From Pseudothermotoga elfii DSM 9442 = NBRC 107921 (GTDB lineage: Bacteria > Thermotogota > Thermotogae > Thermotogales > DSM-5069), in the NCBI RefSeq assembly GCF_000504085.1, contig NC_022792.1, positions 1,268,001 to 1,332,000 of the forward strand: a stretch of DNA of 64,000 bases, read 5' to 3'. Below, piece after piece: positions 1-64,000 of the stretch. Numbering within the stretch: position 1 is the stretch's first letter; each line of letters opens with the position of its first letter. Under the pieces are notes generated by a model, which had not been told where the DNA came from, did not search any database, and saw only the letters and a list, made by a program, of their open reading frames with translations. The position numbers and the translations under genes are program-made.

Positions 1-1
1 A

Positions 2-2494
2 CATAGAGTTCTAACCGAGATTTTCAATGAACTTGAGCATTTCGGAAAAATTTCTTACGAAACTTATCTATATTTTCTTTCGGTTGCGGAAAAATATTAT
101 CCAAAAACTATCGGTGAAACCAGAAGGTCTATCAATGAGATTTCTCTTTATGATTACGCTTATTCAATAGCATCTTTGATGAAATCTAATCTCGCCAAAA
201 TGCTCATAGATGGCTGGTATGAGCCAAGAAGCAGGTCCAAATGGAAGATATTATCAATAAATCTTGATGTTTTTGAATTGCTTTCCAGAGGGTTGAAAAT
301 AGGGGATATTTTAGGATACCAGAGCGAAATCGAAAAACTTTTCAATAAAATAAAAGAAATCGTTGAATACACCTATCCCTTTGGTAATGAAATTTATAGA
401 GACAGAACGGGCATTTACTTTTCTTGTCCAAATTTCACAAACATCAATGAATTCTTAAAAGAAATTAAGGAGACTTTTTCCAAAGAAATCAGTTTTGATG
501 TTAGCCTTCAAATCAACATTTCAGAGGAAAGTAGAAGTATGACGGTTCTTTCCAGTGAAAGGATAGGAGCCCTAAGGAAAGTTTCTTTTCCATATGACAG
601 TGACATGCTATATTGGGGAAGCACTCTGACCAATGAAAGTTGTGAAGGAAACCATAGCCTCGAAAAATGTCCTGTTTGTGGTATCAGGGCGAAATCGGAG
701 AAGGATAGCAGGTGCAAAGCGTGCAATGAGCGATACAAGAAAAGGGCAAAGGCCTGGAGTAAAGATCCGAAAAAGACCGTATGGATAGATGAGGTATCAG
801 ACAAAAATGACCGTGTTGCTATGATAGTTGGAAAATTTAATCTAAACGAATGGCTTTCTGGAAGAATCCTGGATACATTAGCCTCAGCAACTTTCAATGA
901 GTGGAGAGATGAAAATGGTTCTGTTTGTTCAAAGCTTGGAATTAATACAGTAGAAGATTTAGAAAGAAAATTTCAAGATATGTTCAAAAATCCCAAACTC
1001 AACGAAGATGAGATAGAACTTATTAAATCATTTGTTGATATAAAATTAGATGATTTCAATCTTTTTTGGAATGCTATTGCCGAAAGAGATGCCACTGGAT
1101 ATGCCTTAAAGCTCACGGACGATAAAGAAAAAGCAAGGCATCTTATTAAATTACTTTTTAGAAAACATCCTTCGTTTGCTCGTTTAAGGCGTGTCTGGCT
1201 GACAACTAAGGAATTTATTGATGAGACAGTGATCGAAATAATAAAAAACACTCTCACACATTCAAATCCAAGGTCAAAACGAATCCAGTTTAAGATATCT
1301 CCAGATCCCCATATTCCAAAAAACTCAACATGCGACGTAATTGTAAGTGGCGTGAGGTTCAGCCCGGTATGTGTTGATGATATAAATGGAATTTTTATAA
1401 GTACGATAAATCTTGAAATTTTGAGCAAATTTGGAAAGACAGTTGGAGAAATAGCAAATGCGCTTTCTGGACAGGACATAAAACTGAAAACAGAGACAGA
1501 TAAGATCTGGAGAGATTTCAAGATAACCAGAGCAATGCCGGCAGATGATATGTATCAGGATTATCTTCCTTACATAAAAATCTATGACTTTCCAGACCAA
1601 TTCATGATACTCGTGCCTGCTTATGAAGCACTCGATATAACAGAAAAAATTGTTGAAGAATACGAAAAACAATTTTCCAAGGTGAGAGATAGATTACCTG
1701 TGCATCTTGGAATCATAGCTTTCCACAGGAGAACACCTCTTTATGTCGTAATGGATGCTGCAAAAAGGTTACTGAAAAAGTTTGAGTCATCGGAGAGTTT
1801 AGAGGTTAATGTGAAAGAAGCAAAAGATATTGAAGATCCAGCATTAGGAAAGTGTAGGAAACTTGTATTGCAATTTGGTGAAAGAAAAATTCCTTTGAGG
1901 TGGACTGTTTCATATTCCACAAAAGATTCGGAAGTAGAAGATCTTTGGTATCCATATTTGAGGATCTGCAGTGCAGAAAAACCTGACAGAAATCTCTGTT
2001 TTGATTATACAGGTAACGGAGATTATGTTGTTCACGTAAAAGAGATAAAGGAAAAAGACGGAATAAAAATAGAAACTTCCTATTTCAAACTCTGTTACAT
2101 AGAAGAAGCTTCAGATAGATTTCATGTGGATGAGAATTTGAAATTCACAGATGACATTCATGAAATTCAGCATTTATGGAAGGTAATTGAATGTAAACTG
2201 AAATCACAAAAGTGGAGAGTATCGCAACTGTATTCATTCTTAGAGGAACTTGAGAGAATAAAAGAGTACGATGAAAAAACTTTTGAATATTTTTTGGAAT
2301 CAAATCTCATCAACATATTTGGTCTTAATCGTTCTTCAAATGAATTCGAGCTTTTGAAAAAAGCGATTGAAGATGGCCTGTTTGAACTGTGCCTCTATTG
2401 GAATCTCCAGGTCAGAAAAGAGAGAGTAAGGAAGGGGGATCAAAATGAGTCAATCAATCTTCGAACTGAAAACCTATTACGCAATGGCCATTGA
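2..2494 (+). CDS. csx11: Csx11, Cas10-like large subunit of a type III-C CRISPR effector (5' end outside window)
   Basis: Large subunit (Cas10 family) of a Cmr-like RNA-guided complex. The frame is open from the window edge, so the N-terminal part, including any HD nuclease domain, is missing; the first Met at 176 is internal because homologous sequence precedes it (compare residues just after the HD region of the second copy). Visible are a zinc-ribbon (CPVCG...CKACNERYKKR, nt 668-760) and a palm-like C-terminal part. Where Cas10 cyclases carry GGDD, this protein has DFPD (nt 1586-1597) between IKIY and QFMILVP, so cyclic-oligoadenylate synthesis is predicted lost, as is known for III-C. The end overlaps cmr4 by 50 nt. 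Identity rests on motif order and on the Cmr neighbours; confidence in the family is high, in catalytic state moderate. Confidence 0.85.
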   Translation, partial: HRVLTEIFNELEHFGKISYETYLYFLSVAEKYYPKTIGETRRSINEISLYDYAYSIASLMKSNLAKMLIDGWYEPRSRSKWKILSINLDVFELLSRGLKIGDILGYQSEIEKLFNKIKEIVEYTYPFGNEIYRDRTGIYFSCPNFTNINEFLKEIKETFSKEISFDVSLQINISEESRSMTVLSSERIGALRKVSFPYDSDMLYWGSTLTNESCEGNHSLEKCPVCGIRAKSEKDSRCKACNERYKKRAKAWSKDPKKTVWIDEVSDKNDRVAMIVGKFNLNEWLSGRILDTLASATFNEWRDENGSVCSKLGINTVEDLERKFQDMFKNPKLNEDEIELIKSFVDIKLDDFNLFWNAIAERDATGYALKLTDDKEKARHLIKLLFRKHPSFARLRRVWLTTKEFIDETVIEIIKNTLTHSNPRSKRIQFKISPDPHIPKNSTCDVIVSGVRFSPVCVDDINGIFISTINLEILSKFGKTVGEIANALSGQDIKLKTETDKIWRDFKITRAMPADDMYQDYLPYIKIYDFPDQFMILVPAYEALDITEKIVEEYEKQFSKVRDRLPVHLGIIAFHRRTPLYVVMDAAKRLLKKFESSESLEVNVKEAKDIEDPALGKCRKLVLQFGERKIPLRWTVSYSTKDSEVEDLWYPYLRICSAEKPDRNLCFDYTGNGDYVVHVKEIKEKDGIKIETSYFKLCYIEEASDRFHVDENLKFTDDIHEIQHLWKVIECKLKSQKWRVSQLYSFLEELERIKEYDEKTFEYFLESNLINIFGLNRSSNEFELLKKAIEDGLFELCLYWNLQVRKERVRKGDQNESINLRTENLLRNGH

Positions 2495-3434
2495 TCCAAT
2501 ACATGTTGGGGTAGGGGGAACAAGATTGGAAAGGGTTGATCTTTCCATAGTGCGGGATCCTGCTACAAAGCTCCCAAAGATACCAGGATCAAGCATAAGT
2601 GGGCCTGCCAGGGCATACACTGCACTTGTAACAGGAAGATACAGGTGGAAGAAGAATGATCGTGAGTATTCCTGCGCGGGGAGAGGAGGAGAAGGTGGTG
2701 AAAAACATTGTGGAATGGTCAATCCTGCATGTCCTGTATGTGTTCCATATGGTTTTTCTAAGGGTTCTGGTAACAGCATGCAGGGACTTGCACAATTTTT
2801 CGACGCGCACATTCTTCTTTTTCCTGTTGCGTCAATAATAGGTCCGGTATGGGTGACTTCTCCATTAGCGTTGGGGTCGTATGAAATTACTGATCTTTCG
2901 GAAGATAGATTCTATCCAATGGGAAAAGAGGTAATGGATAGAGAAAAACTCAACTTTGGATGGCTTATGTTAGAAAAAGCAGGGAATAATATTAAAGAAA
3001 TAGAAAAGAAGATATTTGAAAAAGATATCCCGATCCCTGAATTTATAAAACAGAGGATCGTTCTCGTTTCAGATGCTGTTTTTCCAAAGATCGTAAACAG
3101 CAACCTTGAAGTGAGAACCTCGGTGAGCATTGATCCCGAAACCGGTACCGCAGAAGAGAAGGCACTTTTCACTTATGAAGCGATACCGCGCGGCACCATT
3201 TTGAAATTCGATATCACATACAACTCTGGTAAATATTTTAAATTTGGTAATAAAGATCTGAAAACAGAACACGGGGAGGATGTTGACATAGACTGGGTGA
3301 AGATTCAAGTAGAGGAAGGTTTAAAGCTTTTTGAAACTTTAGGAATAGGAGGTATGAACACGCGCGGCATGGGAAGGATGAGGGTGTTGAATCTAAGGGG
3401 GGCGAATGAAGATGTGCGAGGAAATCAAGGCTGA
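2445..3434 (+). CDS. cmr4: Cmr4-type RAMP backbone subunit (Cas7 group), first locus
   Basis: Repeated backbone subunit that lines the crRNA-target duplex and cleaves target RNA. The family signature (DPIHVGVGG, then VRDP..KLPKIPGSSISGPAR) lies at residues 17-60, with Asp32 at the place of the catalytic Asp of active Cmr4. A 40-residue insertion after this contains four Cys and a His (AGRGGEGGEKHCG, CPVC), a probable zinc site that the second copy lacks. The C-terminus has the glycine-rich GIGGMNTRGMGR loop. Start is set by GGAAGGGGG just upstream of ATG 2445. It overlaps csx11 upstream and cmr5 downstream, so translation is coupled. Confidence 0.85.
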   Translation: MSQSIFELKTYYAMAIDPIHVGVGGTRLERVDLSIVRDPATKLPKIPGSSISGPARAYTALVTGRYRWKKNDREYSCAGRGGEGGEKHCGMVNPACPVCVPYGFSKGSGNSMQGLAQFFDAHILLFPVASIIGPVWVTSPLALGSYEITDLSEDRFYPMGKEVMDREKLNFGWLMLEKAGNNIKEIEKKIFEKDIPIPEFIKQRIVLVSDAVFPKIVNSNLEVRTSVSIDPETGTAEEKALFTYEAIPRGTILKFDITYNSGKYFKFGNKDLKTEHGEDVDIDWVKIQVEEGLKLFETLGIGGMNTRGMGRMRVLNLRGANEDVRGNQG

Positions 3435-3813
3435 GAACATCGATCAAATCTGTGCAAAATACAGTGTTGAGATCGTCGAGAAGATGAAAATTAACCACGA
3501 TCCAAAAGAAATTCAGAACCTTATAACCAGAGCACTATGTGTTCTTCAGCAACAGGGCTTATACGCATTTAGTTTGTTTTGTAAAGCAGAAAGTAAAGCA
3601 GGAAAAATCCTTGAGAAGGCTATAGATATGCTGCAGGAACTTGGAGTTTTGAACAATTCGGCAGCAGATGATCTTTCGAATGTAAGTAAGCTTTCGGAGA
3701 ATATACATGATTTGATGTTTGCAATTGAAGTTATAGAAAAGACCCTAATATATGCAAGATACCATGCCAAGGCATTGGCGAAAAAGGTTGAAAACCAGGG
3801 TGAAAAAGGATGA
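3406..3813 (+). CDS. cmr5: Cmr5 small subunit (Cas11 group), first locus
   Basis: A 135-residue, all-helical protein of the size and composition of Cmr5, the small filament subunit that contacts target RNA in type III-B/III-C complexes. Typical features are the early segment with ALCVLQQQGLYAFSLF and the terminal helix ending IYARYHAKALAKK, which recurs nearly unchanged in the second copy (IYALYHAK). It starts inside the end of cmr4 behind a GGGGGGCGA ribosome site and shares four bases with the next gene, consistent with one operon. Confidence 0.8.
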   Translation: MKMCEEIKAENIDQICAKYSVEIVEKMKINHDPKEIQNLITRALCVLQQQGLYAFSLFCKAESKAGKILEKAIDMLQELGVLNNSAADDLSNVSKLSENIHDLMFAIEVIEKTLIYARYHAKALAKKVENQGEKG

Positions 3814-4694
3814 GCTGGTCCCTCTATTCTGCAACTTTCCGGCTGGTATCACCATTGCATATTGGGTATCATAAAATCATGCACCTTATGTGTACAAGGT
3901 TTTATGTTCCTGCAAGAACCTTTTGGGGTGCTTTGACAGTGAGACTTGTGCAGAAAACAGGTGTGAGTGGTTATGAAAAAGCTGGGCAGTTTTTAAAAGA
4001 ACAAATGAGGTTTGGATATCTGTACTTTTCAGATGGTAAAAAGCTTTTTATTCCACAATACACAGAGGAAGGTCTGAAACTGGATCAAATGCACTTGCAC
4101 GAATTTGAGAAAAAGTACATTCGCTCCATTTCGACAACTGCTATAGATGCATATTCTTTATCAGCAGAAGAAGAGACTCTGCATCACCTTGAATATATAA
4201 ATCCTCGCGGTATGGGTGATTCTTCCCCTCTGTTTCTCAAAGGATTGCTATGGGTAAGACTCGAGAATTTTTCCGAGCAAGATAATGATCTTTCATTCAT
4301 GTACGAAGGTATTCAATTGAGACTTTCCGAACTAATGCAATTTTTACAAATAGGTGGTGAGAGAAAATACGGATTTGGGCAGGTAGAGTTAGCAGAGATG
4401 AGAAAGATAAGCGATCCAAAATTAGAAGCAGAAGAATTCTGTGGTGAGTGGTGTGGTGAGAAATCTGTAAATGTGACCATACCAAAGGGAAAACCAGTGT
4501 GGGCTCATGTTGAATATGTTCCAGGTTTGAAAATGAAAGGTGAGATAGAAATTTTTATGGGAAGAGAATGGAGTCAGAGTAAAGGTGCAGGGAAAAATGT
4601 CTCTTCTCATGGTCTTTGCTGGGTACCAGGCTCTGTCGTGGAGAAAAATACTGTTACCTTCGAAGTGACAGATCTGGGAATTTGGAAACGGTGA
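3810..4694 (+). CDS. RAMP subunit, probably Cmr3-like (Cas5 group), first locus
   Basis: A 294-residue RAMP-superfamily protein paralogous to the gene at 9720. It starts with a RAMP-type strand (FRLVSPLHIGY) and an RFYVPARTFWGAL segment like the P-x-S-x-x-GALR loop of Cas5/Cmr3 proteins, and carries a Gly-rich loop (GGERKYGFGQVEL) about residue 180. Assignment to Cmr3 is by elimination: the complete second locus has recognisable Cmr1, Cmr4, Cmr5 and Cmr6-like genes, and III-C complexes also need a Cas5-group Cmr3. It is the last gene of this operon; the next gene has its own promoter. Cmr6 or another Cas7-type role cannot be excluded. Confidence 0.6.
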   Translation: MSWSLYSATFRLVSPLHIGYHKIMHLMCTRFYVPARTFWGALTVRLVQKTGVSGYEKAGQFLKEQMRFGYLYFSDGKKLFIPQYTEEGLKLDQMHLHEFEKKYIRSISTTAIDAYSLSAEEETLHHLEYINPRGMGDSSPLFLKGLLWVRLENFSEQDNDLSFMYEGIQLRLSELMQFLQIGGERKYGFGQVELAEMRKISDPKLEAEEFCGEWCGEKSVNVTIPKGKPVWAHVEYVPGLKMKGEIEIFMGREWSQSKGAGKNVSSHGLCWVPGSVVEKNTVTFEVTDLGIWKR

Positions 4695-4861
4695 AAACAC
4701 GCCAGAAGGCGAGAAAATATATCATATTATCATCTGGTATATCAAAATCCTTTCTTATTTTTTCTGTCCAACCATAAATGAAAAAACCGCTGAGGTAAGA
4801 AAACTGAAGAAATAGATAATATGTCATATCTGTGCTTTCACTCTGATTGGTAAAAAAGAAT
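4695..4861 (-). pseudogene. possible gene remnant on the minus strand
   Basis: The gap after the first Cmr operon is open on the minus strand in one frame for its whole length, and the translation looks protein-like (aromatic/hydrophobic run SYLSGFFIYGW, then IRKDFDIPDDNMIYFLAFWRVF). An ATG lies at 4827 and a stop at 4654 inside cmr3-like. There is no ribosome site and no family match that I recognise. It may be a decayed gene fragment or chance. Confidence 0.2.
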
Positions 4862-4870
4862 TGCTATAAT
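4862..4870 (+). promoter_or_regulatory. extended -10 promoter of the darTG fusion gene
   Basis: TGCTATAAT is a perfect extended -10 element about 100 nt upstream of the GTG start of the DarT-DarG gene. No good -35 is seen at 17 nt, which extended -10 promoters do not require. It implies this toxin/antitoxin is transcribed separately from the CRISPR operon. Confidence 0.45.
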
Positions 4871-4972
4871 TGATCATAGATTCAAAAGCTCATGTTAAAA
4901 ATAACAGAATTTTCATTGGATCAAAGAACAGGTAGTAGACACCGTATAATGAAGGAAATCGGAGGTGGAATT

Positions 4973-6145
4973 GTGCTAACTCTTCCAAAATTACGAGGGT
5001 TGTATTACATTACTCATATCGACAATGTTCCGTCTATTTTGCAAAGAGGAATTTTGTCTCACGCAGAAATTGAGAGGCAATCCATACATTGTAATAAGGT
5101 ATACGATGAAAATATTGTTTTGAAAAGAAAAGAAAGGACGTTACAGGATGGTAGATCACTGTGGGAGTTTGCTAATTTGTATTTTCAGCCAAGAAATCCT
5201 ATGCTTTATCGTCTATTAATGCCAGATTTTAGATCACAAAATTTTGCAATAATAGGTGTGAAATGGACATTAATGAAAAGAAACGATATATTCATTGCTG
5301 ATGGTAATGCTGCCAGTGCAGAAACAAAGATATACAGAAAAAGCGATATTAAAGATATCAAAAGCATTATCTCAGCAAAGGACATAGAATTTTGGAATAT
5401 AAGTGATGGATCAAAAAGAAAAATCATGGCTGAGTGTTTAGTCCCAGGAAGCGTTGGCCCTGAATATATTAGTGAGGTATACGTTAGCGATTATGAAGTG
5501 GCGGAGAAATTAAAAAAAATAGTGAAAACTAAAAATATCTCGATCATACCAGATCCTACATTGTTTTTCCTACCTACTCGAAAGATTGACCTGACTGAAA
5601 AGCTATCGCTGGTCGAAGGAGATATGTTTTTTTCAAGGATGCAGACACTCACTGTAAGTGTAAACACAGTTGGTGTTATGGGAAAAGGGCTTGCTTCCAG
5701 AGTAAAATACCAATTTCCCGATGTTTACGTGAGATATCAAGATGTTTGCAAAACCAGAGAACTTGAACTCGGTAAACCATATCTGTATAAAAGAGAATCA
5801 TCATTAGATTCACTTTTGGCTGACGAAGGGGAGAAATTACCGAATCTCAACCACCAGACGTGGTTTTTGCTTTTTGCTACTAAAAGTCACTGGAAAAATA
5901 TGGCAGATCTTGAAGGAATAGAATCTGGATTAAATTGGATCGTTAAAAATTATAAAAAAGAAGGTATACAATCAATAGCTGTTCCAGCACTTGGTTGTGG
6001 TCTTGGTGGCTTGGAGTGGTCAACTGTGGGGCCATTGATGTGCAGATATTTGCGACAACTTGATATACCTGTACAAGTGTATCTACCTTTAGAAAAACGT
6101 ATCCCAGATGCCCAACTTTCGCAAAAATTTCTGCTGGACGAATAA
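4973..6145 (+). CDS. darTG: DarT-DarG fusion: DNA ADP-ribosyltransferase toxin joined to macro-domain antitoxin
   Basis: Residues 1-200 match DarT (DUF4433), which attaches ADP-ribose to thymidine in single-stranded DNA: the NAD-binding start LYYITHIDNVPSILQRGI, the NLYFQPRNPMLY substrate loop, and AECLVP with the presumed catalytic Glu154. Residues from about 220 form a DarG-like macro domain (VSVNTVGVMGKGLASRVK, later VPALGCGLGGLEW) that removes the modification. In most systems toxin and antitoxin are separate genes; here they are one 390-residue chain. GTG 4973 is preferred because a perfect GGAGGTG lies 5 nt upstream; ATG 4892 or 4949 would add 27 or 8 residues. The C-terminal extra domain of standard DarG is absent. 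It sits between two type III-C loci, in keeping with an anti-phage role. Confidence 0.85.
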   Translation: MLTLPKLRGLYYITHIDNVPSILQRGILSHAEIERQSIHCNKVYDENIVLKRKERTLQDGRSLWEFANLYFQPRNPMLYRLLMPDFRSQNFAIIGVKWTLMKRNDIFIADGNAASAETKIYRKSDIKDIKSIISAKDIEFWNISDGSKRKIMAECLVPGSVGPEYISEVYVSDYEVAEKLKKIVKTKNISIIPDPTLFFLPTRKIDLTEKLSLVEGDMFFSRMQTLTVSVNTVGVMGKGLASRVKYQFPDVYVRYQDVCKTRELELGKPYLYKRESSLDSLLADEGEKLPNLNHQTWFLLFATKSHWKNMADLEGIESGLNWIVKNYKKEGIQSIAVPALGCGLGGLEWSTVGPLMCRYLRQLDIPVQVYLPLEKRIPDAQLSQKFLLDE

Positions 6146-6202
6146 TATATTTTTCAAATAATAAAGTAATGATCGAGGGACTTACACGAGCGGGGGGATA
6201 TT

Positions 6203-7429
6203 ATGAGCTTCTTTTTAGTAATTCTGGGGATGCTTCTTGGGTTTGTTGGGGGATACATTATCGGACAAGCAGCTGCTAAAAATGAAGGTCAGAAAGATAT
6301 TCAGTCATCATTAAAACCCCTTTTGGAACAACTTTCTGAGCTTAGCCGGCAGCAGGGGAGTTTTTCTTCTCACCTGAACACGTTAAACAATCTTTCCAGC
6401 CTTGTGGCAGACCTCAAAGCGAGGTATGAAGAAATCAAAGAAAGCGAAAAGAAGTTAAGCCTTGAGCGTGATAAAAAAATGGAGGATTTCATGCAAAATA
6501 TGAGGCATGCTTTTGAAGAAGTTTCCAGCAAGATGCTGAAAATTGATGAGGAAAAAGAGAAAAGAATAATGGAGCTTGTTGAAAATATGAAACGTTTTAC
6601 CGATGAGCAAAGGGCATCAACTGAAAAATTTCTTTTGCAGCAGGGTACTACAAGAGAAGAAATCGAAAAACGCCGTGATGCAGAATTAAAAGATATGAGA
6701 AAGATCATGGAAAACTTCATACACACGATTTCTGGAACCAAAACCAGAGGAAATGTTGGAGAGATGCTCTTGAATGATGCTCTGAGTGAGACAATAAAAA
6801 CTGGAACAGTTGTGAAGAATCTTTCTATAAATTCAATGAATGTGGAATTTGCCTGGAAACTGGGAGATGGAAAATACATCCCGATTGATTCAAAGTTCCC
6901 GGAGATTTTCTCTCTGGCTGAAGAGTATGAAGAAAAACCAGACAATCGCGAACAGATGAAAAAACAGATTGTTCAGAAAATAATGAAAGAAATAGAAAAT
7001 ATTAAAAAATACTGCAACCAGCCTAATACAATAGACAGCTGCATCATGGTAGTGCCTTCCACAGTACTTGATATTGCCCCAGAATTAGTTGCAATAGGCA
7101 AAGAACACAATGTTTTTCTGTGTTCTTACAGAGAAATCTTTGCTGTTGTGCATTATCTCGAGGCACGATATTTCAGCACAAAACAAGATGAAGCAGGAAA
7201 ATACAGACAAATGGTAGAAACTTTGTTGAAACTCCTTGGAGAAATAGAAAGAAAAATTGGATCTATAGACAGGGCATTAAAATCCATTTCCAACGCCAGC
7301 AATGATATAAAGACATTAACATCAAAGGGTAAATTGATTGCAAGTGGTGATACTTTAACACAGATGAACAAAACAGATGAGATTGCTGAAACAAGCGAGG
7401 ATGTCGAACAAAATATTGAGCGGGGTTGA
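6203..7429 (+). CDS. rmuC: RmuC-family protein (predicted membrane-anchored nuclease-like)
   Basis: A 408-residue protein with an N-terminal membrane segment (residues 3-26), a long coiled coil (about 35-170), and the RmuC domain (KTRGNVGEMLL, IPIDSKFP, CIMVVPS, EARYF). RmuC proteins are linked to limiting DNA rearrangement; the domain has a restriction-endonuclease-like fold in family models, but no activity is firmly established. The gene lies inside the defence island and its stop touches the start of a PD-(D/E)XK gene, so the two are probably co-translated. The start has a GCGGGGGGAT ribosome site. It could be a housekeeping RmuC, but the position argues for a defence-linked one. Confidence 0.8.
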   Translation: MSFFLVILGMLLGFVGGYIIGQAAAKNEGQKDIQSSLKPLLEQLSELSRQQGSFSSHLNTLNNLSSLVADLKARYEEIKESEKKLSLERDKKMEDFMQNMRHAFEEVSSKMLKIDEEKEKRIMELVENMKRFTDEQRASTEKFLLQQGTTREEIEKRRDAELKDMRKIMENFIHTISGTKTRGNVGEMLLNDALSETIKTGTVVKNLSINSMNVEFAWKLGDGKYIPIDSKFPEIFSLAEEYEEKPDNREQMKKQIVQKIMKEIENIKKYCNQPNTIDSCIMVVPSTVLDIAPELVAIGKEHNVFLCSYREIFAVVHYLEARYFSTKQDEAGKYRQMVETLLKLLGEIERKIGSIDRALKSISNASNDIKTLTSKGKLIASGDTLTQMNKTDEIAETSEDVEQNIERG

Positions 7430-7434
7430 ATTGT

Positions 7435-8295
7435 ATGAGTTTAACGTCGTTTTTGAAAAATAAAGATGTAAAAAGCGCATTTGAGCGGGCTTTCAAAAAA
7501 CCACAATTCGACCTCCAGGCTGAGCTGTTAGCACCTCCTTTGACGAATAATTATTCACTTGTGGGTACTGCTTTTGATTACCTACTCCGTTTTTATATAA
7601 AGCGATTAAATCCTGATGCTGTAGAACATAGATGGATCAGTGAATCGGCTCTTGGCTACTTATTAATGGGGACGCACGGTATGCCCATTGATTATGAAAT
7701 CATCGAAAAAATTGAAGAAACAATTCAGTATGCAAAAAAAGCTTACAGCGAATACATCAACACAGGTATTATGAATCACGACTTGTTTAAAACGGTGTTA
7801 TTGCTGGCACAGATAGATTCAGTATATAGAGAAGGTGCGCGCGCAATATATAGAAATGGTTTTTTAGACGAAAGCAACATCGACGAGAATGACATAAAAG
7901 ATCTGCGAAATTTGATATCAATAGTAAAACCAGAGTATTTCAAATCAAGGAAAATATGCATATTAAACCCAACCTTTGGAAAAGCATCCAGATTAGTTGG
8001 TGGAGCAGACTGTGATTTAATCATAGATGATGCGATAATCGATATAAAAACCACAAAAAAGCTTGACTTGACGAGAAATTATTTTGACCAGCTAATAGGC
8101 TATTATATTCTCTACACAATTGGAAATATCGACGGTATGCCGACAGACTGTAAAGTAAAAAGACTGGGAATATATTTCTCCAGGTACGCATACCTTCTTT
8201 TCATTGATGTACTTGATGTTATAAAAGAAAACTTTTTTGATTTTGTAAACTGGTTCGAAAAAAAGGCAAGTGAAAGATTTGGCCGGCGTTTATGA
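7435..8295 (+). CDS. predicted PD-(D/E)XK (RecB/Cas4-like) nuclease
   Basis: Unnamed 286-residue protein. The C-terminal half shows a RecB-type nuclease core: GGADCDLII (metal Asp), then AIIDIKTTKK with the D-x-K pair, then QLIGYYIL matching the Q-x-x-x-Y helix. The N-terminal half is helical without a recognised domain. ATG 7435 has a GAGCGGGG site at good spacing; a TTG at 7426 overlapping the rmuC stop is an alternative start adding three residues. Tight coupling to RmuC suggests a two-protein DNA-processing or anti-phage unit; this is inference. Confidence 0.6.
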   Translation: MSLTSFLKNKDVKSAFERAFKKPQFDLQAELLAPPLTNNYSLVGTAFDYLLRFYIKRLNPDAVEHRWISESALGYLLMGTHGMPIDYEIIEKIEETIQYAKKAYSEYINTGIMNHDLFKTVLLLAQIDSVYREGARAIYRNGFLDESNIDENDIKDLRNLISIVKPEYFKSRKICILNPTFGKASRLVGGADCDLIIDDAIIDIKTTKKLDLTRNYFDQLIGYYILYTIGNIDGMPTDCKVKRLGIYFSRYAYLLFIDVLDVIKENFFDFVNWFEKKASERFGRRL

Positions 8296-8425
8296 TCATG
8301 CTGAACCCGGGTCCCCTTTTTTGAAAAGATCCCCCTTGAATGGTATCTTTAAAGATGTTGATTGATTACTGTTGAGCTGATTCAATATTTGTCGAGCTTG
8401 TCGACGGTGTCGAAGTACTTATTAG
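8296..8425. other. intergenic stretch with possible degraded repeat
   Basis: No gene is visible. The stretch has repeated GTCGA words (about 8393-8412, including a GTCGAC palindrome) and a CCCGGG palindrome near 8307. These resemble scattered intergenic REP-type debris, but I see no second full copy in the window. Confidence 0.2.
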
Positions 8426-8455
8426 TTTACATTTATATGAAAATAGTGATATAAT
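8426..8455 (+). promoter_or_regulatory. promoter of the second type III-C operon
   Basis: TTTACA (8426-8431) and TATAAT (8450-8455) are 18 bp apart, and the -10 is preceded by TGA, giving an extended -10. Transcription would start near 8462, about 40 nt before the cmr4 ATG, and there is no later promoter or terminator up to 17162, so nine contiguous reading units appear to form one transcript. Confidence 0.6.
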
Positions 8456-8501
8456 ACAAACAGATTTACAGATTTCTTGCTTTTGGATTAGGGGGGACAA
8501 T

Positions 8502-9362
8502 ATGTGGGAGTACGAAAAAGTCTTTGCAAGAGCCCTTGATCCTGTTCACATCGGAGCAGGAGGATATAGATTGGGCAGAGTGGATAACACTATTGTGAGA
8601 GATCCAGCAACAGATGTACCAAAGATTCCAGGAACTTCCATCTCAGGAGTGATAAGGGCATTTGCAGAAGCTGTTAAAGAAGAAGATGAAAAGAAAAGCG
8701 ATACAGACAAAATACTCAAAGGTATTGATATTGAAGAGTTATTTGGAACTGAAACAAAAAAGGGTATTTTACGTTTTTATGATGGCCAGATAATCTTCTT
8801 TCCTGTCTCTTCGATCCAGGGCACAGTATGGATAACCACAAAAGAACTTCTCAACTACTGGTTTGGCGTAAAAAATGAAATTCCAGATGGCCTGGGAGAT
8901 AAAGCTTTTGCACTTTGTGGAATAGATACAACAAAGCCGCTGAACCTTGGTTGGTTGTTACTCGAAATTGAGAAAAATCAATCTCCTCTTTCTCAAATAG
9001 TTAATTGGGTGAAAAGGATTGTTGTTTTGTCAGACAAGCTTTTTTCTCACATTATAAACGACAATCTTGAAGTGAGAACTTCTGTGAAAATAGACAAAGA
9101 TACCGGCACAGCGGTAGAAGGAGCTCTTTTCACCTATGAAGCGATACCAAGAGGTACAATCTTTGGCTTTGAAATTTGCCACGATAAGACACGAAACTCT
9201 ATTTCAGGCAACGTGATAAAGGCAATAATGAATGCCGTTAGCCCATATCTCAAAAATCTCGGCATAGGCGGAATGGGTACAAGGGGATTTGGAAGATTGG
9301 AATTGCTGCTTAACAACGTCGACAGTGGTTCAACGGGGGGCGTGAATGATGCACAATCTTGA
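8502..9362 (+). CDS. cmr4: Cmr4-type RAMP backbone subunit (Cas7 group), second locus
   Basis: A 286-residue paralogue of the gene at 2445. It keeps DPVHIGAGG, the VDNTIVRDPATDVPKIPGTS loop with Asp28 at the putative RNA-cleaving position, the NLEVRTSVKIDKDTGTA segment and the C-terminal GIGGMGTRGFGRLE loop. It lacks the Cys-rich insertion of the first copy. It is the first gene of the operon, with a strong GGGGGGA ribosome site. Divergence from the first copy is large, so the duplication is old or the two loci arrived separately. Confidence 0.85.
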   Translation: MWEYEKVFARALDPVHIGAGGYRLGRVDNTIVRDPATDVPKIPGTSISGVIRAFAEAVKEEDEKKSDTDKILKGIDIEELFGTETKKGILRFYDGQIIFFPVSSIQGTVWITTKELLNYWFGVKNEIPDGLGDKAFALCGIDTTKPLNLGWLLLEIEKNQSPLSQIVNWVKRIVVLSDKLFSHIINDNLEVRTSVKIDKDTGTAVEGALFTYEAIPRGTIFGFEICHDKTRNSISGNVIKAIMNAVSPYLKNLGIGGMGTRGFGRLELLLNNVDSGSTGGVNDAQS

Positions 9363-9714
9363 CTTTGAGTGCATGAAAATTGCCCAGGAAATTTTAACAT
9401 CGAGTACTGATAAGGACAAATTAGAAAACAACTTAAGAAAAGCCCTTGGTGTTCTTCAAGAAGATGGCGTTTATGCAATGTTTCTGTGGCTTGAGGATAA
9501 AGATAAAACAGTCAGAGAAAAACTCACAGGTTTGTTGAATGAACCTGAGATAAAAAGATATCTTTTGAATGATTCAGAAAGATTTGACGAAGATTTTGCT
9601 ATTCTCTGCAGAAACCTGGTAGAAGTCGCAAAAGATATAGATAAATTACTTTTCATGAAAAGAATTATTGAGCGTGCGTTGATCTATGCGTTGTATCATG
9701 CAAAAATCGGGTGA
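9346..9714 (+). CDS. cmr5: Cmr5 small subunit (Cas11 group), second locus
   Basis: A 122-residue helical protein paralogous to 3406-3813; the segments KALGVLQEDGVYAMFLW and RALIYALYHAK align with it directly. It starts inside the 3' end of cmr4 (GGGGGGCGTGA ribosome site; ATG at 9346 or 9349). The expected role is the minor filament of the effector complex. Confidence 0.8.
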   Translation: MMHNLDFECMKIAQEILTSSTDKDKLENNLRKALGVLQEDGVYAMFLWLEDKDKTVREKLTGLLNEPEIKRYLLNDSERFDEDFAILCRNLVEVAKDIDKLLFMKRIIERALIYALYHAKIG

Positions 9715-9719
9715 GAAAG

Positions 9720-10622
9720 ATGTGGAAAAAACTCAATGTCGTCTTCAGATTGAAGAGCCCTCTTCACATAGGCTATATGCCTTTCGAAGTGTTTGTGTTT
9801 TCTCCCACGCGTTACTATGTTCCTGGAAGAAATTTCTGGGGCGCTATAACAAAGAGAATAACAGAATATCTGTATGAAAAACCAAAAGCGGAAAATTACA
9901 AAGATATCGGCGTGAAGGTTATGAAGAATTTCAGGTTTTCTTATTTCTACGTCTATGATGGAAAAACGGTTTATTTTCCGTGTTATACAGAAAATGGTTT
10001 GAAATATGGAGACAACAGCCATGAGATAACCAAATCAGAATTCGAATACAGGTTCATAGGGAGTTTTGTTTCAACTGCGATTGATACCACTGGAACTGCA
10101 AAAGATAAAAGTCTTCACGAAATAGAGTTCATAAACAGCAGGTTCAAAGATGAAAATGGAAACACAAAAGATGTGAAAATAGCCGGGTGTATCTGGATAA
10201 AAGAAGATACAGAAATAGAAAAAATAATTTTGGGTGAAGGCATATTCATAGAAAATTCCAACGTGATAGAAGAACTCATTCTTGGTGGAGAATCGAAGTA
10301 TGGTTTTGGTCATGTTGTTTTGGAATCAATCAATGAGATTTCAGTTTTTGAATGGAACGATCCTGAAAGTGTGGAAATAGGAAGCAAGCTTCTTCCTGCC
10401 CATTTGAAGTATGATGAAAATTTAAAATTCAAGGGAGATATAGAGCTTCTCACGGGGAGAGGATATTACGATCCGAATTCAACAGAAACTGCAGGTGGTA
10501 ATAAACCGGGAGCTGCCATATCGATTCCTGAATATTACTTTGTCCCAGGGACGATCCTAATGGAATCTAAAAAATTCAAAGTGAGATGGGACGGCACCTT
10601 AGAGGTGAGCAAAAATGGATGA
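9720..10622 (+). CDS. RAMP subunit, probably Cmr3-like (Cas5 group), second locus
   Basis: Paralogue of the gene at 3810: VVFRLKSPLHIGY at the start, YYVPGRNFWGAI, an FRFSYFYVYDGKTVYFPCYTE core and the Gly-rich GGESKYGFGHV loop align one to one. ATG 9720 is chosen over GTG 9711 because GGTGAG is correctly spaced and because the N-terminus then matches the first copy. Function as the crRNA 5'-tag-binding Cmr3 is inferred from the subunit set of III-C, not from a specific motif. Confidence 0.6.
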   Translation: MWKKLNVVFRLKSPLHIGYMPFEVFVFSPTRYYVPGRNFWGAITKRITEYLYEKPKAENYKDIGVKVMKNFRFSYFYVYDGKTVYFPCYTENGLKYGDNSHEITKSEFEYRFIGSFVSTAIDTTGTAKDKSLHEIEFINSRFKDENGNTKDVKIAGCIWIKEDTEIEKIILGEGIFIENSNVIEELILGGESKYGFGHVVLESINEISVFEWNDPESVEIGSKLLPAHLKYDENLKFKGDIELLTGRGYYDPNSTETAGGNKPGAAISIPEYYFVPGTILMESKKFKVRWDGTLEVSKNG

Positions 10623-11919
10623 ATACACCATCAAGATAAAGGCGTTGACACCCATATGGACGGGAAATGCAAATAGAAAATGTGAAACTCTTAGAGAAAC
10701 AGGTATCATTGGAAGTTTAAGATGGTGGTACGAAGCGCTGATCAGGGGATTGGGTGGGTATGCATGTGATCCAACAATTGATGGCAGGTGCTCATTGGAC
10801 CAAAAAAGGTTTAAAGAAGCTCTGAAAAATGGTAAATCTCAACAAAAAGCACTGAGTGAACAAATATGCCCAGCATGTCAGTTGTTTGGCTGCACAGGAT
10901 GGGCCAGGAAGTTTATATTACGAATAGAACCGGAGAAATCTTGTTCCTATGCACCGTTTTTTATAGTTAAACTTCCAAGGTCCAGAAATCCATACTTTCT
11001 TGGGTACCATGACAGGTCTGGGAGCGAATATGAAAAGAATGGAGGATTAATTGGAGAATATAGATTGACATTTTTCATTGACGATGAATTTCATATAAAA
11101 CTAATTCACCTGCTTCTAAAACTCGCCACCAACTGGGGAATTGGCTCAGGCATTCAGAAAGGTTTCGGTATTTGTTATATGGAAAGTGATTCCAATTTCT
11201 CCGTGATGAAAATACCAGTTGTGTCTGAAAAAATGACAGAGAAACAAAACTCATTTCTGCCAAGGTTTGATCAATTCTTTTTTTATAGAATTCCGATCAA
11301 CGATACGTATATTGACGGGATCAAAGACGCAATGAAATCCAGTCTCTATAAAATCATGAGAGACCTTCGCAATAAAAAAACAGTGAACTTCGACCTATCT
11401 ACGTTATCGTACATTCCATCAGCCCCATTGGTAAGAAAATCTGTAAGGCATTTATTCAGCGATAATGATGTGCTGAGACATTTCATAATGGGTTTTGCTA
11501 GTATGAACAAACAACCTAAACCGATACATTTAAAATGCTGGACCCATTCTGTGGAAAAAATGGAAAATGACGAGTTTTACTGCAATAATTGCAAGGAAAA
11601 AGTTGTTGAAACAGATATTTTAGAGAAAACTGGTTCGAAAATTTTTGTTTCACACCTCTATAACAAAAACGTTTTTACATGCAATTCCTCATCATCATGG
11701 GAAATGAAAGTATGGGGATGGATTCCAGAAATACCCGAAAAAATAGGCAAGACAAGAGAAGAGATAAAGCAATTATTACAGAGCAATTTTAAGAATGAAC
11801 AATTTTGGAAAGGGGTTTTTTCTACGAAAGAAAATCCTGTGAATATTGGTTCCATCTGGGAATGCTGGGATCCAACTCTTGATGATTTAGTTGATGCAAG
11901 GAGTGAGATCTATGGATAA
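10615..11919 (+). CDS. cmr1: Cmr1-like RAMP subunit
   Basis: A 434-residue protein with the Cmr1 hallmarks: the opening strand KIKALTPIWTGNA, then ETGIIGSLRWWYEALIRGLGG, then the helix CPACQLFGCTGWARKF, and a Gly-rich WGIGSGIQKGFG loop near residue 180. Cmr1 caps one end of the Cmr filament and binds target RNA 3' to the guide. Extra Cys pairs (CPAC; later C..H and CNNC around residue 305-325) suggest a zinc ribbon in the C-terminal half. It overlaps both neighbours by 8 nt. No equivalent lies in the visible part of the first locus, where it would have to be upstream of the window. Confidence 0.85.
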   Translation: MDEYTIKIKALTPIWTGNANRKCETLRETGIIGSLRWWYEALIRGLGGYACDPTIDGRCSLDQKRFKEALKNGKSQQKALSEQICPACQLFGCTGWARKFILRIEPEKSCSYAPFFIVKLPRSRNPYFLGYHDRSGSEYEKNGGLIGEYRLTFFIDDEFHIKLIHLLLKLATNWGIGSGIQKGFGICYMESDSNFSVMKIPVVSEKMTEKQNSFLPRFDQFFFYRIPINDTYIDGIKDAMKSSLYKIMRDLRNKKTVNFDLSTLSYIPSAPLVRKSVRHLFSDNDVLRHFIMGFASMNKQPKPIHLKCWTHSVEKMENDEFYCNNCKEKVVETDILEKTGSKIFVSHLYNKNVFTCNSSSSWEMKVWGWIPEIPEKIGKTREEIKQLLQSNFKNEQFWKGVFSTKENPVNIGSIWECWDPTLDDLVDARSEIYG

Positions 11920-12748
11920 TAAAAGGTGCTACGATTACTATCTGTTAAACAATAGGATCTCTACAGCCGAAAACAATAGGATCTCCATAGCCAAATTGAA
12001 AAGACAAATTCTTGATGAAGTCAAAGCGGAAGGAAGAGATTATATCAGATGCTTTTGCTTTTACCCCAAAGAAGAAGATTTAGCATATCTTCCCAACGGC
12101 TCTGTATTGATCAAAATCACTTTCACCCTCAAAAAGCCATACACAAGTAAAGACGAGGGAGAGTTTCATATTATCGATGACAAAATTTTTGAAAACCCGA
12201 TCGTCAGAGACAAGTTCACAGGACTTCCAATGGTCAGACCTTCAACGTGGAAAGGCCATCTGAGATTTGCTGCCGAAAGAGTTGACTGTCAAAACAAAAA
12301 AGAAATCATAAATCGCCTCTTTGGTTCAGAAACTGAAGACGAAGAAAAATTAAAAGGAAGGCTCTATTTTTTCCCAACATTTTTTGAAGAAGATTCAAAA
12401 AAAGATGTCATCACACCGCTTAAAAGAGATACCAGAACACCAGCCAGAGGTCCAATATTTATGGAAGTTATGAAGCAGGGTAGTAAAGGTGAGTTCTATC
12501 TTCTGTACGTTCCTTATCCCAAAGGAAAAAATTTTGAAGAAAAACAAATCGGAGAGGATCTACATTTTCTTGCGAGCGCTTTGAAACTTATGTTCTATAC
12601 CTATGGATTTTCGGCAAAAAAGACATCTGGTTTCGGGACAATTGAGGAACTGAAAGAAGAAAACATAGAAATTTACCCCAAAGACAAAAAAGGGATTTTC
12701 TCAATATTATACACCACACATAACAATAGAGTTAAGGATGGTGTATAA
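11912..12748 (+). CDS. cmr6: Cmr6-like RAMP subunit
   Basis: A 278-residue RAMP protein. The pattern VRPSTWKGHLRFAA, NRLFGSETEDEEKLKGRLYFFP, then DVITPLKRDTRTPARGPI and a terminal AKKTSGFGTIEE fits Cmr6 (small-residue loop plus K-G-x-L-R, DxxxP, and GAKTxxGYG). ATG 11912 is chosen because AAGGAGTGA precedes it; ATG 11891 would add seven residues. It overlaps the cmr1 stop and ends two bases before the abiEi start, so the toxin-antitoxin genes directly continue this operon. Confidence 0.7.
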   Translation: MDNKRCYDYYLLNNRISTAENNRISIAKLKRQILDEVKAEGRDYIRCFCFYPKEEDLAYLPNGSVLIKITFTLKKPYTSKDEGEFHIIDDKIFENPIVRDKFTGLPMVRPSTWKGHLRFAAERVDCQNKKEIINRLFGSETEDEEKLKGRLYFFPTFFEEDSKKDVITPLKRDTRTPARGPIFMEVMKQGSKGEFYLLYVPYPKGKNFEEKQIGEDLHFLASALKLMFYTYGFSAKKTSGFGTIEELKEENIEIYPKDKKGIFSILYTTHNNRVKDGV

Positions 12749-12750
12749 AA

Positions 12751-13509
12751 ATGAGAATCAACCTGCTGGATCGTCTTGCAAAAAGGGGTAATACTTTTAC
12801 CTTTGAGGAAGTGGTTGAGACATTCAATATTTCAAGAAAAACTCTGTGGGTAATTTTGAGTCGCCTTGAAAAGCGAGGATGGATTGAAAGAATAGAAAAG
12901 GGAAAATATATGATCATTCCTCTTGGTGCTGAAAAGGGTAAATACACTCTGAGTGAGTTTGTTATTGCTTCCACTCTTGTTAAGCCCTATGCGATTGCTT
13001 ACTGGAGCGCTCTTCATTACTATGGTTTGACTGAACAGATACCAAGTACAGTGTTTGTTCAAACTACATCAAGGAAGAAAGAGCAAACCCTCGAAATTTT
13101 TGGAATTAATTACAGAATAGTAAGAGTAGCACAAACGAAGTTTTTTGGCTTTCGAAAAGAATGGATAGAGGAAACTCAAATAACTATTACAGACAGAGAA
13201 AAGACAATTATAGATTGTCTGGATAAACCTCAATACAGTGGAGGAATAATAGAAGTAGCAAAATCCTTGAAGAATGGAAGATTTGATAAAGATAAATTAG
13301 TATCATACGCTGAGAAAATAAATAATTCTGCTGTTCTCAGGCGACTTGGGTTTTTGTGTGAATTTTTGAGAATTGAGATAAACCTACCAGGAATTGAGAC
13401 GAGGAATTACCTGTATCTTGATCCAACAATGCCAAAGAATGGAATCAAAGATGCAAAATGGCATCTGATCGTGAATCTTGACGAGAAAATTCTGGGGGCG
13501 CTGGAATGA
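12751..13509 (+). CDS. abiEi: AbiEi-type antitoxin/transcriptional repressor inside the CRISPR operon
   Basis: A 252-residue AbiEi-family protein. Residues 1-60 form a winged helix (FTFEEVVETFNISRKTLWVILSRL...), followed by the family's C-terminal domain (WSALHYYGLTEQIP, TITDREKTIIDCLDKPQYSGG). In type IV AbiE systems AbiEi represses the operon and neutralises the AbiEii nucleotidyltransferase. It begins two bases after the cmr6-like stop and overlaps the next start by 4 nt, so it is translationally locked between Cmr subunits and the toxin-Csx11 fusion. No separate promoter or palindromic operator is visible right before it, which is unusual for a TA antitoxin. Confidence 0.85.
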   Translation: MRINLLDRLAKRGNTFTFEEVVETFNISRKTLWVILSRLEKRGWIERIEKGKYMIIPLGAEKGKYTLSEFVIASTLVKPYAIAYWSALHYYGLTEQIPSTVFVQTTSRKKEQTLEIFGINYRIVRVAQTKFFGFRKEWIEETQITITDREKTIIDCLDKPQYSGGIIEVAKSLKNGRFDKDKLVSYAEKINNSAVLRRLGFLCEFLRIEINLPGIETRNYLYLDPTMPKNGIKDAKWHLIVNLDEKILGALE

Positions 13510-16500
13510 TTACGCAAAACGAAATGAAGCAGAAAGCGAGGGAATACGGGGTAAATCCATCAACTATTGAAAGAGATTATGCTCAGAATTGGCTATTAAT
13601 GGCTTTGTCTTCCCTTCCTTTAGTTTTGAAGGGAGGAACTGGTATAAGGAAAGTGTATATAAGTAATTACAGATTCTCTGATGATCTTGATTTCACTCTG
13701 CTTGAGGAATTTAGTGCAGAAGAATTTAAAACAACTATCGATAAAGTTATTGAAAAGGCAAGGGAAGAAAGTGGAATGAATTTTTTCGAGGATTTTGAGT
13801 TTCAGAAAAATAATAACGGTTTTGAGATTGATACTTACTTTCAGTTTATGCAGAGAGGTGAAAATAGAACCAAAATAAAGTTGGATATAACAAAAGCTAA
13901 GAATGAAAGAATATTACTACCCGTGCTTATGAAAAAGATAATTCACCCTTATTCTGATGACCTGGACTGTGAAGTAAAAGTATATTCTCTGGAAGAAATA
14001 GTAGCAGAAAAAATAAGGAGTCTGTTTCAAAGAACACGGCCAAGAGATTTATATGATGTTTGGTATCTATGGAGTAAGACGAATGATATCGACAGAAAAG
14101 TGGTTTTCAAAGTTCTTCCTGAAAAACTCAAAGAAAAAGGGGTTCTAATTGACATCCAGGATCTTGAAAGCAGGAAAAATGATTTCAGAAATGCATGGGA
14201 ATTTTCTCTTGGTCATCAATTAAAGGAACTGCCAGATTTTGAAACGGTGTTTTCAACTGTAATTCAAGAGGTGAAGACTATGTGTGTTGAAATGATTAAA
14301 AACAACAGAGAGATGATATTGATCGGGGAAATCTGTGCACTACTTCATGATATTGGAAAACTCCATCCTAATTTTATCAAAACACAGTCTGTAGAAGGCA
14401 TAAAAGGACTGCCTCACCATGCCAGAGGCATAGATCAGCTTATGAAAGCAGAGCTAATTGATTTTTTCAAAAGCATAGATACGAAGATAAACACTGAAAG
14501 CATGTCGATATACGATTCCATCAGGTTTCATCATGATAACTCAACGAATAACATTTTAGAGTGTTTAAAAGAGTGTGACAAGAAAGACTCTGCTGATGAC
14601 AAGGGTATAGTAAGGAGAAAGCAGCACTTGGATAGCACATGGATTTCTTCGCCGTTTGGTCATCCAAAAGAGAAAATAGACCTGAACTGCCTCCAAAAAA
14701 TATTTGATGATCTTCAGGATAATTTGATTGGACTTTTTAAAAATTATACTTCTATGGATAAAAGTTGTTTCAGAAACACTCTGATTAACAACCTCAAAAC
14801 CCCATTTTCTCATGCCCTTGGGGAAACAAGAATTCCGGCAAACGATGTCACTTTGTGGGATCATTCTTATTCAACAGCATCTTTGTTTAAATCTGTTTTA
14901 GCTGCAATAACATGTGGAACAAATCCAAATCCTCAGGATTTAAAATGGAGAATATTCGCTATATGCTGGAATGGAATGGAATTCATAAACAAAGGAAAAA
15001 AGGTGGCTGAGATCCAGTCAAGAAACGATGTGATAGAAAATCTCAAGAAGAAGTTAACGGGGATTTTCGAGGAAGAAATTCCTGTGGGTAATGTGGTCTT
15101 TGAAGACATGAATGGAATTTATTTCACTTTCCCAGACCTGAACAGGGCTTGTGATCTTGCAGAAGAATGTGCAAAAATTGCTTTAGAAACGATTCAAAAA
15201 GAAACCCAGAACGAACTGTGGCCATTTTTCATCTTGAGTGAGGCAACCCGAACTCTCACGATCATTGCTAATGTACAGAGATCTGCATTCGAAAAGAAAA
15301 AGGTACCCAAAATGACACCAGTATTATTTGTTGAAGATAAGGAAAGATATCTGGAAAATCCTGATCTTCCATCCTTTACTGTTAGACAAAGCATATGTCC
15401 TGTTTGTGGTATCAGACCAAGAGATGAAGGAAAAGAAAGATGCAAAATATGTTATAAGCGAAGGCAAGGAAGGCTTTCAAAATGGCTTTCAAACAGAGAA
15501 GAAACTATATGGATAGACGAAGTTGCAGATAAAAACAACAAAATTGCTTTGATATCTTTGAATTTTTACCTTGATAAATGGCTCGATGGAACAATGGTAG
15601 GAACAATTTATTCGCAGACATTTGAAGATTGGTTGAACTCTAAAAAAGCAAAAAAGTTTTTTGAAAATAAACAAAACATTCAAAAGTTAAGAAATAAAGG
15701 AGTAAATATAGAAAAAAAGAATAATATGAATCTGTCGAAGGAGTTACTCAAAACTATTACAGATGAGGATATTAAAGAGGATGCTGGATTTAAAAGCAAT
15801 TTAATAAACACATTTTTTGAAGATATTAGCTCTTCACAGGATCATTCATCTGATGGAAATTATGTCGAAAGATTTGTTAATAACTTAAAGGAACGATTAA
15901 AACCTGAACCATTTAATCCATCTAACCTACAAAAATTGCTTTTCACCCAGAACCCGTCTCCTGCCCGATTGTACAGGATATGGCAGGAAACAACTGAATT
16001 CTTTGATTTGGTAGTTAGTGAGGTAAAAAATAAGATCTACAGCAATAAATGGAAAAGAATAAAGTTTTTCGTAAATTATACTGACTTAAAATCTAAACTA
16101 AAGCAAGGGATGGGAATAGAAGAGAAAACTCCTTACTTAGTTCAAATAGATGATTTAAAGCCACAAAAACTACTCGTTTTTCACGATGAAAATGGAGAAT
16201 TCTATACAATAGAATCTCTTGGAAAATTCAAGTTTAACAATAACATAGGGGAAGAAGCTGTTAAAGAGGCGCTAAAACAGGAATTTAAGCATCTCGCTCC
16301 AGAAGATGATCCAGACGAAAATCTATTGAACAAATCAGTAAAGCCCGACGAAAATAATATAAAAATAGAAGAATACTATCCATTAATTGAAATCAACAAA
16401 TCCCCATTCTCACTTCGCCTAATAGTTCCCGCGCAAGACTCGATGAAAATCATAGCTCTGGTTACAGATCTATACAACGAAATGTTTAAAAGAGTTATAG

Positions 16501-17162
16501 GAAAGCTTTCTTTAAACATCAAGCTCCTTGTGACAAAAAGAAAATTCCCTCTTTATTTATTTCTCGATGCAGAAAACAGAATGCTTGAGGATGAAGAATT
16601 CAAAAAACAAGTGGCAATGGATCCATGGTGGAATATTCAAAGACACGATGAGTTCTATGGTTTTTATCCTGCAAAGCCCGTAGAACATGAGAACAAATAT
16701 ACTCTCGATGATCTGAATCCAATCTCTAAAGGAAAGATCTTCTATCTCTATCCAGGATATTTCGACTTCGATCTACTTTCGGAAAATACAGACAGATACA
16801 ATATAGCTTATTCAAAAGGAGAGAAGATAAAAAGAGCAGATGAGATCTACAGACTCCTCACAGAAAGACCATATTATTTTTATGAAATTTCTGAAATACT
16901 CGAGTTGTGGGATGTTCTAACGAATCTAACCAGTTCACAGATACATTTTGTTGAAGAAGCTCTCACTTTAAAAATCAGGGAATGGAGAGAGGTAAAAGAC
17001 AGAGAAAATGTGTTCATGAACTTTGCAGAGGCAACTCTAAAAGATGCTTTTAACAACAAGTGGGACAAATTGAGAGATGAAACAAAATGGTTTCTTTTGA
17101 AATCAGCCTGTAATGGTCTTTTGCTTGATACTATAAACCTTTTCAAAAGAACACTCGCGTAG
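13506..17162 (+). CDS. fusion of AbiEii nucleotidyltransferase toxin with Csx11 (Cas10-like subunit)
   Basis: A 1218-residue chain. Residues 1-258 are a full AbiEii (DUF1814) nucleotidyltransferase: KGGTG (42-46), RFSDDLDF with D60/D62, KLDIT (D127), EEIVAEKIRSL (163-173) and RPRDLYD (178-184), all motifs thought necessary for catalysis. From residue 259 begins Csx11: LLHDIGKLHP gives an HD pair (H281/D282), a zinc ribbon CPVCGIRPRDEGKERCKIC, and a palm region where GGDD is replaced by KSPF, so cyclase activity should be absent. Met259 (nt 14280) has a well-placed GAGGTG site, so a free 960-residue Csx11, the usual size for the family, could also be made. The fusion suggests RNA-guided control of a nucleotidyltransferase toxin; a lost stop codon by sequencing error is the main alternative. 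Confidence 0.8.
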   Translation: MITQNEMKQKAREYGVNPSTIERDYAQNWLLMALSSLPLVLKGGTGIRKVYISNYRFSDDLDFTLLEEFSAEEFKTTIDKVIEKAREESGMNFFEDFEFQKNNNGFEIDTYFQFMQRGENRTKIKLDITKAKNERILLPVLMKKIIHPYSDDLDCEVKVYSLEEIVAEKIRSLFQRTRPRDLYDVWYLWSKTNDIDRKVVFKVLPEKLKEKGVLIDIQDLESRKNDFRNAWEFSLGHQLKELPDFETVFSTVIQEVKTMCVEMIKNNREMILIGEICALLHDIGKLHPNFIKTQSVEGIKGLPHHARGIDQLMKAELIDFFKSIDTKINTESMSIYDSIRFHHDNSTNNILECLKECDKKDSADDKGIVRRKQHLDSTWISSPFGHPKEKIDLNCLQKIFDDLQDNLIGLFKNYTSMDKSCFRNTLINNLKTPFSHALGETRIPANDVTLWDHSYSTASLFKSVLAAITCGTNPNPQDLKWRIFAICWNGMEFINKGKKVAEIQSRNDVIENLKKKLTGIFEEEIPVGNVVFEDMNGIYFTFPDLNRACDLAEECAKIALETIQKETQNELWPFFILSEATRTLTIIANVQRSAFEKKKVPKMTPVLFVEDKERYLENPDLPSFTVRQSICPVCGIRPRDEGKERCKICYKRRQGRLSKWLSNREETIWIDEVADKNNKIALISLNFYLDKWLDGTMVGTIYSQTFEDWLNSKKAKKFFENKQNIQKLRNKGVNIEKKNNMNLSKELLKTITDEDIKEDAGFKSNLINTFFEDISSSQDHSSDGNYVERFVNNLKERLKPEPFNPSNLQKLLFTQNPSPARLYRIWQETTEFFDLVVSEVKNKIYSNKWKRIKFFVNYTDLKSKLKQGMGIEEKTPYLVQIDDLKPQKLLVFHDENGEFYTIESLGKFKFNNNIGEEAVKEALKQEFKHLAPEDDPDENLLNKSVKPDENNIKIEEYYPLIEINKSPFSLRLIVPAQDSMKIIALVTDLYNEMFKRVIGKLSLNIKLLVTKRKFPLYLFLDAENRMLEDEEFKKQVAMDPWWNIQRHDEFYGFYPAKPVEHENKYTLDDLNPISKGKIFYLYPGYFDFDLLSENTDRYNIAYSKGEKIKRADEIYRLLTERPYYFYEISEILELWDVLTNLTSSQIHFVEEALTLKIREWREVKDRENVFMNFAEATLKDAFNNKWDKLRDETKWFLLKSACNGLLLDTINLFKRTLA

Positions 17163-17306
17163 AATAAAGCTCGAAGACATAAAGTGACCTGACTTGTTCA
17201 TCCTGCTGTGATATATTGATGGTATGGACGTTTTCCACTGTATTTTCAATTTCATGCGAACTATCACTGTTCATGGCTTGTGGTAAAATAAAAAAGGTGG
17301 TAAAAA

Positions 17307-17567
17307 ATGAATTTCTCCTGGGATTATTGTACAGGTGTTGAAACGATTATCAGAAAAATGATTCTGGGAAATGTGGATGATCTAAAATGGCTTTTGAATG
17401 AATACCATAAAGAGAAACTGAAAGAAATTTTCCTAAGCAATCTCCATAGATTTCGTGGCAAAGATAGAAGTTTCTGGAAAATTTTGCTGGAGGTTTCTGA
17501 TGAAGAAATTGAGAGAAGATCAAATGAAAGTTTTAGAGAAACTTCTGCAATTAGGTATTTTCCATGA
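17307..17567 (+). CDS. small putative antitoxin partner of the next nucleotidyltransferase
   Basis: An 86-residue acidic helical protein (WDYCTGVETIIRKMILGNVDDLKWLLNEY...) that resembles the short proteins often found directly upstream of AbiEii-type nucleotidyltransferases in thermophiles. It has an AAAGGTGG ribosome site and its last 68 bases overlap the toxin gene, a typical antitoxin-first arrangement. No DNA-binding motif is evident. Function is inferred from gene order. Confidence 0.55.
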   Translation: MNFSWDYCTGVETIIRKMILGNVDDLKWLLNEYHKEKLKEIFLSNLHRFRGKDRSFWKILLEVSDEEIERRSNESFRETSAIRYFP

Positions 17568-18105
17568 TTTTTACCTTGCAGGTGGAACATCTCTTTGCTT
17601 GAAATACAACCACAGGCCTTCTTTGGATTTTGACTTTTTCCTTTTTCCTGAAAAAAACTTTTCAAACATATACGAGAACGAGATATACAAACATTTCAAT
17701 ATAGAATTTATTTATAAAGATAACCAAACGCTTATTTTTCAATTAGATGGGATTAAGGTTTCACTATTTGAATATCCATACCCACTTTTAGAAGAACCAG
17801 ACAAGATCACAGATCTTTATTTAGCACATGATAAAGATATTGCTTGTATGAAAATGAGCGCAATCGCTCAGAGAGGACTCAAAAAAGATTTCTTCGATTT
17901 ATGGTATTTAATCAACATTTACAGATGGGGTATGAAAGAATTGCTTTCAATGCTTGAGAGAAAATACAAGGATTATAATCCGCTTATATTCCTTAAGGCA
18001 CTCGTATATTTCGAAGACGCAGAGAAAAACATAGATTTTGAAGAAGTGGAAGAAAAATGGCTCAGTATAAAGAAATTCTTTACCGGTTATATAAAATCTT
18101 TTTAA
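17500..18105 (+). CDS. AbiEii/AbiGii-type nucleotidyltransferase (toxin candidate)
   Basis: A 201-residue minimal nucleotidyltransferase: LAGGTSL (26-32), then HRPSLDFDFF with D43 and D45, and the late KKDFFDLWYLI motif. Predicted to transfer nucleotides to RNA or protein like type IV toxins. ATG 17500 follows GGAGG at the right spacing; the upstream ATG 17455 lies far inside the partner gene without a ribosome site. It is a different subfamily from the AbiEii domain fused to Csx11. It converges on wecB with 4 bp overlap and marks the end of the defence island. Confidence 0.75.
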   Translation: MKKLREDQMKVLEKLLQLGIFHDFYLAGGTSLCLKYNHRPSLDFDFFLFPEKNFSNIYENEIYKHFNIEFIYKDNQTLIFQLDGIKVSLFEYPYPLLEEPDKITDLYLAHDKDIACMKMSAIAQRGLKKDFFDLWYLINIYRWGMKELLSMLERKYKDYNPLIFLKALVYFEDAEKNIDFEEVEEKWLSIKKFFTGYIKSF

Positions 18106-19172
18106 TTATTCCTGAAAAAACTCGTCTTTATAATCTCAACAATCTTTTCAGAAGAATTTCCATCGCCATAGACATTTTCAGGATATTCCACAGAGTTATC
18201 TTCCATGGTTATATCGAACAAGTTATTTTCATCTGATAGACTGTTCCATTCTGCTTCAACAAGCTCTCTCCAACCTGTGTCTGGCATTACAACCACTGCT
18301 TGTTTTCCAGCGAAATAAGCCTCTTTTTGAAGGCCTCCACTGTCTGTTATGACCTTCCAGCAGTTCTTCACAAGACCCATTAGATTCAAGTAATCTACCG
18401 GCTCGATTATCACAGCATTTTCTAAATATTTCCACAGTTTGAATTCTTCTATTCTCTTTTTTGTCCTTGGATGTATTGGAAGCACTATTTTTATTTGCTC
18501 TGATATCTTTTTCAGCTGCTGAAGAATTTTTCCTAATTTCTCTTTGCTGTCGACATTGAAATCTCTGTGAAGTGTGACAAGAATATATTCATTTTCTTCA
18601 AGATCGAGGGCTTTGTACGTATCATACCTGAAACTTTTTTCCATCTGCAGATACAGATCGTACATCACATCGCCAGCAAAATACACACCTTTTTCTATCC
18701 CTTCTTTTTTCAGATTCTCTACGGCAAGCATTGAAGGGCAAAACAGGTAAGTTGATACATGATCTGTCAATATTCTGTTTATCTCCTCTGGCATATCTTT
18801 TGGCTCCTGCCTGACTCCTGCTTCGATGTGTGCAACTGGTATCTTTAACTTTGCTCCAACGATTGCGCCTGCAAGAGTGGTGTTTGTGTCTCCATAAACC
18901 AGTATCATATCTGGTTTTTCTTTCAAAACTACTTTTTCAAACTCTATCATGATCTTTCCTGTCATCTCTCCATGACTGGCTGAACCGACATTGAGATTGT
19001 AGTCTGGATTTTTTATGCCAAGCACCTCAAAAAACACATCGGACATGTTGTAATCATAGTGCTGCCCAGAATGAACGAGTATCTCTTCGATATAATGTTC
19101 TTTCAACCTCTTGTGAACAATCGCTTCTTTTATAATCTGCGGCCTTGCCCCAACTAATGAAAGCAGTCTCAT
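18102..19172 (-). CDS. wecB: UDP-N-acetylglucosamine 2-epimerase (non-hydrolysing)
   Basis: Interconverts UDP-GlcNAc and UDP-ManNAc for surface polysaccharides. The 356-residue chain shows the full family pattern: GARPQIIKEA at the start, VHSGQHYDYNMSDVFF, VYGDTNTTLAGA, HIEAGVR, PEEINR, LVTLHR, and the C-terminal TDSGGLQKEA followed by RELVEAEWN. It is transcribed away from the acyl-carrier operon at 19352, with which it shares a 180-bp divergent spacer, and may supply sugars for the same surface polymer. Confidence 0.92.
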   Translation of the reverse strand: MRLLSLVGARPQIIKEAIVHKRLKEHYIEEILVHSGQHYDYNMSDVFFEVLGIKNPDYNLNVGSASHGEMTGKIMIEFEKVVLKEKPDMILVYGDTNTTLAGAIVGAKLKIPVAHIEAGVRQEPKDMPEEINRILTDHVSTYLFCPSMLAVENLKKEGIEKGVYFAGDVMYDLYLQMEKSFRYDTYKALDLEENEYILVTLHRDFNVDSKEKLGKILQQLKKISEQIKIVLPIHPRTKKRIEEFKLWKYLENAVIIEPVDYLNLMGLVKNCWKVITDSGGLQKEAYFAGKQAVVVMPDTGWRELVEAEWNSLSDENNLFDITMEDNSVEYPENVYGDGNSSEKIVEIIKTSFFRNN

Positions 19173-19293
19173 TCGACCAAACCTCCTGAATTTATATCTC
19201 TAAAGACTATACTAACAGAAAAGCTGAATTTATTATGGCACACCTTATTATATTGCAGAACCGTTATAGAAACTACTTATCAGTGTTATACTA

Positions 19294-19299
19294 TATAAT
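19294..19299 (+). promoter_or_regulatory. -10 element upstream of the acyl-carrier operon
   Basis: TATAAT lies about 50 nt before the acyl carrier protein start in an AT-rich divergent spacer. A matching -35 at normal distance is poor, so this is only a candidate. Confidence 0.3.
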
Positions 19300-19351
19300 A
19301 GTGGCAAGTTCGATTTCATAAGTAGTATCTGGCAGGAAGGAGAGTCATGAT

Positions 19352-19579
19352 ATGGAAGAAGAAGTAAAGAAGATAATAAACAAAATCTTAGAAAGAAAGA
19401 AAAAGGAACCATTAAAAGAACTAAATTACGATCTATCGCTGAGAAATGATCTGGATATGGATTCATTAGATCTGGCAGAACTGACTGTTAGGATAGAAGA
19501 CGCATTTGGAATTGATGTGTTCGAAGACGGGATTATTGATACAATTGGTGAGATAATGGATAAAATTAATAAAAGGTGA
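19352..19579 (+). CDS. acyl carrier protein
   Basis: A 75-residue acidic protein with the phosphopantetheine site MDSLDLAEL (Ser near residue 37) and the length and helix pattern of ACP. It opens an operon with an adenylate-forming ligase, an SDR and an LpxD-like acyltransferase, so it probably holds a dedicated acyl group for sugar or amino-sugar acylation rather than being the main fatty-acid-synthesis ACP. Confidence 0.85.
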   Translation: MEEEVKKIINKILERKKKEPLKELNYDLSLRNDLDMDSLDLAELTVRIEDAFGIDVFEDGIIDTIGEIMDKINKR

Positions 19580-19583
19580 TGAT

Positions 19584-20819
19584 ATGAAATTATTTTTCTG
19601 GACTGAAAACATGCAGAAAACATATGAGAATTTGATCGATGATATAAATAAAACAAAAAAATTGAAAAGATATATAAAAGAAAAAGAGCCGTATGAGATA
19701 TACAAAAATTTGATAGCAAGTATATTAGCCTGTGAAAATGTGGTCCTTCTGGATTCGGATTTTTCAAACGAAGAGATATTAAATTTGGGCATTTCTATTG
19801 AAAATCTTGAAGAAGAAGTAGATGTTGAAGATATAAGTGTATCGAGTTTTGAAGAAGTGCTGCGATTAATTGAAACATATGGGAAAAACTGGCAGGTTAC
19901 GCTCTATACTTCTGGAACAACTGGAAGACCAAAAAGAGTTTCACACAACTTGGAAACTTTAACCAGGGGTGTAAAAACTGGGGAGAGATTCAAAAATAAC
20001 ATCTGGGCATTCGCATATAATCCCACACACTTTGCTGGATTACAGGTGTTTTTTCAGGCTTTTTATAACGAAAACCCCATGATTTACGTCTTTGAAATGA
20101 ATAGAAAGAAAATAGAGGAAACCCTGAGAAAATTCAAAGTAACCAACATTTCCGCAACACCAACATATTACCGCTCGATCATACCGTATTTTAAGAATCA
20201 GGTGACTTCTATAGAAAGAATTACAATGGGTGGCGAAAAGTTTGACGAAGATTTAGAAAGGGAACTTTTGAGAATTTTCCCAAACGCGAAGATCAGAAAT
20301 GTTTATGCGTCGACAGAAGCGGGGAGTTTGTTTGCTGCGGAAGGTGATATATTTAAAATAAATCCAGAAATGGCGGATAAAATAAAAATATCGGACGATA
20401 ATGAGCTGTTAATCCATAAAAGCCTGTTGGGGTATTCACATGATCTTCAGTTAGATGGCGAATGGTACAGAACCGGCGATGTAGTTGAAAAAATAGATAA
20501 AAATCATTTCAGGTTTTTCGCAAGAAAAACAGAGATGATAAACATTGGTGGGTATAAGGTAAACCCACACGAAGTAGAAAATGAGATCAAGAAAATTGAT
20601 GGAGTAATAGATGCCGTGGTCAAAGCCAGAAAAAATAAAGTAACTGGGAATATATTGATGGCAGATATAAAGGTTAAAGATGGAACGGATGTTGAGAATA
20701 AAGAAAAAGAGATAATAACAATTCTGAGTGAAAAATTGCAGAATTGGAAAGTCCCAAGAATTCTGAATTTTGTTGAAGAAATAGAGACAACCAAAACAAG
20801 TAAGAAGATGAGAATATGA
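19584..20819 (+). CDS. adenylate-forming acyl ligase (acyl-ACP/acyl-CoA synthetase type)
   Basis: A 411-residue ANL-superfamily enzyme. Motifs: P-loop-like YTSGTTGRPK (about 112-121), ATPTYY, NVYASTEAG, the YRTGD segment, and KTEMINIGGYKVNPHEVE of the C-terminal domain; the chain ends in KTSKKMR with the likely catalytic lysine. It would activate a carboxylic acid as acyl-adenylate and load the adjacent ACP. The shortened N-terminus (about 100 residues before the P-loop) is like small acyl-ACP ligases. Substrate cannot be read from sequence. Confidence 0.8.
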   Translation: MKLFFWTENMQKTYENLIDDINKTKKLKRYIKEKEPYEIYKNLIASILACENVVLLDSDFSNEEILNLGISIENLEEEVDVEDISVSSFEEVLRLIETYGKNWQVTLYTSGTTGRPKRVSHNLETLTRGVKTGERFKNNIWAFAYNPTHFAGLQVFFQAFYNENPMIYVFEMNRKKIEETLRKFKVTNISATPTYYRSIIPYFKNQVTSIERITMGGEKFDEDLERELLRIFPNAKIRNVYASTEAGSLFAAEGDIFKINPEMADKIKISDDNELLIHKSLLGYSHDLQLDGEWYRTGDVVEKIDKNHFRFFARKTEMINIGGYKVNPHEVENEIKKIDGVIDAVVKARKNKVTGNILMADIKVKDGTDVENKEKEIITILSEKLQNWKVPRILNFVEEIETTKTSKKMRI

Positions 20820-21538
20820 AGACTGTGGTGGTTACAGGAGATTCACGAGGCTTAGGAAGCGAAATATGCAAAGAGTTGCTAAGAAAAGGTTATAGAGTCA
20901 TAGGAATAAGCCGAAAAGTGTCTGAAAAAGTTATAGAAATGCAAAGCATCTATGGGAAACTCTATAATCACATAAATTTTGATTTGAGTGAGTCTGAAAA
21001 GATAAAAGATTTGTACATCGATCTTTTAAAACCTGAAGGACCGATATACGGATTAGTAAACAATGCAGCAATAGCTTACGATGACATTGTTACAAACGCA
21101 CAAATTGAACCTTTGGAGAAAATGTTCAGAGTAAATGTTTATTCCACTATATTGTTAACAAAATATATAATAAGGGATATGTTACTTCATAACACCCAGG
21201 GAAGTATAGTACATATAAGCTCTGTAAGCGCGCACACAGGATATAAAGGTTTAAGTATGTATGCAGCAACAAAAGGAGCCATCGAGGCTTTTTCCAAAAC
21301 AGTGGCAAGAGAATTTGGTACTAAGAAAATAAGAAGTAACTGTGTAGCTCCTGGTTTTATGGAAACAGATATGAGTCGATCACTTACAGAAGAAGATAAA
21401 AAAAGAATATATCAAAGAAATTCTTTAAAAGAAGAAACGAAAATTGAAAGTGTGGCAAAAGCTGTTCTATTTTTATTAGATGAAGAAAGTTACTCAATTA
21501 CAGGTCAGGTTATCCATGTTGATAATGGAACCATCTGA
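20816..21538 (+). CDS. short-chain dehydrogenase, FabG-like 3-oxoacyl reductase
   Basis: A 240-residue SDR: TGDSRGLG nucleotide-binding loop (the usual TGxxxGxG), VNNAA, active-site Ser in HISSVS, YAATK with Tyr and Lys, and the C-terminal APGFMETDM. Start overlaps the ligase stop by 4 nt. In this operon it would reduce an ACP-bound 3-oxoacyl chain or a sugar; the ACP context favours the former. Confidence 0.8.
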   Translation: MKTVVVTGDSRGLGSEICKELLRKGYRVIGISRKVSEKVIEMQSIYGKLYNHINFDLSESEKIKDLYIDLLKPEGPIYGLVNNAAIAYDDIVTNAQIEPLEKMFRVNVYSTILLTKYIIRDMLLHNTQGSIVHISSVSAHTGYKGLSMYAATKGAIEAFSKTVAREFGTKKIRSNCVAPGFMETDMSRSLTEEDKKRIYQRNSLKEETKIESVAKAVLFLLDEESYSITGQVIHVDNGTI

Positions 21539-21568
21539 CATATTTTAAAACCTCCAGGAGTTGGTAGA

Positions 21569-22414
21569 ATGCTTTTGTCAGAAATTAAAGGCATAAATTT
21601 CTTAAAAGATGGTCATTTCGAGAATTTTGGGAAGTTAGGGAGAATATACCTGAATAACACGATATCTTTCATAAACTCGGAAGAATACTTGAAGCACATT
21701 AATGAAAAAATCACATGTATAGTCTGTACTGAAGAACTTATTAAATATTTTGTCGACAAAGACATTGGCATTGTGGTTTCGAAGAAACCAAAAAACACGT
21801 TTTACGAAATTTACTACCAACTTTATTTAAATGGATATTTTAAGTATGCAGAAAACAAAATATCGGACAAAGCATATATCTCACCAAGAGCTGTTATTGC
21901 AAAATCTGGTGTTATTATAGGCGACGACTGTGTAGTTGAGGACAATGTTGTTATTCGAGAAGGATCTATTTTGGAAGAAAGTGTAATAGTTAGAAATAAC
22001 TCTATCATTGGTTGCGAAGGATTTGAAGTTGCTAATATTTTTGGAGTCAATAAAATTGTCCCACATACAGGATATTGTGTATTGAGAAAGAATGTTGAAA
22101 TATTACACAATGTTTGTATTTGTAAAGGTCTTTTTAAAGGATATGACACAATAATAGGTGAGAATGTGAAAATTGATAATTTTACTCAAATAGCACATGC
22201 TGTGAAAATCGGGAAAAACTCAGAGATCGCTGGTGGAACAGTTATTTCAGGAAATACAGAAATAGGAGAAAATGCTTGGATTGGTCCCAATGCAACCATT
22301 TCGAACGGTTTAAAAATTGGTAATAGTGTGCATATTTCCATTGGAGCTGTTGTCGTTAATAATCTGGATGATAAAAGAAAAAGTGTCCGGCAATTTTGCT
22401 TACGAACACCGTAA
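21569..22414 (+). CDS. LpxD-like left-handed beta-helix acyltransferase
   Basis: Residues from about 100 on are hexapeptide repeats ([IV]-G-x-x-x-x: VIIGDDCVVEDNVVI, KIDNFTQIAHAVKIGKNSEIAGG, TEIGENAWIGPNATI) with His in FTQIAHAVKIG at the place of the LpxD catalytic His. The first 100 residues are a small mixed domain comparable to the LpxD N-terminal domain. LpxD moves a 3-hydroxyacyl chain from ACP to an amino-sugar nucleotide; Thermotogota are not known for lipid A, so the product is probably another acylated surface sugar. The neighbouring ACP and ligase provide the donor. Confidence 0.75.
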   Translation: MLLSEIKGINFLKDGHFENFGKLGRIYLNNTISFINSEEYLKHINEKITCIVCTEELIKYFVDKDIGIVVSKKPKNTFYEIYYQLYLNGYFKYAENKISDKAYISPRAVIAKSGVIIGDDCVVEDNVVIREGSILEESVIVRNNSIIGCEGFEVANIFGVNKIVPHTGYCVLRKNVEILHNVCICKGLFKGYDTIIGENVKIDNFTQIAHAVKIGKNSEIAGGTVISGNTEIGENAWIGPNATISNGLKIGNSVHISIGAVVVNNLDDKRKSVRQFCLRTP

Positions 22415-22529
22415 TTTTTTGAAGGATTTTATTGCCAAAAAAATACGATAAACTTTGTATCTGACTCTAAACATTGATTCTTTGAAAGCTCGAATGCAAT
22501 TTTTCAAAACAGTAAAGTTTAATATCATC

Positions 22530-23489
22530 TCAGAAACTGATGTGTTCAAAATTTAATACACCATGGTCCAAATAAAAAACCATTGGGTAGAAATATCTTC
22601 CAGCCAGTTTTCCATTTTGATCATACACTCTTGCTTCGTCGCCAGAATTGTTCCAGATATGTATTTTTGTCCAGATGAATGTCCCGGCTGCTTTTGGCCC
22701 GGATGAAATCACTACAGATTCGCGAGGTTTGAGCACAAAATCTGGGAAAATGAATGATTGCCCTCCATAACTTTCTATTTTCCAGCCTTTCAGATTTAGC
22801 TCTGTACCACCGAGATTTATTACAAATACCTTTTCGGCTTGACCTTTGTACTCTACATAAACCCCAACAGAAACAGGTGTAGTGCTAAAACCAGATTTGA
22901 GATTTTGTAGAACCATGTTTTCATCGATCTTTCCCCACAGGCCAAGACTGTTTTCTCTTGCATAGCGTTCTGCTTGCAATAAAAAATCGCGCATTGGTTC
23001 ATCTACTCTGTAAGATGTCAAAGCGCGCCCATAACCATTGAGTAATAAAACCAAACTGTGAGAAACAAGGACAGGCTCGTTCGAGCTATCAAAAGCATAG
23101 TACCAAACATGTGCGAGCAAACGCTGATATCTATCTAATAAATCAGGATACTGAAACGTTAGAAAAACCCTACCGTCTTTCTCAAGGAGTATCTTTGTGA
23201 AAAGTGATGCTGCTCGCGCAAAATATTCCACCTCTTTTTGTGGATGAACACTTTCTGGAGTATCCAGGCCAATAATTCGCAGTGTTTTTACTTTTTCATT
23301 CAATCTAACCTCGACAGTGTCCCCATCGATGTGCCTGTTGATCAGGGCTGTTTGCGAGCTTTGCAAAGAAATTGCAAATTCTTTTGCATACAGAAATGTG
23401 ACACCATTTCTGTGCAATTCAATGACATTCAATGCAAAACAAAGCGAGGAGACCACAAAAATCATTGCAAACGCTATATGTATTTTCAC
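22530..23489 (-). CDS. secreted thermonuclease (SNase) with lamin-tail domain
   Basis: The 319-residue protein begins with a signal peptide (MKIHIAFAMIFVVSSLCFA). Residues about 50-180 are a staphylococcal-nuclease domain with HIDGDTVEVRL, LRIIGLDTPES and the late ALTSYR/LGLWG segments. Residues about 205-300 form a lamin-tail domain (VFVINLGGTELNLKGWKIES...FVLKPRESVVIS...IWNNSGDEARVYDQNGKL). Such nucleases degrade extracellular DNA or RNA for nutrition. The active-site Arg/Asp/Glu set appears kept in the first two motifs. It is a single gene ending downstream of katG on the same strand. Confidence 0.85.
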   Translation of the reverse strand: MKIHIAFAMIFVVSSLCFALNVIELHRNGVTFLYAKEFAISLQSSQTALINRHIDGDTVEVRLNEKVKTLRIIGLDTPESVHPQKEVEYFARAASLFTKILLEKDGRVFLTFQYPDLLDRYQRLLAHVWYYAFDSSNEPVLVSHSLVLLLNGYGRALTSYRVDEPMRDFLLQAERYARENSLGLWGKIDENMVLQNLKSGFSTTPVSVGVYVEYKGQAEKVFVINLGGTELNLKGWKIESYGGQSFIFPDFVLKPRESVVISSGPKAAGTFIWTKIHIWNNSGDEARVYDQNGKLAGRYFYPMVFYLDHGVLNFEHISF

Positions 23490-23521
23490 TTGTACCGCCT
23501 TTCTGAAAATACACTTTTTTG

Positions 23522-25702
23522 CTATACTTTCAAATCAAACCTGTCCAGAGTCATAACTTTATCCCAAGTTTTAATAAAGTCAGATACAAACTTTTCCTTT
23601 TCATCATCACTCGCATAGACTTCCGCGACAGCTCGCAGTTCATCGTGATGGGCAAAGATAAGATCTACTCTTGTTGCTTTGAACTCCGGCTCTTTTGTTT
23701 TTCTATTAAATCCCTCAAACAAATAACGATGTTCATCTATCTGTTTCCACTCAATATTCATATCCAGCAGATTTACAAAAAAGTCATTTGTCAGAGTGCC
23801 TACAGTATGTGTTAAAACTCCATAATTTTTATAACTGTAAACAGCTCCAAGTACTCTCAATCCTCCAACGATTACAGCCAGTTCTGGCACTGTTAGTTTT
23901 AATAACTGGGCTTTGTCTATTAGAAAATATTCTGGAGTTGTGCTAATATCTGATTCATCTATTTTGTATGGATCTTTGAAGTAATTCCTGAAACCGTCTG
24001 CAAAAGGTTCTATTTCTCTATAAAATTCTTCCTCAACCTGATCTTGAAGGGCATCTACTCTTCCAGGAATGAATGGAACTCTGACATCAAACCCAGCCTT
24101 TTTAGCAGCAAATTCTATAGCAGCACAGCCTCCGAGAACTATCAAATCGGCTATGGAAACCTTCTTGTTGTTTTTTTGCTCTTCATTGAATTTTTTCTGG
24201 ATTTTTTCATAAACCTTTATGATCTTTATCAGATCATATGGATGATTTACCTCCCATAGATTCATGGGACGCAACCTTATCCGTGCTCCGTTAGCTCCAC
24301 CTCTTCTGTCAGAATCTCTGTAAGTTGAAGCTGAAGACCAGGCGGTATAGACCAGTTGAGAAATATTTATACCAGAATTGAGGATCTGCTTTTTCAGATA
24401 TTCAATATCTTCTTCATCGATCAGTTCATAATCTCTTTTGGGTAAAGGGTCCTGCCAGATGAATTCTTCTTTTGGAACATAAGGACCGATATAGCACGAT
24501 TTTGGTCCCATATCTCTGTGAGTAAGTTTGAACCACGCTCGGGCAAAGGCTTTTTCAAATTCTTCGGGATTTTCAAGAAACTTCTTTGCAATTTTTGAAT
24601 AAACCGGATCAAATTTCAAAGCCAGATCAGCTGTGAGCATTCGGGGTTTGTGCCTTCTGTTTGGATCGAAAGGATCAGGAACCATTTCCGGGGCATTTTT
24701 AGCTACCCACTGGTTTTTCCCATCTGGGCTTTTTTCGAGTTCCCATTCGAACTCCAAAAGAAACTTCAAATACTGTATACCAAATTTCGTTGGCTTTGAA
24801 GACCATATGACTTCAAATCCCGATGTATATGTATCAGAAGCCTTACCGGTTTTGTATGTGTATTTCCATCCCAACCCCATTTGTTCTATGGGCGAAGAGC
24901 TTGGGTCTGGACCGAGGTCTTTGCTGGGCCCGGCTCCATGGCATTTTCCAAAAGAATGCCCACCAGCAATCAAAGCCACTGTTTCTTCATCATTCATACC
25001 CATTCTGCTAAAGGCAAGTCTTATTTCTTTGGCAGATCCAGCTGGGTCGGGATTTCCCATGGGGCCTTCAGGATTGACATAGATCAACCCCATTTCAGTT
25101 GCAGCAAAAGGTTTCTCCAGTTCTCCTTCTTTAAAACGCTCTTTTCCACTCAACATTTCCTGCTCGGCTCCCCAATCCGGGCTTTCGTCGGCTTCAAAAA
25201 CATCCTCTCTGCCAAGAGAAAATCCCAGAATTTTTACACCCATATCCTGCAGGGCAACAGTCCCGGCAAGAATAATCAAATCTGCCCAAGAGAGCTTTTT
25301 CCCGTATTTTTTCTTGATAGGCCAGAGTAACCTGATAGCCTTATCGAGGTTTATATTGTCCGGCCAGTTTATCCTTGCTGGAAACCGAATACTGCCGTTT
25401 TTAGCACCACCTCTGCCGTCGTGAATTCTGTAGCTCCCGGCACTATGCCACGAAAGTCGAATAAAAAGAGGACCATAATGTCCAAAATCAGCGGGCCACC
25501 AGTCTTGAGAAGTCTTCATAAGTTTTTTCAAATCTTCTATAACAGCATCAACATCGAGAGTTTTAACCTCTTTGAGATAATCATAATCTGATCCGTATGG
25601 ATTTGAATCTGAACAGTTTTGCCTTAAAATTTTCAGGTTTAGTCTGTTTGGCCACCAATCTGTGATCCACCTTTTTCTTGATTTTCGCTCTTTGCTTTTC
25701 AC
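23522..25702 (-). CDS. katG: catalase-peroxidase
   Basis: A 726-residue haem enzyme that breaks down H2O2. The distal site IRLSWHSAG (R82, W85, H86) and proximal [11 protein letters not shown] are intact; the Tyr in [11 protein letters not shown] and the Met in IEQMGLGW give the Met-Tyr-Trp adduct needed for catalase activity. The duplicated C-terminal domain is present, so the protein is full length. It starts at GTG with GGGGGGAT upstream. KatG is not typical for an anaerobic Thermotogota core genome and may be acquired; it is the only obvious oxidative-stress enzyme here. Confidence 0.93.
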
Positions 25703-25756
25703 AATATCCCCCCTCTTTTTCGTTCTGCTACTATATAATATCTAATGCTACCATAC

Positions 25757-25785
25757 AATTTAAAATTGATAAAAACACCTGTCAA
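25757..25785 (-). promoter_or_regulatory. candidate katG promoter
   Basis: On the minus strand TTGACA (25785-25780) is followed after 17 bp by TAAATT (25762-25757), about 55 nt before the katG GTG. The -35 falls inside the loop of the terminator hairpin of the upstream ABC operon. No clear PerR-type palindrome is seen. Confidence 0.4.
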
Positions 25786-25807
25786 TATGAATACCAGCAG
25801 GTGTTTT
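25772..25807 (-). terminator. hairpin ending the peptide/ABC operon
   Basis: AAAACACCTG (25772-25781) and CAGGTGTTTT (25798-25807) are a perfect 10-bp inverted repeat with a 16-nt loop. It lies 45 nt past the stop of the last ABC gene and before the katG start. The stem ends in T on either strand, so it may act as a rho-independent terminator. Confidence 0.6.
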
Positions 25808-25852
25808 CGAATCAAATAGTCTTGTGTGTGTTCACAAAATTCTTGCAGGTAC

Positions 25853-27568
25853 TTATGTTGTCAATTGATTTTCCACTATTTTTCTGTATGTGGAGGATTT
25901 TTCCATGAGTTCATCATGTGTTCCTTCAGCTTCTACCTTTCCATCGTTCAGTACGATGATTCTGCCAGCCTTCTTTATAGTAGAAAGCCTGTGGGAGATA
26001 ATAACAACAGTATCGATCTCTTTCAAAATCCTTTCAAGTATCCTTTCTTCTGTTTCACTATCTATGCCAGAGGTAATTTCATCCAAGATTAGTATCTGTG
26101 GTTTTCTAATTAAAGCCCTTGCAAGAATGATTCTCTGTCTCTGACCATCTGAGAGTCTTGTCCCTCTTTCACCAACAACTGTGTCTATTCCATTTTCCAG
26201 TTTCTCAACAAAGTCGCATTCGCACATTCTAAGAACTCTTTCTATTTCTTCTTTTGAAAAGTCTTCGAAAAGTGTCACGTTGTTTTTGATCGTTGTATCA
26301 AAAAGTATATCGTTTGAGCGAACAAGAACGATGTTTCTTCTGAGTGAAAGAAGAGAGTATTGCTCAATGGGAACACCGTTTATGAGAATTTCACCCTTTG
26401 CGGGAGACAGTAGTCTGCTGAAGAGAGAAACCAGTGTACTCTTTCCTGCACCAGATCTTGCCACTATGGCTATCTTGTCTCCGGAGTTTATCTCGAGGTT
26501 CAAACCAGCGAGAACAGGTATTTCATCGTATTTAAAATGCACGTTTTTCAACAGCAGTTTTTCGAACTTTTCAAGATTTATGCCGCCTGCTCTTTCAAAA
26601 GGTAGGGAAAACACTCTTGCAAAATTTTCCCAGTTTGGAAGTGTCGAGAAAAACATCGTCAAGCCTGTGAGTGCCATTCTGACAATATCGTACATCCAGT
26701 TCATGTAGGACTCAAAAGCCAGAAGCGTTCCGACACTTATCTCACCTTTCCAGAGAAGGTAAACACCGAAGGCAAGGACAATGGTACCTCCAACCCATCT
26801 GTTCATGTCGATGTTTCTGTTTGACAGTTCGTTTACTGTACTGTGGGTAATGCTCGCCCTGCTCCACTCTCTAGCACTTGAATCGAGGAAATCTCTGAGA
26901 AAAAAGAAGCCAGAAAACTGTTTGAGAACCGGTATTCCTTCCATCACTTCTCTGGATCTTTTCAAAAATCTCTGGTAGGCTTCCTGATCTTTTTGAGAAG
27001 TTTTGATGACCAGCCTTCTCAGGATTGAGGTTGATACAAAAAACAGGGCGATACTCACCAGGACCACAAGGGTAAGTTTTACATTCAAGATGAACAGAAG
27101 CGAAAGAACAACAAGAAAAAAACCCAGATTGAAGAAAAACTGTAGCCTTGCAAGATAAATCCCCGAAGACACCTTCGGAATATCACTCATGAACACCGAA
27201 AGATAGTCACCTGTGTTTTTCGAGCTTAGAAAAGATAGTGGAAGTGTCAGGATTTTTGCATAGGCACCCTTTGATTCTTTAACCCGTGATGCGTTCAGCA
27301 GGTATTTCACAACTGAGTAGTTCAGTCTGTACATGATGAATGTCTGGAACACAAGAACAACAAAGTAAAACATAGAAAACAGAATGACTTCTTCTACAGA
27401 GCCCCTGTAGAATGCACTGTCGATGGTCTTTTTTATGAGAAGTGGAGTGAGAACGTTGGTGGTTAAAAACAGGCTCTCCAGTAACAAGAAAATCGGATAG
27501 TGCTTTTTGTATTTCCTCTCGAATTTTTTGATATTGTCTCTGACCTTACCTGCTGAGAAAAATTTCAT
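25853..27568 (-). CDS. ABC exporter half-transporter (membrane plus ATPase domain)
   Basis: A 571-residue type I ABC exporter: six predicted membrane segments in the first 320 residues, then an ATPase with ARSGAGKST (Walker A), RLSDGQRQR (signature) and ILILDEITSG (Walker B with catalytic Glu). It closes the leftward operon headed by the peptide genes and follows another half-exporter (28507), so the two may form a heterodimer that exports the matured peptide or gives immunity. No peptidase C39 domain is present, so leader removal must be done elsewhere. Confidence 0.85.
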   Translation of the reverse strand: MKFFSAGKVRDNIKKFERKYKKHYPIFLLLESLFLTTNVLTPLLIKKTIDSAFYRGSVEEVILFSMFYFVVLVFQTFIMYRLNYSVVKYLLNASRVKESKGAYAKILTLPLSFLSSKNTGDYLSVFMSDIPKVSSGIYLARLQFFFNLGFFLVVLSLLFILNVKLTLVVLVSIALFFVSTSILRRLVIKTSQKDQEAYQRFLKRSREVMEGIPVLKQFSGFFFLRDFLDSSAREWSRASITHSTVNELSNRNIDMNRWVGGTIVLAFGVYLLWKGEISVGTLLAFESYMNWMYDIVRMALTGLTMFFSTLPNWENFARVFSLPFERAGGINLEKFEKLLLKNVHFKYDEIPVLAGLNLEINSGDKIAIVARSGAGKSTLVSLFSRLLSPAKGEILINGVPIEQYSLLSLRRNIVLVRSNDILFDTTIKNNVTLFEDFSKEEIERVLRMCECDFVEKLENGIDTVVGERGTRLSDGQRQRIILARALIRKPQILILDEITSGIDSETEERILERILKEIDTVVIISHRLSTIKKAGRIIVLNDGKVEAEGTHDELMEKSSTYRKIVENQLTT

Positions 27569-27574
27569 AGCCTC

Positions 27575-28315
27575 TCAATCCTCCGGAAATGCCTGTATCT
27601 CCAAAACACCTCTCAACACTGCCGCTAAATCTTCCTTTTTTGGAGAAAATTCGAGAACTTTTTCGCCCTTTTTCAAAACGATCACCCTGTCTGCGATCTT
27701 TAAATCCTCCAGGTCATGACTTGCAAAGATGACGATTTTACCACTCTCTTTGAGTCTTTTCATGATCTCGTGTATCTTCAATCTCGTTCTGAGATCAACT
27801 CCACTGCACGGCTCATCGAAGATGTATATGCTCGCCTTTTTCATCAGGGCTCTTGCCACATCAACTCTTTTTTTGTACCCGGTGGAAAGTTCCATGTACC
27901 TCTTTTTCCTGCACTCCAGAAGACCCAGTTCCTTCATCACTTTTTCTGTTTCTCTCTTCAACGTTTTTCCAAGAAGGTCATTCAACATACCAAAAAACTT
28001 CAGATTCTCTTCCACACTCAACCTGTAGTAGAAGCTCCTCTCATACCCGGTTGATATGCTGACCTTTTCTACTGCAAAGGAAGGTTTTTCCACGATGTTC
28101 ACACTGTCTATGAGAACCTTCCCTCTATCAGGAATGAGAAAGGAGGCTATAACCTTCAAAAGTGTCGTCTTTCCCGCCCCGTTGGGACCTATCAGTGCGA
28201 GGATTTCGTTCATGAAAATGTCGAAGGAAACATTCTTCAAAATGTGCTTTCCGCCTATGCTCTTGTTAACTTCTCTGAGAGTAATGGCTTTGGTGCGAGC
28301 ACCTTTCCTTTCCAT
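27575..28315 (-). CDS. ABC transporter ATP-binding protein
   Basis: A 246-residue ATPase: IGPNGAGKTTLL, signature LSTGYKKRVDVARAL and IYIFDEPCSG. It resembles NatA/CcmA-type ATPases, which normally work with an ABC-2 permease encoded next to them. No such permease gene lies here; only a short hydrophobic fragment precedes it. It may energise a permease elsewhere or be a residue of a decayed transporter. Confidence 0.8.
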   Translation of the reverse strand: MERKGARTKAITLREVNKSIGGKHILKNVSFDIFMNEILALIGPNGAGKTTLLKVIASFLIPDRGKVLIDSVNIVEKPSFAVEKVSISTGYERSFYYRLSVEENLKFFGMLNDLLGKTLKRETEKVMKELGLLECRKKRYMELSTGYKKRVDVARALMKKASIYIFDEPCSGVDLRTRLKIHEIMKRLKESGKIVIFASHDLEDLKIADRVIVLKKGEKVLEFSPKKEDLAAVLRGVLEIQAFPED

Positions 28316-28457
28316 TTACAATCCCCCTTTTTCCGATAACTTGAAGCCTCCCCGCTGCGTTGGTAAAAGATAAAACCGCAATCGTTAAAATTATCACATA
28401 TTTTGCTATCAATAAGAACTCTCGCAACAATCTTGCAGTGTTTTTGAAAAACCGCAT
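28266..28457 (-). pseudogene. small hydrophobic ORF, possible remnant of an ABC-2 permease
   Basis: A 63-codon frame starting at ATG 28457 encodes one strong membrane segment (LLREFLLIAKYVIILTIAVLSF) and then runs into the ATPase gene out of frame. There is no ribosome site. Its position between the half-exporter and the lone ATPase is where a permease would be expected, so a deleted permease is a reasonable but unproven reading. Confidence 0.3.
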
Positions 28458-28506
28458 GCTTTGACTGTTTTGACTTCGAAATTCGCGTTCAAATTGTTTA
28501 AAGAGT

Positions 28507-30123
28507 TTAAGAGAATTCCACAATGCCATCACATAAATTCTCCAGGAAATCCCGGGAATGCGAAACGATTAAAATTATAGACTCACCTGATTTGCGTTGT
28601 ATCAGTTCCTCTAATGCTCGGATTTTCATTTCATCCAAATAAGTTGTTGGTTCATCTAAAAGATACAGATCTTTATTATCCTGTGCAAATGTCCTTACTA
28701 TCGCTATTCTCTGGCGTTCTCCCCCGGAAAGGTTGCGCCCAACTTCCTCCACTTCTTTTTCGAGTGAGAGATCATCCAGAAACTCCAACAGTTCCTCATC
28801 AAGAGGTTTATTTTCCCCAAGGAGTATGTTTTCTCTAACTGTTCCCTTGAAAAAGATCGAATGCTGAGGAAGATAGCCGACCCTGCAATAATACGAGTCT
28901 ATTTCAATTTCACTCAATGGTATGTCGTTGACGAAAACATAGTTTTTTTCTATACCTAAGAGTCCAAGAATGATCTTTATTGCTGTGCTCTTTCCTATCC
29001 CACTCTTTCCGAAAAGTCCAACGATTTCACCCTTTTTGGCATACAGTTTGAAATTTTCAAGCAGCAGGGAAGAGTTCTTGTAAGAAAAACTCGGTATGTG
29101 TACCCTCAAAGACTCGATCTTTCTGTCTAATTGTTGCAGTTTGAAAGTGGTATAGGATCTTCCTCCAAATGGCGCTTCTAAAATTTCCGAAAGTCTTTTG
29201 TAAACAACTTTTATCTCTTGGCGGTGTATGTTGAAATCCCAAAAGTTCCTGGCAGAGTCGTAGATGTAGTTTATTACCATCAACACTGCCACCAAACCAC
29301 CAGCTTGCATGAGGCCTATTTTCATTTGATAAACTCCCATGATGATTACTATTATGTATCCACTGTTGAACAATATAGCAAGAGGAACGTTGAATAGAAC
29401 GATTGACTTTATTCGCCTGATATCACTTTTTGTGTACTCGTCATTGAATTCCTTGAATTTTGCTATCGAAAATTTTTGCTTCAAAAACACCCGGAACATT
29501 TCTATACCCTGGATGTATTCCTTAAGCCTGCTTACGAATTCTGTCTGCAATTCGAGAGTTTTGTGTGTTAAACTTCTAACCCTGGGATTCACATAGTGAG
29601 CTAAGACAAAAAAAGCCAGCAGAGGAAAGGTCGATACCGCAATCGCCAAAGGATTTAGGAAAAGACCGATGGTTAAAGCGAATGAAAACGTGAGTAAGTC
29701 TTTCATGAAAAATACGAAAGTTGGATAGAAAAAATTTTGAATTCTTTCCGTATCCGAACTGATGTAGGTGAACAATCTACCCATCTCTAAGGAAAAAACC
29801 TGGTTAAAGTTGTTCTGAGCCACCTCAAATATTGTTTTCCTAAGTGATGCAGAGAAAAGTCTCATTCTACTTTCAAAGATGTAATATGAAGCGTATGTTA
29901 GAAATTCTTTTGACAGGCTTACCACTAGAAGTAGCATTACTTGGATTTTGAACAGATTGTCTGAAATACTCTTAGCCAGTATAGAGTTGATGATATTTTT
30001 CGAAAGCAACGGAATGGGGATAGTCATCCCCGTTGCACAAACAAGCAGCAAAAAGGCAAAAAACAAGTGTAAAAAGTGTTCTTTAAGAAGCCTCAATATC
30101 TGCCTTTTAGTCGAGCTTTTCAT
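28507..30123 (-). CDS. ABC exporter half-transporter (membrane plus ATPase domain)
   Basis: A 538-residue half-exporter with six membrane segments, Walker A GKSGIGKSTA, signature LSGGERQR and Walker B LYLLDEPTTYLDE. Its start overlaps the end of the radical-SAM gene by 17 nt, tying it to peptide maturation; export of the modified peptide is the likely role. It differs strongly from 25853-27568, consistent with two partners of a heterodimer or two separate steps (export and self-protection). Confidence 0.85.
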   Translation of the reverse strand: MKSSTKRQILRLLKEHFLHLFFAFLLLVCATGMTIPIPLLSKNIINSILAKSISDNLFKIQVMLLLVVSLSKEFLTYASYYIFESRMRLFSASLRKTIFEVAQNNFNQVFSLEMGRLFTYISSDTERIQNFFYPTFVFFMKDLLTFSFALTIGLFLNPLAIAVSTFPLLAFFVLAHYVNPRVRSLTHKTLELQTEFVSRLKEYIQGIEMFRVFLKQKFSIAKFKEFNDEYTKSDIRRIKSIVLFNVPLAILFNSGYIIVIIMGVYQMKIGLMQAGGLVAVLMVINYIYDSARNFWDFNIHRQEIKVVYKRLSEILEAPFGGRSYTTFKLQQLDRKIESLRVHIPSFSYKNSSLLLENFKLYAKKGEIVGLFGKSGIGKSTAIKIILGLLGIEKNYVFVNDIPLSEIEIDSYYCRVGYLPQHSIFFKGTVRENILLGENKPLDEELLEFLDDLSLEKEVEEVGRNLSGGERQRIAIVRTFAQDNKDLYLLDEPTTYLDEMKIRALEELIQRKSGESIILIVSHSRDFLENLCDGIVEFS

Positions 30124-31405
30124 GTTCTTTCACCAACTTTAACACTTTGTTGGAATAAAGCAAGTTTATCGGGACTTTTGGATCGAGTTTATAATTGGCG
30201 AGCTCCCATAAAATAGTGAAAACGCTTTTTAAAAATATATCACAAGTCAAACTGTCAGCTTGTGCTTCGAAGTAATTTTTTCCGGAAAGTAAGTCAACTG
30301 CCCTACATCCACCACCACATAAATATTTTATAGGACAATTTGGGCAAATTTTTTGAACGATAGGCGACCCAAAACCTGTTTGACTTCGAAACAGATGAAT
30401 ATAATCCCTTAGTTTCTCCGATTCTGTAATATGGCAGATTTTAAATTTATCATTTATTAATTCGCTGCACGGATACAAATAACCATCCGGTCCAAGAGAC
30501 AGTTGATTGTAAAGCGCGGAGCAGTTGTATCTCTTAAGTTGATTGAGTAATCTAAACTTAATCTCCTCAACAAAATAGATTTTAACTTTATTATAATGAA
30601 GTGAGTAATAAACTAAGAACTGATATAAATCAATTAATTCCTCACGAAAAGGGATCAATTGATTAATTTTTGCTCTTCCATAATTTTCAATAATTGGAAA
30701 GTGAATAAAGTTAATACCTATTTTTTCACTATATTTTATGAACTTTATAACCTCGTCTTTGTTATAAGAATGTAATGTGTAACTTAGAGCAATATCAGTC
30801 TTCGCATTTTTCAGTTTGGCTACATTTTTGAGTAATTTTCGAAAATTTCCACCACGTACTTTTTGATAAGTATTTTCATGCACCGCATCAAGGCTAATTT
30901 GTACGTTAAACCGCGGAGTCGTCAATATGTCTTCTATTTTATCTAATAAAAGTCCGTTGGTTAATAAGAAAATTTTTGCATTTGTTTTTTCTAATATCTC
31001 TGTTAATAAATTTCTTAAATGCGGCCAAGTTAGGGGCTCACCCCCACCTATTGTTACATTCTCAATATTGTATCGATTGATAAGATCGATGATTAAAGGA
31101 ATATATTCTTTATTGAGCATCTGATAGTTTTCGTCCGGTTTTGATTCATAGAAGCAATGAATACACTGCAAATTGCAATTAAATGTTGGGAGTATTGATA
31201 TCCCAATGAAGTTGGGGAATGTATTACCCTTTAGATTTTTCATCTCTTTTTCATTTGGCTTTTTGTCCTCGAAAACTTTAATCAAATCCTGATTGCTGTT
31301 TTTGCATTTTAAAGCCGACCTTTTGTCGACAATTATCCATCTGAGAGTGTCTGAGTCAAAACATAAGCAATAATCACTTTTTATATCCTTAAAAAACCGC
31401 TGCAT
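30107..31405 (-). CDS. radical-SAM SPASM peptide-modifying enzyme
   Basis: A 432-residue enzyme. The radical-SAM cluster motif CNLQCIHC lies near residue 81; GGGEPLTWP follows. The C-terminal SPASM region binds extra Fe-S clusters (Cys in GPDGYLYPCSEL, then CPNCPIKYLCGGGC). The first 60 residues may form a leader-peptide-binding domain of the RRE type, which is not provable by eye. It lies directly downstream of the 36-codon peptide gene and upstream of an exporter, so it probably installs thioether or other side-chain links in that peptide (sacti/ranthipeptide-like). Start ATG follows AAGGAGGAAG. Confidence 0.88.
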   Translation of the reverse strand: MQRFFKDIKSDYCLCFDSDTLRWIIVDKRSALKCKNSNQDLIKVFEDKKPNEKEMKNLKGNTFPNFIGISILPTFNCNLQCIHCFYESKPDENYQMLNKEYIPLIIDLINRYNIENVTIGGGEPLTWPHLRNLLTEILEKTNAKIFLLTNGLLLDKIEDILTTPRFNVQISLDAVHENTYQKVRGGNFRKLLKNVAKLKNAKTDIALSYTLHSYNKDEVIKFIKYSEKIGINFIHFPIIENYGRAKINQLIPFREELIDLYQFLVYYSLHYNKVKIYFVEEIKFRLLNQLKRYNCSALYNQLSLGPDGYLYPCSELINDKFKICHITESEKLRDYIHLFRSQTGFGSPIVQKICPNCPIKYLCGGGCRAVDLLSGKNYFEAQADSLTCDIFLKSVFTILWELANYKLDPKVPINLLYSNKVLKLVKEHEKLD

Positions 31406-31443
31406 TTTTCTTCCTCCTTAATTTCTTGATAAAAAACATATGG

Positions 31444-31608
31444 GAAGGGTGGGGGAGGAAATTTTTAATGCACGAAGTATGAGCAATGAGCAGCTGAGAG
31501 CGAACAATTCACCCTGGCGGCTGTGACTTTAAAAATCAACTTTTTCACATCTGACCATTTTAGTAATATTTTCATTCTAACACCTCCTCATGACTTTCCC
31601 CCCACCCT
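31444..31608. repeat. inverted repeat flanking the precursor peptide gene
   Basis: GAAGGGTGGGGG at 31444-31455 on the plus strand is found again as CCCCCACCCTTC at 31597-31608, a perfect 12-bp inverted repeat with purine-rich extensions. In the leftward mRNA the two arms enclose the precursor gene and the upstream arm is 14 nt before its GAGGAGG ribosome site. The arms could pair as a long-range stem, or the downstream CCUCC could instead mask the ribosome site. Confidence 0.7.
31465..31575 (-). CDS. 36-residue RiPP-type precursor peptide
   Basis: A very short gene with an excellent ribosome site (GAGGAGGTGTTAGA before ATG 31575) ending 59 nt before the radical-SAM start. The product has a basic amphipathic first half (MKILLKWSDVKKLIFKV, leader-like) and a core-like second half, TAARVNCSLSAAHCSYFVH, with Cys24 and Cys31 among small residues and Ser, the kind of pattern modified to thioethers by SPASM enzymes. 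Length, position and ribosome site together make it the likely substrate of the enzyme at 30107. It has no recognised family; product structure is unknown. Confidence 0.75.
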   Translation of the reverse strand: MKILLKWSDVKKLIFKVTAARVNCSLSAAHCSYFVH

Positions 31609-31646
31609 TCTGAATACCATCGTGAAATTGCTTTTATTTTCATTAT

Positions 31647-31757
31647 TTACACTAATGCTAATATCTTCATTAAAAACGCTGTTTTTTGATTGATACCGTG
31701 CATCCTTCCGTAGATCTTTAATTCTGCAAATAAAATTTTGACCTCGCGTTTGCGCAT
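31647..31757 (-). CDS. possible second short peptide ORF
   Basis: A 36-codon frame (MRKREVKILFAELKIYG..., ending FLMKILALV) lies between the secreted protein and the precursor gene. Its own ribosome site is weak; an AAGAAGGTG site just upstream serves instead an ATG directly followed by a stop (ATGTAA), a start-stop unit 10 nt before this ATG. It may be a leader peptide, a decayed precursor or non-coding. Confidence 0.25.
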   Translation of the reverse strand: MRKREVKILFAELKIYGRMHGINQKTAFLMKILALV

Positions 31758-31812
31758 CAACTTACATATGTTTTCACCTTCTTATCGATATAAGAATTTG
31801 AGAATTTGGTTT

Positions 31813-32145
31813 TTAATAAGGAGGCCAAGCATAAATATCGAATGAACTGCGCTGGTATGGCTCTTGCACCTGCCCAGTAGTGCAGATGGAATGCAAATGG
31901 ATTTGGTCTTGTAATAAAGTATCATGCTGCAGTGCCCCCTCCCACACTTTTGCCGGTTGCTTCATAGTTGAATCACATCCTTCCCAAGAGGTGCTGCTTT
32001 TGCACTCTTGAAGATAACCACCGGCAGTTCCACCAATCACAGAATTCCAAGAGTGCGTTTCATTGTCTGCGTCTGTTCTATCTGCAAAGGCAGTTACGGA
32101 AAGAAGCAAAAACGCTATAAAAATTACAAGAAGAGCTTTTCTCAT
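31813..32145 (-). CDS. small secreted protein of the peptide locus
   Basis: A 110-residue protein with a clear signal peptide (MRKALLVIFIAFLLLSVTAFA). The mature part (about 90 residues) is polar, has three Cys (QECKSS, EGCDST, SICTTG) and many His/Gln/Trp, and matches no family I know. ATG 32145 follows GGAAGGGGGCGGG and puts the signal peptide at the very start. It is the first gene of the leftward peptide operon; it could be an immunity protein, an exported structural peptide or a second precursor. Confidence 0.65.
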   Translation of the reverse strand: MRKALLVIFIAFLLLSVTAFADRTDADNETHSWNSVIGGTAGGYLQECKSSTSWEGCDSTMKQPAKVWEGALQHDTLLQDQIHLHSICTTGQVQEPYQRSSFDIYAWPPY

Positions 32146-32316
32146 TTTCCCGCCCCCTTCCATTTCCTTTCGCTTCAACTTCTATCAAACCCTATATGGT
32201 TTTCAACTTTCGCACGCTCCGGATTCCTGTCTACAAGAGCGTTTCAGATTGCCAATTTTTATAGGATCTGGAACAATTTGATTTTTTGAAGTATAACTAT
32301 AACGGAGAGAGCAAAG

Positions 32317-33921
32317 ATGAAAGGTATAGTGGACTTGAAAGAAGTATTCAGGTACGGTGCTTTTTCTCTTCCAGCAGTGAATTACATGCTACTCGAAGAG
32401 AACCTTTCAAAAGAGTGTAGAGAGATTCTCTGTGTACTGAAACTTGCATGGAAAGGGAACTTCAAAGAAGCGGTCCAGAGAATAGATAAGGTTTTGAGAA
32501 GCTGCAAATCCGAAGCAGCGAAATATTTTCTTTTAGCGAACAAACTCGCATTTTTAAAATATACAGGCAAAGTAGATATGAATCTTTACAGATACCTGAA
32601 AAGAAACCTTCCCAAAATGTCAAAATCAATAAGAGACACTGTGATCGTTACCTTGATAAATTTTGAAGCAAGTGGAATAAAGCCACTGAGGAAGGTAAGA
32701 GTGTGGAAAAACAATTACAGAAAATCCACTCTATCTTTTTTATACCTTTCCCTGGCAAGAAGAAAAGCAAACTCTGGAAGACTCTCTGAGGCGGCACACG
32801 ATTACATACAAGCCTACAGACTGTCCAGGGAGATTCCCCACCCAACTTGCATCGTTTCCTCCCTGAACGATCTTGCATGGGATATCAAGGAAAAACACCC
32901 AAGACTCGCCCATGTCCTTTCTCAAAGAGCCATTTTCTGGCTTGGATACTATAGAGAAGAACCAGGAAATCTCTTTGGAGCGCTGGATACTCTATTTGTT
33001 ATGGAAAAAGATATGAATTCACCGTTTATCCACAGCACTGCGCATATCATCGTTTCACTTCCTGTACCAGAAGATTATCTGTCTCTATTCAAAAAAGCGA
33101 AGAAGTTCGTGTTGGACTACACCAGATCGATTTATCCAAACACAAGTCAGTTGAGAAGATACATTAAAAGGGTCGCTTGGAAAGGAAAACCTCTCAGTTC
33201 CAAAGGTATCTCGGATATATTGAAAGGAAAAACAAAAATGATTCGTGCGGATACGATAAGAAGACTGTTGACATCTGATGTTGATGCATGGGCACGCTTT
33301 CCTGTCTGGAACGAGTGGATAAAAATGGAGATTGAGCTAAAATTCAAGGAATTGCCAGAAAAGCTTAAAGAATTTCCCTTTCATCAGAGACAAATCCTTT
33401 TTCTTTCCACTTACATGGCTTTTCTTGATAGAGAATTTCTTTCAAGGAAAGAAAGACTCAAAAAGGCATACACACTCCTTGAAGATATTGAATCGTTCGC
33501 TGACTTCATGGCAAAAGATCACCGGACCATGGAATTTGTTGTTTCAATGGTGAAGGCTCATCCTTTCATTGAAGGAAGAAAAGAAGCGGTGAAGAAAGCC
33601 CTTGAAAGGATGAAAAGAAGGAAACTGGAAAGATTCACTTTGAAATACATCGAGATGAAAGAATCTGACAGAAGGCTTTTGGATAAATTTCTAAGAAACT
33701 ACGGAAGGTACTATGGAGTGAGGTTTGGCATCAGGTTAAAAGGGCCGGATGTGGTGAGAGAGTTTGCAAAAAAGTACCATCTAAAAATTCAGCCTTTGTT
33801 CGCTACATTCTGGTGTGAGGAAGATAGCAGGGTGAGAAAAAGATTGGAAAAAATGATGAAAAGATGGTGCGAATCTGGCGAAAAAGTTTCTGTCCAGTGC
33901 AAAAAAGCAAATAATTATTAA
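32317..33921 (+). CDS. TPR-like helical protein, possible peptide-responsive regulator
   Basis: No named family recognised. The 534-residue chain is almost entirely helical, basic, with helix-turn-helix pairs reminiscent of TPR repeats (SFLYLSLARRKANSGRLSEAA, AHVLSQRAIFWLGYY) and a short segment near residue 300 (SSKGISDILKGKTKMIRADT) that could be a DNA-binding helix pair. No signal peptide. It is divergent from the peptide operon, with a GGAGAG site before its ATG. TPR regulators that bind exported peptides (as in Rap/PlcR-type systems) give a model, but the role is inference. Confidence 0.5.
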   Translation: MKGIVDLKEVFRYGAFSLPAVNYMLLEENLSKECREILCVLKLAWKGNFKEAVQRIDKVLRSCKSEAAKYFLLANKLAFLKYTGKVDMNLYRYLKRNLPKMSKSIRDTVIVTLINFEASGIKPLRKVRVWKNNYRKSTLSFLYLSLARRKANSGRLSEAAHDYIQAYRLSREIPHPTCIVSSLNDLAWDIKEKHPRLAHVLSQRAIFWLGYYREEPGNLFGALDTLFVMEKDMNSPFIHSTAHIIVSLPVPEDYLSLFKKAKKFVLDYTRSIYPNTSQLRRYIKRVAWKGKPLSSKGISDILKGKTKMIRADTIRRLLTSDVDAWARFPVWNEWIKMEIELKFKELPEKLKEFPFHQRQILFLSTYMAFLDREFLSRKERLKKAYTLLEDIESFADFMAKDHRTMEFVVSMVKAHPFIEGRKEAVKKALERMKRRKLERFTLKYIEMKESDRRLLDKFLRNYGRYYGVRFGIRLKGPDVVREFAKKYHLKIQPLFATFWCEEDSRVRKRLEKMMKRWCESGEKVSVQCKKANNY

Positions 33922-33955
33922 ATCTGTAATTCTTGAAATCGTAAATTTCTTTGAG

Positions 33956-35224
33956 CTAATCCAGATATTTTCCCCTTGTCTCTCTTCCAAAAACCAGCAC
34001 AGCAATCCCTGTTAGTATTGCTATCACACAGATCCATCCTAATATCTGTGCAAGATTCTTTCCCTTTTCCATCATAAAACCTGTGTAATAAGGAGCTATA
34101 ATTCCAGCTATTCGTGCCCATACGCCAGCCGCACCATTTCCCGTTCCTCTGAGAAAGGTGGGGTACAATTCTGGAGTATATGCATAGACCAGTCCCCATA
34201 CTCCCAAGCAGAAAAAAGAGAGCACCAGGGCCGATATCAAAAGCGAGATGTCTCCACTAACGCTTGCCCACAATATGGTGGAGATACCAGTCCCAATAAA
34301 ATAAACTCCAAGCGACACCTTCCTTCCCCATTTTTCTATAAAGTACGCGGCTGAAAGATAGCCTGGAAGTTGCGATAGCATCATATAGAAAGTAAACCAC
34401 GAAGATTTAACAACACTGATTCCCTGAGAAGAAAATATCTTTGGCGCCCAGGTGAACAGAGCATAATAAACAAAACTTACCACAAACCACGCGCCCCATA
34501 CAACAACAGTGTCTTTGAGATGATCTTTTTTGAAAAGAGAAAAAATAAAGGTTTTTTCTCTCTTTGATAATTCAATATCTTCACATATCTTTGAACCTAT
34601 TGCCTTTTCAAGAGCCTCTTTACCACCTTTAAGAAAAGAATACTTTGGGGTCTCGCTCATTTTGGCAAACACCGGAACAAAAAGATATCCCGCGGCAAAT
34701 ATCCAGAAAATCCATCGCCAGTTTGGAAGAACAAAAACAGCAAATAATCCAATCAATATACTCCCAACAGCCCAGCTGGATTCCAGAAGAACCAGATATC
34801 TTCCTCTAATTTTGAAACCTGTGAACTCAGAAAGATACGTATTGAAAGAAGGCATCAACCCACCATAGCCAAATCCTGAAAATGCCCTCAGGGTTAGAAG
34901 TGAGCGGAGTGAATGTGTGAATCCAGATAAAAAAGTGAAGGTGATCGTACAGAGAAAAAACAACAAATTCGAGATCTTTCTTCCAAACAGATCTGCTATA
35001 AATCCTGCCAGAAGGGCTCCCACCAGCATGCCAAGAAACGTAATGCTGGCAATCGATGCACCCTGTGTGGAAGAAAGTCCCCATTCTCTTATAACAGGAA
35101 CAAGAACGAAAGATACAAGCATCACACCTGCCGCGTCGAACATCCATGCAATCGATGTGAGTAGCAGAAATTTTCTCTGGGTTTTCCTGTCAACATATTT
35201 CTCAACCACTTCGTCTATCTTCAT
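33956..35224 (-). CDS. niaP: MFS transporter, probably niacin (NiaP)
   Basis: A 422-residue major-facilitator protein with twelve predicted membrane segments; the loop between segments 2 and 3 reads ADLFGRK and the first half ends with a long cytoplasmic loop around residue 200. The sugar/organic-acid branch of MFS includes NiaP. The substrate is proposed from its operon partner NiaR (3 nt upstream), a niacin-responsive repressor, and from the operator in front of the pair. Confidence 0.8.
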   Translation of the reverse strand: MKIDEVVEKYVDRKTQRKFLLLTSIAWMFDAAGVMLVSFVLVPVIREWGLSSTQGASIASITFLGMLVGALLAGFIADLFGRKISNLLFFLCTITFTFLSGFTHSLRSLLTLRAFSGFGYGGLMPSFNTYLSEFTGFKIRGRYLVLLESSWAVGSILIGLFAVFVLPNWRWIFWIFAAGYLFVPVFAKMSETPKYSFLKGGKEALEKAIGSKICEDIELSKREKTFIFSLFKKDHLKDTVVVWGAWFVVSFVYYALFTWAPKIFSSQGISVVKSSWFTFYMMLSQLPGYLSAAYFIEKWGRKVSLGVYFIGTGISTILWASVSGDISLLISALVLSFFCLGVWGLVYAYTPELYPTFLRGTGNGAAGVWARIAGIIAPYYTGFMMEKGKNLAQILGWICVIAILTGIAVLVFGRETRGKYLD

Positions 35225-35227
35225 TCA

Positions 35228-35749
35228 TTATTCCTCCTCTATCAAGAAACCTTTTTTTCTGAGCTCATGTAATATCTTTTCCAGAGATTCTCTGTCGTGA
35301 GTCTCAATAGTGTGAAGATGCACCCCTTCAGACAAAGCCAGTAATGGTTCGGTTTTCGTCATCTTCATAAGATTCACAAACTTTATAACATCTTCTTCAG
35401 ATGAAACATCAACCATTCCCCGTATTTCTCCATAAATTGGGTGCTCCACAATAACATCAACAACTCTTCCACCATTTTTCACTACGCACATAAGTTCTTC
35501 CATTATCTCATCAGTACCGTGTTTCACAGCCACTAATTTCGAAATCTTAGACCTTCCTTTTGAAAGCACATAACCCCGTGGAGTTGAGATGAAATCATAC
35601 CCAATGCTCTTCAAATATGCGATATCTTGAACAATTACCTGCCGGCTTACACCAAGATCCTGTGCCAGCCTCGATCCGCTGATAGGTTCTTGAGATCTCT
35701 CAAGGATTTGTATAACCTTTTTCAATCTCTCTTCTCTGAATTCTTTCAT
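35228..35749 (-). CDS. niaR: NiaR niacin-responsive transcriptional repressor
   Basis: A 173-residue regulator: N-terminal helix-turn-helix (SGSRLAQDLGVSRQVIVQDIAYLKSIGYDFI) and a C-terminal 3H domain with conserved His in VAVKHGTDEI, VIVEHPIYGEI and EGVHLHTIETHD, which bind nicotinate and metal. NiaR controls niacin uptake and NAD synthesis. ATG 35749 is chosen because the promoter and operator end just before it; the longer frame (to 35845) would run through the promoter. Operon niaR-niaP; autoregulated. Confidence 0.88.
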   Translation of the reverse strand: MKEFREERLKKVIQILERSQEPISGSRLAQDLGVSRQVIVQDIAYLKSIGYDFISTPRGYVLSKGRSKISKLVAVKHGTDEIMEELMCVVKNGGRVVDVIVEHPIYGEIRGMVDVSSEEDVIKFVNLMKMTKTEPLLALSEGVHLHTIETHDRESLEKILHELRKKGFLIEEE

Positions 35750-35766
35750 ACTGATCACTCGACAAT

Positions 35767-35795
35767 ATTTTACACCTGCTGTAAAATAATGACAA
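35767..35795 (-). promoter_or_regulatory. niaR promoter with NiaR operator in the spacer
   Basis: On the minus strand TTGTCA (35795-35790), 17 bp, then TAAAAT (35772-35767). The spacer holds a perfect palindrome TTTTACA-N5-TGTAAAA (35768-35786) that covers the -10. A repressor bound there would block RNA polymerase, so it is the expected NiaR box. The leader to the ATG is about 12 nt. Confidence 0.75.
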
Positions 35796-35897
35796 TATAT
35801 TTGGAAGATCCTAAAACAATTTCTCTGGATTATCTCAATTGCCAAGTTTTCAAAGGCACTTTCATGTTATGGTAAGATCTAATCAGGGGGGGAAAGC

Positions 35898-36959
35898 ATG
35901 GGCAGATTTTTACCGAAGTTTCCCACTTCAAGAAAGAAAGTAATTGTGTTTGTACCACATTCAGATTATCTTAATTACTTACTTCATAAATTCAACGATA
36001 TCTTCAAGCACGATGTGGAAATAGATTTAATGGATGATTATCTTTCTTTCGAGATGGAGTTCGATAAATTCATAGATCTTGCATTGTCTTCACAAGAATT
36101 CACACAAATCGAGCTGGAGGAAATAACACTCTTACCACTCGATGTTGGAGAAACCTTTACTTTGCGTTGCTTAAAAAATTCACGAACATTTCAGTACTGG
36201 ATAGATCTTCGAAGATCGGATGTGCTCGATTTTGTCCTTCAAAATGAATCTCTCACAACCTTTTTTCAACCTGTTGTGAATTACAAAACTGGCAAGGTTG
36301 TTTGCTACGAATGTCTCTCAAGAGGAATCGATCAAAATGGTGAACTGATAGCCCCGGCTTTACTTTTTGATCTGGCAAAAAGATTAGATGTACTTCTCGA
36401 GCTTAGCAAATTAGCAATAGTAAAAGCTTTGAAGGTCTCTAAGCAAAAAAACATTACTCAACCAGTAAGTATAAACTTTCCACCAAGTATTTTGCTCGAT
36501 CCTGATTTTGTATATAAAACAATTTCAGATGAATTAGAAAAACTCAAAATGAGACCCGAGCAGGTTATTTTAGAATTAACAGAAAGCGAAAAAGAAATCA
36601 AGGAATTTGAGAAGTTTGTCCTTGAATCTCTGAAAAAAAGGGGTATAAAAATTGCCATCGATGATTTTGGAAATGGGTTTTCATCTCTCGAAAGGCTTGC
36701 AAATTTAAAACCAGATATAATAAAAATAGACATGGGACTTGTGAGAGATATCCAGAAAGATCGCTTGAAACGTTATATGGTTGAAGCTCTGGTTTCAATG
36801 GCAAAAAAATCAGATATTCAAGTAATTGCCGAAGGGGTTGAAACAAAAGAAGAATGTAAAACCCTGTTTGCGCTTGGTGTGGATTTGATGCAGGGATACT
36901 TGTTTGCAAAACCTGGCCCGGAGCCGTTGAGAGAAATTGATCAGAATTTTTCGAAGTGA
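35898..36959 (+). CDS. EAL-domain cyclic-di-GMP phosphodiesterase
   Basis: A 353-residue protein: about 110 residues of unknown N-terminal domain, then an EAL domain from about 115. Metal and catalytic residues appear intact: ECLSR in place of E-A-L (Glu kept), SINFPPS, ELTESE, AIDDFGNGFSS, DIIKID and IAEGVET. It should hydrolyse c-di-GMP. No GGDEF domain or membrane segment. GGGGGG ribosome site. It stands alone between niaR and the dextran operon. Confidence 0.88.
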   Translation: MGRFLPKFPTSRKKVIVFVPHSDYLNYLLHKFNDIFKHDVEIDLMDDYLSFEMEFDKFIDLALSSQEFTQIELEEITLLPLDVGETFTLRCLKNSRTFQYWIDLRRSDVLDFVLQNESLTTFFQPVVNYKTGKVVCYECLSRGIDQNGELIAPALLFDLAKRLDVLLELSKLAIVKALKVSKQKNITQPVSINFPPSILLDPDFVYKTISDELEKLKMRPEQVILELTESEKEIKEFEKFVLESLKKRGIKIAIDDFGNGFSSLERLANLKPDIIKIDMGLVRDIQKDRLKRYMVEALVSMAKKSDIQVIAEGVETKEECKTLFALGVDLMQGYLFAKPGPEPLREIDQNFSK

Positions 36960-37033
36960 ACTAATCTTTCGCTTTTCCGCTTTTTCTTGGCAGGCTTTCC
37001 TTGAGAAAATGCCCTTTGATGTTATGTTTCTTC

Positions 37034-37062
37034 TTGACATTTCTTATGGATTGTGATATCTT
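37034..37062 (+). promoter_or_regulatory. promoter of the ROK/dextran operon
   Basis: TTGACA (37034-37039), 17 bp, TATCTT (37057-37062), with TG two bases before the -10 (extended). It is 58 nt upstream of the ROK-regulator ATG 37120. The spacer and leader are AT-rich, with no clear operator palindrome. Confidence 0.55.
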
Positions 37063-37119
37063 TTTTAATGTGATACTTTTTTCATTGAATAAAGAAATAT
37101 GAACGTAAGGAGGTTATCG

Positions 37120-38331
37120 ATGAAACTCACCAGAGACATCCTCAAAGATCACAACGAAAAAATCGTTCTCAGAACAATAAGACAAATGGGGGAAGTAAGC
37201 AGAACTACAATAAGTAAAAAAACAGGCTTAAGCATTGCTTCTATTACAAACATCACTTCTCGATTGCTTGAAGCAAATCTCATAAAAGAGAATCGCTATG
37301 GCAAATCGAAAGGCGGACGACGCCCCGTACTCCTTGGAATAAATGAAAAACATAGCTGGGCTATAGGTGTAAAGGTTGGGTATCTGTATCTGTATTTTGT
37401 TGTTACAGACCTCCTTGGTACTCCTGTTTTGGAACAAAAAATACCGTTAAATACCGCTTCGTACAATGCAGTTGTAGAAAAAATTGCAGACTTTGTAAAC
37501 ACCATCGTGAAAATTCCTGAATATGTTGATAGAAAATTTCTCGGAATAGGCGTTGCTGTATCTGGTTCTGTTGACAGTGAGCATGGTATAGTCAAAAGCT
37601 CATACATTCTTGAATGGGGAAACGTTCCAATAGGTCCCGTGCTCGAAGAAAGGATCAAAGCTCCCGTTCTTGTATACAATGATGTTGATTCTTTTGCCGT
37701 AGCACACTACACGATTGGAAGAGCAAAAAAATACAAAAACTGTATTTTCATTACTTTGGGGAGCGGTGTTGGCGGAGCAATGATCCTTGGTGGAAAACTT
37801 TATACCGGAAGGGGGGGAGCAGGAGAAATTGGTCATATGACAGTTATTTGTGATGGTAAGAAATGTTCATGCGGCAGTTATGGATGCCTGGAAGCGGAAA
37901 TCTCGTTCAATGCTCTGGTTGATCGCATCAAAAAGAAAACGAATATAGAATCTCTTAAAAATCGTTCTTGCCTGACTACAGAAGATGAAGCTATACACTA
38001 TATTCATAAAGCATTACAGATTGATCGGGAAGCGGTGATAGAAGCTTTTGATGAAATTAGTGTACTTCTTGGTGTTGCCATTAAGAACATGATAAACATT
38101 TTTGCGCCAGATTATGTACTCATTGGTGGAGAAGCCTTGGAATTCAGAGATCTTTTTTTGAAGAAAGCTATTCTGATAGCTCGAGAAAATTCATTCGGAG
38201 ATCTTGGAGATGATGTCGTAATTGATATCGATGACATGGGGGAAGTGGCATGGGTTCAGGGAGTAATTCTAAACCTTATTGAAAAAGAGGTATTCCAGGT
38301 TGACGGAAGGGGGAACACTTATGAGGTTTAA
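37120..38331 (+). CDS. ROK-family transcriptional regulator
   Basis: A 403-residue XylR/NagC-type protein: winged helix (VSRTTISKKTGLSIASITNITSRLLEANLI, about residues 20-55), then the ROK sugar-kinase-like domain with GVAVSGSVD, LGSGVGGAMI, and the zinc motif GEIGHMTVICDGKKCSCGSYGCLEA. ATG 37120 follows AAGGAGG; the ATG at 37099 is not needed. It heads an operon for isomaltooligosaccharide uptake and breakdown, whose inducer is probably isomaltose, glucose or an analogue. Its end overlaps the binding-protein gene. Confidence 0.88.
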   Translation: MKLTRDILKDHNEKIVLRTIRQMGEVSRTTISKKTGLSIASITNITSRLLEANLIKENRYGKSKGGRRPVLLGINEKHSWAIGVKVGYLYLYFVVTDLLGTPVLEQKIPLNTASYNAVVEKIADFVNTIVKIPEYVDRKFLGIGVAVSGSVDSEHGIVKSSYILEWGNVPIGPVLEERIKAPVLVYNDVDSFAVAHYTIGRAKKYKNCIFITLGSGVGGAMILGGKLYTGRGGAGEIGHMTVICDGKKCSCGSYGCLEAEISFNALVDRIKKKTNIESLKNRSCLTTEDEAIHYIHKALQIDREAVIEAFDEISVLLGVAIKNMINIFAPDYVLIGGEALEFRDLFLKKAILIARENSFGDLGDDVVIDIDDMGEVAWVQGVILNLIEKEVFQVDGRGNTYEV

Positions 38332-39576
38332 ATTACCACTGCTAATCTTGCTGGTTTTTATGGTTGTGACAACAGTTGGTTCCAAAAAAGAGATTGTTTT
38401 TTGGCATTCTTATTCCACAGATTCAGGTGAATATAAACTACTTGTAGAAAAAATCATACCCGAATTCGAAAAACAGCACTCGGATATCAAAATAGTCGAG
38501 ATGCAGGTTCCATACGATGAAATGCGACGAAGACTTATCACAGCAACAGCTGCAGCTCAATTTCCTGACGTCATGAGGATGGACATTATCTGGGTTCCGC
38601 AATTTGCTGAGATAGGAGTGCTGTTAGCTGTGACGAAACTTTTCCAGAAGATTTTGCATCTCTGAAAGATAATTTTTTCGATGGGCCTTTATCCACGTGC
38701 TACTGGAATGATCATTATTACGGACTTCCTCTGGATACGAACACACGTATCTTGCTATGGAATAAAAAAGTGTTTGAAGAAGAAGGTTTGTCAGGACCAC
38801 CTGAAACTATGGATGAGTTCATAGAGTATATAAAACTTTTGACCAAAGATTTGAATAAAGATGGAACTATTGATCGCTGGGGTTATGCGGATAGCGGTTT
38901 GAATCCATGGAATACAATACCCTGGATTTATTCAATGGGAGGCTCAATTCTGGATCCAACTAATTCAAAAGCTGAAGGATATGTCAATTCTTCAGCAAGC
39001 GTGAAAGCCCTTGAAGTCTTTTCAAAATTATACAAAGAAGGGTGTATATCTGACACCATAGCAGGCGGTGGTAGCATAGGTTCGTTTGAAGGATATGCTG
39101 AAGGGGTTTATGCTATGACTATAGGTGGTCCCTGGAGCTGGTCTATTATTAAAGGACAATATCCTGACGCGGAGATTAATTATTCGCTGTTCCCTCGCGG
39201 GGAAAATGGTTCGAGATCTGTGGTTGGCGGAGAAGATATCGTAATTTTCAAAAGTACGCGTTATCCAAAAGAAGCGTGGGAATTTGTAAAATATATGGTC
39301 TCATATGAAGTCCAGCGAGAATTTTCTACAGTAGGGCAAATTCCCATTCTGAAAACATTGCTTGAAGATTCCAATATAAAAGAGCACCCATTTATGCTTA
39401 TATACCTGAAACAGCTCGAAACAGCCGTGGCAAGATCTCCACATCCTGCCTGGAATCAGATAAGCGATGTCCTTCAAAAAGCTTGGGAAGATGCTGTGAT
39501 AGGAGACATAAATCCAAAAGAAGCACTCGATTTGGCTGCACAAGAAATAGAAGCAATTCTCGATGAATTCGAATAA
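38321..39576 (+). pseudogene. sugar ABC transporter substrate-binding protein, frameshifted
   Basis: A MalE-type binding protein (CUT1 family) split by one lost base. The first frame (ATG 38321, ribosome site AAGGGGG) gives a signal peptide, EIVFWHSYSTDSGEYK and AQFPDVMRMDIIWVPQFAEIGVLLAV, then stops at 38663-38665. The correct continuation DETFPEDFASLKDNFFDG is in another frame from about 38632, where GCTGTGACGAA would need one more base (GCTGTNGACGAA). The rest (to 39576) is complete, with GGPWSWSI and the typical C-terminus. Either the transporter lacks its binding protein or this is a sequencing error; everything downstream is intact. Confidence 0.85.
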
Positions 39577-39586
39577 TTTTATTAAC

Positions 39587-39616
39587 TGAGGGCAAGTGAT
39601 TCATCGCTTGCCCTCA
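39587..39616 (+). promoter_or_regulatory. intercistronic hairpin after the binding-protein gene
   Basis: TGAGGGCAAG and CTTGCCCTCA are a perfect 10-bp stem around a 10-nt loop, without a T run after it. Such hairpins between a binding-protein gene and its permease genes usually stabilise upstream mRNA or reduce downstream expression. Confidence 0.6.
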
Positions 39617-39661
39617 ATATCGTTACTATAAGTACAGATGCCCATCAAGGAGTGGCTTTTT

Positions 39662-40543
39662 ATGAAAAAAAGAAGCACCCGAAAAAAAATCATAGGAACC
39701 TTTTTTGTCCTACCAGGACTTATTTCGTACTTTGGTTGGACCATTTATCCCATTATCAAATCTTTTTCAATGAGTTTTTACAAATGGAATATAAATCCCG
39801 ATATACCCCCAGTTTTTGTAGGCATTGAGAACTATAGAAAATTGTTTCAAGATGATTTGTTCTGGTCGGCATTGAAAAATACCATTATATATGTTCTTGT
39901 TACTGTCCCAGGACAGATTGTCCTTGGTCTTTTGATAGCAATACTTCTAAACAGAAATATTAAGGGTAAAACGGTTTTTAGACTTTTGTATTATCTTCCT
40001 GTTGTTACTTCCTGGGTTATAGTATCCGCTGTTTTCCAATATTTGTTTGCAACAAGAGGTGGAGTTGTGAATTTCTTGCTGAAAGATGTGCTGCATATTA
40101 TATCAACAGACATCAGGTGGTTCTCACAACCATCTATGGCTATGATACCTGTTTACACCTTGGGGATATGGAAAGGAATAGGCTGGTCGATGTTAATTTT
40201 TCTGGCAGGACTTCAAGCTATTCCACGACAATATTACGAAGCTGCACGTGTTGATGGTGCAGGTGCTTGGACCACTTTTCGGCGAATCACCCTCCCTTTA
40301 TTAAAACCAACATTTGTCTTTGAACTTGTAATGTTGACCATAGGTGGATTTAACGTATTTTTGTCGGTTTATGTCATGACGGGTGGCGGGCCAAGAAATG
40401 CAACGCAGGTATTATCAACATATATGTTCAAACAAGCATTTCAATATTTTCACTTTGGTTATGGTGCAGCAATTTCTGTGGTTTTTTTCATATTGGTTTT
40501 CTCTATTGCACAACTTCAGCGAATTCTCTTCAAAAGAGATTAA
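39662..40543 (+). CDS. sugar ABC transporter permease (MalF type)
   Basis: A 293-residue inner-membrane permease with six predicted membrane segments and the cytoplasmic EAA loop YEAARVDGAGAWTTFRRITLPLLKP that docks the ATPase. ATG 39662 follows AAGGAGTGG; the upstream ATG 39638 would lack a site. The first 20 residues are basic (KKRSTRKKIIG). Substrate presumably isomaltooligosaccharides, from the glucosidase genes downstream. No ATPase gene is in the operon, so a shared MsmK/MalK-like ATPase is expected. Confidence 0.88.
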   Translation: MKKRSTRKKIIGTFFVLPGLISYFGWTIYPIIKSFSMSFYKWNINPDIPPVFVGIENYRKLFQDDLFWSALKNTIIYVLVTVPGQIVLGLLIAILLNRNIKGKTVFRLLYYLPVVTSWVIVSAVFQYLFATRGGVVNFLLKDVLHIISTDIRWFSQPSMAMIPVYTLGIWKGIGWSMLIFLAGLQAIPRQYYEAARVDGAGAWTTFRRITLPLLKPTFVFELVMLTIGGFNVFLSVYVMTGGGPRNATQVLSTYMFKQAFQYFHFGYGAAISVVFFILVFSIAQLQRILFKRD

Positions 40544-40560
40544 AAATGCGAGGTGGGTAA

Positions 40561-41391
40561 ATGAAAAAGCAACTGATGAATACATTCGTCTTTGCTGCTC
40601 TCGTCGTTGGTGCTATGGTTATGATCTTTCCTTTTTATTATATGTTTATAACTTCTCTCAAACAAGCTGCGTATGTTTTCACAATTCCTCCACAACTCAT
40701 ACCAAAGCCGGCAACTTTTGAAAATTATGCCTTCATATGGAAAGAGGCAGATTTTGGACAATATTTTTTAAACAGTGTCATGATAACTATTCCAGGGGTT
40801 CTTCTCAACGTTTTTCTCTCAGCATTGACAGCTTATGGATTTGCAAGATACCGATTTCCTTTAAAAGAAATGGTATTCAGCCTGTTAATAGCTACGCTCT
40901 CTGTGCCTGGTTTGCTTTTGATAATACCACAATTTCAAATCATCAGTAAATTCAAGTTCCTTATGGATAACAAACTGACAGTTATTTTAACAGCTGGTAT
41001 TAGTGGAATAGCGTTCAACGCATTTTTCCTCAGAGGGTTTTTCGAAGGATTGCCAAAAGAAATAGAGGAATCTGCTGAAATAGATGGCTGCAACGCATTT
41101 CAGATTTTCTGGCATATAGTTATTCCTATGGCTCGCCCGGCTATTGCTACTCTCGCCATAATGTCGTTTCTTGGTATCTGGGATGACTACTTCTGGCCTT
41201 CTTTGATTCTACAATCAAAACATAATTGGACTTTGCCCATAGGAATCATGGCTTTGAAAGGCCAGCATACAGTTAGATGGAATCTTATCTTTGCTGGAAC
41301 TATGATAGCAGTGGTACCTGTGATAATTATATATTTCTTGCTTCAGAAATATTTTGTGAAAACTGTAGCAGAAGGAGGATTGAAATTTTAA
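40561..41391 (+). CDS. sugar ABC transporter permease (MalG type)
   Basis: A 276-residue partner permease with six membrane segments and the EAA loop EIEESAEIDGCNAFQIFWHIVIPMARP. It begins 17 nt after the MalF-type gene with a GAGGTGGG site. Together they form the channel of a CUT1 importer. Confidence 0.88.
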   Translation: MKKQLMNTFVFAALVVGAMVMIFPFYYMFITSLKQAAYVFTIPPQLIPKPATFENYAFIWKEADFGQYFLNSVMITIPGVLLNVFLSALTAYGFARYRFPLKEMVFSLLIATLSVPGLLLIIPQFQIISKFKFLMDNKLTVILTAGISGIAFNAFFLRGFFEGLPKEIEESAEIDGCNAFQIFWHIVIPMARPAIATLAIMSFLGIWDDYFWPSLILQSKHNWTLPIGIMALKGQHTVRWNLIFAGTMIAVVPVIIIYFLLQKYFVKTVAEGGLKF

Positions 41392-41393
41392 CT

Positions 41394-43004
41394 ATGAGAG
41401 CAATTTTCGACAAAGCCTATTATTGCCCTGGAGATACTATTGTATTGCATATTGAATCTTCTGCGGAAAACCTTTTCAGAGTGAGATTTCTTAAATTGAC
41501 TGATTGCGTTTTTGAAACAATTACAACAAAAAAGAATATCGAAATTGTGGTCCCCCCCAACGCTTTCGGAGGATATGGGGTTGATATTGAAGCATTGGAC
41601 GAACATAATGAGGTCGTTGATAAAATTCACAGGGGAATCACAGTTGCAAAAAAATGGTCTGACTTTCCCGTGTATGGATATCTCACAGATTTTAGACCGA
41701 AACGGTACGATATTGAGAAAACACTCAATTGGCTAACTCAATATCATGTCAGCGCTCTTCAGTATTACGATTGGATGTATGATTACCACAAGCTCGTGTA
41801 TGAAGAGGGAGACCTGTATAAAGATGCATGGTGGCGAAAAAGGTATATTTCGAACAAGATACTTAAGGAGCTGATAAATACCGCGCATTCTAAAAATATT
41901 GTTTCTTTGGCGTATGTATCCATTTATGCGGCACGAAAAAATGTAGCAATTAAGCATCCCAACTGGGCAATTTACGTACACGACAAAGATAAAATCAACC
42001 TGTTAGATTTTTCAAACAAACTCTGCATAATGAATACCTACAAAAATAGTGGATGGACAAAACTACTATATGAAGAGTGCAAAAAGGTTATTGAGTTTGG
42101 TTTCGATGGAATTCATCTCGATCAGTATGGTTACCCAAAAGATGGAGAAGCCCTTGCTTTAGAAGAAGACACTTATAAACCTTACAACACATCAAGAGGG
42201 TTCAAGGAATTCATAAATGAGCTGAAAAAGTTTATTGAAAAACCATTGATTTTTAATTATGTGGATAACTGGCCATCCGAACTTCAAAACAATCTTAAAA
42301 CTGAAATTGTCTATATAGAACCATGGGAATGTTGTCCAACCTTAAAAGAACTTTCCCGAGCGACACGTGAAGCCCGAAAAAGAAGTAATGGAAAAATTCC
42401 AATTATTGCTGGATACATCAATCATAACTTCACTGAATCTATTCTTTTGACTGACGCAACTATACTTTCTTCCACAGGCCAAAGACTCGAATTGGGAGAG
42501 TACAAGAGGCTTTTGAGTGGACCTTACTTTCCCAACGATTGGGGTACTGTAGATAAAAATTTAGCGACACATTTGCTCAGTTACTATGACTTCTTTGCAC
42601 GTTACAGGGATTTTTTTGAGGGTGAATTTAAATTGATTAAAAACGCTCACGAAATATGTGAAAACGCGTCCACAGAACCAGAGGCCAATAAAATCTGGAT
42701 TTCTATTTTAAATTTAAAAGCAAAAAAAGCTTGCATGATAAATATGGTTAATTACATCGGCGTTGAAAAACTGACCTGGAAAAAACCTCTCTCCCAGCCA
42801 GAAAAGTTGGAGAATATTTGTGTCTCAATTCCATTCGAATTAATTTCCTTTGAAAATCCGGATTTTTATTTCGTCTCAGCTGATAATCAACTTGAACCAG
42901 AGCAAATATCGGTTAAACTTTTTCAAAACAGATATGAGATCAAGATTCCGCATCTTTATTATTGGAGTTCGATTCTAATCATTTCAAATAAAAAGGAGGA
43001 ATAA
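41394..43004 (+). CDS. GH66 dextranase
   Basis: A 536-residue family 66 endo-alpha-1,6-glucanase: GFDGIHLDQYG places the nucleophile at Asp243 and VYIEPWE the acid/base at Glu309; the YLTDFRP start of the barrel and the QYYDWMYD segment are also typical. There is an N-terminal beta domain and a C-terminal beta domain. No signal peptide is visible, so it may act inside the cell on imported oligosaccharides. From memory, a thermostable GH66 dextranase has been characterised in Thermotoga lettingae, in line with the inferred host. ATG 41394 is used; the AAGGAGG upstream is rather far (about 18 nt), so translation may be coupled to the permease. Confidence 0.87.
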   Translation: MRAIFDKAYYCPGDTIVLHIESSAENLFRVRFLKLTDCVFETITTKKNIEIVVPPNAFGGYGVDIEALDEHNEVVDKIHRGITVAKKWSDFPVYGYLTDFRPKRYDIEKTLNWLTQYHVSALQYYDWMYDYHKLVYEEGDLYKDAWWRKRYISNKILKELINTAHSKNIVSLAYVSIYAARKNVAIKHPNWAIYVHDKDKINLLDFSNKLCIMNTYKNSGWTKLLYEECKKVIEFGFDGIHLDQYGYPKDGEALALEEDTYKPYNTSRGFKEFINELKKFIEKPLIFNYVDNWPSELQNNLKTEIVYIEPWECCPTLKELSRATREARKRSNGKIPIIAGYINHNFTESILLTDATILSSTGQRLELGEYKRLLSGPYFPNDWGTVDKNLATHLLSYYDFFARYRDFFEGEFKLIKNAHEICENASTEPEANKIWISILNLKAKKACMINMVNYIGVEKLTWKKPLSQPEKLENICVSIPFELISFENPDFYFVSADNQLEPEQISVKLFQNRYEIKIPHLYYWSSILIISNKKEE

Positions 43005-43007
43005 ACT

Positions 43008-44597
43008 TTGAAATATCCATGGTGGAAAGGTGCAGTGATTTATCAAGTCTATCCGAGAAGCTTCTACGACAGTAACAATGATGGTGTAGGTGATCTGAAA
43101 GGAATTGTGGAAAAACTGGATTATTTTCAATGGTTAGGTGTGGATGCGATATGGCTTTCTCCAATCTTCAAATCCCCGATGGTAGATTTCGGCTATGATA
43201 TCAGCGACTATAGGAATATAGATCCAATCTTTGGAACCATGGAAGATTTTGATCTTCTACTTGAAGAATCACACAAAAGAGGCATTAGAGTGATACTTGA
43301 TCAGGTCTACAACCACACTTCTGATCAACATCCATGGTTTTTAGAATCAAAAAGTTCAAAGATAAATCCTAAAGCAGACTGGTATATCTGGAAAGACGGA
43401 GAACCTGGGAAATTTCCCAACAACTGGCAATCTTTTTTCGGTGGTCCTGCATGGCAATGGTACGAAGAAAGAAAGCAGTATTATCTGCATCTCTTTACAA
43501 AAGAACAACCTGACCTGAACTGGCGTAATCCACAGGTGAAAAAAGCAGTCTTCGATACGATAGATTTTTGGTTAAAGAAAGGAGTGGATGGATTTCGATT
43601 TGATGTGGTTAACATGTTTTGCAAAGATATTAAGTTCAGAGATAACCCAACTGAGGAAAGTGGAGAACAGCAAGCTATTTTCAACACAGATAGACCTGAA
43701 ACTTTGCTTGTTGTGGAAGAAATACAGGAACTTGTAGAAAAATACCCTGGTAGAGTTACCATAGGAGAAGTTGCATCGCCTCAGGGCCTTTACTCTTATC
43801 TCGAATATACAAAACCAGGCAGATTGAACCTCGCGTTCAATTTTGAGTTTATGAACATTCCGGCATTTGAAGCAACGCTTTTTCGCAAAATCGTAGAAGA
43901 TACTGAGCGTATCTTCAAAAACCTGAGTTGGCCATGTTATGTATTAGGTAATCACGACTGCAAAAGGGTGCGATCAAGATACAGTGGTGGTGAATCTATA
44001 GACGAATCTATGGAAAAATGCAAACTTCTTGCCACTATGCTTTTGACATTGCGTGGCACCTCCATGATATATTATGGCGAAGAAATAGGTATGGAAGAAA
44101 TGATAATCCCATACGAGGAAATACAAGATCCTGAAGGGAAAAATCTCTGGCCTGAAAAAATTGGTAGGGATGGATGTCGTACCCCCATGCAATGGAATAA
44201 TTCTCAGTATGGTGGCTTTTCTTCAATAAAACCCTGGTTGCCAGTAAATCAGAATAGGACTGAAATAAATGTAGAAAAACAGAAAAATGATCCTAATTCT
44301 CTATTAAATTTCTACAGATCTCTGATAAAACTCAGAAAAGGCTCAAATGCATTGAAATTGGGGAAACTTAGTGTGCTTAAATCTTCAAAAAATGTTTTTG
44401 CCTACCTGCGTTCCTGGAAAGAAGAACAGATTATTGTGGCGCTCAATTTTTCGAGTGAAAATATATCTGCAGATTTGAAATTAACAGGAAAAGCGAAAGT
44501 GATTCACAGTAATCGAAGACGTATTAATGAAATTTGCCGGCTACAAAATTTGGAGCTTTGCTCTTATGAAGCATTGATTTTGAAGCTCTATGAGTAG
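43008..44597 (+). CDS. GH13 oligo-1,6-glucosidase / dextran glucosidase
   Basis: A 529-residue family 13 exo-glucosidase. Catalytic residues: Asp199 in GFRFDVVN, Glu254 in TIGEV, Asp317 in LGNHD; the start WWKGAVIYQVYPRSFYDSNNDGVGDLKGI is diagnostic for the oligo-1,6-glucosidase group. Val right after the nucleophile is associated with alpha-1,6 specificity. TTG start with AAGGAGGA 8 nt upstream. It would cut isomaltooligosaccharides made by the dextranase into glucose. It ends the operon. Confidence 0.9.
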   Translation: MKYPWWKGAVIYQVYPRSFYDSNNDGVGDLKGIVEKLDYFQWLGVDAIWLSPIFKSPMVDFGYDISDYRNIDPIFGTMEDFDLLLEESHKRGIRVILDQVYNHTSDQHPWFLESKSSKINPKADWYIWKDGEPGKFPNNWQSFFGGPAWQWYEERKQYYLHLFTKEQPDLNWRNPQVKKAVFDTIDFWLKKGVDGFRFDVVNMFCKDIKFRDNPTEESGEQQAIFNTDRPETLLVVEEIQELVEKYPGRVTIGEVASPQGLYSYLEYTKPGRLNLAFNFEFMNIPAFEATLFRKIVEDTERIFKNLSWPCYVLGNHDCKRVRSRYSGGESIDESMEKCKLLATMLLTLRGTSMIYYGEEIGMEEMIIPYEEIQDPEGKNLWPEKIGRDGCRTPMQWNNSQYGGFSSIKPWLPVNQNRTEINVEKQKNDPNSLLNFYRSLIKLRKGSNALKLGKLSVLKSSKNVFAYLRSWKEEQIIVALNFSSENISADLKLTGKAKVIHSNRRRINEICRLQNLELCSYEALILKLYE

Positions 44598-44636
44598 TTT
44601 TCAAAATTAGCAGAAAATTCTCGTTTCAGCATAAAC

Positions 44637-46349
44637 TTATCGCACAAACTCGTTTAAAAAATCTATCCACCCTGTTGTATCTGTGTAAAATAACAGTGTG
44701 TTTAGATCATCAGTAAAAGATTTCAAATCATTTTGTTTCTCTGGAAAGAAAATACTCACTCCATACGTTGTTTCAGCAGCACCTTTTATTTTTTTGTAAA
44801 CGACGGTATTATCGAGCGATGAAAGAACTTCGCTTGCTGTAGTGATTTGTATTTCGTTCTCTTTCACCTGACTGGCAAAATCTCCCATATCAATGAGTAG
44901 ATTGTAAGGATATGAACCAGCTTTTGTTGATGAATTTCGGTAATACAATATACGAGTCCTGAGAGAGCTATCTGATTGCAAAGCATCTTTTAATTCTGAG
45001 CCTATGTTAGATATTTTATCTGCCAGATCTGAAAGATGAGACATATCATAAACGCAAAGCGATAATGGAGTGGAATCTGGCAAACTGTTAAAATATTTAT
45101 CAACAATTAACTGTCCTGCAGTTAGTGAATCTCCATCTATCTCTGATAGAAAACTATAATCCCATCCTGAAGAAGGTTCACTGAAAAACGACGCTATAAA
45201 ATATTCAGCACAATCTTTCAGTTCATAGGCAACTTCGATTGATCCCATCAAACATGCATCCATACCAAGGATGTTAAACTTTTCGAATTTTTCAAGTACC
45301 TGGCGAATCTCACTAACGGCAAGTGCAGTATTTTGTGTATCGTCAAATCCTATGGCTTTTGTTGTGTAATCTGAATCACCAAGCCAGGCAGAGCCATGGT
45401 TCCAGATGATAAGTCCCCTATAAGCTGAAGTTATGTTTGAAAAACGCTCAATGAAGTTTTTCAAAACCTCTGGATCACCACTGTTTATATCCTGCTGGTA
45501 AGTTTCTATGTATTTGTATTCACCATATTCATCAAGTGTCAAAAGTGCATCTTCTACATCTTTGCCATCAAGCAATGTGAAAACCGATATTTTTGAATTG
45601 GTGTTTTTCATTTCTTCAAGATCAACAAGTGCATATTGTTCAAGGTTATTATCTGCTGCAAGATAGATCAAAAAAACCCAGCTTGGTTTTTGAAAATTTA
45701 TGTTTTCCTGCGCTGAGATCGCTGGTTGATCTTTTATATAAGCCCGAAAAAGAAGTTGACCTTCCTGCGTGTGAAAATCGTACGGAAGCTCTTGTGAAGC
45801 TATGCCATATGAATTTGTTTTCACAGTGGAAAGTTGTTTCCACGTGCCATCATAGTATTCAAAAGCTACATCGATATTTTCCACTGGTTTATCTGTACTG
45901 CTCAAAACCTTTGCTTCTACATACCCTACCCTTCCTATAGTAATTGTTTTTTGGTTCACAGTTATTTTGCATTTATTTATATCTACAGTTGTGAATGACC
46001 AGATTGGGCCTTCCTCATTTGCATTCTTTGTATCTTTTGCAACTATTTTCCAGTAGTATTTTTTGTTGTATTCTAAATCTGATATCTGGTATGAATTGCT
46101 TGAATAATTTTGCTCAACGAGCTGCAAATTATTTGAATCTGTCCCAAAATATATATCGTATACAAGGCTATCTCCATCTGGGTCACTGCAGCTCCATTGA
46201 AGTGATAAATCTGGCGAGACATCTGTTGCATTATCTTCAGGATAAGGGTTTGCCGGCGCATTTGGAGGATTATTGAATACAGAAACACATGAAGACGCGA
46301 ACAGAATAAGGGAAAAAAGCACCAGCATCGAAAATATTTTCTTTTGCAC
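44637..46349 (-). CDS. clostripain-family (C11) cysteine peptidase lipoprotein with fibronectin-type domain
   Basis: A secreted lipoprotein (signal peptide ending LILFASSC, lipid-anchored Cys). Residues about 30-125 are a fibronectin type III-like domain (PYPEDNATDVSPDLSLQW...YYWKIVAKD); about 130-220 a second beta domain; the rest is the C11 peptidase with the catalytic His in IIWNHGSAW and Cys in GMDACLMGS. C11 enzymes cut after Arg or Lys. GTG 46349 is chosen because GGAGGTG lies 5 nt upstream; ATG 46379 would put extra residues before the signal peptide. Single gene, divergent from the radical-SAM gene at 46513. Confidence 0.85.
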   Translation of the reverse strand: MQKKIFSMLVLFSLILFASSCVSVFNNPPNAPANPYPEDNATDVSPDLSLQWSCSDPDGDSLVYDIYFGTDSNNLQLVEQNYSSNSYQISDLEYNKKYYWKIVAKDTKNANEEGPIWSFTTVDINKCKITVNQKTITIGRVGYVEAKVLSSTDKPVENIDVAFEYYDGTWKQLSTVKTNSYGIASQELPYDFHTQEGQLLFRAYIKDQPAISAQENINFQKPSWVFLIYLAADNNLEQYALVDLEEMKNTNSKISVFTLLDGKDVEDALLTLDEYGEYKYIETYQQDINSGDPEVLKNFIERFSNITSAYRGLIIWNHGSAWLGDSDYTTKAIGFDDTQNTALAVSEIRQVLEKFEKFNILGMDACLMGSIEVAYELKDCAEYFIASFFSEPSSGWDYSFLSEIDGDSLTAGQLIVDKYFNSLPDSTPLSLCVYDMSHLSDLADKISNIGSELKDALQSDSSLRTRILYYRNSSTKAGSYPYNLLIDMGDFASQVKENEIQITTASEVLSSLDNTVVYKKIKGAAETTYGVSIFFPEKQNDLKSFTDDLNTLLFYTDTTGWIDFLNEFVR

Positions 46350-46480
46350 ATCAACACCTCCGATTTGTGTTTTCACCATCGCTTTACAATTGTATCACCT
46401 AATTTCCTTTCCCTGCATTGTATTAAGAACATTCCTTTTGGTTAAAGTTACACAATTTTCGAAAGTGGCATGAAATTGAA

Positions 46481-46489
46481 TGTTATACT
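46481..46489 (+). promoter_or_regulatory. extended -10 promoter of the radical-SAM gene
   Basis: TGTTATACT gives an extended -10 (TATACT at 46484-46489), 24 nt before the ATG. No strong -35. Ribosome site GAGGAGG follows. Confidence 0.4.
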
Positions 46490-46512
46490 GAGCGCAACGA
46501 GGAGGAATTTTC

Positions 46513-47574
46513 ATGAATATTTCAAAACTAACAGATTTTGTAAGCCCAAGGTTTTCAAGAGCAATTTTGCCATGGATTTTGAAAAACCCAAGATATCTGA
46601 AAAATGCGCCGCTTCTGATTAAGGCTTTCTGGGAATGCGAATCAATGCGTAAAGAACTACTTTCAAAAGAAAATCTTTTAGTCCCACCGGTTGCTATATT
46701 GAGCATAACAAACGATTGTAATCTGCACTGCCAGGGGTGTTTTGTGGAAAAACTCTCTGGCAGGCAAATGACAATATCAGAATGGAATAACCTGATAAAT
46801 CAGGCAAAAGATCTTGGGGTTTTCGCTTTTCTAATAGCAGGGGGCGAACCTTTCTTAGTTGAAAATTTGCTCGATTTAATTTCATCTCACAAAGACCGTG
46901 TTTTTGCGATATTCAGTAATGGAACACGCATTAATGAAAAACAATTGCAGCAACTGAAAGATTGCCCCAATACAGCTGTTATTTTGAGTATAGAAGGAGA
47001 TGAAAAATTAACAGATCAAAGAAGAGGAAATGGTGTCTACAGCGCTGTGATAAAAGTTTTGAAAAAACTTTCGAAAATTGGTGTAGTAAACGGCATATCT
47101 GTAACTATAACCAGAGACAACTATACATACTGGATAAAAGATGAAAACATAAACAATCTTACAGAAGCCGGTGCAAAACTCTGCTTTTTCATAGAATATA
47201 TTGGTGCAAAAGAAGATGGAAAAGCCCTGGACTATGACCAAAGAAAACTTTTTAGAGAAAAAATTCTGTACTACAAAAATGAAAAGCCAATCTTCATTAT
47301 CCATTCGCCCGGTGATGAAGAACCTTTCGGTGGTTGTGTTTCTGCAGGAAGAGGTTTTATACACATCAACGCATCTGGTGATTTGACACCCTGTCCTGTC
47401 ACAAATGTTTCCACCCATAATTTGAAAAAAGCAACGCTTAAAGAGGGATTAAAAAGCAATCTATTCAAAGAAATAAGAGAAAATAAATTGCTCGAAGATG
47501 GTGATGGACCATGTTCGCTGATATCACATCAAAATGAGCTCAAGCAGATTGTGTCAAAACTTGACATTTCTTAG
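46513..47574 (+). CDS. radical-SAM protein of unknown substrate
   Basis: A 353-residue radical-SAM enzyme with CNLHCQGC near residue 74, GGEPF, and a short Cys-containing C-terminal part (FGGCVSAG, LTPCPVTN, GPCSLIS) like a reduced SPASM/twitch domain. The N-terminal 60 residues precede the cluster and are of unknown role. No short peptide gene with a good ribosome site is evident next to it, so a peptide substrate is unproven. Neighbours are a peptidase and an AbrB-ABC operon. Confidence 0.75.
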   Translation: MNISKLTDFVSPRFSRAILPWILKNPRYLKNAPLLIKAFWECESMRKELLSKENLLVPPVAILSITNDCNLHCQGCFVEKLSGRQMTISEWNNLINQAKDLGVFAFLIAGGEPFLVENLLDLISSHKDRVFAIFSNGTRINEKQLQQLKDCPNTAVILSIEGDEKLTDQRRGNGVYSAVIKVLKKLSKIGVVNGISVTITRDNYTYWIKDENINNLTEAGAKLCFFIEYIGAKEDGKALDYDQRKLFREKILYYKNEKPIFIIHSPGDEEPFGGCVSAGRGFIHINASGDLTPCPVTNVSTHNLKKATLKEGLKSNLFKEIRENKLLEDGDGPCSLISHQNELKQIVSKLDIS

Positions 47575-47590
47575 TTATACATGTTATACT
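47561..47590 (+). promoter_or_regulatory. promoter of the AbrB-ABC operon
   Basis: TTGACA (47561-47566), 18 bp, TATACT (47585-47590) with TG before the -10 (extended). The -35 lies in the last codons of the radical-SAM gene. GTTATAC occurs twice 10 bp apart over the -10, a possible binding site for the AbrB-like protein encoded next. Confidence 0.65.
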
Positions 47591-47632
47591 TTTTATGCTT
47601 TTCCTACTTTTTATACAGAATGAGGTGATATT

Positions 47633-47860
47633 ATGGAAAAACCTCAGGGAAAACATATCTTTGGCATGGTAAAAGTTGGCCCTAAAGGACAAATTGTTAT
47701 TCCTAAAAAAGCAAGAGATATTTTTGGAATCAAGCCAGGAGATCTTCTAATGGTAGTTGGCGATGAGAAAAGTGGTATAGCTATCATCACTGATGAAAAA
47801 CTTACCCGCATGTTTGAAGAAATTATATCAAGAGAAGAGTTGCGGGAGGAGAAAATATGA
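47633..47860 (+). CDS. AbrB/SpoVT-type transcriptional regulator
   Basis: A 75-residue protein whose residues 9-50 form a swapped-hairpin DNA-binding domain (VKVGPKGQIVIPKKARDIFGIKPGDLLMVVGDE). It overlaps the ATPase start by 4 nt. AbrB proteins of this size next to ABC-2 transporters are usually autoregulators of the operon. Confidence 0.85.
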   Translation: MEKPQGKHIFGMVKVGPKGQIVIPKKARDIFGIKPGDLLMVVGDEKSGIAIITDEKLTRMFEEIISREELREEKI

Positions 47861-48588
47861 AAGCCATTGAAACCTTCGATCTCACAAAAGTTTATGATGG
47901 AAAAATTGCCGTGGATTCACTAAATCTATCGATAGATCAGGGTGAACTTTTTGCTTTACTCGGCATCAATGGAGCTGGTAAGACAACTACCATTAAAATG
48001 CTTTCTTGCCTTATCACTCCAACAAAAGGAGATGCACGAATCCTTGGAGATAGTGTTGTTTCAAATTCTCAATCTGTGAAAAAAAAGATAAGTCTTTCTC
48101 CTCAGGAAGATGCTGTTGCACCAAATCTCACTGTTAAAGAAAACCTTGAATTGATTGCGCGTATTTACGGTTTCGAAAAAAAGGAAGCAAGAATTAAAAC
48201 AGAAAAAATGATAGATCTTTTCAATCTTGAAGAAGTAGCAACTTCAAAAAGCAAAACATTATCTGGTGGGATGAAGAGGCGTTTGAGCATTGCAATGGCT
48301 TTAATACCAGATCCACAGGTGCTATTTCTTGATGAACCGACCCTCGGTGTTGATGTTATAGCAAGGCGTGAATTGTGGAATATCATTAAAAAACTCAAAA
48401 GAAGAATTACGATGATTCTAACAACACATTATATGGAAGAAGCAGAATCATTAGCCGATAAGATAGGAATAATAGTCAAAGGAAAGCTGAAAGCAGAGGG
48501 AACAGCTGCACAATTAATGCAACTTGCTGGTGCACAAAAATTTGAAGATGGTTTCGTAAAACTCGCAACTGAGGAGGGGGCAGCATGA
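47857..48588 (+). CDS. ABC-2 type transporter ATPase
   Basis: A 243-residue ATPase: LGINGAGKTTTIKML, signature LSGGMKRRLSIA and VLFLDEPTLGVD. The NatA/drug-exporter subfamily fits, as does the partner permease that starts at 48585. Since that permease is broken, this ATPase may have lost its function. Confidence 0.88.
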   Translation: MKAIETFDLTKVYDGKIAVDSLNLSIDQGELFALLGINGAGKTTTIKMLSCLITPTKGDARILGDSVVSNSQSVKKKISLSPQEDAVAPNLTVKENLELIARIYGFEKKEARIKTEKMIDLFNLEEVATSKSKTLSGGMKRRLSIAMALIPDPQVLFLDEPTLGVDVIARRELWNIIKKLKRRITMILTTHYMEEAESLADKIGIIVKGKLKAEGTAAQLMQLAGAQKFEDGFVKLATEEGAA

Positions 48589-49339
48589 AATTTCTGGTGC
48601 TTTCATCACGAAACTCAAAAGAAATTTTGAGAGATCCCATTAATTTATTCTTTGGAGTTGGTTTTCCCATTATCCTGCTGCTTCTTCTTTCGGCAATTCA
48701 GTTGAATGTCCCAACAAATTTGTTTCACATAAATAACCTGTCACCAGGTATAGTAATTTTTGGTCTTTCCTTTTTTTCATTGTTTTCAGGAACATTGATA
48801 GCCAAAGACAGAGCCAGTTCTTTCATGATGCGTCTGTTTGCATCGCCACTCACATCAACTGACTTTATCGTCGGATATACATTTCCTTTTGTTCCTATAG
48901 CATTTATTCAGGTTTTAATAACCTTTAGGTTTTAATAACCTTTACCTCATCCGTATTTTTTGGATTTCGATTTAACCTCAATACTTTATTTGCACTATTT
49001 ACTGTCATCCCTACAATATTTCTTTATATAGATATAGGAATTGGATTGCTCGCAGGTAGTATCTTCAACGACAAACAGGTTGGGGCTGTCTGTGGCGCTT
49101 TATTGACAAACATCAGTGCATGGTTGAGTGGCGTGTGGTTCGATATAAAATTACTCGGGAAAACATTTGAGAACATCGCAAACTTTTTGCCGTTTGTCCA
49201 TGCTGTTGAAGCTTCCAGAGCAGCTGTTCATGGTAATTATTCTTCAGCGTTTTCCAATTTGTGGTGGGTAACAGTTTATACTCTTGTCATATTTATAGTA
49301 GCTATCCTTGTGTTTAAGGAAAAGATGAAGAATATCTGA
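48585..49339 (+). pseudogene. ABC-2 transporter permease disrupted by a 17-bp duplication
   Basis: The gene begins in frame behind GAGGGGG and encodes membrane segments until 48935, where a frameshift causes a stop. A perfect 17-bp tandem duplication at 48911-48944 is responsible: with one copy removed the frame runs uninterrupted (...LITFTSSVFFGFRFNLN..., then GLLAGSIFNDKQVGAV) to 49339 and gives a 245-residue ABC-2 permease with six membrane segments. Replication slippage is the likely origin, so it could revert. Confidence 0.85.
48911..48944 (+). repeat. perfect 17-bp tandem duplication inside the permease gene
   Basis: GGTTTTAATAACCTTTA occurs twice head to tail (48911-48927 and 48928-48944). 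As 17 is not a multiple of three it shifts the frame. The unit itself contains GGTTTTAATAACC, an imperfect palindrome, which favours slippage. Confidence 0.95.
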
Positions 49340-49360
49340 TAGAATACTCAGATACTGTGA

Positions 49361-49366
49361 TAAAAT
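49361..49366 (+). promoter_or_regulatory. -10 of the cobamide operon
   Basis: TAAAAT preceded by TGA (49358-49360) forms an extended -10 about 20 nt before the riboswitch. The region at -35 (GATAGA, 49338-49343) is a weak match. Confidence 0.4.
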
Positions 49367-49385
49367 AAATACAAAGAATATTTTA

Positions 49386-49534
49386 CTGCTCAATGTCAAG
49401 GGAACACCGGTGAGATTCCGGGGCTGCCCAGCAACCGTGAGCGGGGACGAAAGCCACATCAAAAGCCACTGGCTTATGCCGGGAAGGCGTGGTAAGTAGG
49501 AGGATCCGCAAGCCGGGAGACCTGCTTTGAGTAG
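49386..49534 (+). ncRNA. cobalamin riboswitch (aptamer)
   Basis: The conserved core is readable: CACCGGTGAGATTCCGG, GCTGCCCAGCAACCGTGAGCG, GCCACTGG, GCCGGGAAGGCG and the B12-box part GCAAGCCGGGAGACCTGC (49507-49525). The closing stem P1 is CTGCTCAA (49386-49393) with TTGAGTAG (49527-49534). It precedes cobT and the whole salvage operon, so coenzyme B12 should switch the operon off through the adjoining terminator. Confidence 0.93.
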
Positions 49535-49538
49535 AGTT

Positions 49539-49578
49539 TTTTCCCGAAAGCTCGGGCTTTACGGGAAAATATTTTTTA
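49539..49578 (+). terminator. riboswitch-controlled intrinsic terminator
   Basis: TTTTCCCG+AAAGC pairs with GCTTT+CGGGAAAA around a TCGG loop (one bulged A), 13 bp in all, followed by TATTTTTT. It starts four bases after P1 of the riboswitch, the position of a ligand-controlled expression platform. No other terminator lies before cobT. Confidence 0.85.
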
Positions 49579-49584
49579 CCATGA

Positions 49585-49850
49585 CACTTCAAAGATGGGG
49601 TGAAGAAGTCAACTACCCACCGCTTGTAGAAGCGGGGGCTTGAAAAGCTTAGTTGACTACCCTCAGCCACATAAGTGGCTACGTTAGACAGGTACACCCT
49701 GTGATGCTGCTCAAGTTCCAGGCTCTGTCGTGCAGGTCTAAACAGTCCTGAGGGGTAGGGACAGTGATCTGCACATAACAAGCCTGTCTAACATCGGGGA
49801 TGAGCAATTAGCAGGGATAATCCCTGAGTTATCGTCAAAAGACGATTGGA
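49585..49850 (+). ncRNA. highly structured orphan RNA element, HEARO/omega-RNA-like
   Basis: A gene-free stretch packed with perfect inverted repeats: CTTCA/TGAAG (49588 on), GTCAACTA/TAGTTGAC (49608-49657) enclosing CCGCTT/AAGCGG, AGCCAC/GTGGCT (49665-49680), GTTAGACAGG/CCTGTCTAAC (49683-49792) enclosing GTGCAG/CTGCAC (49730-49774), CAGGGA/TCCCTG (49812-49826) and ATCGTC/GACGAT (49831-49846). The element begins right after an ATGA, the target described for HEARO (IscB omega-RNA) insertions. The outer hairpins also look like IS200/IS605-type ends. No IscB or TnpB gene follows; cobT does. The structure is certain by pairing, the family name is a hypothesis. Confidence 0.5.
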
Positions 49851-49879
49851 AGTGATTGTGTGGTTTATGTAATTTCATT

Positions 49880-49938
49880 GGAAAGGAGGGAACAGCGCAT
49901 TCCTTTCCATCTTGAAGAAGATGGAGTCTCCTGCGCTG
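49880..49938 (+). promoter_or_regulatory. competing hairpins in front of cobT
   Basis: CAGCGCA (49893-49899) pairs with TGCGCTG (49932-49938) and encloses CCATCTT/AAGATGG (49907-49924). Alternatively GGAAAGGA (49880-49887) pairs with TCCTTTCC (49901-49908), which excludes the inner hairpin. The structure ends 4 nt before the cobT ATG, and cobT has no good ribosome site of its own, so these folds could set translation. The GGAAAGGAGGG run looks like a ribosome site for a now missing ORF. Confidence 0.5.
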
Positions 49939-49942
49939 GTTT

Positions 49943-50986
49943 ATGATGAATATCGAAGAAGAATTTTTAAAACAGCAAATACTTGAGCGATTAAACAATT
50001 TAACAAAACCAATCAAAAGCCTTGGTTATCTTGAAGACATCGTTTTGAAAATTGGACTCATTCAAGGAAAAATTATCCCTGATTTACCGAAAGATAAACG
50101 AGTCTATATCTTTGCTGCTGATCACGGTGTTGCAGCAAATGGAGTTTCGGCTTACCCAAAACAGGTAACTTACCAAATGGTCCTTAATTTTCTCAATGGA
50201 GGGGCGGCAATTAATGTTTTTTCAAGACATGTTGGAGCCAAAGTTTATGTTGTTGACGCAGGAATTGACGGAGATTTTGACGTTAAAAATGATTACTTTA
50301 TAAACGCAAAGATTGGCTACGGAACAAATGATTTTACAAAAGGACCGGCAATGAGCAGAGAACAGGCGGAAAAATGCATCGAATATGGCAGAAAAATAGC
50401 AAAGGAAGCTATTGAAAGTGGGGCTGACCTTTTGGTTGTGGGGGATATGGGAATAGGAAACACGACAACCGCCTCAGCCATTGCGGTATCGTTTGGTTTT
50501 GACATAGACGAAATATTAGATATTGGAACTTTCATTGATAAAGATGGGTTAAAAAGAAAAAGAAAAGCTATACAGAAAGCCATAGAAATAAATAATCCTG
50601 ATAAAAATGATCCCGTAGATGTACTTGCAAAAGTTGGGGGGTTCTGTTTTGGGCAGATGGCTGGATTCATTCTCAAATCAGCTGAGGAAAAAATTCCTGT
50701 TTTGATCGACGGTTTTCCCACAACTGCTGGTTTATTGCTTGCATGGAATATGGATCATAATGTGCTCAGGTATGTGTTTGCGGGCCATAGATCGATGGTA
50801 AAAGGTCATAAAGTGATACTTGACGCGCTCAATCTCAGGCCAATTCTCGATCTTAATATGCGACTTGGAGAAGGCACAGGTGCCGTCCTGTCGATTCCAA
50901 TAATTGAAGCTGCAATAAAGATGATCGGGGAAATGTCTACTTTTGAAAGTGCCGGGGTTTCAAAAGGAGTAGATCAGGTAAAATGA
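49943..50986 (+). CDS. cobT: nicotinate-nucleotide:dimethylbenzimidazole phosphoribosyltransferase
   Basis: A 347-residue CobT that activates the lower-ligand base (DMB or another) to its alpha-ribotide. Motifs: FAADHGVAANGVSAYP, NGGAAINV, VGDMGIGNTTTASA and the catalytic Glu310 in RLGEGTGA. First of eight overlapping cobamide-salvage genes behind the B12 riboswitch. Start ATG 49943 (or 49946) lacks a clear ribosome site; see the hairpins before it. Confidence 0.93.
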   Translation: MMNIEEEFLKQQILERLNNLTKPIKSLGYLEDIVLKIGLIQGKIIPDLPKDKRVYIFAADHGVAANGVSAYPKQVTYQMVLNFLNGGAAINVFSRHVGAKVYVVDAGIDGDFDVKNDYFINAKIGYGTNDFTKGPAMSREQAEKCIEYGRKIAKEAIESGADLLVVGDMGIGNTTTASAIAVSFGFDIDEILDIGTFIDKDGLKRKRKAIQKAIEINNPDKNDPVDVLAKVGGFCFGQMAGFILKSAEEKIPVLIDGFPTTAGLLLAWNMDHNVLRYVFAGHRSMVKGHKVILDALNLRPILDLNMRLGEGTGAVLSIPIIEAAIKMIGEMSTFESAGVSKGVDQVK

Positions 50987-51489
50987 TTACTTTGATAACA
51001 GGTGGTATGAAATGTGGGAAAAGCTCGTTTGCACTGAAATATATACTGAGTAAAAATTATAAAAACCGGGCATTTCTGGCAACAGCTGTTCCTTTTGACG
51101 AAGACATGAGAAGAAAAATCGAAAAACATCGAATAGAACGAGGAAATTTATTTGAAACATTTGAAGAACCGCTTAACATTGCAGGAACTCTCAAAAAAAT
51201 TGACGAAAATTACGAGGTTATTTTGTTCGAATGCCTTACAACATACTTAGGAAATCTCTACTATTACAATGTCGATGTTGAAAAATATGTTTCCGATTTT
51301 GTCGGTGTAATCAGTTCAATGAAATCAGACATTGTTATAGTTACCAACGAAGTGGGATGGTCAATAGTGCCTGAAAATAATCTTGCCAGAAAATATGCTG
51401 AAACATTAGGAAAAATAAACTCAAAAATAGCATCTTTCTCAGATAGAGTGTATGTAGTTATTTCAGGAATTTCGGTGAGAATCAAATGA
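50983..51489 (+). CDS. cobU: adenosylcobinamide kinase / guanylyltransferase
   Basis: A 168-residue CobU: P-loop GGMKCGKS near the start, EKHRIERG with the His that carries GMP, FECLTTYLGN, and VTNEVGWSIVPENNLARKYAETLGKINSKIA, all diagnostic. Phosphorylates adenosylcobinamide and attaches GMP to give AdoCbi-GDP. It overlaps both neighbours by 4 nt. Confidence 0.93.
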   Translation: MITLITGGMKCGKSSFALKYILSKNYKNRAFLATAVPFDEDMRRKIEKHRIERGNLFETFEEPLNIAGTLKKIDENYEVILFECLTTYLGNLYYYNVDVEKYVSDFVGVISSMKSDIVIVTNEVGWSIVPENNLARKYAETLGKINSKIASFSDRVYVVISGISVRIK

Positions 51490-52127
51490 AAAGAATGATT
51501 GGGACAACTTCATGGCTTTTTCCCGGAACTTATTATGAAAATGCACGGCTCGTGGCACAGAATGTTGATTTTGTTGAACTACTTGTTTACACATGGGATG
51601 AAGAAACACAAAATATCATCGATGTAGAGATCGATAAATTGAATAACCTGACAGAAAAATATGGTCTTCTTTATACAGTGCACCTACCTACAGATAAAAT
51701 AGAAAATGTTTTCAGTGCGTACAGGTATTTTACTATCTCGAAATTAAAAATAGTGAATTATGTGCTTCATCCTATCGAAGGAGTTGAAGTGTTTCTGTCT
51801 TTGAATGGATCAAACATGTCTCTGGAAAACCTTAAAGAAAAAATAGTCTACCACGAAAAAATGACATTTGACGTAGGACATCACTTACTGGGGAAAAAAT
51901 TTGACACGGGATTTTTAAAAAATGTCAATGAAATACATTTGATGGGAGTTTCCCAACAGAAAGACCATCTCAGAGTAAACGAGGAAACCTTGATAAAGAT
52001 ATCAAAAATTTTTGGAGATTCAATCGAAAAAATTCGGTTGTGGTGCATCGAGGTTTTTGACATAAACGATATGCTTGAATCTCTCTCGCTGGTTAAAAGC
52101 TTTCTCAATAGGTGGGAAATCAAATGA
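51486..52127 (+). CDS. CbiR-like TIM-barrel protein, putative cobamide remodelling enzyme
   Basis: A 213-residue protein of the xylose-isomerase-like/AP-endonuclease-2 barrel type: GTTSWLFPGTYYENARL start, VDFVELLVYTW, YTVHLPTDKI, VLHPIEG, TFDVGHHLLG, IHLMGVSQQKDHLRV, with conserved His/Asp/Glu that would bind metals. CbiR enzymes of this superfamily open foreign cobamides so that the lower ligand can be exchanged. The position between cobU and cobS, with 4-nt overlaps, supports this. An alternative is the missing cobalamin-phosphate phosphatase role, since no cobC/cobZ is seen. Confidence 0.6.
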   Translation: MKRMIGTTSWLFPGTYYENARLVAQNVDFVELLVYTWDEETQNIIDVEIDKLNNLTEKYGLLYTVHLPTDKIENVFSAYRYFTISKLKIVNYVLHPIEGVEVFLSLNGSNMSLENLKEKIVYHEKMTFDVGHHLLGKKFDTGFLKNVNEIHLMGVSQQKDHLRVNEETLIKISKIFGDSIEKIRLWCIEVFDINDMLESLSLVKSFLNRWEIK

Positions 52128-52837
52128 TGAATGATTTTCTAACGGCTCTCTCTTTTATCTCGAGATTGCCGGTCAAACTCAACAATACCGAAAATTTTGA
52201 AACAAACATAAAAAAAGCACCTTCTTATTTTACCCTGGTTGGGTACATTCCAGGCTTTATCTATTTTTTCACCTCACTATGGAGTGAGAACATCTTTATA
52301 AGAATAGCCGGGATTGCAGCTGGATTTTACCTGTTTGACCTTTTCCATTTTGATGGACTCTTAGATATGCTCGATGGATTTTTGAATCAATCAGACAAAG
52401 AAAAAAGGCTTCTAATTATGTCTAAAGGAAATGTTGGTCCATTCGCGGTTTTTTATGGAACCCTTTATGTCATAGCATTTTATAATTTATTTTCTCATCT
52501 GGATCCGACAGACTTCTTATTTGGTTCAGTTTTTGGCAGATATTCTATGAGTATACTGATATCTATCTCAAAACCAGCCAAAAATACAGGCCTTGGTGCC
52601 ATGTTTTTTCCTGCTTACAAATACACTCCCTTGATAGCTGCCTTGTTTTCAGCTCCAATGCTCTGCCTGGGGTGTGTAAAATTTATTCTGTCTTTCCTTG
52701 TATCATTTCTGACTGCGATATTTGTAAAAATAATATCAGAAAAAAAGATCTCTGGAATAACTGGAGACGTAATCGGCGGTACATCTTTGTTGTCACAAAT
52801 GTTTATATTGCTTTCAATAGCTGGTGTTGAATTGTGA
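52124..52837 (+). CDS. cobS: cobalamin (5'-phosphate) synthase
   Basis: An integral membrane enzyme of 237 residues joining AdoCbi-GDP with alpha-ribazole(-phosphate). The signature FHFDGLLDMLDGF (D-G-x-x-D-x-x-D-G) near residue 78 and GDVIGGTS near the end are intact; about six membrane segments. ATG 52124 follows AGGTGGGA; a GTG at 52112 is an alternative. Overlaps cbiR-like and cbiB by 4 nt. Confidence 0.93.
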   Translation: MMNDFLTALSFISRLPVKLNNTENFETNIKKAPSYFTLVGYIPGFIYFFTSLWSENIFIRIAGIAAGFYLFDLFHFDGLLDMLDGFLNQSDKEKRLLIMSKGNVGPFAVFYGTLYVIAFYNLFSHLDPTDFLFGSVFGRYSMSILISISKPAKNTGLGAMFFPAYKYTPLIAALFSAPMLCLGCVKFILSFLVSFLTAIFVKIISEKKISGITGDVIGGTSLLSQMFILLSIAGVEL

Positions 52838-53730
52838 GTAGACTATTAATGTTGATTTTTGCGGTATTTGTTGATATTCTCCTTGGAGAGTACCCGAATA
52901 TAATTCATCCAGTTGCTTACATGGGAAAGATAGGTAAGCTTTTCGATAAATACGTTAACAACAAAGGGCAAAGCAAATCTACCAGATTTTTATCTGGCCT
53001 CTGTGCTGAAATGATTGAAATATCTGTATGGTGCTGCATGTTAATTTTTTTGAGGATATCGCTTAAATCAAAAATAATAGAATATGTAATATTAACCTGT
53101 TTACTCAAAGCGACATTTTCTATTCGTGGCTTGTACGAACATGTTAGAAAATGTTCCACAGACAATATTGCAAAATTGCGAAAATCTGTTTCGATGATTG
53201 TCAGCAGAGGTACAGAAAAACTTGACAAGCCACATCTTTATTCTGCTGCTATAGAGAGCCTTTCTGAAAACATTTCTGACAGCATAACCGCCCCACTGTT
53301 TTATTATATTCTTTTCGGTCTTGATGGTGCGTTGATTTATAGAATTGCGAATACATACGATGCACTTTTTGGCTACCATTCTGAAAAATATGAGTGGTTT
53401 GGAAAGTTCTGTGCAAGATTAGACGATGCTTTAAATTTTATTCCAGCTCGCATCACAGCATTCCTTATCCTGTTATTCAGCCCAAAAAACGCGTGGAAAT
53501 ATATCAAAAAATACGGTTCTATAAAAATCAACGCTACTTACCCCATGAGCGCATTCGCAGGTGTTTTACAGATAGGTATTGAAAAAATAGGTTATTACAG
53601 ATTTGATGGGCAATTACCTCAAAAAGAAGATTTAAAAAGGGCACTGATTCTTTATATTAAGGTTGTAAGTTTGATTTTGATAATTGCTGTATTAATTCTG
53701 ATACTGAAGTTATTGGGTGATCGGGCATGA
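52834..53730 (+). CDS. cbiB: adenosylcobinamide-phosphate synthase
   Basis: A 298-residue membrane protein that attaches aminopropanol(-phosphate) to cobyric acid. Family segments: HPVAYMGKIG near the start, SIRGLYEHV, AIESLSENISDSITAPLFYY, GYHSEKYEWFGKFCARLDDALNFIPARI, and ATYPMSAFAGVL. GTG start overlapping cobS by 4 nt. It and CobD allow use of cobyric acid as well as cobinamide. Confidence 0.92.
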   Translation: MSRLLMLIFAVFVDILLGEYPNIIHPVAYMGKIGKLFDKYVNNKGQSKSTRFLSGLCAEMIEISVWCCMLIFLRISLKSKIIEYVILTCLLKATFSIRGLYEHVRKCSTDNIAKLRKSVSMIVSRGTEKLDKPHLYSAAIESLSENISDSITAPLFYYILFGLDGALIYRIANTYDALFGYHSEKYEWFGKFCARLDDALNFIPARITAFLILLFSPKNAWKYIKKYGSIKINATYPMSAFAGVLQIGIEKIGYYRFDGQLPQKEDLKRALILYIKVVSLILIIAVLILILKLLGDRA

Positions 53731-54776
53731 AGATTTTTCATGGCGGTATCAACAGAGAAGAGTTTACAGATTTTTCCATATCGGTCAACCCTATAAAACC
53801 GCCATTTTTTGAAAAATTGTTTTCAAACAAACTTGTCGAATATTGTGGAAAATATACTTATATTGAACAGCTCGAAGAAAAATTTGCAAAGCGTTATGGT
53901 GAAAACACAGTAATTCTGGCTGGTGCAACTGAAGCTCTTCAGATCATAGGATTTACCTTGATGGAAGATTCAGAAGTAATTATACCAATCCCAAGTTACG
54001 GCGAGTATGCGCGAATAGCATCATTCAAAGCACACAGGATTCATTTCGTTGATATTCTGGATTATAAAAACAGAAAACTGGATTACAGCATCCTTGAAAA
54101 CTACATAAAAGATTTAAAAAGAAAAAACAGATCGGGGAAAAACACAGTTATTATCCTGGGAAACCCCAATAATCCTACGGGATATTATGAGAAGAATATT
54201 GCTTCATTTGTTGACCGTAATATAGACGAAAGAACAACCTTAGTGATAGACGAAGCATTTGTGGATTTTATTCCGGAAAAGGATAGAGTAGATTTGTCTG
54301 ATTTTGAAAACACCATTTTGATCAGAACATTTACAAAATTTTATTCAATACCCGGTATTAGAGCTGGATATGTAAAGAGCAAGAACTTCAAAAGTTTATT
54401 CGAATCTTATCGCTCTCCATGGGCTGTCGGAGCGATGGGATATTTGTTTCTGGAAACACTGTTGAGAGAAGATATATATGCGTTGAATCGCTTTGAAAAA
54501 AACACGGTTGAATATACAGAAAGGGAAAGAAAAAAATTCGAAGATTTTACTTATTTCATATCAAACACAAACTATTTTGTTGCCGAAATAGGCGATGTCG
54601 AAAAATTCCTTCAAATTCTTCATCACAATAAAATGCACGTACGAACAATGTATGATTTCAAGATGCCAAAATTTGTCAGGATTGGATTGAAAGATGAGCA
54701 ATCAAACGAAAAACTGTTAAACCTTTTGAGAGATTGGAGGGAATCTTATGGGTTACATTCACGTTTATACCGGTAA
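53727..54776 (+). CDS. cobD: L-threonine-O-3-phosphate decarboxylase (PLP aminotransferase fold)
   Basis: A 349-residue PLP protein of the histidinol-phosphate-aminotransferase class: GATEALQIIG, IPSYGEYAR, GNPNNPTG, VIDEAF and the PLP Lys in RTFTKFYSIPGIRAGY. In this operon it most likely makes aminopropanol phosphate for CbiB. HisC activity cannot be excluded by sequence alone. Its last 29 nt overlap cobA. Confidence 0.85.
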   Translation: MKIFHGGINREEFTDFSISVNPIKPPFFEKLFSNKLVEYCGKYTYIEQLEEKFAKRYGENTVILAGATEALQIIGFTLMEDSEVIIPIPSYGEYARIASFKAHRIHFVDILDYKNRKLDYSILENYIKDLKRKNRSGKNTVIILGNPNNPTGYYEKNIASFVDRNIDERTTLVIDEAFVDFIPEKDRVDLSDFENTILIRTFTKFYSIPGIRAGYVKSKNFKSLFESYRSPWAVGAMGYLFLETLLREDIYALNRFEKNTVEYTERERKKFEDFTYFISNTNYFVAEIGDVEKFLQILHHNKMHVRTMYDFKMPKFVRIGLKDEQSNEKLLNLLRDWRESYGLHSRLYR

Positions 54777-55257
54777 TGGAAAAGGCAAAACAACAGCGGC
54801 ATTTGGCCTTGCTATCAGGGCGGCCTGTGCAGGGAAGAGTGTCTACATTGCCCAGTTTGTTAAGGGTATGAAGTACAGCGAGCTTGATGTATCAAAGTAT
54901 ATTCCAAACATCGTTGTTGAACAGCATGGAAGAAACTGTTTTATAGTAAATACCCCCACACAAGAAGATATAGATCTTGCCAGAAAAGGCTTTGAAAAAG
55001 TTTCAAAGTACATTATGGAAGGAACTTTCGATGTGATCGTACTTGATGAAATCAATATCGCTGTATATTATAAATTGATCACAGTCGATGAAGTACTTCA
55101 AGTACTTAGAAATCGTCATGAAAAACCTGAGATTATACTGACAGGTCGTTATGCACCAGAGGAATTTGTAGAATACGCAGATCTGGTTTCTGAAATCCTT
55201 GAAATAAAACACTATTATCAAAAAGGAGTAACAGCGAGAAAGGGTATAGAATTTTAA
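54748..55257 (+). CDS. cobA: ATP:corrinoid adenosyltransferase
   Basis: A 169-residue CobA/BtuR-type enzyme: P-loop TGNGKGKTTAAFGLAIRA, FVKGMKYSE, VVEQHG, VIVLDEINIAVYYKLI and a TGRYAPEE segment. It adds the 5'-deoxyadenosyl upper ligand to reduced corrinoids, the first step after cobinamide uptake. Ribosome site GGAGGG within cobD. Confidence 0.93.
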   Translation: MGYIHVYTGNGKGKTTAAFGLAIRAACAGKSVYIAQFVKGMKYSELDVSKYIPNIVVEQHGRNCFIVNTPTQEDIDLARKGFEKVSKYIMEGTFDVIVLDEINIAVYYKLITVDEVLQVLRNRHEKPEIILTGRYAPEEFVEYADLVSEILEIKHYYQKGVTARKGIEF

Positions 55258-55259
55258 CC

Positions 55260-55868
55260 ATGTTCTACAACGGTGATTTTGAGACACCAGGTATTGTTTT
55301 CTCATCCTGGAGTGGAGGGAAAGACAGTGCCCTTGCATTTTACAAGGCGAAACAATATTTTAGACGTGTAGATTACATTTTCACCATGTTTGATGAAACA
55401 TGCAAAAGAACAAGATCACATGGTTTAAAAAAACAAATCATAGAAACTCAGGCAAAAAGTATGGGAGTAAAATTTCTTTGTGGGTGTGCTGGCTGGGAAA
55501 ACTATGAAGAGGTATTCACTGGGGTTCTCGAAAAACACTTCAAGGGCGGGGTAGGTGTTTTCGGAGATATAGATATTCAGGAACATCTCAACTGGGTAAT
55601 AAAAGTATGTTCACGCGTAGATGTTAAAGTTTTTGAACCGCTCTGGAAGATGAACAGAAAAGAAATAATAGAAGAATTCATCTCCCTCGGTTTTAAAGCG
55701 AAGGTCGTAACAGTGAAAAAAGGTTATGAAGAACTACTCGGAAGGGAAATAGATCATGATTTTATCGATCTTGCCAGCGAACTGGGGATAGATATTTGCG
55801 GAGAAAACGGAGAATATCATACGATCGTTTACGATGGTCCGGGATTTAAAGATCGGATAGATATTTAA
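55260..55868 (+). CDS. DUF71/COG2102 ATP-pyrophosphatase of the B12-salvage subgroup
   Basis: A 202-residue PP-loop ATPase: SSWSGGKDSALAFY near residue 18 and GENGEYHT near residue 185. The eukaryotic/archaeal members make diphthamide; a bacterial subgroup clusters with cobamide genes and has been proposed from comparative genomics to act in B12 salvage, perhaps as an amide-forming step. It closes the operon 2 nt after cobA. The reaction is unproven. Confidence 0.75.
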   Translation: MFYNGDFETPGIVFSSWSGGKDSALAFYKAKQYFRRVDYIFTMFDETCKRTRSHGLKKQIIETQAKSMGVKFLCGCAGWENYEEVFTGVLEKHFKGGVGVFGDIDIQEHLNWVIKVCSRVDVKVFEPLWKMNRKEIIEEFISLGFKAKVVTVKKGYEELLGREIDHDFIDLASELGIDICGENGEYHTIVYDGPGFKDRIDI

Positions 55869-55885
55869 TAGTTTTTCAGTTTTAA

Positions 55886-56632
55886 TCAGCACAATTGATT
55901 GCTCAGCCATGCTATCGTTTCAATAACCGATGGACCATCGTGAATGATATTTTTTCCTCTCTCGATATTCATCTTGATCACTTTTTTAAACCAATTCCAA
56001 TTTCTCGTTTTCAAAAGTTCTTCCACATCAACAGGAAAATCTGGTTCATGGAAAAAAATTCCAAATTCTGGTTTAATAATTTCGACAACTTCCAAATCGG
56101 GTTCTATGTAGCTCTCGCATCTGCTTGAGAAAATATTTTTACCACCTGAGAAATAAATAATATCGTCTATGAAAGTCAGCCCACCTATCGTTCTGACATG
56201 TTTTCCCAGCCACAATTCAACATAAACAGATTGATGTTGTTTTTTCCTTAACGATCCCAAATGCCAGAGTTTTTCTTGATGATGGTAAACCATTTCCTTC
56301 GCTTCTTTCAATTTGCCTGTTAACCCCCCCAGAGAAATAATATTTTCCCATATTCCATTGATAGATCTCGGTAAAGGTAAAACAAAAACTGGAAAACCTT
56401 CCTTTTTGAGCTCTTCTGATAACCTTTCCTGAATACCGCTTGTGAGTAAAATTAAATCGGGATTCAGGTTCCTGAGTTTTCTTTTGTCCACAAATATATA
56501 ATCTCCTACAACTTCCGCTTTTAAATCTTTCACATATCTTGAACAGTACTTTGAAACCCCCACGACCTGATCGCCAGCGCCTATCTCGAAAAGTACTTCA
56601 GTAAACCCGCTTACCATACTTACAATCCTCAT
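55886..56632 (-). CDS. BtuF-like corrinoid/metal-chelate binding protein without signal peptide
   Basis: A 248-residue protein with a periplasmic-binding fold of the BtuF/FecB class: RIVSMVSGFTEVLFEIGAGDQVVGVSKYC, LRNLNPDLILLTSG, and a second lobe WLGKHVRTIGGLTFIDDIIYFSGG. It lacks a signal peptide or lipobox: the fold begins at residue 2. So it should stay in the cytoplasm, unlike import receptors. It converges on the B12 operon, only 17 nt away. It may sense or store corrinoids; an upstream in-frame signal is not present. Confidence 0.65.
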   Translation of the reverse strand: MRIVSMVSGFTEVLFEIGAGDQVVGVSKYCSRYVKDLKAEVVGDYIFVDKRKLRNLNPDLILLTSGIQERLSEELKKEGFPVFVLPLPRSINGIWENIISLGGLTGKLKEAKEMVYHHQEKLWHLGSLRKKQHQSVYVELWLGKHVRTIGGLTFIDDIIYFSGGKNIFSSRCESYIEPDLEVVEIIKPEFGIFFHEPDFPVDVEELLKTRNWNWFKKVIKMNIERGKNIIHDGPSVIETIAWLSNQLC

Positions 56633-56645
56633 CGTTTTACACTCC

Positions 56646-57380
56646 TTAAATATATATCATCTTTCTGGTCATGCCTCCATCAACCACAAAATACTGGCCA
56701 GTTATAAAACCACTTCTGTCTTCATCTGCCAAAAAAAGAACCAAGTTGGCTATATCTTCAATTGTGCCCGCTCTGCCTGTGAGATGTTGCTGATGCTCCT
56801 GCTGGCTGATGTTTTCGTTTTCGTGCAAAATCCAACCAGGACATATAGCGTTAACCCTGACATTCGGCCCAAGAGAATTCGCCAGTGCGTGAGTCAACCC
56901 AATTATGCCGGCTTTCGAGGCACTATATGCTTCGTTACCGGGTTCAGACATCAGCGCTCTGGTAGAAGAGATATTTATGATCGCACCTCTGCCGGGATTT
57001 TCCAGTATCAGAGGTGTGCCGAAACGTGCCATTAAGAAATAACCCGTTAGATTAATATCAATAACCCGTCTCCACTCAGCTGCAGTAAGTTGCAAAAAAT
57101 TCTTGAACCCACCAATTGCCGCATTGTTAACAATGACATCAAGTCTGCCAAATTTCACTTTTAATTGACTATAGAATTCCTTCACCACACATTCGTCTGA
57201 AACATCACCTGGATAGAGAAAAACACCATTTTTGGCAGGAAAGTCATTAAGTGCCTGTTCATCTACATCAATAATACCCACCATCCAGCCATTGTTTAAA
57301 AAATTGAGCGCTATTCCCTTGCCAATATTTTTAGCCCCACCACTAATTACTGCTACTCTCTTCTCTTTCACTTTTTTCAC
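56646..57380 (-). CDS. short-chain dehydrogenase/reductase
   Basis: A 244-residue classical SDR: SGGAKNIGKG cofactor loop, VNNAA, Ser in NISSTRA, YSASK and NAICPGWI. Asp in GIIDVDE after the second strand indicates NAD(H) preference. Substrate unknown. The start (GTG 57380, or GTG 57371 with better site spacing) overlaps the ldh end by 38 nt, so it is co-transcribed with ldh. Confidence 0.8.
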   Translation of the reverse strand: MKKVKEKRVAVISGGAKNIGKGIALNFLNNGWMVGIIDVDEQALNDFPAKNGVFLYPGDVSDECVVKEFYSQLKVKFGRLDVIVNNAAIGGFKNFLQLTAAEWRRVIDINLTGYFLMARFGTPLILENPGRGAIINISSTRALMSEPGNEAYSASKAGIIGLTHALANSLGPNVRVNAICPGWILHENENISQQEHQQHLTGRAGTIEDIANLVLFLADEDRSGFITGQYFVVDGGMTRKMIYI

Positions 57381-58281
57381 CTTCTTTGATATATTTTTTT
57401 ATAACCTCCTTTGACCTTTCGAAAGCTTCTTTTTCCACACTGTTTAGTTTAACAGGCACAAGCTTTTCTACTCCATTTTTTCCCAAAATGGCTGGGAAGC
57501 CTATATAAAGATTGTCCTGAAAAACCGAAACAGTCCAAACACGTTTTTCATCTCTGTATATGCTTTCAACCAGTGCAGCTGTAGCAGTCCCAATGGCAAG
57601 GTTTGTGGCGCCTTTTTTCTCTATGATCTCATATGCCGCATTCTTCGTCTGTTCAAAAAGTGACTCTAATGGTGTGCAGTTTTTATTTGTGCAGAACTGG
57701 CAAAATCTTTTTATGCTTACACCGCCAATAGTCGCATTGCTCCATACAAGCAATTCACTGTCGCCATGCTCTCCTATTATATAAGCATGGACACTCATTG
57801 GTGATACGCCGCATTGCTTGGCAACAAGAGCCCTGAATCTGGCCGTGTCCAGAATTGTTCCGGTACCTATGACTTTGCGCCAATTAAATTTTGTCTCTTT
57901 CCATAAAACGTATGAAAGAACATCGACAGGGTTTGAAACATTTATAACAATAGCATCTGGCGAATATTTCTTTATCTGAGCAGCTATTTGCCTGATAATT
58001 TTTACATTTCTTTTTGTCAAAGACAGGCGGCTCTCACCTGCAGATTGAGATGCGCCTGCTGTTATGATTACAAAATCGCTGTTTAAAATATCATGAGGAT
58101 TACCTGCAATTATATTGCATCTTTTGAGAAACGGTGTGCTGTGATAAAGATCGAGGACCTCACCTTCTGCCCTTTTGATATCAATATCCACTATTACCAT
58201 CTCATCGGCAATCTTTGTATGCAATAGCGAATATGCAATACTTATACCAACACGCCCGGCACCAAAAATAGATACTTTCAT
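57343..58281 (-). CDS. ldh: L-lactate dehydrogenase
   Basis: A 312-residue enzyme reducing pyruvate to lactate with NADH, a fermentation end step. GAGRVGISIAYSL binds NAD; the specificity loop TAGASQSAGESRLSL has the Gln that marks lactate rather than malate dehydrogenase; Arg and Asp of GTILDTARFR and the His in GEHGDSE form the active site. GAGGTGAG ribosome site. The long charged C-terminal tail (EGEKSEREESSSN) is unusual. Confidence 0.92.
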   Translation of the reverse strand: MKVSIFGAGRVGISIAYSLLHTKIADEMVIVDIDIKRAEGEVLDLYHSTPFLKRCNIIAGNPHDILNSDFVIITAGASQSAGESRLSLTKRNVKIIRQIAAQIKKYSPDAIVINVSNPVDVLSYVLWKETKFNWRKVIGTGTILDTARFRALVAKQCGVSPMSVHAYIIGEHGDSELLVWSNATIGGVSIKRFCQFCTNKNCTPLESLFEQTKNAAYEIIEKKGATNLAIGTATAALVESIYRDEKRVWTVSVFQDNLYIGFPAILGKNGVEKLVPVKLNSVEKEAFERSKEVIKKYIKEGEKSEREESSSN

Positions 58282-58342
58282 GAACTCACCTCAACATCTC
58301 AGATGTAAACCATTACATTTCACGCAGCTAACCAATCATATA

Positions 58343-59572
58343 TTACCTCACGTTTACCGTAATCGATTCTAAAACTATCTCCGAAATTCGCCGAGAAATA
58401 TTATTGCCCCAGTAAAATCCTCTATCAGTTAGAATCAATGAATCACCTGAAAATACTGCCAAACCACTTGAGGTTAAATACTGCATAAAATGCTTAATTT
58501 TATCATTTTTTTGCAACAACGCATTTTTCAAAGGTATTTTTCCATGCTGAATAGCTCCTTTTAGGATAACGAATTCTTTGTATATTGGATGCATTTCCAC
58601 GACTTTTCGAGAATTAAAATTCTTAACTGATTCTTCATAAGCTTGTATTGCAACCGGATTCATAATCAAAGCATTTCCAAAATTACCCCCAGCACCGGCA
58701 CCAAGTGGAAGAGTATCTTCACCATTATTTCTGTTCACTATGTATTTATATTTGTCCCTTTTAACCATCTTTGTGAGTTCCAGAAAATCATACCCATTGT
58801 CCCGGCTCATTTTTAAAATGCACATGAAATTTTTGAGGTCTGTTTCTTCTGAAACTTCTTTTTTTATCTTACTCGCCGGCATATTCATTAGAGAATACAT
58901 CGAAAAACCATCCAGATCAAGTTCATAAATTGTTCTTAGATCCTTTCTCAATTCCTCGAGAGATTGACCAGGATAAGAATAGATTATGTCTATATTCACA
59001 CTTGCAAAATTCATCCTTTTCAAAAATTGCAACCTTTCTTTCACCCACTCTCCCGATCCCCTGCGGTTGAAAATTTTTCTGCCCATATCTGAAAAAGTCT
59101 GAACGCCTATGCTAAATCTATTTACGCCTGTTTGTTTGAAAAGTTCTATTTTATCGTCGCTGAGCTCAGTTACGCTTGTCTCGATAGTAATTTCTGCATC
59201 AGGAGTCAGATTGAAATTATCTTTTACAGCGACTATTATTTCCCTTAGGGCATCAGATCTAAGAGTAGTAGGTGTTCCTCCGCCAAAATAAACAGCATCA
59301 AATGTTGATTTTTCAATATAACTGAATTTACTGTACATTTGTATTTCTTTCAAAATCAATCTGTGATAATCTTCTGGAGGGGCCACTTGAGACCTGTTCA
59401 TAGAACAAAAAGTGCACGTCTTTAAACAAAACGGTACGTGTATATATATGACAGACTTCTTACCTTCAAGATTCTGATCGTTTAAATAATCATGCAAATA
59501 TATATGCCTCTTTACCAGATTATCTGTTTCTGCCATCGCACCGTGGTGCGATTTTATTCTTTTACTGTACAT
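58343..59572 (-). CDS. HemN-like radical-SAM protein, probably HutW/ChuW-type anaerobic haem degradation
   Basis: A 409-residue HemN-superfamily enzyme: IYIHVPFCLKTCTFC carries the Fe-S Cys triad, then GGGTPTTL, ETSVTELSDDKIELFKQTGVNRFSIGVQTF, and YSYPGQS. Coproporphyrinogen dehydrogenase and HemW share these. The neighbourhood (flavodoxin with 11-nt overlap, IsdE-like binding protein, permease, ATPase) favours the HutW/ChuW group that opens haem by a radical mechanism without oxygen. A perfect palindrome ATCGCACC/GGTGCGAT lies at 59535-59552 in the start region. Confidence 0.7.
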   Translation of the reverse strand: MYSKRIKSHHGAMAETDNLVKRHIYLHDYLNDQNLEGKKSVIYIHVPFCLKTCTFCSMNRSQVAPPEDYHRLILKEIQMYSKFSYIEKSTFDAVYFGGGTPTTLRSDALREIIVAVKDNFNLTPDAEITIETSVTELSDDKIELFKQTGVNRFSIGVQTFSDMGRKIFNRRGSGEWVKERLQFLKRMNFASVNIDIIYSYPGQSLEELRKDLRTIYELDLDGFSMYSLMNMPASKIKKEVSEETDLKNFMCILKMSRDNGYDFLELTKMVKRDKYKYIVNRNNGEDTLPLGAGAGGNFGNALIMNPVAIQAYEESVKNFNSRKVVEMHPIYKEFVILKGAIQHGKIPLKNALLQKNDKIKHFMQYLTSSGLAVFSGDSLILTDRGFYWGNNISRRISEIVLESITVNVR

Positions 59573-60089
59573 AGAGTTCCACCGGCCTGGAAAACACTTC
59601 TTGGGCTTTCCTTATATCTTCTTCATCAGGATGTTTTGCTGCCATTTCATAACCTCTCAGTTTTTCTTCAGTCAATGCATGAGGATGATCTGGTGGGAGT
59701 GTCTTAAAAAAATTGATGAGTTTTTCACTTATCTTACCCTGACATATGAATTTAGCTATAACAATGTTTCTGTTTTCTTCTATTTTTTCAACACATCTCT
59801 GGAGTGCTCCCTTGGCATGCTGGGAATCTGGATATGCACCAAGCGTGACAAACAAGCCTACTTTTTTATTTTTTATCATCTTCATAAAATCTAATGCTTC
59901 CTTATTTGGCATTCCTTTATCTACCCAGCATCCAACTATTACAATATCAAACCGATCTATGAAATCTTTACTGTGTATTTCATTCATGGCAAGATACGTT
60001 GTTTCATATTTTTTCAGTACTTTATGTATTCCATCAGCTACTTTTTTAGTATTTCCCGTGAGACTTGAATAAGTCAGTAAAATTTTCAT
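59562..60089 (-). CDS. flavodoxin-family protein
   Basis: A 175-residue flavodoxin: FMN phosphate loop YSSLTGNTKKVA at residue 7, GCWVDKGMP in the second loop and VTLGAYPDS. The extra C-terminal 50 residues are typical of the subgroup found with tetrapyrrole-processing enzymes. It probably supplies electrons to the neighbouring HutW-like enzyme, with which it overlaps. Confidence 0.8.
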   Translation of the reverse strand: MKILLTYSSLTGNTKKVADGIHKVLKKYETTYLAMNEIHSKDFIDRFDIVIVGCWVDKGMPNKEALDFMKMIKNKKVGLFVTLGAYPDSQHAKGALQRCVEKIEENRNIVIAKFICQGKISEKLINFFKTLPPDHPHALTEEKLRGYEMAAKHPDEEDIRKAQEVFSRPVELYVQ

Positions 60090-60090
60090 T

Positions 60091-60885
60091 CTATCTCTCC
60101 TCCCGAAAAGCTCTTTTAAAAAGCAATTGTATGATCTTATCGCCGCTGTGACGTATAAATATTTTTTCCGCTTCTACCCCATACACCTCTCTGATTAACT
60201 CTGGAGTGATTATCTCTCCGGGATCTCCCTTAGCTACAATTTCGCCGGAGTTCATGACTATAATCCGGTGACTGTATCTGATAGCCTGATTTAAATCATG
60301 CAGCACCATAACTACTGTTAATTTGCAATCTGCATTTATTTTCTTGATTAATTCGAGTATTTCTATCTGATACCTGATATCAAGAAACGTCGTTGGTTCG
60401 TCCAAAAGAAGAATTCCAGTGCTCTGCACCAGCCCCATGGCTATCCATGCTCTTTGCCTTTCGCCACCAGATAATTGCGAAACATATCTGTCGGAAAGGT
60501 GGTTCATGTTTGTCACCCTCAACGCCCAATCTACAACCCCTGCATCGTCATCATTAAGCAATTCAAAGTATTTCTTATGAGGATTTCTACCGAACTGAAC
60601 CAATTCTTTAACAGTAATATCTTCTGGGGCATAATTTTGCTGAAAAACTATCGCGAGCTTCTTTGCTATCTCTTTTCTACTTATTTTGAAAATATCGCTT
60701 CCCTCAATAACAACATTTCCCGTATGAGGTTTGTACAATCCAGCAATAAGGTTCAACAAAGTTGATTTTCCTGATCCATTGGGCCCAATAATACTGGTTA
60801 TTTTAGCTTTCTCGATAAGTAATTCTATCTGGTTTATAAAAGGCTTGCCATTATACGCAAATGAGAGATTGCTCAGTTGAATCAT
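60091..60885 (-). CDS. FecE/BtuD-type ABC importer ATPase (haem candidate)
   Basis: A 264-residue ATPase of a type II importer: IGPNGSGKSTLL, QLSGGERQRAWIAMGL, ILLLDEPTTFLD. It overlaps the permease by 4 nt. The chelate transported is inferred as haem from the binding protein; cobamides are an alternative. Confidence 0.88.
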   Translation of the reverse strand: MIQLSNLSFAYNGKPFINQIELLIEKAKITSIIGPNGSGKSTLLNLIAGLYKPHTGNVVIEGSDIFKISRKEIAKKLAIVFQQNYAPEDITVKELVQFGRNPHKKYFELLNDDDAGVVDWALRVTNMNHLSDRYVSQLSGGERQRAWIAMGLVQSTGILLLDEPTTFLDIRYQIEILELIKKINADCKLTVVMVLHDLNQAIRYSHRIIVMNSGEIVAKGDPGEIITPELIREVYGVEAEKIFIRHSGDKIIQLLFKRAFREER

Positions 60886-61856
60886 TTGTGCATCCTCCTT
60901 CTAAGGAGATATAAGAAAAATGGCCCTCCGAAAACAGACATTGTTATCCCGACAGGTATTTCGTAAGGTTTTGTGATAGTTCTTGAAAGAGTATCAGCCA
61001 GGACCAATACAGAACTTCCCATAAACATACTGAATGGTATCAAATATTTGTGGTTGGATCCTATGATCATTCTACTTATGTGAGGAACAACAAGCCCGAT
61101 GAACCCTATTATTCCAACAACACTTGTTGAAAGTGACGCCAAGAAAACTGCAACCAAAGATATTATGATTCTCGCTCTGTTTATGTTAGTTCCAAGGCTA
61201 ACAGCATTTCTATCGCCAAGAGATATTAAATTGCATGCCTTAGCAAGTAATATCGATAAAATAAGTATTGGTGGTGAATATACAGAAAGAATTGCCACAT
61301 GTTTCCAGCTTCTTCCTGAAATATTGCCATTTAACCACATCAGCACTCCTGATATTTTTTCTGAATTCAATATTGCAAGCATAGAAGAGATAGCACCCAA
61401 AAAGGCATTAACTGCAACACCTGCTAAGACAACCCTTACAGGAGTCAATCCCTTTTTCCAGGCAAGCAGGTAAACTGTCACGGCTGCAACAAGCCCGCCG
61501 AGAAAGCTCGCAACAGGTAAAAGATAATAATGGTCTGGAAGATACAGCATTATCAAAATAGCCATTATGCTTGCCCCAGAAGAGACACCTGTTATTCCTG
61601 GATCAACAAGTGGGTTTTGCATCACAGATTGCAGCAAAACCCCCGATACTGCCAAATTTGCTCCAACAATTGCTGCAATAACGATTCTTGGCAATCTTAA
61701 ATAGCAGATTATCGGCCAATTTTCAGAATCTCTACCAGAAAAAATTTCTCCGAGTGATATTCTGATTGTTCCTGCAATGAGTGACACAAAAATGGAAATT
61801 CCTAACACAGATAGTAGAATGACAAAAGCTATATATCTTATCCTAAAGCGATCCAT
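60882..61856 (-). CDS. FecCD/BtuC-type ABC importer permease (haem candidate)
   Basis: A 324-residue permease with about ten membrane segments and the family motifs RLPRIVIAAIVGANLAVSG, NPLVDPGITGVSSGA, and GIIGFIGLVVPHISR that contacts the ATPase. It would pass haem or a similar metal chelate into the cell together with the ATPase at 60091. Confidence 0.88.
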   Translation of the reverse strand: MDRFRIRYIAFVILLSVLGISIFVSLIAGTIRISLGEIFSGRDSENWPIICYLRLPRIVIAAIVGANLAVSGVLLQSVMQNPLVDPGITGVSSGASIMAILIMLYLPDHYYLLPVASFLGGLVAAVTVYLLAWKKGLTPVRVVLAGVAVNAFLGAISSMLAILNSEKISGVLMWLNGNISGRSWKHVAILSVYSPPILILSILLAKACNLISLGDRNAVSLGTNINRARIIISLVAVFLASLSTSVVGIIGFIGLVVPHISRMIIGSNHKYLIPFSMFMGSSVLVLADTLSRTITKPYEIPVGITMSVFGGPFFLYLLRRRMHK

Positions 61857-61865
61857 GAATACTCC

Positions 61866-62732
61866 TCACTCAAACAAAAGCTCCGCAAGTATTTCCAGAG
61901 CTTCTATTGAACGCAAATTTGCAGATACTCCAAAGTAATTGCTGTCAAGATCAAAAACATTCCCCTTTTTCACTGCTTCAAAACTTTGCCATATTTTATT
62001 TTCCTTAAATTCTTTTTCGAACATTTTCCAGACGGCTTCAGGACTTGCATGACAAAATCTTAAAATATAATCAGGTTGTTTCAAAATAAGGGATTCGAGA
62101 TTTATTGGAACGTACGCTGAAGGAGAAGTTACAACATTTTTTGCTCCTAATTTTTTAACAAGTGAACCAACAAAAGAATGCTCAGTTGCTAACATAAAGC
62201 TTCCAGGGGCACCAAAAATAATCATAACTGTCGGTTTTCGCTTTGTGGTTATCTTGCTCAATATCTTTGCTTCTCTTTTTTTAATGTCATCTAATATCTG
62301 GTTTGCCTCATTTTCTTTTCCTACAAGACTACCAATTTCTAAAATTGCTGTTTTGAGATCATCCAGTGAACTCAGTTTCACAAATTTGAATTTTATTCCA
62401 CTTTCCTCGAGTTTGGGTTTTATCGAATTTTCTAATGAATCGTCAGAAATATAAATATCCGGCTTCAACGACAAAATCACTTCAAAATCTGGATTCATTG
62501 GACTTCCGATTCTCGGCAAATCTTTATACCCCTGCGGCAGTTCATAGCCCGTTGTTGGAATGGCAATAACTTCTGCATGTAACTGATAGAGAATTTCTGC
62601 TACAGAAACTGTGCCTGCAATAATTCTCATTGGCCTATCGGATGAAGTTGTGCTTGTAAAAACAGAAACATTTATTAAGAAAATAAATGTCACGGCAAAA
62701 GCTTTCACCAAGATCGATAAATTCTTTTTCAT
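61866..62732 (-). CDS. IsdE-like haem/metal-chelate binding protein
   Basis: An exported binding protein (288 residues) with a signal segment ILVKAFAVTFIFLINVSVF. The mature part reads RIIAGTVSVAEILYQL, IPTTGYELPQGYKDLPRIGSPMNPDFEVILSLKPDIYIS and SNYFGVSANLRSIEALEILAELLFE, close in pattern to IsdE, where the Met of GSPMNPD binds haem iron. Whether the second ligand is kept cannot be judged by eye. ATG 62732 follows GGAGGG; ATG 62789 would extend past the site. First gene of the leftward operon. Confidence 0.75.
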   Translation of the reverse strand: MKKNLSILVKAFAVTFIFLINVSVFTSTTSSDRPMRIIAGTVSVAEILYQLHAEVIAIPTTGYELPQGYKDLPRIGSPMNPDFEVILSLKPDIYISDDSLENSIKPKLEESGIKFKFVKLSSLDDLKTAILEIGSLVGKENEANQILDDIKKREAKILSKITTKRKPTVMIIFGAPGSFMLATEHSFVGSLVKKLGAKNVVTSPSAYVPINLESLILKQPDYILRFCHASPEAVWKMFEKEFKENKIWQSFEAVKKGNVFDLDSNYFGVSANLRSIEALEILAELLFE

Positions 62733-62811
62733 TATCAACCCTCCTTCAAAACTGTTAATCAAAGTAAGCCACTGGTGAATCAATATCATCTTTACATTTA
62801 TCGCCCCCTTA

Positions 62812-62857
62812 TATATAGCTCTATCTATATAATATAGCTTAGGCTATATATTGTCAA
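62812..62857 (-). promoter_or_regulatory. strong promoter with two palindromic operators upstream of the haem-type operon
   Basis: On the minus strand a consensus TTGACA (62857-62852), 17 bp, TATTAT (62834-62829). The spacer holds ATATAGC-N4-GCTATAT (62832-62849), and the start region TATATAG-N6-CTATATA (62812-62831). Two perfect palindromes covering -35 to +10 imply tight repression, probably by an iron- or haem-responsive regulator (Fur/DtxR-type), not identified here. Confidence 0.7.
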
Positions 62858-63040
62858 CATTGAAAGTAAAGTTACCAAAACACTTTCAACAAAGGATTTT
62901 CTTCAATGTGCCCCGAGTTACTCGAGTGCTGTATTAAATTATCAAAAGCATGAAAACAGTATTTTTGATTCAGCAACATCTTAAAATAAAATACGATTAC
63001 AGAATTTTTCGGGTGCACAGTTAGATCAAGGAGGTCCTGT

Positions 63041-63910
63041 ATGCAGCTAAAAGTCATTTTTGCAGGCATTCTTGTGTCAATCATTTTTGGATTCTCATTT
63101 CTGTTCACGAAAAACGCTCTTGATTATGTCTCGCCGCTAACTTTTCTTTCCTACAGATTTTGTATTGCTTTCTTATTTTTTATGATATTGCTGGTATCTG
63201 GTGTGATCAAACTCGGGAAAAAACCATACTGGAAACTTTTCGCACTGATATTATTTCAACCGGTGCTTTACTTCATTTTCGAAACATACGGCGTTCAAAG
63301 AATTAATTCCTCTGAAGCCGGGATGATCATCGCACTTATTCCAGTTGTTGTAAACGTTCTGGCTGCATTTATGTTGAAAGAAAAAGGCGACCTGTTTCAC
63401 TATATACTTGTAGGGGCAGGCTTTCTGGGTGTTGTATTGATAATAGGTTTTGACCTTTCAAAAGGAACGCTTCTTGGAAAGATATTCATGTTTTTTGCCG
63501 TGTTATCAGGCGCACTGTACAGTATCTATTCAAGAAAATTCTCGAAACAATTTTCACCCGAGGAAATAACCTTTTTCATGATGATGACAGGCGCTATTTT
63601 TTTCACACTCATGAGCATTATGAAAGGTGAGTTTGAAATACAGTTCAACATCCAGACAATAAGCTCAGGGATTTATCTGGGTATATTGTCTTCGGCTGGA
63701 GCATTTTTCCTTCTGAATTACATGATCAACAAAGCTTCTCCAATTGTAACCACGCTTTTTTCAAACCTCACAACTGTTATTTCCGTTATAGCAGGTATAG
63801 CCTTTAGAAATGAGATGGTTGGACTACAACAAATTCTTGGTATGCTTTTGATAATTTCCTCACTTCTGGTTACAACTATCAGAAGACAAAAAGTTTCGCC
63901 TTCCGGTTGA
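63041..63910 (+). CDS. EamA/DMT-family permease
   Basis: A 289-residue membrane protein with ten predicted segments in two EamA repeats (residues 8-140 and 150-285; FGFSFLFTKNALDYVSPL and ETYGVQRINSSEAGMIIALIPVV are typical). It exports amino acids or other metabolites; the substrate cannot be told. AAGGAGG ribosome site; single gene. Confidence 0.85.
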   Translation: MQLKVIFAGILVSIIFGFSFLFTKNALDYVSPLTFLSYRFCIAFLFFMILLVSGVIKLGKKPYWKLFALILFQPVLYFIFETYGVQRINSSEAGMIIALIPVVVNVLAAFMLKEKGDLFHYILVGAGFLGVVLIIGFDLSKGTLLGKIFMFFAVLSGALYSIYSRKFSKQFSPEEITFFMMMTGAIFFTLMSIMKGEFEIQFNIQTISSGIYLGILSSAGAFFLLNYMINKASPIVTTLFSNLTTVISVIAGIAFRNEMVGLQQILGMLLIISSLLVTTIRRQKVSPSG

Positions 63911-63915
63911 AAAAT

Positions 63916-64000
63916 CTAATTTTTAGCACTTTGAGTGTTTTTGACTGCTTCAAGCACAGCTCGAACGAGCTGATCTGTATCATCTGTGATGGGTATCTGT
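63916..64000 (-). CDS. C-terminal end of a leftward gene cut by the window edge
   Basis: The minus strand is open from the edge to a TAG at 63916-63918 and encodes the last 27 residues (QIPITDDTDQLVRAVLEAV...). The even amino-acid use and the convergent position 5 nt after the EamA stop suggest a real gene; its family cannot be named from this fragment. Confidence 0.5.
   Translation of the reverse strand, partial: QIPITDDTDQLVRAVLEAVKNTQSAKN

Follow-up and report, generated by a model that had tools for sequence, protein, structure and literature searches.

The peptide operon described here lies on the minus strand of the window, i.e. the whole 64 kb stretch of DNA that was analysed. A 36-codon ORF (31465-31575) starts with ATG and encodes the peptide MKILLKWSDVKKLIFKVTAARVNCSLSAAHCSYFVH, and 59 bp downstream of it follows the gene of a 432-residue radical-SAM/SPASM enzyme (30107-31405), here called the maturase. 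Behind it come ABC exporter 1 (28507-30123), whose gene overlaps that of the maturase, an ABC transporter ATPase (27575-28315) and ABC exporter 2 (25853-27568), all on the minus strand. On the other side of the 36-codon ORF we find a 110-residue ORF with a Sec-type signal sequence, SEC (31813-32145, minus strand), and, divergent to the operon, the gene of a 534-residue regulator-like protein, REG (32317-33921, plus strand). The preliminary description had given the order as precursor, radical-SAM enzyme and ABC exporters, which is what we observe, and its ORF of 36 residues with six residues between two cysteines (C24 and C31) is confirmed on the sequence.

The ATG of the 36-codon ORF is preceded by GAGGAGGTGTTAGA, with GGAGGTG just 5' of the start. 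ORFs of 30-50 codons in the 64 kb window have 695 start codons, and GGAGGTG stands at the proper spacing before this one alone. The site had been called the best ribosome site of the locus; its uniqueness holds, but the superlative can be disputed, given the AAGGAGG of the radical-SAM gene. Searches of Pfam and NCBIfam with the peptide gave no family match at a meaningful score. A second peptide-like match in the same genome (988343) was discarded as a chance hit, antisense to a TatD-like gene.

Relatives carrying the same enzyme were searched for the short ORF, as the preliminary description had proposed. A Thermosipho MAG (G032), from another family of the order, encodes an equally long, 67% identical peptide of 36 residues directly 5' of the orthologous maturase (64-66% identity), with start and stop conserved. 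The short ORF is thus conserved in a relative with the same enzyme, and a 67% identical peptide directly before the orthologous enzyme in another family puts the ORF beyond chance and supports its claimed role as precursor for the adjacent radical-SAM/SPASM enzyme. Between the two coding sequences pS is 0.889 and pN 0.211, and 23 of the 38 differences fall on third codon positions. The lowest pN, 0.12, is found in the cysteine-containing residues 21-36, compared with 0.28 for residues 1-20. If the ORF were no gene, being open by chance or lying in conserved DNA of purely regulatory function, its shortness and the missing family match would be expected, but the contrast of pS and pN is confined to the coding frame and absent from the shifted frames, the homolog has exactly the same length with both ends conserved, and the ribosome site is unique within the window. 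We regard that explanation as hardly credible; judged from its sequence evolution, the ORF is a real, conserved protein-coding gene.

Intact copies of the peptide are present in two of 103 Thermotogota genomes, that of the window and G032. In G016 a decayed remnant is found (L080, about 7941-8081), where a deletion has fused the first 25 residues of the peptide to the maturase at an NCSA stretch common to both, and in G014 the maturase is decayed, with exporter and regulator intact. Two intact copies together with decay in two further genomes indicate a peptide system of patchy distribution that is passed on as a unit and has existed long enough for it to decay in other genomes.

The maturase contains a complete CX3CX2C motif and the full set of SPASM cysteines. 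It matches Pfam Radical_SAM with 77 bits, and Pfam SPASM with 17.0 bits, below the cut-off of 21.5. The nearest solved structures are anSME, SkfB, CteB (5wgg) and YydG. Matches in NCBIfam are generic and none passes the cut-off of a curated maturase model; the best is PapB with 82.8 of the required 340 bits, the AlbA model gives 57.8 against 850, and the StsB model is also far below its cut-off. Structure prediction from a two-sequence alignment reached a mean pLDDT of about 46 and was left unused. One distant relative of the maturase, and no more, was found in the viral contigs, and the plasmid maturases among the matches listed are less than 30% identical. In G032 the maturase gene has a one-base frameshift in a T-run (L022, about 2700-2715), possibly an assembly error.

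Exporter 1 matches Pfam ABC_membrane and ABC_tran and has no N-terminal peptidase domain; in G032 and G014 its ortholog is the gene that immediately follows the maturase. Exporter 2, with the same two Pfam domains, is 86% identical to one in G021, which we take to be Thermotoga maritima MSB8. The ATPase between them matches ABC_tran and is about 91% identical to a Thermotoga one over partial length; the neighbouring permease of that locus is absent here, and the gene may be a mosaic or a remnant. Neither a leader protease nor a dedicated immunity gene was recognised. Directly behind the peptide operon lies, by eye, a catalase-peroxidase-like gene (23522-25702), unusual for an anaerobe, and at 9711-17162 CRISPR type III-like effector genes, for RAMP and Cas10-like proteins, were identified by eye alone.

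The precursor ORF is enclosed by an inverted repeat. Its 5' arm, GAAGGGTGGGGG (31599-31610, minus strand), lies upstream of the ribosome site and is complementary at 12 of 12 positions to the 3' arm, CCCCCACCCTTC (31444-31455, minus strand), which stands just after the stop codon. At the corresponding places G032 has arms of a different sequence, beginning AAGAAGGTGCAGGG, that are complementary to each other at 19 of 20 positions, and in both genomes a T-run follows the 3' arm. When the flanks were shuffled base by base, none of 3000 shuffles of each reached the native arm lengths. The native duplexes have energies of -27.4 (window) and -32.4 kcal/mol (G032), against -20.5 and -10.9 with the arms swapped, and folds of the whole segments give z of -2.5 and -3.9. 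Arms that differ between the genomes and are complementary within each are suggestive of covariation, which here rests on two sequences, since two intact peptide copies exist among the 103 genomes. The segment 31380-32340 matches no Rfam family and lacks a classical terminator, and none of its promoter-like sites exceeds those of shuffled sequence. We rejected an origin of the repeat as the end of a mobile element, because its arm differs between genomes and is present in full at one place in the genome, the next best site having one mismatch. We infer that the enclosing stem stabilises the message and acts in part as a terminator, which would raise precursor relative to enzyme.

REG belongs to a family with relatives in 56 of 101 genomes and up to 11 matches per genome. 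Its members are in no NCBIfam family, and no relative was found in plasmids and viral contigs. Scanning 24 members against Pfam gave HTH_26 in twelve, HTH_3 in nine and TPR_12 in six, with the HTH in mid-chain, at about residues 290-345, and the family alignment contains the common block LSxIxxGKxKxIRGxTLRKI. The REG of the window has no significant Pfam match when scanned alone; its assignment as a TPR-like protein with a central Cro/C1-type HTH comes from the family alignment, in which the first helices of the HTH look shortened in the window's clade. In a PDB profile search with REG a Cro/C1-like protein aligned at 284-354 with an E-value of 0.61, alone not significant, and no RNPP chain was found. 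A single-sequence structure prediction (mean pLDDT about 46) was left unused. By a strict motif test, a maturase lies within 9 kb of the regulator at 15 of 36 loci. In G032 no regulator was found elsewhere in the genome, and the contig with the locus ends before the regulator position. In L069 (7754-11469) and L077 (8481-12199) a two-gene insertion, a transposase-like gene and a partner, lies beside or inside the regulator gene, which in L077 is split by it.

Two features recur next to these regulators. One is a homologous short ORF whose N-terminus is hydrophobic and of Sec type; divergent to the regulator and starting within 420 bp, it is present at 33 of 44 loci (a few doubtful by eye, e.g. 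in L025 and L072) compared with 11 of 191 control genes. The other is the motif TTGA[AC]ANNCATAT, here the TTGAMANNCATAT element: 25 of 46 regulator genes have it within the 450 bp 5' of the gene, and none of 198 controls does. The controls were drawn from neighbour genes at these loci and are not corrected for phylogeny, some related genomes contribute repeatedly, and the motif had been recognised at these loci before it was counted there; it is the contrast with the controls that carries weight and not the exact numbers. The element is present at regulator loci in the window, G068, G080, G081, G021 and others. A longer form, TTGAMANYCATATRG, has 24 sites in eight whole genomes, where the reversed pattern has none; for about half of these sites a regulator gene starts within about 500 bp. 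In the window the matching promoter element, a putative operator, is TTGAAAACCATATAG (32192-32206, minus strand), and the candidate propeptide is SEC, which with 110 residues is longer than the secreted ORFs of the other loci (35-82 residues); DRTDADNETHSW is a stretch from its post-signal part. From this arrangement we infer that the promoter element is the binding site of the regulator, whose ligand would come from the secreted ORF.

Taken together, the ORF 31465-31575 is likely to encode a RiPP precursor, a ribosomally made peptide that would be modified by the radical-SAM enzyme and exported, with the whole control scheme as follows. The operon would start at the TTGAAAACCATATAG promoter under control of the divergent TPR-HTH regulator, whose probable stimulus is a peptide made from the short secreted ORF beside it, and production would then depend on cell density. 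The enclosing stem may stabilise the message of the precursor as one unit whose 3' boundary is leaky; precursor would then be produced in excess over enzyme. The maturase would recognise the N-terminal half of the peptide as leader and introduce a crosslink or another modification near the two invariant cysteines of the C-terminal part, and ABC exporter 1 would secrete the modified peptide. The exported peptide is thus probably controlled by a pheromone-like pair, and the novelty of the locus lies more in this regulatory setting.

The status as radical-SAM RiPP precursor rests on architecture and conservation, and the candidate product is a sactipeptide, a ranthipeptide, a cyclophane or an epimer. 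A cysteine thioether is the most likely of the maturase's products, with about an even chance, and the modified peptide most likely acts on competing relatives, an assignment for and against which we see equal weight; that it acts as a signal is rather unlikely. The preliminary description had placed the locus among the sacti/ranthipeptides, a class that is unproven because the maturase passes no curated cut-off. A sactipeptide or ranthipeptide bacteriocin, whose enzyme makes cysteine thioethers and whose product kills related thermophiles, would agree with two invariant cysteines inside the most conserved part of the peptide, a maturase related to SkfB and CteB with PapB as best NCBIfam match, and adjoining exporters. 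The PapB and AlbA scores, however, are a fraction of their cut-offs, the peptide has neither the SCIFF nor the CX3D pattern, other radical-SAM chemistries leading to a cyclophane or an epimer are possible, and no immunity gene was recognised. We therefore hold this specific combination of class and function as possible but tentative. Still another role, in which the regulator would sense the modified 36-residue product as the density signal, agrees with the position of the regulator next door, and TM1316, which lies in a comparable locus, is connected with stationary phase in the title of Frock et al. 2013 (AEM 79:6637, cited in PMC13157175). The constant partner of the regulator is nevertheless the short Sec-signal ORF, and the peptide is intact in two genomes while most regulators have other cargo or none, which makes such a role improbable. 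The neighbouring short secreted ORF is a better signal candidate than the 36-residue peptide.

The pairing of regulator and secreted ORF could also have nothing to do with pheromones, the ORF encoding an envelope protein or other exported cargo and the regulator sensing something else. Ligand and binding are putative, the SEC of the window is long, and the HTH is central, unlike that of RNPP receptors; against this, the secreted ORF is short at most loci and tightly paired in divergent orientation, and the regulators are multi-copy paralogs with a common promoter element. We consider this explanation doubtful, though a real contender. The pheromone reading, in its general form, is that Thermotogota have their own, undescribed family of peptide pheromones with several copies per genome, some of them driving radical-SAM operons, here with a stem that sets the ratio of precursor to enzyme; as a whole we rate it just short of an even chance. 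The candidate parts of the family are a regulator that combines TPRs with a Cro/C1-type HTH in mid-chain, a divergently encoded, Sec-exported propeptide of 35-110 residues and the TTGAMANNCATAT element. A literature search of limited scope found no described pheromone or RNPP system in Thermotogota and nothing on TM1315. To our knowledge, cell-to-cell peptide signalling in Thermotogota has so far rested mainly on the TM1316 observation. If true, the pheromone system would provide a rule of three parts (regulator, propeptide, promoter element) that can be tested in several families of this early-branching phylum of thermophiles, and the 36-residue precursor represents a precursor family absent from Pfam and NCBIfam, with a thermophilic maturase that is possibly convenient for enzymology.

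The comparison with TM1316 suggested in the preliminary description is apt. The island in G021 has a 31-residue ORF, MQKMPKPVVPNDYLNPGKGCGGAGLVCGWCG, with a radical-SAM gene and an array of ABC exporters behind it; as in the window, a small secreted ORF is also present and a regulator of the REG family is encoded divergently. Regulator identity is 47-84%, with 47% for the regulator of the TM1316 locus, and exporter 2 is about 75-86% identical, with about 80% for that locus. The precursors, in contrast, are unrelated and the maturases are 21-26% identical, that of the TM1316 locus about 21%. TM1316 is flanked by two local hairpins (by eye), where the window has one enclosing stem; the two hairpins would have the effect proposed above for the stem. 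At the place of the promoter element, the regulator of TM1316, which is a more distant family member, has an inverted repeat of another sequence, AGATCACAAAAGATCT. Further modules of the G021 island contain Cys-rich short ORFs; those beginning MEFLN (L060, 4935-5430 and 8089; e.g. MEFLNDPLEVFKPVGDIMCCDKNGNCDCINTVCNDCAC) are likely precursors of another radical-SAM module.

With the PapB and CteB ranthipeptide maturases (SCIFF peptides, freyrasin) the locus shares a radical-SAM/SPASM enzyme beside a short Cys-containing precursor, and CteB is among the nearest solved structures. It differs in a maturase far below the PapB cut-off and in the peptide, which has two cysteines and no CX3D, where the ranthipeptide motifs are six cysteines in about 45 residues and Cys-X3-Asp (PMC8172795). 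The operon logic resembles that of subtilosin (sboA-albA) and of SkfA/SkfB, SkfB being another of the nearest structures, but the maturase is far below the AlbA cut-off and the thioether is putative here. In the streptide system a quorum-type Rgg regulator controls a radical-SAM RiPP (reviewed in PMC8326336), an association that recurs here with control as proposed above; unlike streptide, the peptide has no KxxxW core, and the HTH of REG lies in mid-chain. Compared with the RNPP regulators (Rgg, NprR, PlcR, PrgX, Rap), the HTH is central and not N-terminal, and ligand, reimport and binding are putative for REG. The REG family nevertheless resembles them in the combination of a Cro/C1-type HTH with TPRs, in its many copies per genome and in its pairing with a short Sec-signal ORF, which stands out against the control genes in the counts above.

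Follow-up and report, generated by a model that had tools for sequence, protein, structure and literature searches.

What is the strongly structured segment that separates the cobalamin riboswitch from cobT in Pseudothermotoga elfii DSM 9442, and how might cobT be translated behind it? The segment lies in the window, by which we mean the whole stretch of 64,000 nucleotides analysed here (contig NC_022792.1). A preliminary description had singled out positions 49585-49850 as a region rich in hairpins that the riboswitch does not explain, and both parts of this statement are correct. The segment has a folding energy of -104.4 kcal/mol (z = -5.86, with none of 200 shuffles equally stable), and the match to the riboswitch aptamer (RF00174, 49376-49543, + strand, 102.7 bits) stops upstream of it, at 49543.

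Identity and boundaries of the element before cobT

Scanning the window against Rfam with gathering scores as the threshold yields two matches, the cobalamin riboswitch and HEARO (RF02033), the model that had been proposed for searching. The HEARO match occupies 49608-49812 on the + strand, scores 154.6 bits against a cut-off of 83 (E 1.2e-32) and covers the model at full length (1-211 of 211). In an alignment of 17 of the 77 HEARO copies fetched in this study, window copy included, 29 of the 53 consensus pairs show two-sided changes, and the hairpins, whose lack of conservation or covariation would have spoken against such an RNA, are thus supported by covariation in relatives. The identification of the segment as an IscB omega-RNA is near certain. 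HEAROs have been reported adjoining ATGA or GTGA, and the segment had been thought to start directly after such a motif. The feature begins at 49608, not at 49585, and continues to 49945 instead of ending at 49850; the ATGA at 49581-49584 is incidental and the relevant one, at 49946-49949, is the start of cobT at the other end.

Comparison with the six other HEARO copies and with the right ends present in the same genome delimits an element of 338 bp (49608-49945, + strand), which begins with GTCAAC (49608), ends with GGTTTATG (49945) and is followed by the flank ATGAA. Both ends are common to iscB-bearing copies of the same genome. These sequence comparisons mark 49608-49812 as the omega-RNA carried by a non-autonomous ISC/IscB transposon, and the shared right ends bear out the earlier suggestion of a non-autonomous mobile element. 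No linked iscB ORF follows the HEARO of the window, only an in-frame remnant of 28 codons. Solo or stand-alone omega-RNAs are a known exception to iscB linkage, and the proposal that a solo omega-RNA was left behind after loss of the nuclease agrees with the RF02033 match and with the further copies, with and without iscB, that had been called for: six were found, three of them followed by a damaged iscB.

The flanks tell what the insertion seems to have separated. The 17 nt to the left (49591-49607, + strand) form the presumptive guide of the omega-RNA and hold GGGGTGA (49597-49603), the former Shine-Dalgarno sequence (SD) of cobT, with an anti-SD duplex of -10.7 kcal/mol; a guide-target duplex of 17 bp is given for OgeuIscB in the relevant passage of PMC9640706. 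On the right, ATGAA (49946-49950, + strand) is a target- or TAM-like motif and, according to sequence and copy comparison, the presumptive original cobT start; the last ATG of the element (49943-49945) lies directly 5' of it. The left flank ends with GGGGTGAAGAA and the right flank begins with ATGAATATC, and when joined they give SD plus start at the cobT locus. The present cobT frame (PF02277, 49943-50986, + strand, 423.7 bits) is the first gene of a B12 salvage operon and is followed by cobU (PF02283). Upstream of the riboswitch, at 48585-49339, a membrane-protein gene 3' of an ABC ATPase gene is seen as two separate ORFs (48585-48935 and 49046-49339); read across both, the frame of the former contains 11 stops, so that the gene may be frameshifted.

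In a search of four genomes of the genus, cobT was found in three, including that of P. elfii itself, and the metagenome-assembled genome GBS-1 possesses two cobT loci. HEARO is absent from all four related riboswitch-cobT leaders in three genomes (L024, L025, L017, and L018), which show the order riboswitch, terminator-like hairpin, SD, and start, and no HEARO occurs in three other genomes of the genus. Since both the related leaders and the other genomes lack it, the insertion looks recent.

The genome (2.17 Mb; 2,169,860 bases in one contig) contains seven HEARO copies above cut-off and seven matches to the right-end sequence. Two solo copies have the same build as the window element, one of 340 bp before cinA (L129 = L002) and one of 335 bp before a gntR-type gene (L131 = L004). 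A Pfam search for RRXRR detects iscB in three copies, L003, L005, and L006, in each case damaged as judged by eye: L130 (= L003) and L132 (= L005) have frames of 265 and 284 codons from which the HNH region is gone, and L133 (= L006) keeps the HNH region with its start lost and a premature stop. Another HEARO copy, L134 (= L007), is devoid of the right part, and L014 has a right end and no HEARO match. An intact IscB with RuvC, HNH, and C-terminal TAM domain was not found in this genome, and for that reason guided cleavage with the RNA of the window copy seems unlikely. One intact Y1 TnpA was found in the genome, in another element of the IS605 type (L008, genome G000), where it is accompanied by TnpB. 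The left-end hairpin of L008 (CTCCATCTT...AAGATGGAG) resembles, by eye only, the inner stem of the window right end and provides a lead for the mobiliser. An ORF adjoining this TnpA on the opposite strand (L008 839-1291, - strand) carries an HNH-like HIIPRSKGGTDN and a RuvC-III-like EKSHINDAIAIT and, also read by eye, is possibly a remnant of another IscB-like gene.

Placement of HEARO elements in Thermotogota, plasmids, and phages

HEARO occurs in 24 of the 103 genomes of the phylum search, above cut-off in 21 of them. The 77 copies fetched comprise 72 of the 74 above cut-off and five weaker ones, G004:C87 and G046:C34 being left out at contig ends. Right ends were set by eye for 39 copies from right-end motifs, similarity between copies and the following ATG; the other 38 have no clear end, run into the end of a contig or are copies from G047 or G046, where the end reads differently. 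This choice was not blind, downstream ORFs having been seen already, and because ATG served as a cue, the finding that the elements are followed by ATGA is partly circular. L076 and L100 were dropped as apparent orthologous duplicates, leaving 37 elements, among which L067 and L068 with their similar left flanks were both kept.

An open frame of at least 60 codons starts from the flank ATG in 30 of the 37 elements, compared with 29.5% of a background of 1320 ATGA sites in the flanking DNA, and an SD of -7 kcal/mol or better lies within the 20 nt to the left in 23 of the 37, compared with 9.6% of these sites. Both features occur jointly in 23/37 elements versus 5.5% of the background sites (nominal binomial p 3e-20, uncorrected for relatedness). 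The frequency of such an SD is 5-14% in windows 10 to 60 nt further left and 8.4% among 765 control windows of the left flanks, 40-250 nt away. The joint test is failed by 14/37 elements, and seven of the 37 are followed by fewer than 60 open codons; in L132 and L133, just 9 and 13 codons are open after the ATG. Ten of the downstream genes were assigned by Pfam, namely cinA, regulators of the lacI and gntR types, a glycosyltransferase, a ParA/ferredoxin-type NTPase, an FAD amine oxidoreductase-type gene, a glutamyl-tRNA synthetase-type gene (L099), mutL, a radical-SAM/TRAM gene, and an HTH-cupin regulator.

Two other observations come from the same survey. In G047, for which 16 of 17 HEARO matches were fetched, 9/16 copies end in ...GGAAAATGATAAA, 7/16 carry an ORF of 211 codons that may be part of iscB, and none of the 16 has a left SD; the insertion habit of this group is a different one. 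The elements L067 (G021) and L068 (G020) share a near-identical left flank; the former is a solo element of 337 bp and the latter an iscB-bearing element of 1501 bp, and the genes after them are different.

Target motifs of characterised relatives are compatible with this placement in part. The TAMs published for IsrB include NTGA, for which TTGA and ATGA were cleaved, as well as NTG, and the term "start codon" does not occur in that text (PMC9581776). The TAM NNRR given for OgeuIscB in PMC9640706 is compatible with ATGA, whereas NTAAA, stated for OrufIscB in a section of PMC13180657, is not equal to it.

Elements outside the Thermotogota were sampled in 13 loci (12 plasmids and one phage) from the top rows of the IscB matches, which comprise 72 plasmid and 17 phage records; a plasmid search by DNA gave no match. 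All 13 have a HEARO match with E <= 0.01, above cut-off in 11, and right ends could be set by eye in eight, with ATGA as a cue. At least 60 codons are open from the ATG in seven of these eight, and a left SD of -7 kcal/mol or better is present in 4/13 loci, or in 2/8 of those with an assigned right end. The location on the side of the start codon, together with the SD brought along by the element that is described below, seems to generalise better across phyla than the left SD does.

Right ends, element-borne SDs, and iscB remnants

Within the window element, the iscB remnant MVYVISLERREQRIPFHLEEDGVSCAGL (49860-49946, + strand, GTG start) is preceded by the SD-like GGAAGTGA (49848-49855, + strand) and is what an internal deletion has left of iscB: six codons from the beginning of the gene, continued in the same frame by the final 22. 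Its stop TGA takes the last base from the host flank, whose first base it is, and overlaps the cobT start. The idea of a deleted ORF, which had been derived from the ribosome-site-like GGAAAGGAGGG (49880-49890), therefore holds in so far as this remnant exists; the interpretation of GGAAAGGAGGG as the ribosome-binding site of an independent ORF has been replaced, since the motif lies within the C-terminal LERRE codons of iscB, which are also present in longer iscB copies of the genome. The overlapping AAAGGAGG (49882-49889, + strand) stands on the 5' side of the right-end hairpin (49893-49938, + strand), which has the outer stem CAGCGCA/TGCGCTG in the centroid structure and an architecture like that of other subfamilies, although the surrounding stretch 49840-49975 is no more stable than its shuffles (z -0.37). 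The internal loop of the hairpin is pyrimidine-rich, with TTCCT (49900-49904) opposite GTCTC (49926-49930), and several subfamilies are alike in this; it could pair with the element-borne GGAGG and is a possible switch or transposase motif.

A strong SD in this part of the element is widespread. Among 45 elements, i.e., the 37 from Thermotogota and the eight plasmid or phage copies, 41 have an SD of -8 kcal/mol or better 45-95 nt before the ATG (the sites themselves lying at about 55-92 nt), compared with 13.9% of 310 windows inside elements, and counted by genome or record the proportion is 22/23. Only 3/45 have an SD of -7 kcal/mol or better within 20 nt of the ATG. In L119, there is no distant SD and an ordinary one of -15.2 kcal/mol lies beside the ATG. 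When the stretch from the GAAAGG motif to the ATG is folded in the 31 of 37 elements that have this motif (the six from which it is missing were left out), the median spacing between SD and ATG is reduced from 56 to 8 nt, a value that reflects sequence and predicted fold only. The outer stems differ in sequence among subfamilies and enclose most of this stretch. In 11/31 folds, pairing reaches the SD and leaves a spacing of 1-4 nt, too tight for a normal SD.

Codon usage at the same place can be compared among 24 long iscB genes. The residues ERR are found near the C terminus in 14 of them, from ten genomes, the two arginines being encoded by AGG-AGG in 11 and by AGG-AGA in three, at an AGG share of 19% among the other Arg codons of these genes; ERQ or ERM stands in its place in two of the remaining genes, and eight gave no match to the motif. 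In four plasmid copies (Natranaerobius, Cetobacterium, Shewanella, and Pseudoalteromonas; frames assigned by eye), GGAGG is kept and codes for other residues. Right-end hairpin and GGAGG may instead be conserved for recognition by the transposase and not by ribosomes.

The reading frame of the remnants was followed as well. In our own tally, 13 distinct internal deletions were recognised; in nine, a frame that begins at an upstream start stays open as far as the right-end stop (the G000 solo type, the L130 and L132 types, the G036 solo type, L099, L111, L067, L121, and L128, the last with an internal frame change) and in four it does not (L120, L073, L127, and L113); the expectation is one third, and the p of about 0.01 was calculated by hand, post hoc and without correction for relatedness. 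Three of the four G036 solos fetched (L082, L086, and L109) are without their customary ATG and would have to be translated from a more upstream start. The right end of the fourth, L084, is one base different in length from its sisters, so that the frame of the iscB remnant enters the host gene, making L084 a candidate translational fusion. The elements L152 and L159 are truncated at the 5' side and have lost the omega-RNA; by eye, they retain the short ORF and the right end before frames of 468 and 399 codons, respectively. From the 30 right-end matches in G036, 20 were fetched as loci and examined, many of them truncated at contig ends and some with the right end unplaced. The assumption that solo copies always keep the omega-RNA because it is needed is unsupported, L151, L152, and L159 having lost it among these 20 loci.

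Translational coupling requires overlap or a very short distance between stop and start, following the account in PMC10666635. The window element and its subfamily have such an overlap, in contrast to other subfamilies; in several of them, the iscB stop is located 20-40 nt before the ATG, and under the rule as worded there, a stop at a distance of about 20 nt or more would not permit coupling. Coupling as the sole general means of rescue was rejected for this reason.

Proposed function, competing explanations, and known systems

We propose that the window carries an element that inserts at start codons and whose right end, sometimes together with an iscB remnant that is still in frame, allows the split gene to be translated again, and we assign this reading a probability of roughly 0.6, its translational part being deduced from sequence and predicted folds. 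Mobilisation of the element would have taken place in trans, with a Y1 TnpA as the probable enzyme. Insertion of ISC elements before ATGA, a motif that frequently serves as a start codon, would sever a gene from its SD, and such insertions might persist because the right end can restore initiation by two routes. In one, the right-end hairpin would bring the element-borne GGAGG near the host AUG; in the other, envisaged for this and some other subfamilies, ribosomes would end the iscB frame at a stop overlapping or near the host AUG. Two overlapping routes, a hairpin-shortened SD distance and stop-start coupling, are the version we favour. The cobT operon would in this manner be kept expressed under the B12 riboswitch, with an omega-RNA carried along in the leader of its mRNA. 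A broader generalisation, to which we give slightly less than even odds, is that ISC/IscB elements are start-codon specialists across phyla, with ATGA as the start, the host ribosome-binding site as the guide and a movable bypass for translation made up of the right end (GGAGG, hairpin, a few nt, ATG) and an iscB frame that ends on or near the host start; SD and AUG could thereby be parted, important genes included, and the gene would not be silenced. Minimal copies, the cobT one among them, would then keep omega-RNA and bypass with the nuclease lost. What appears new is that the element sits between an SD and its start codon, with a right end that bridges the two. Among the matches listed in our literature search, we recognised none that deals with start codons as sites of IscB elements; three founding papers beyond the scope of that search (Weinberg 2009, Kapitonov 2016, Altae-Tran 2021) may mention start codons, and the claim to novelty is provisional. 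If correct, the proposal would explain why ISC elements are oriented toward the next gene, why their flank is of the ATGA type and why their guides resemble ribosome-binding sites.

A simpler view takes the element as plain transposon debris, in which hairpins and GGAGG serve transposition only, the site reflects an ATGA target plus selection against insertion within genes, and cobT is poorly translated or provided with chance signals. ISC elements do use an ATGA-like target and hairpins are to be expected at ends of the IS200/IS605 type; copies that stand before no gene, such as L132 and L133, the elements with fewer than 60 open codons and the folds with only 1-4 nt between SD and AUG all fit this view. 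It accounts poorly for the SD-start placement of 23/37 elements, which includes genes costly to lose, e.g., that of the glutamyl-tRNA synthetase type (of which the same genome may hold a second copy), for the retention of GGAGG under different coding and for the short ORF that persists after loss of the omega-RNA, and we consider it unlikely, though with a real share of the probability. That a regulatory RNA of the cobT operon, linked to the riboswitch, evolved in place is hardly credible. Its position in the leader, 3' of the aptamer and of a terminator-like hairpin, is what such an RNA would show, but the six other HEARO copies have other neighbours, and the four empty leaders in three genomes led us to reject it and, with it, the earlier thought of a new operon-control RNA.

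The remaining possibility is an exapted guide RNA, i.e., a solo omega-RNA that, transcribed from the B12-controlled leader, guides a relative of IscB to other ribosome-binding sites for a regulation like that by TldR, proteins derived from TnpB. The guide is indeed SD-like, and five further sites of the genome match 14 of its bases plus ATGA with at most three mismatches, compared with none for the reversed pattern; three of the four examined begin open frames of 306, 301, and 184 codons (one reads ATGT, not ATGA). Resemblance to an SD nevertheless follows from the insertion site alone, the insertion is missing from related leaders, and the three IscB matches of the genome are damaged by eye, two being without the HNH region and one with its start lost and an early end. 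Cleavage is reported to be lost when mismatches fall within the 14 TAM-proximal positions (PMC9640706). As no intact IscB was found that could use the guide, its matches in the genome are most simply a by-product of the site, and this explanation is very improbable. We return to the start-codon-inserting element as the preferred reading and compare it with systems already described.

With HEARO, the IscB omega-RNA (RF02033), the window copy shares the full-length model match, the secondary structure and a guide on the 5' side, and it differs by the absence of an iscB ORF other than the 28-codon in-frame remnant. Right end, ATGA right flank and order of the omega-RNA are those of ISC transposons (IS200/IS605 superfamily) as seen in iscB-bearing copies of the same genome; unlike these, the element is non-autonomous, with no transposase inside. 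The IsrB TAMs NTGA and NTG in the text of PMC9581776 fit the right flank; IsrB is without HNH, whereas L006, the sole copy here with a long iscB frame plus an HNH region, has one. TldR RNA-guided regulators likewise employ the guide RNA of a transposon-derived system (PMC13418256, in the portion on these regulators), although no intact effector protein was found in the genome studied here. Similar to translational coupling of the ATGA type, for which PMC10666635 describes in the part concerned an overlap of the stop TGA with the next start ATG, the remnant overlaps cobT, but the upstream frame is a transposon remnant and not an operon partner. A functional parallel is with IStrons, in which IS605 or IS607 is combined with a group I intron: they are mobile elements with a device that makes insertion harmless to the host gene, according to the relevant text of PMC4227781. 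In contrast to IStrons, neither intron nor splicing is involved here, and the proposed rescue would take place at translation initiation. If this holds, ISC elements would be a second kind of transposon, beside IStrons, that repairs expression of its target gene, though in a mechanistically different way.
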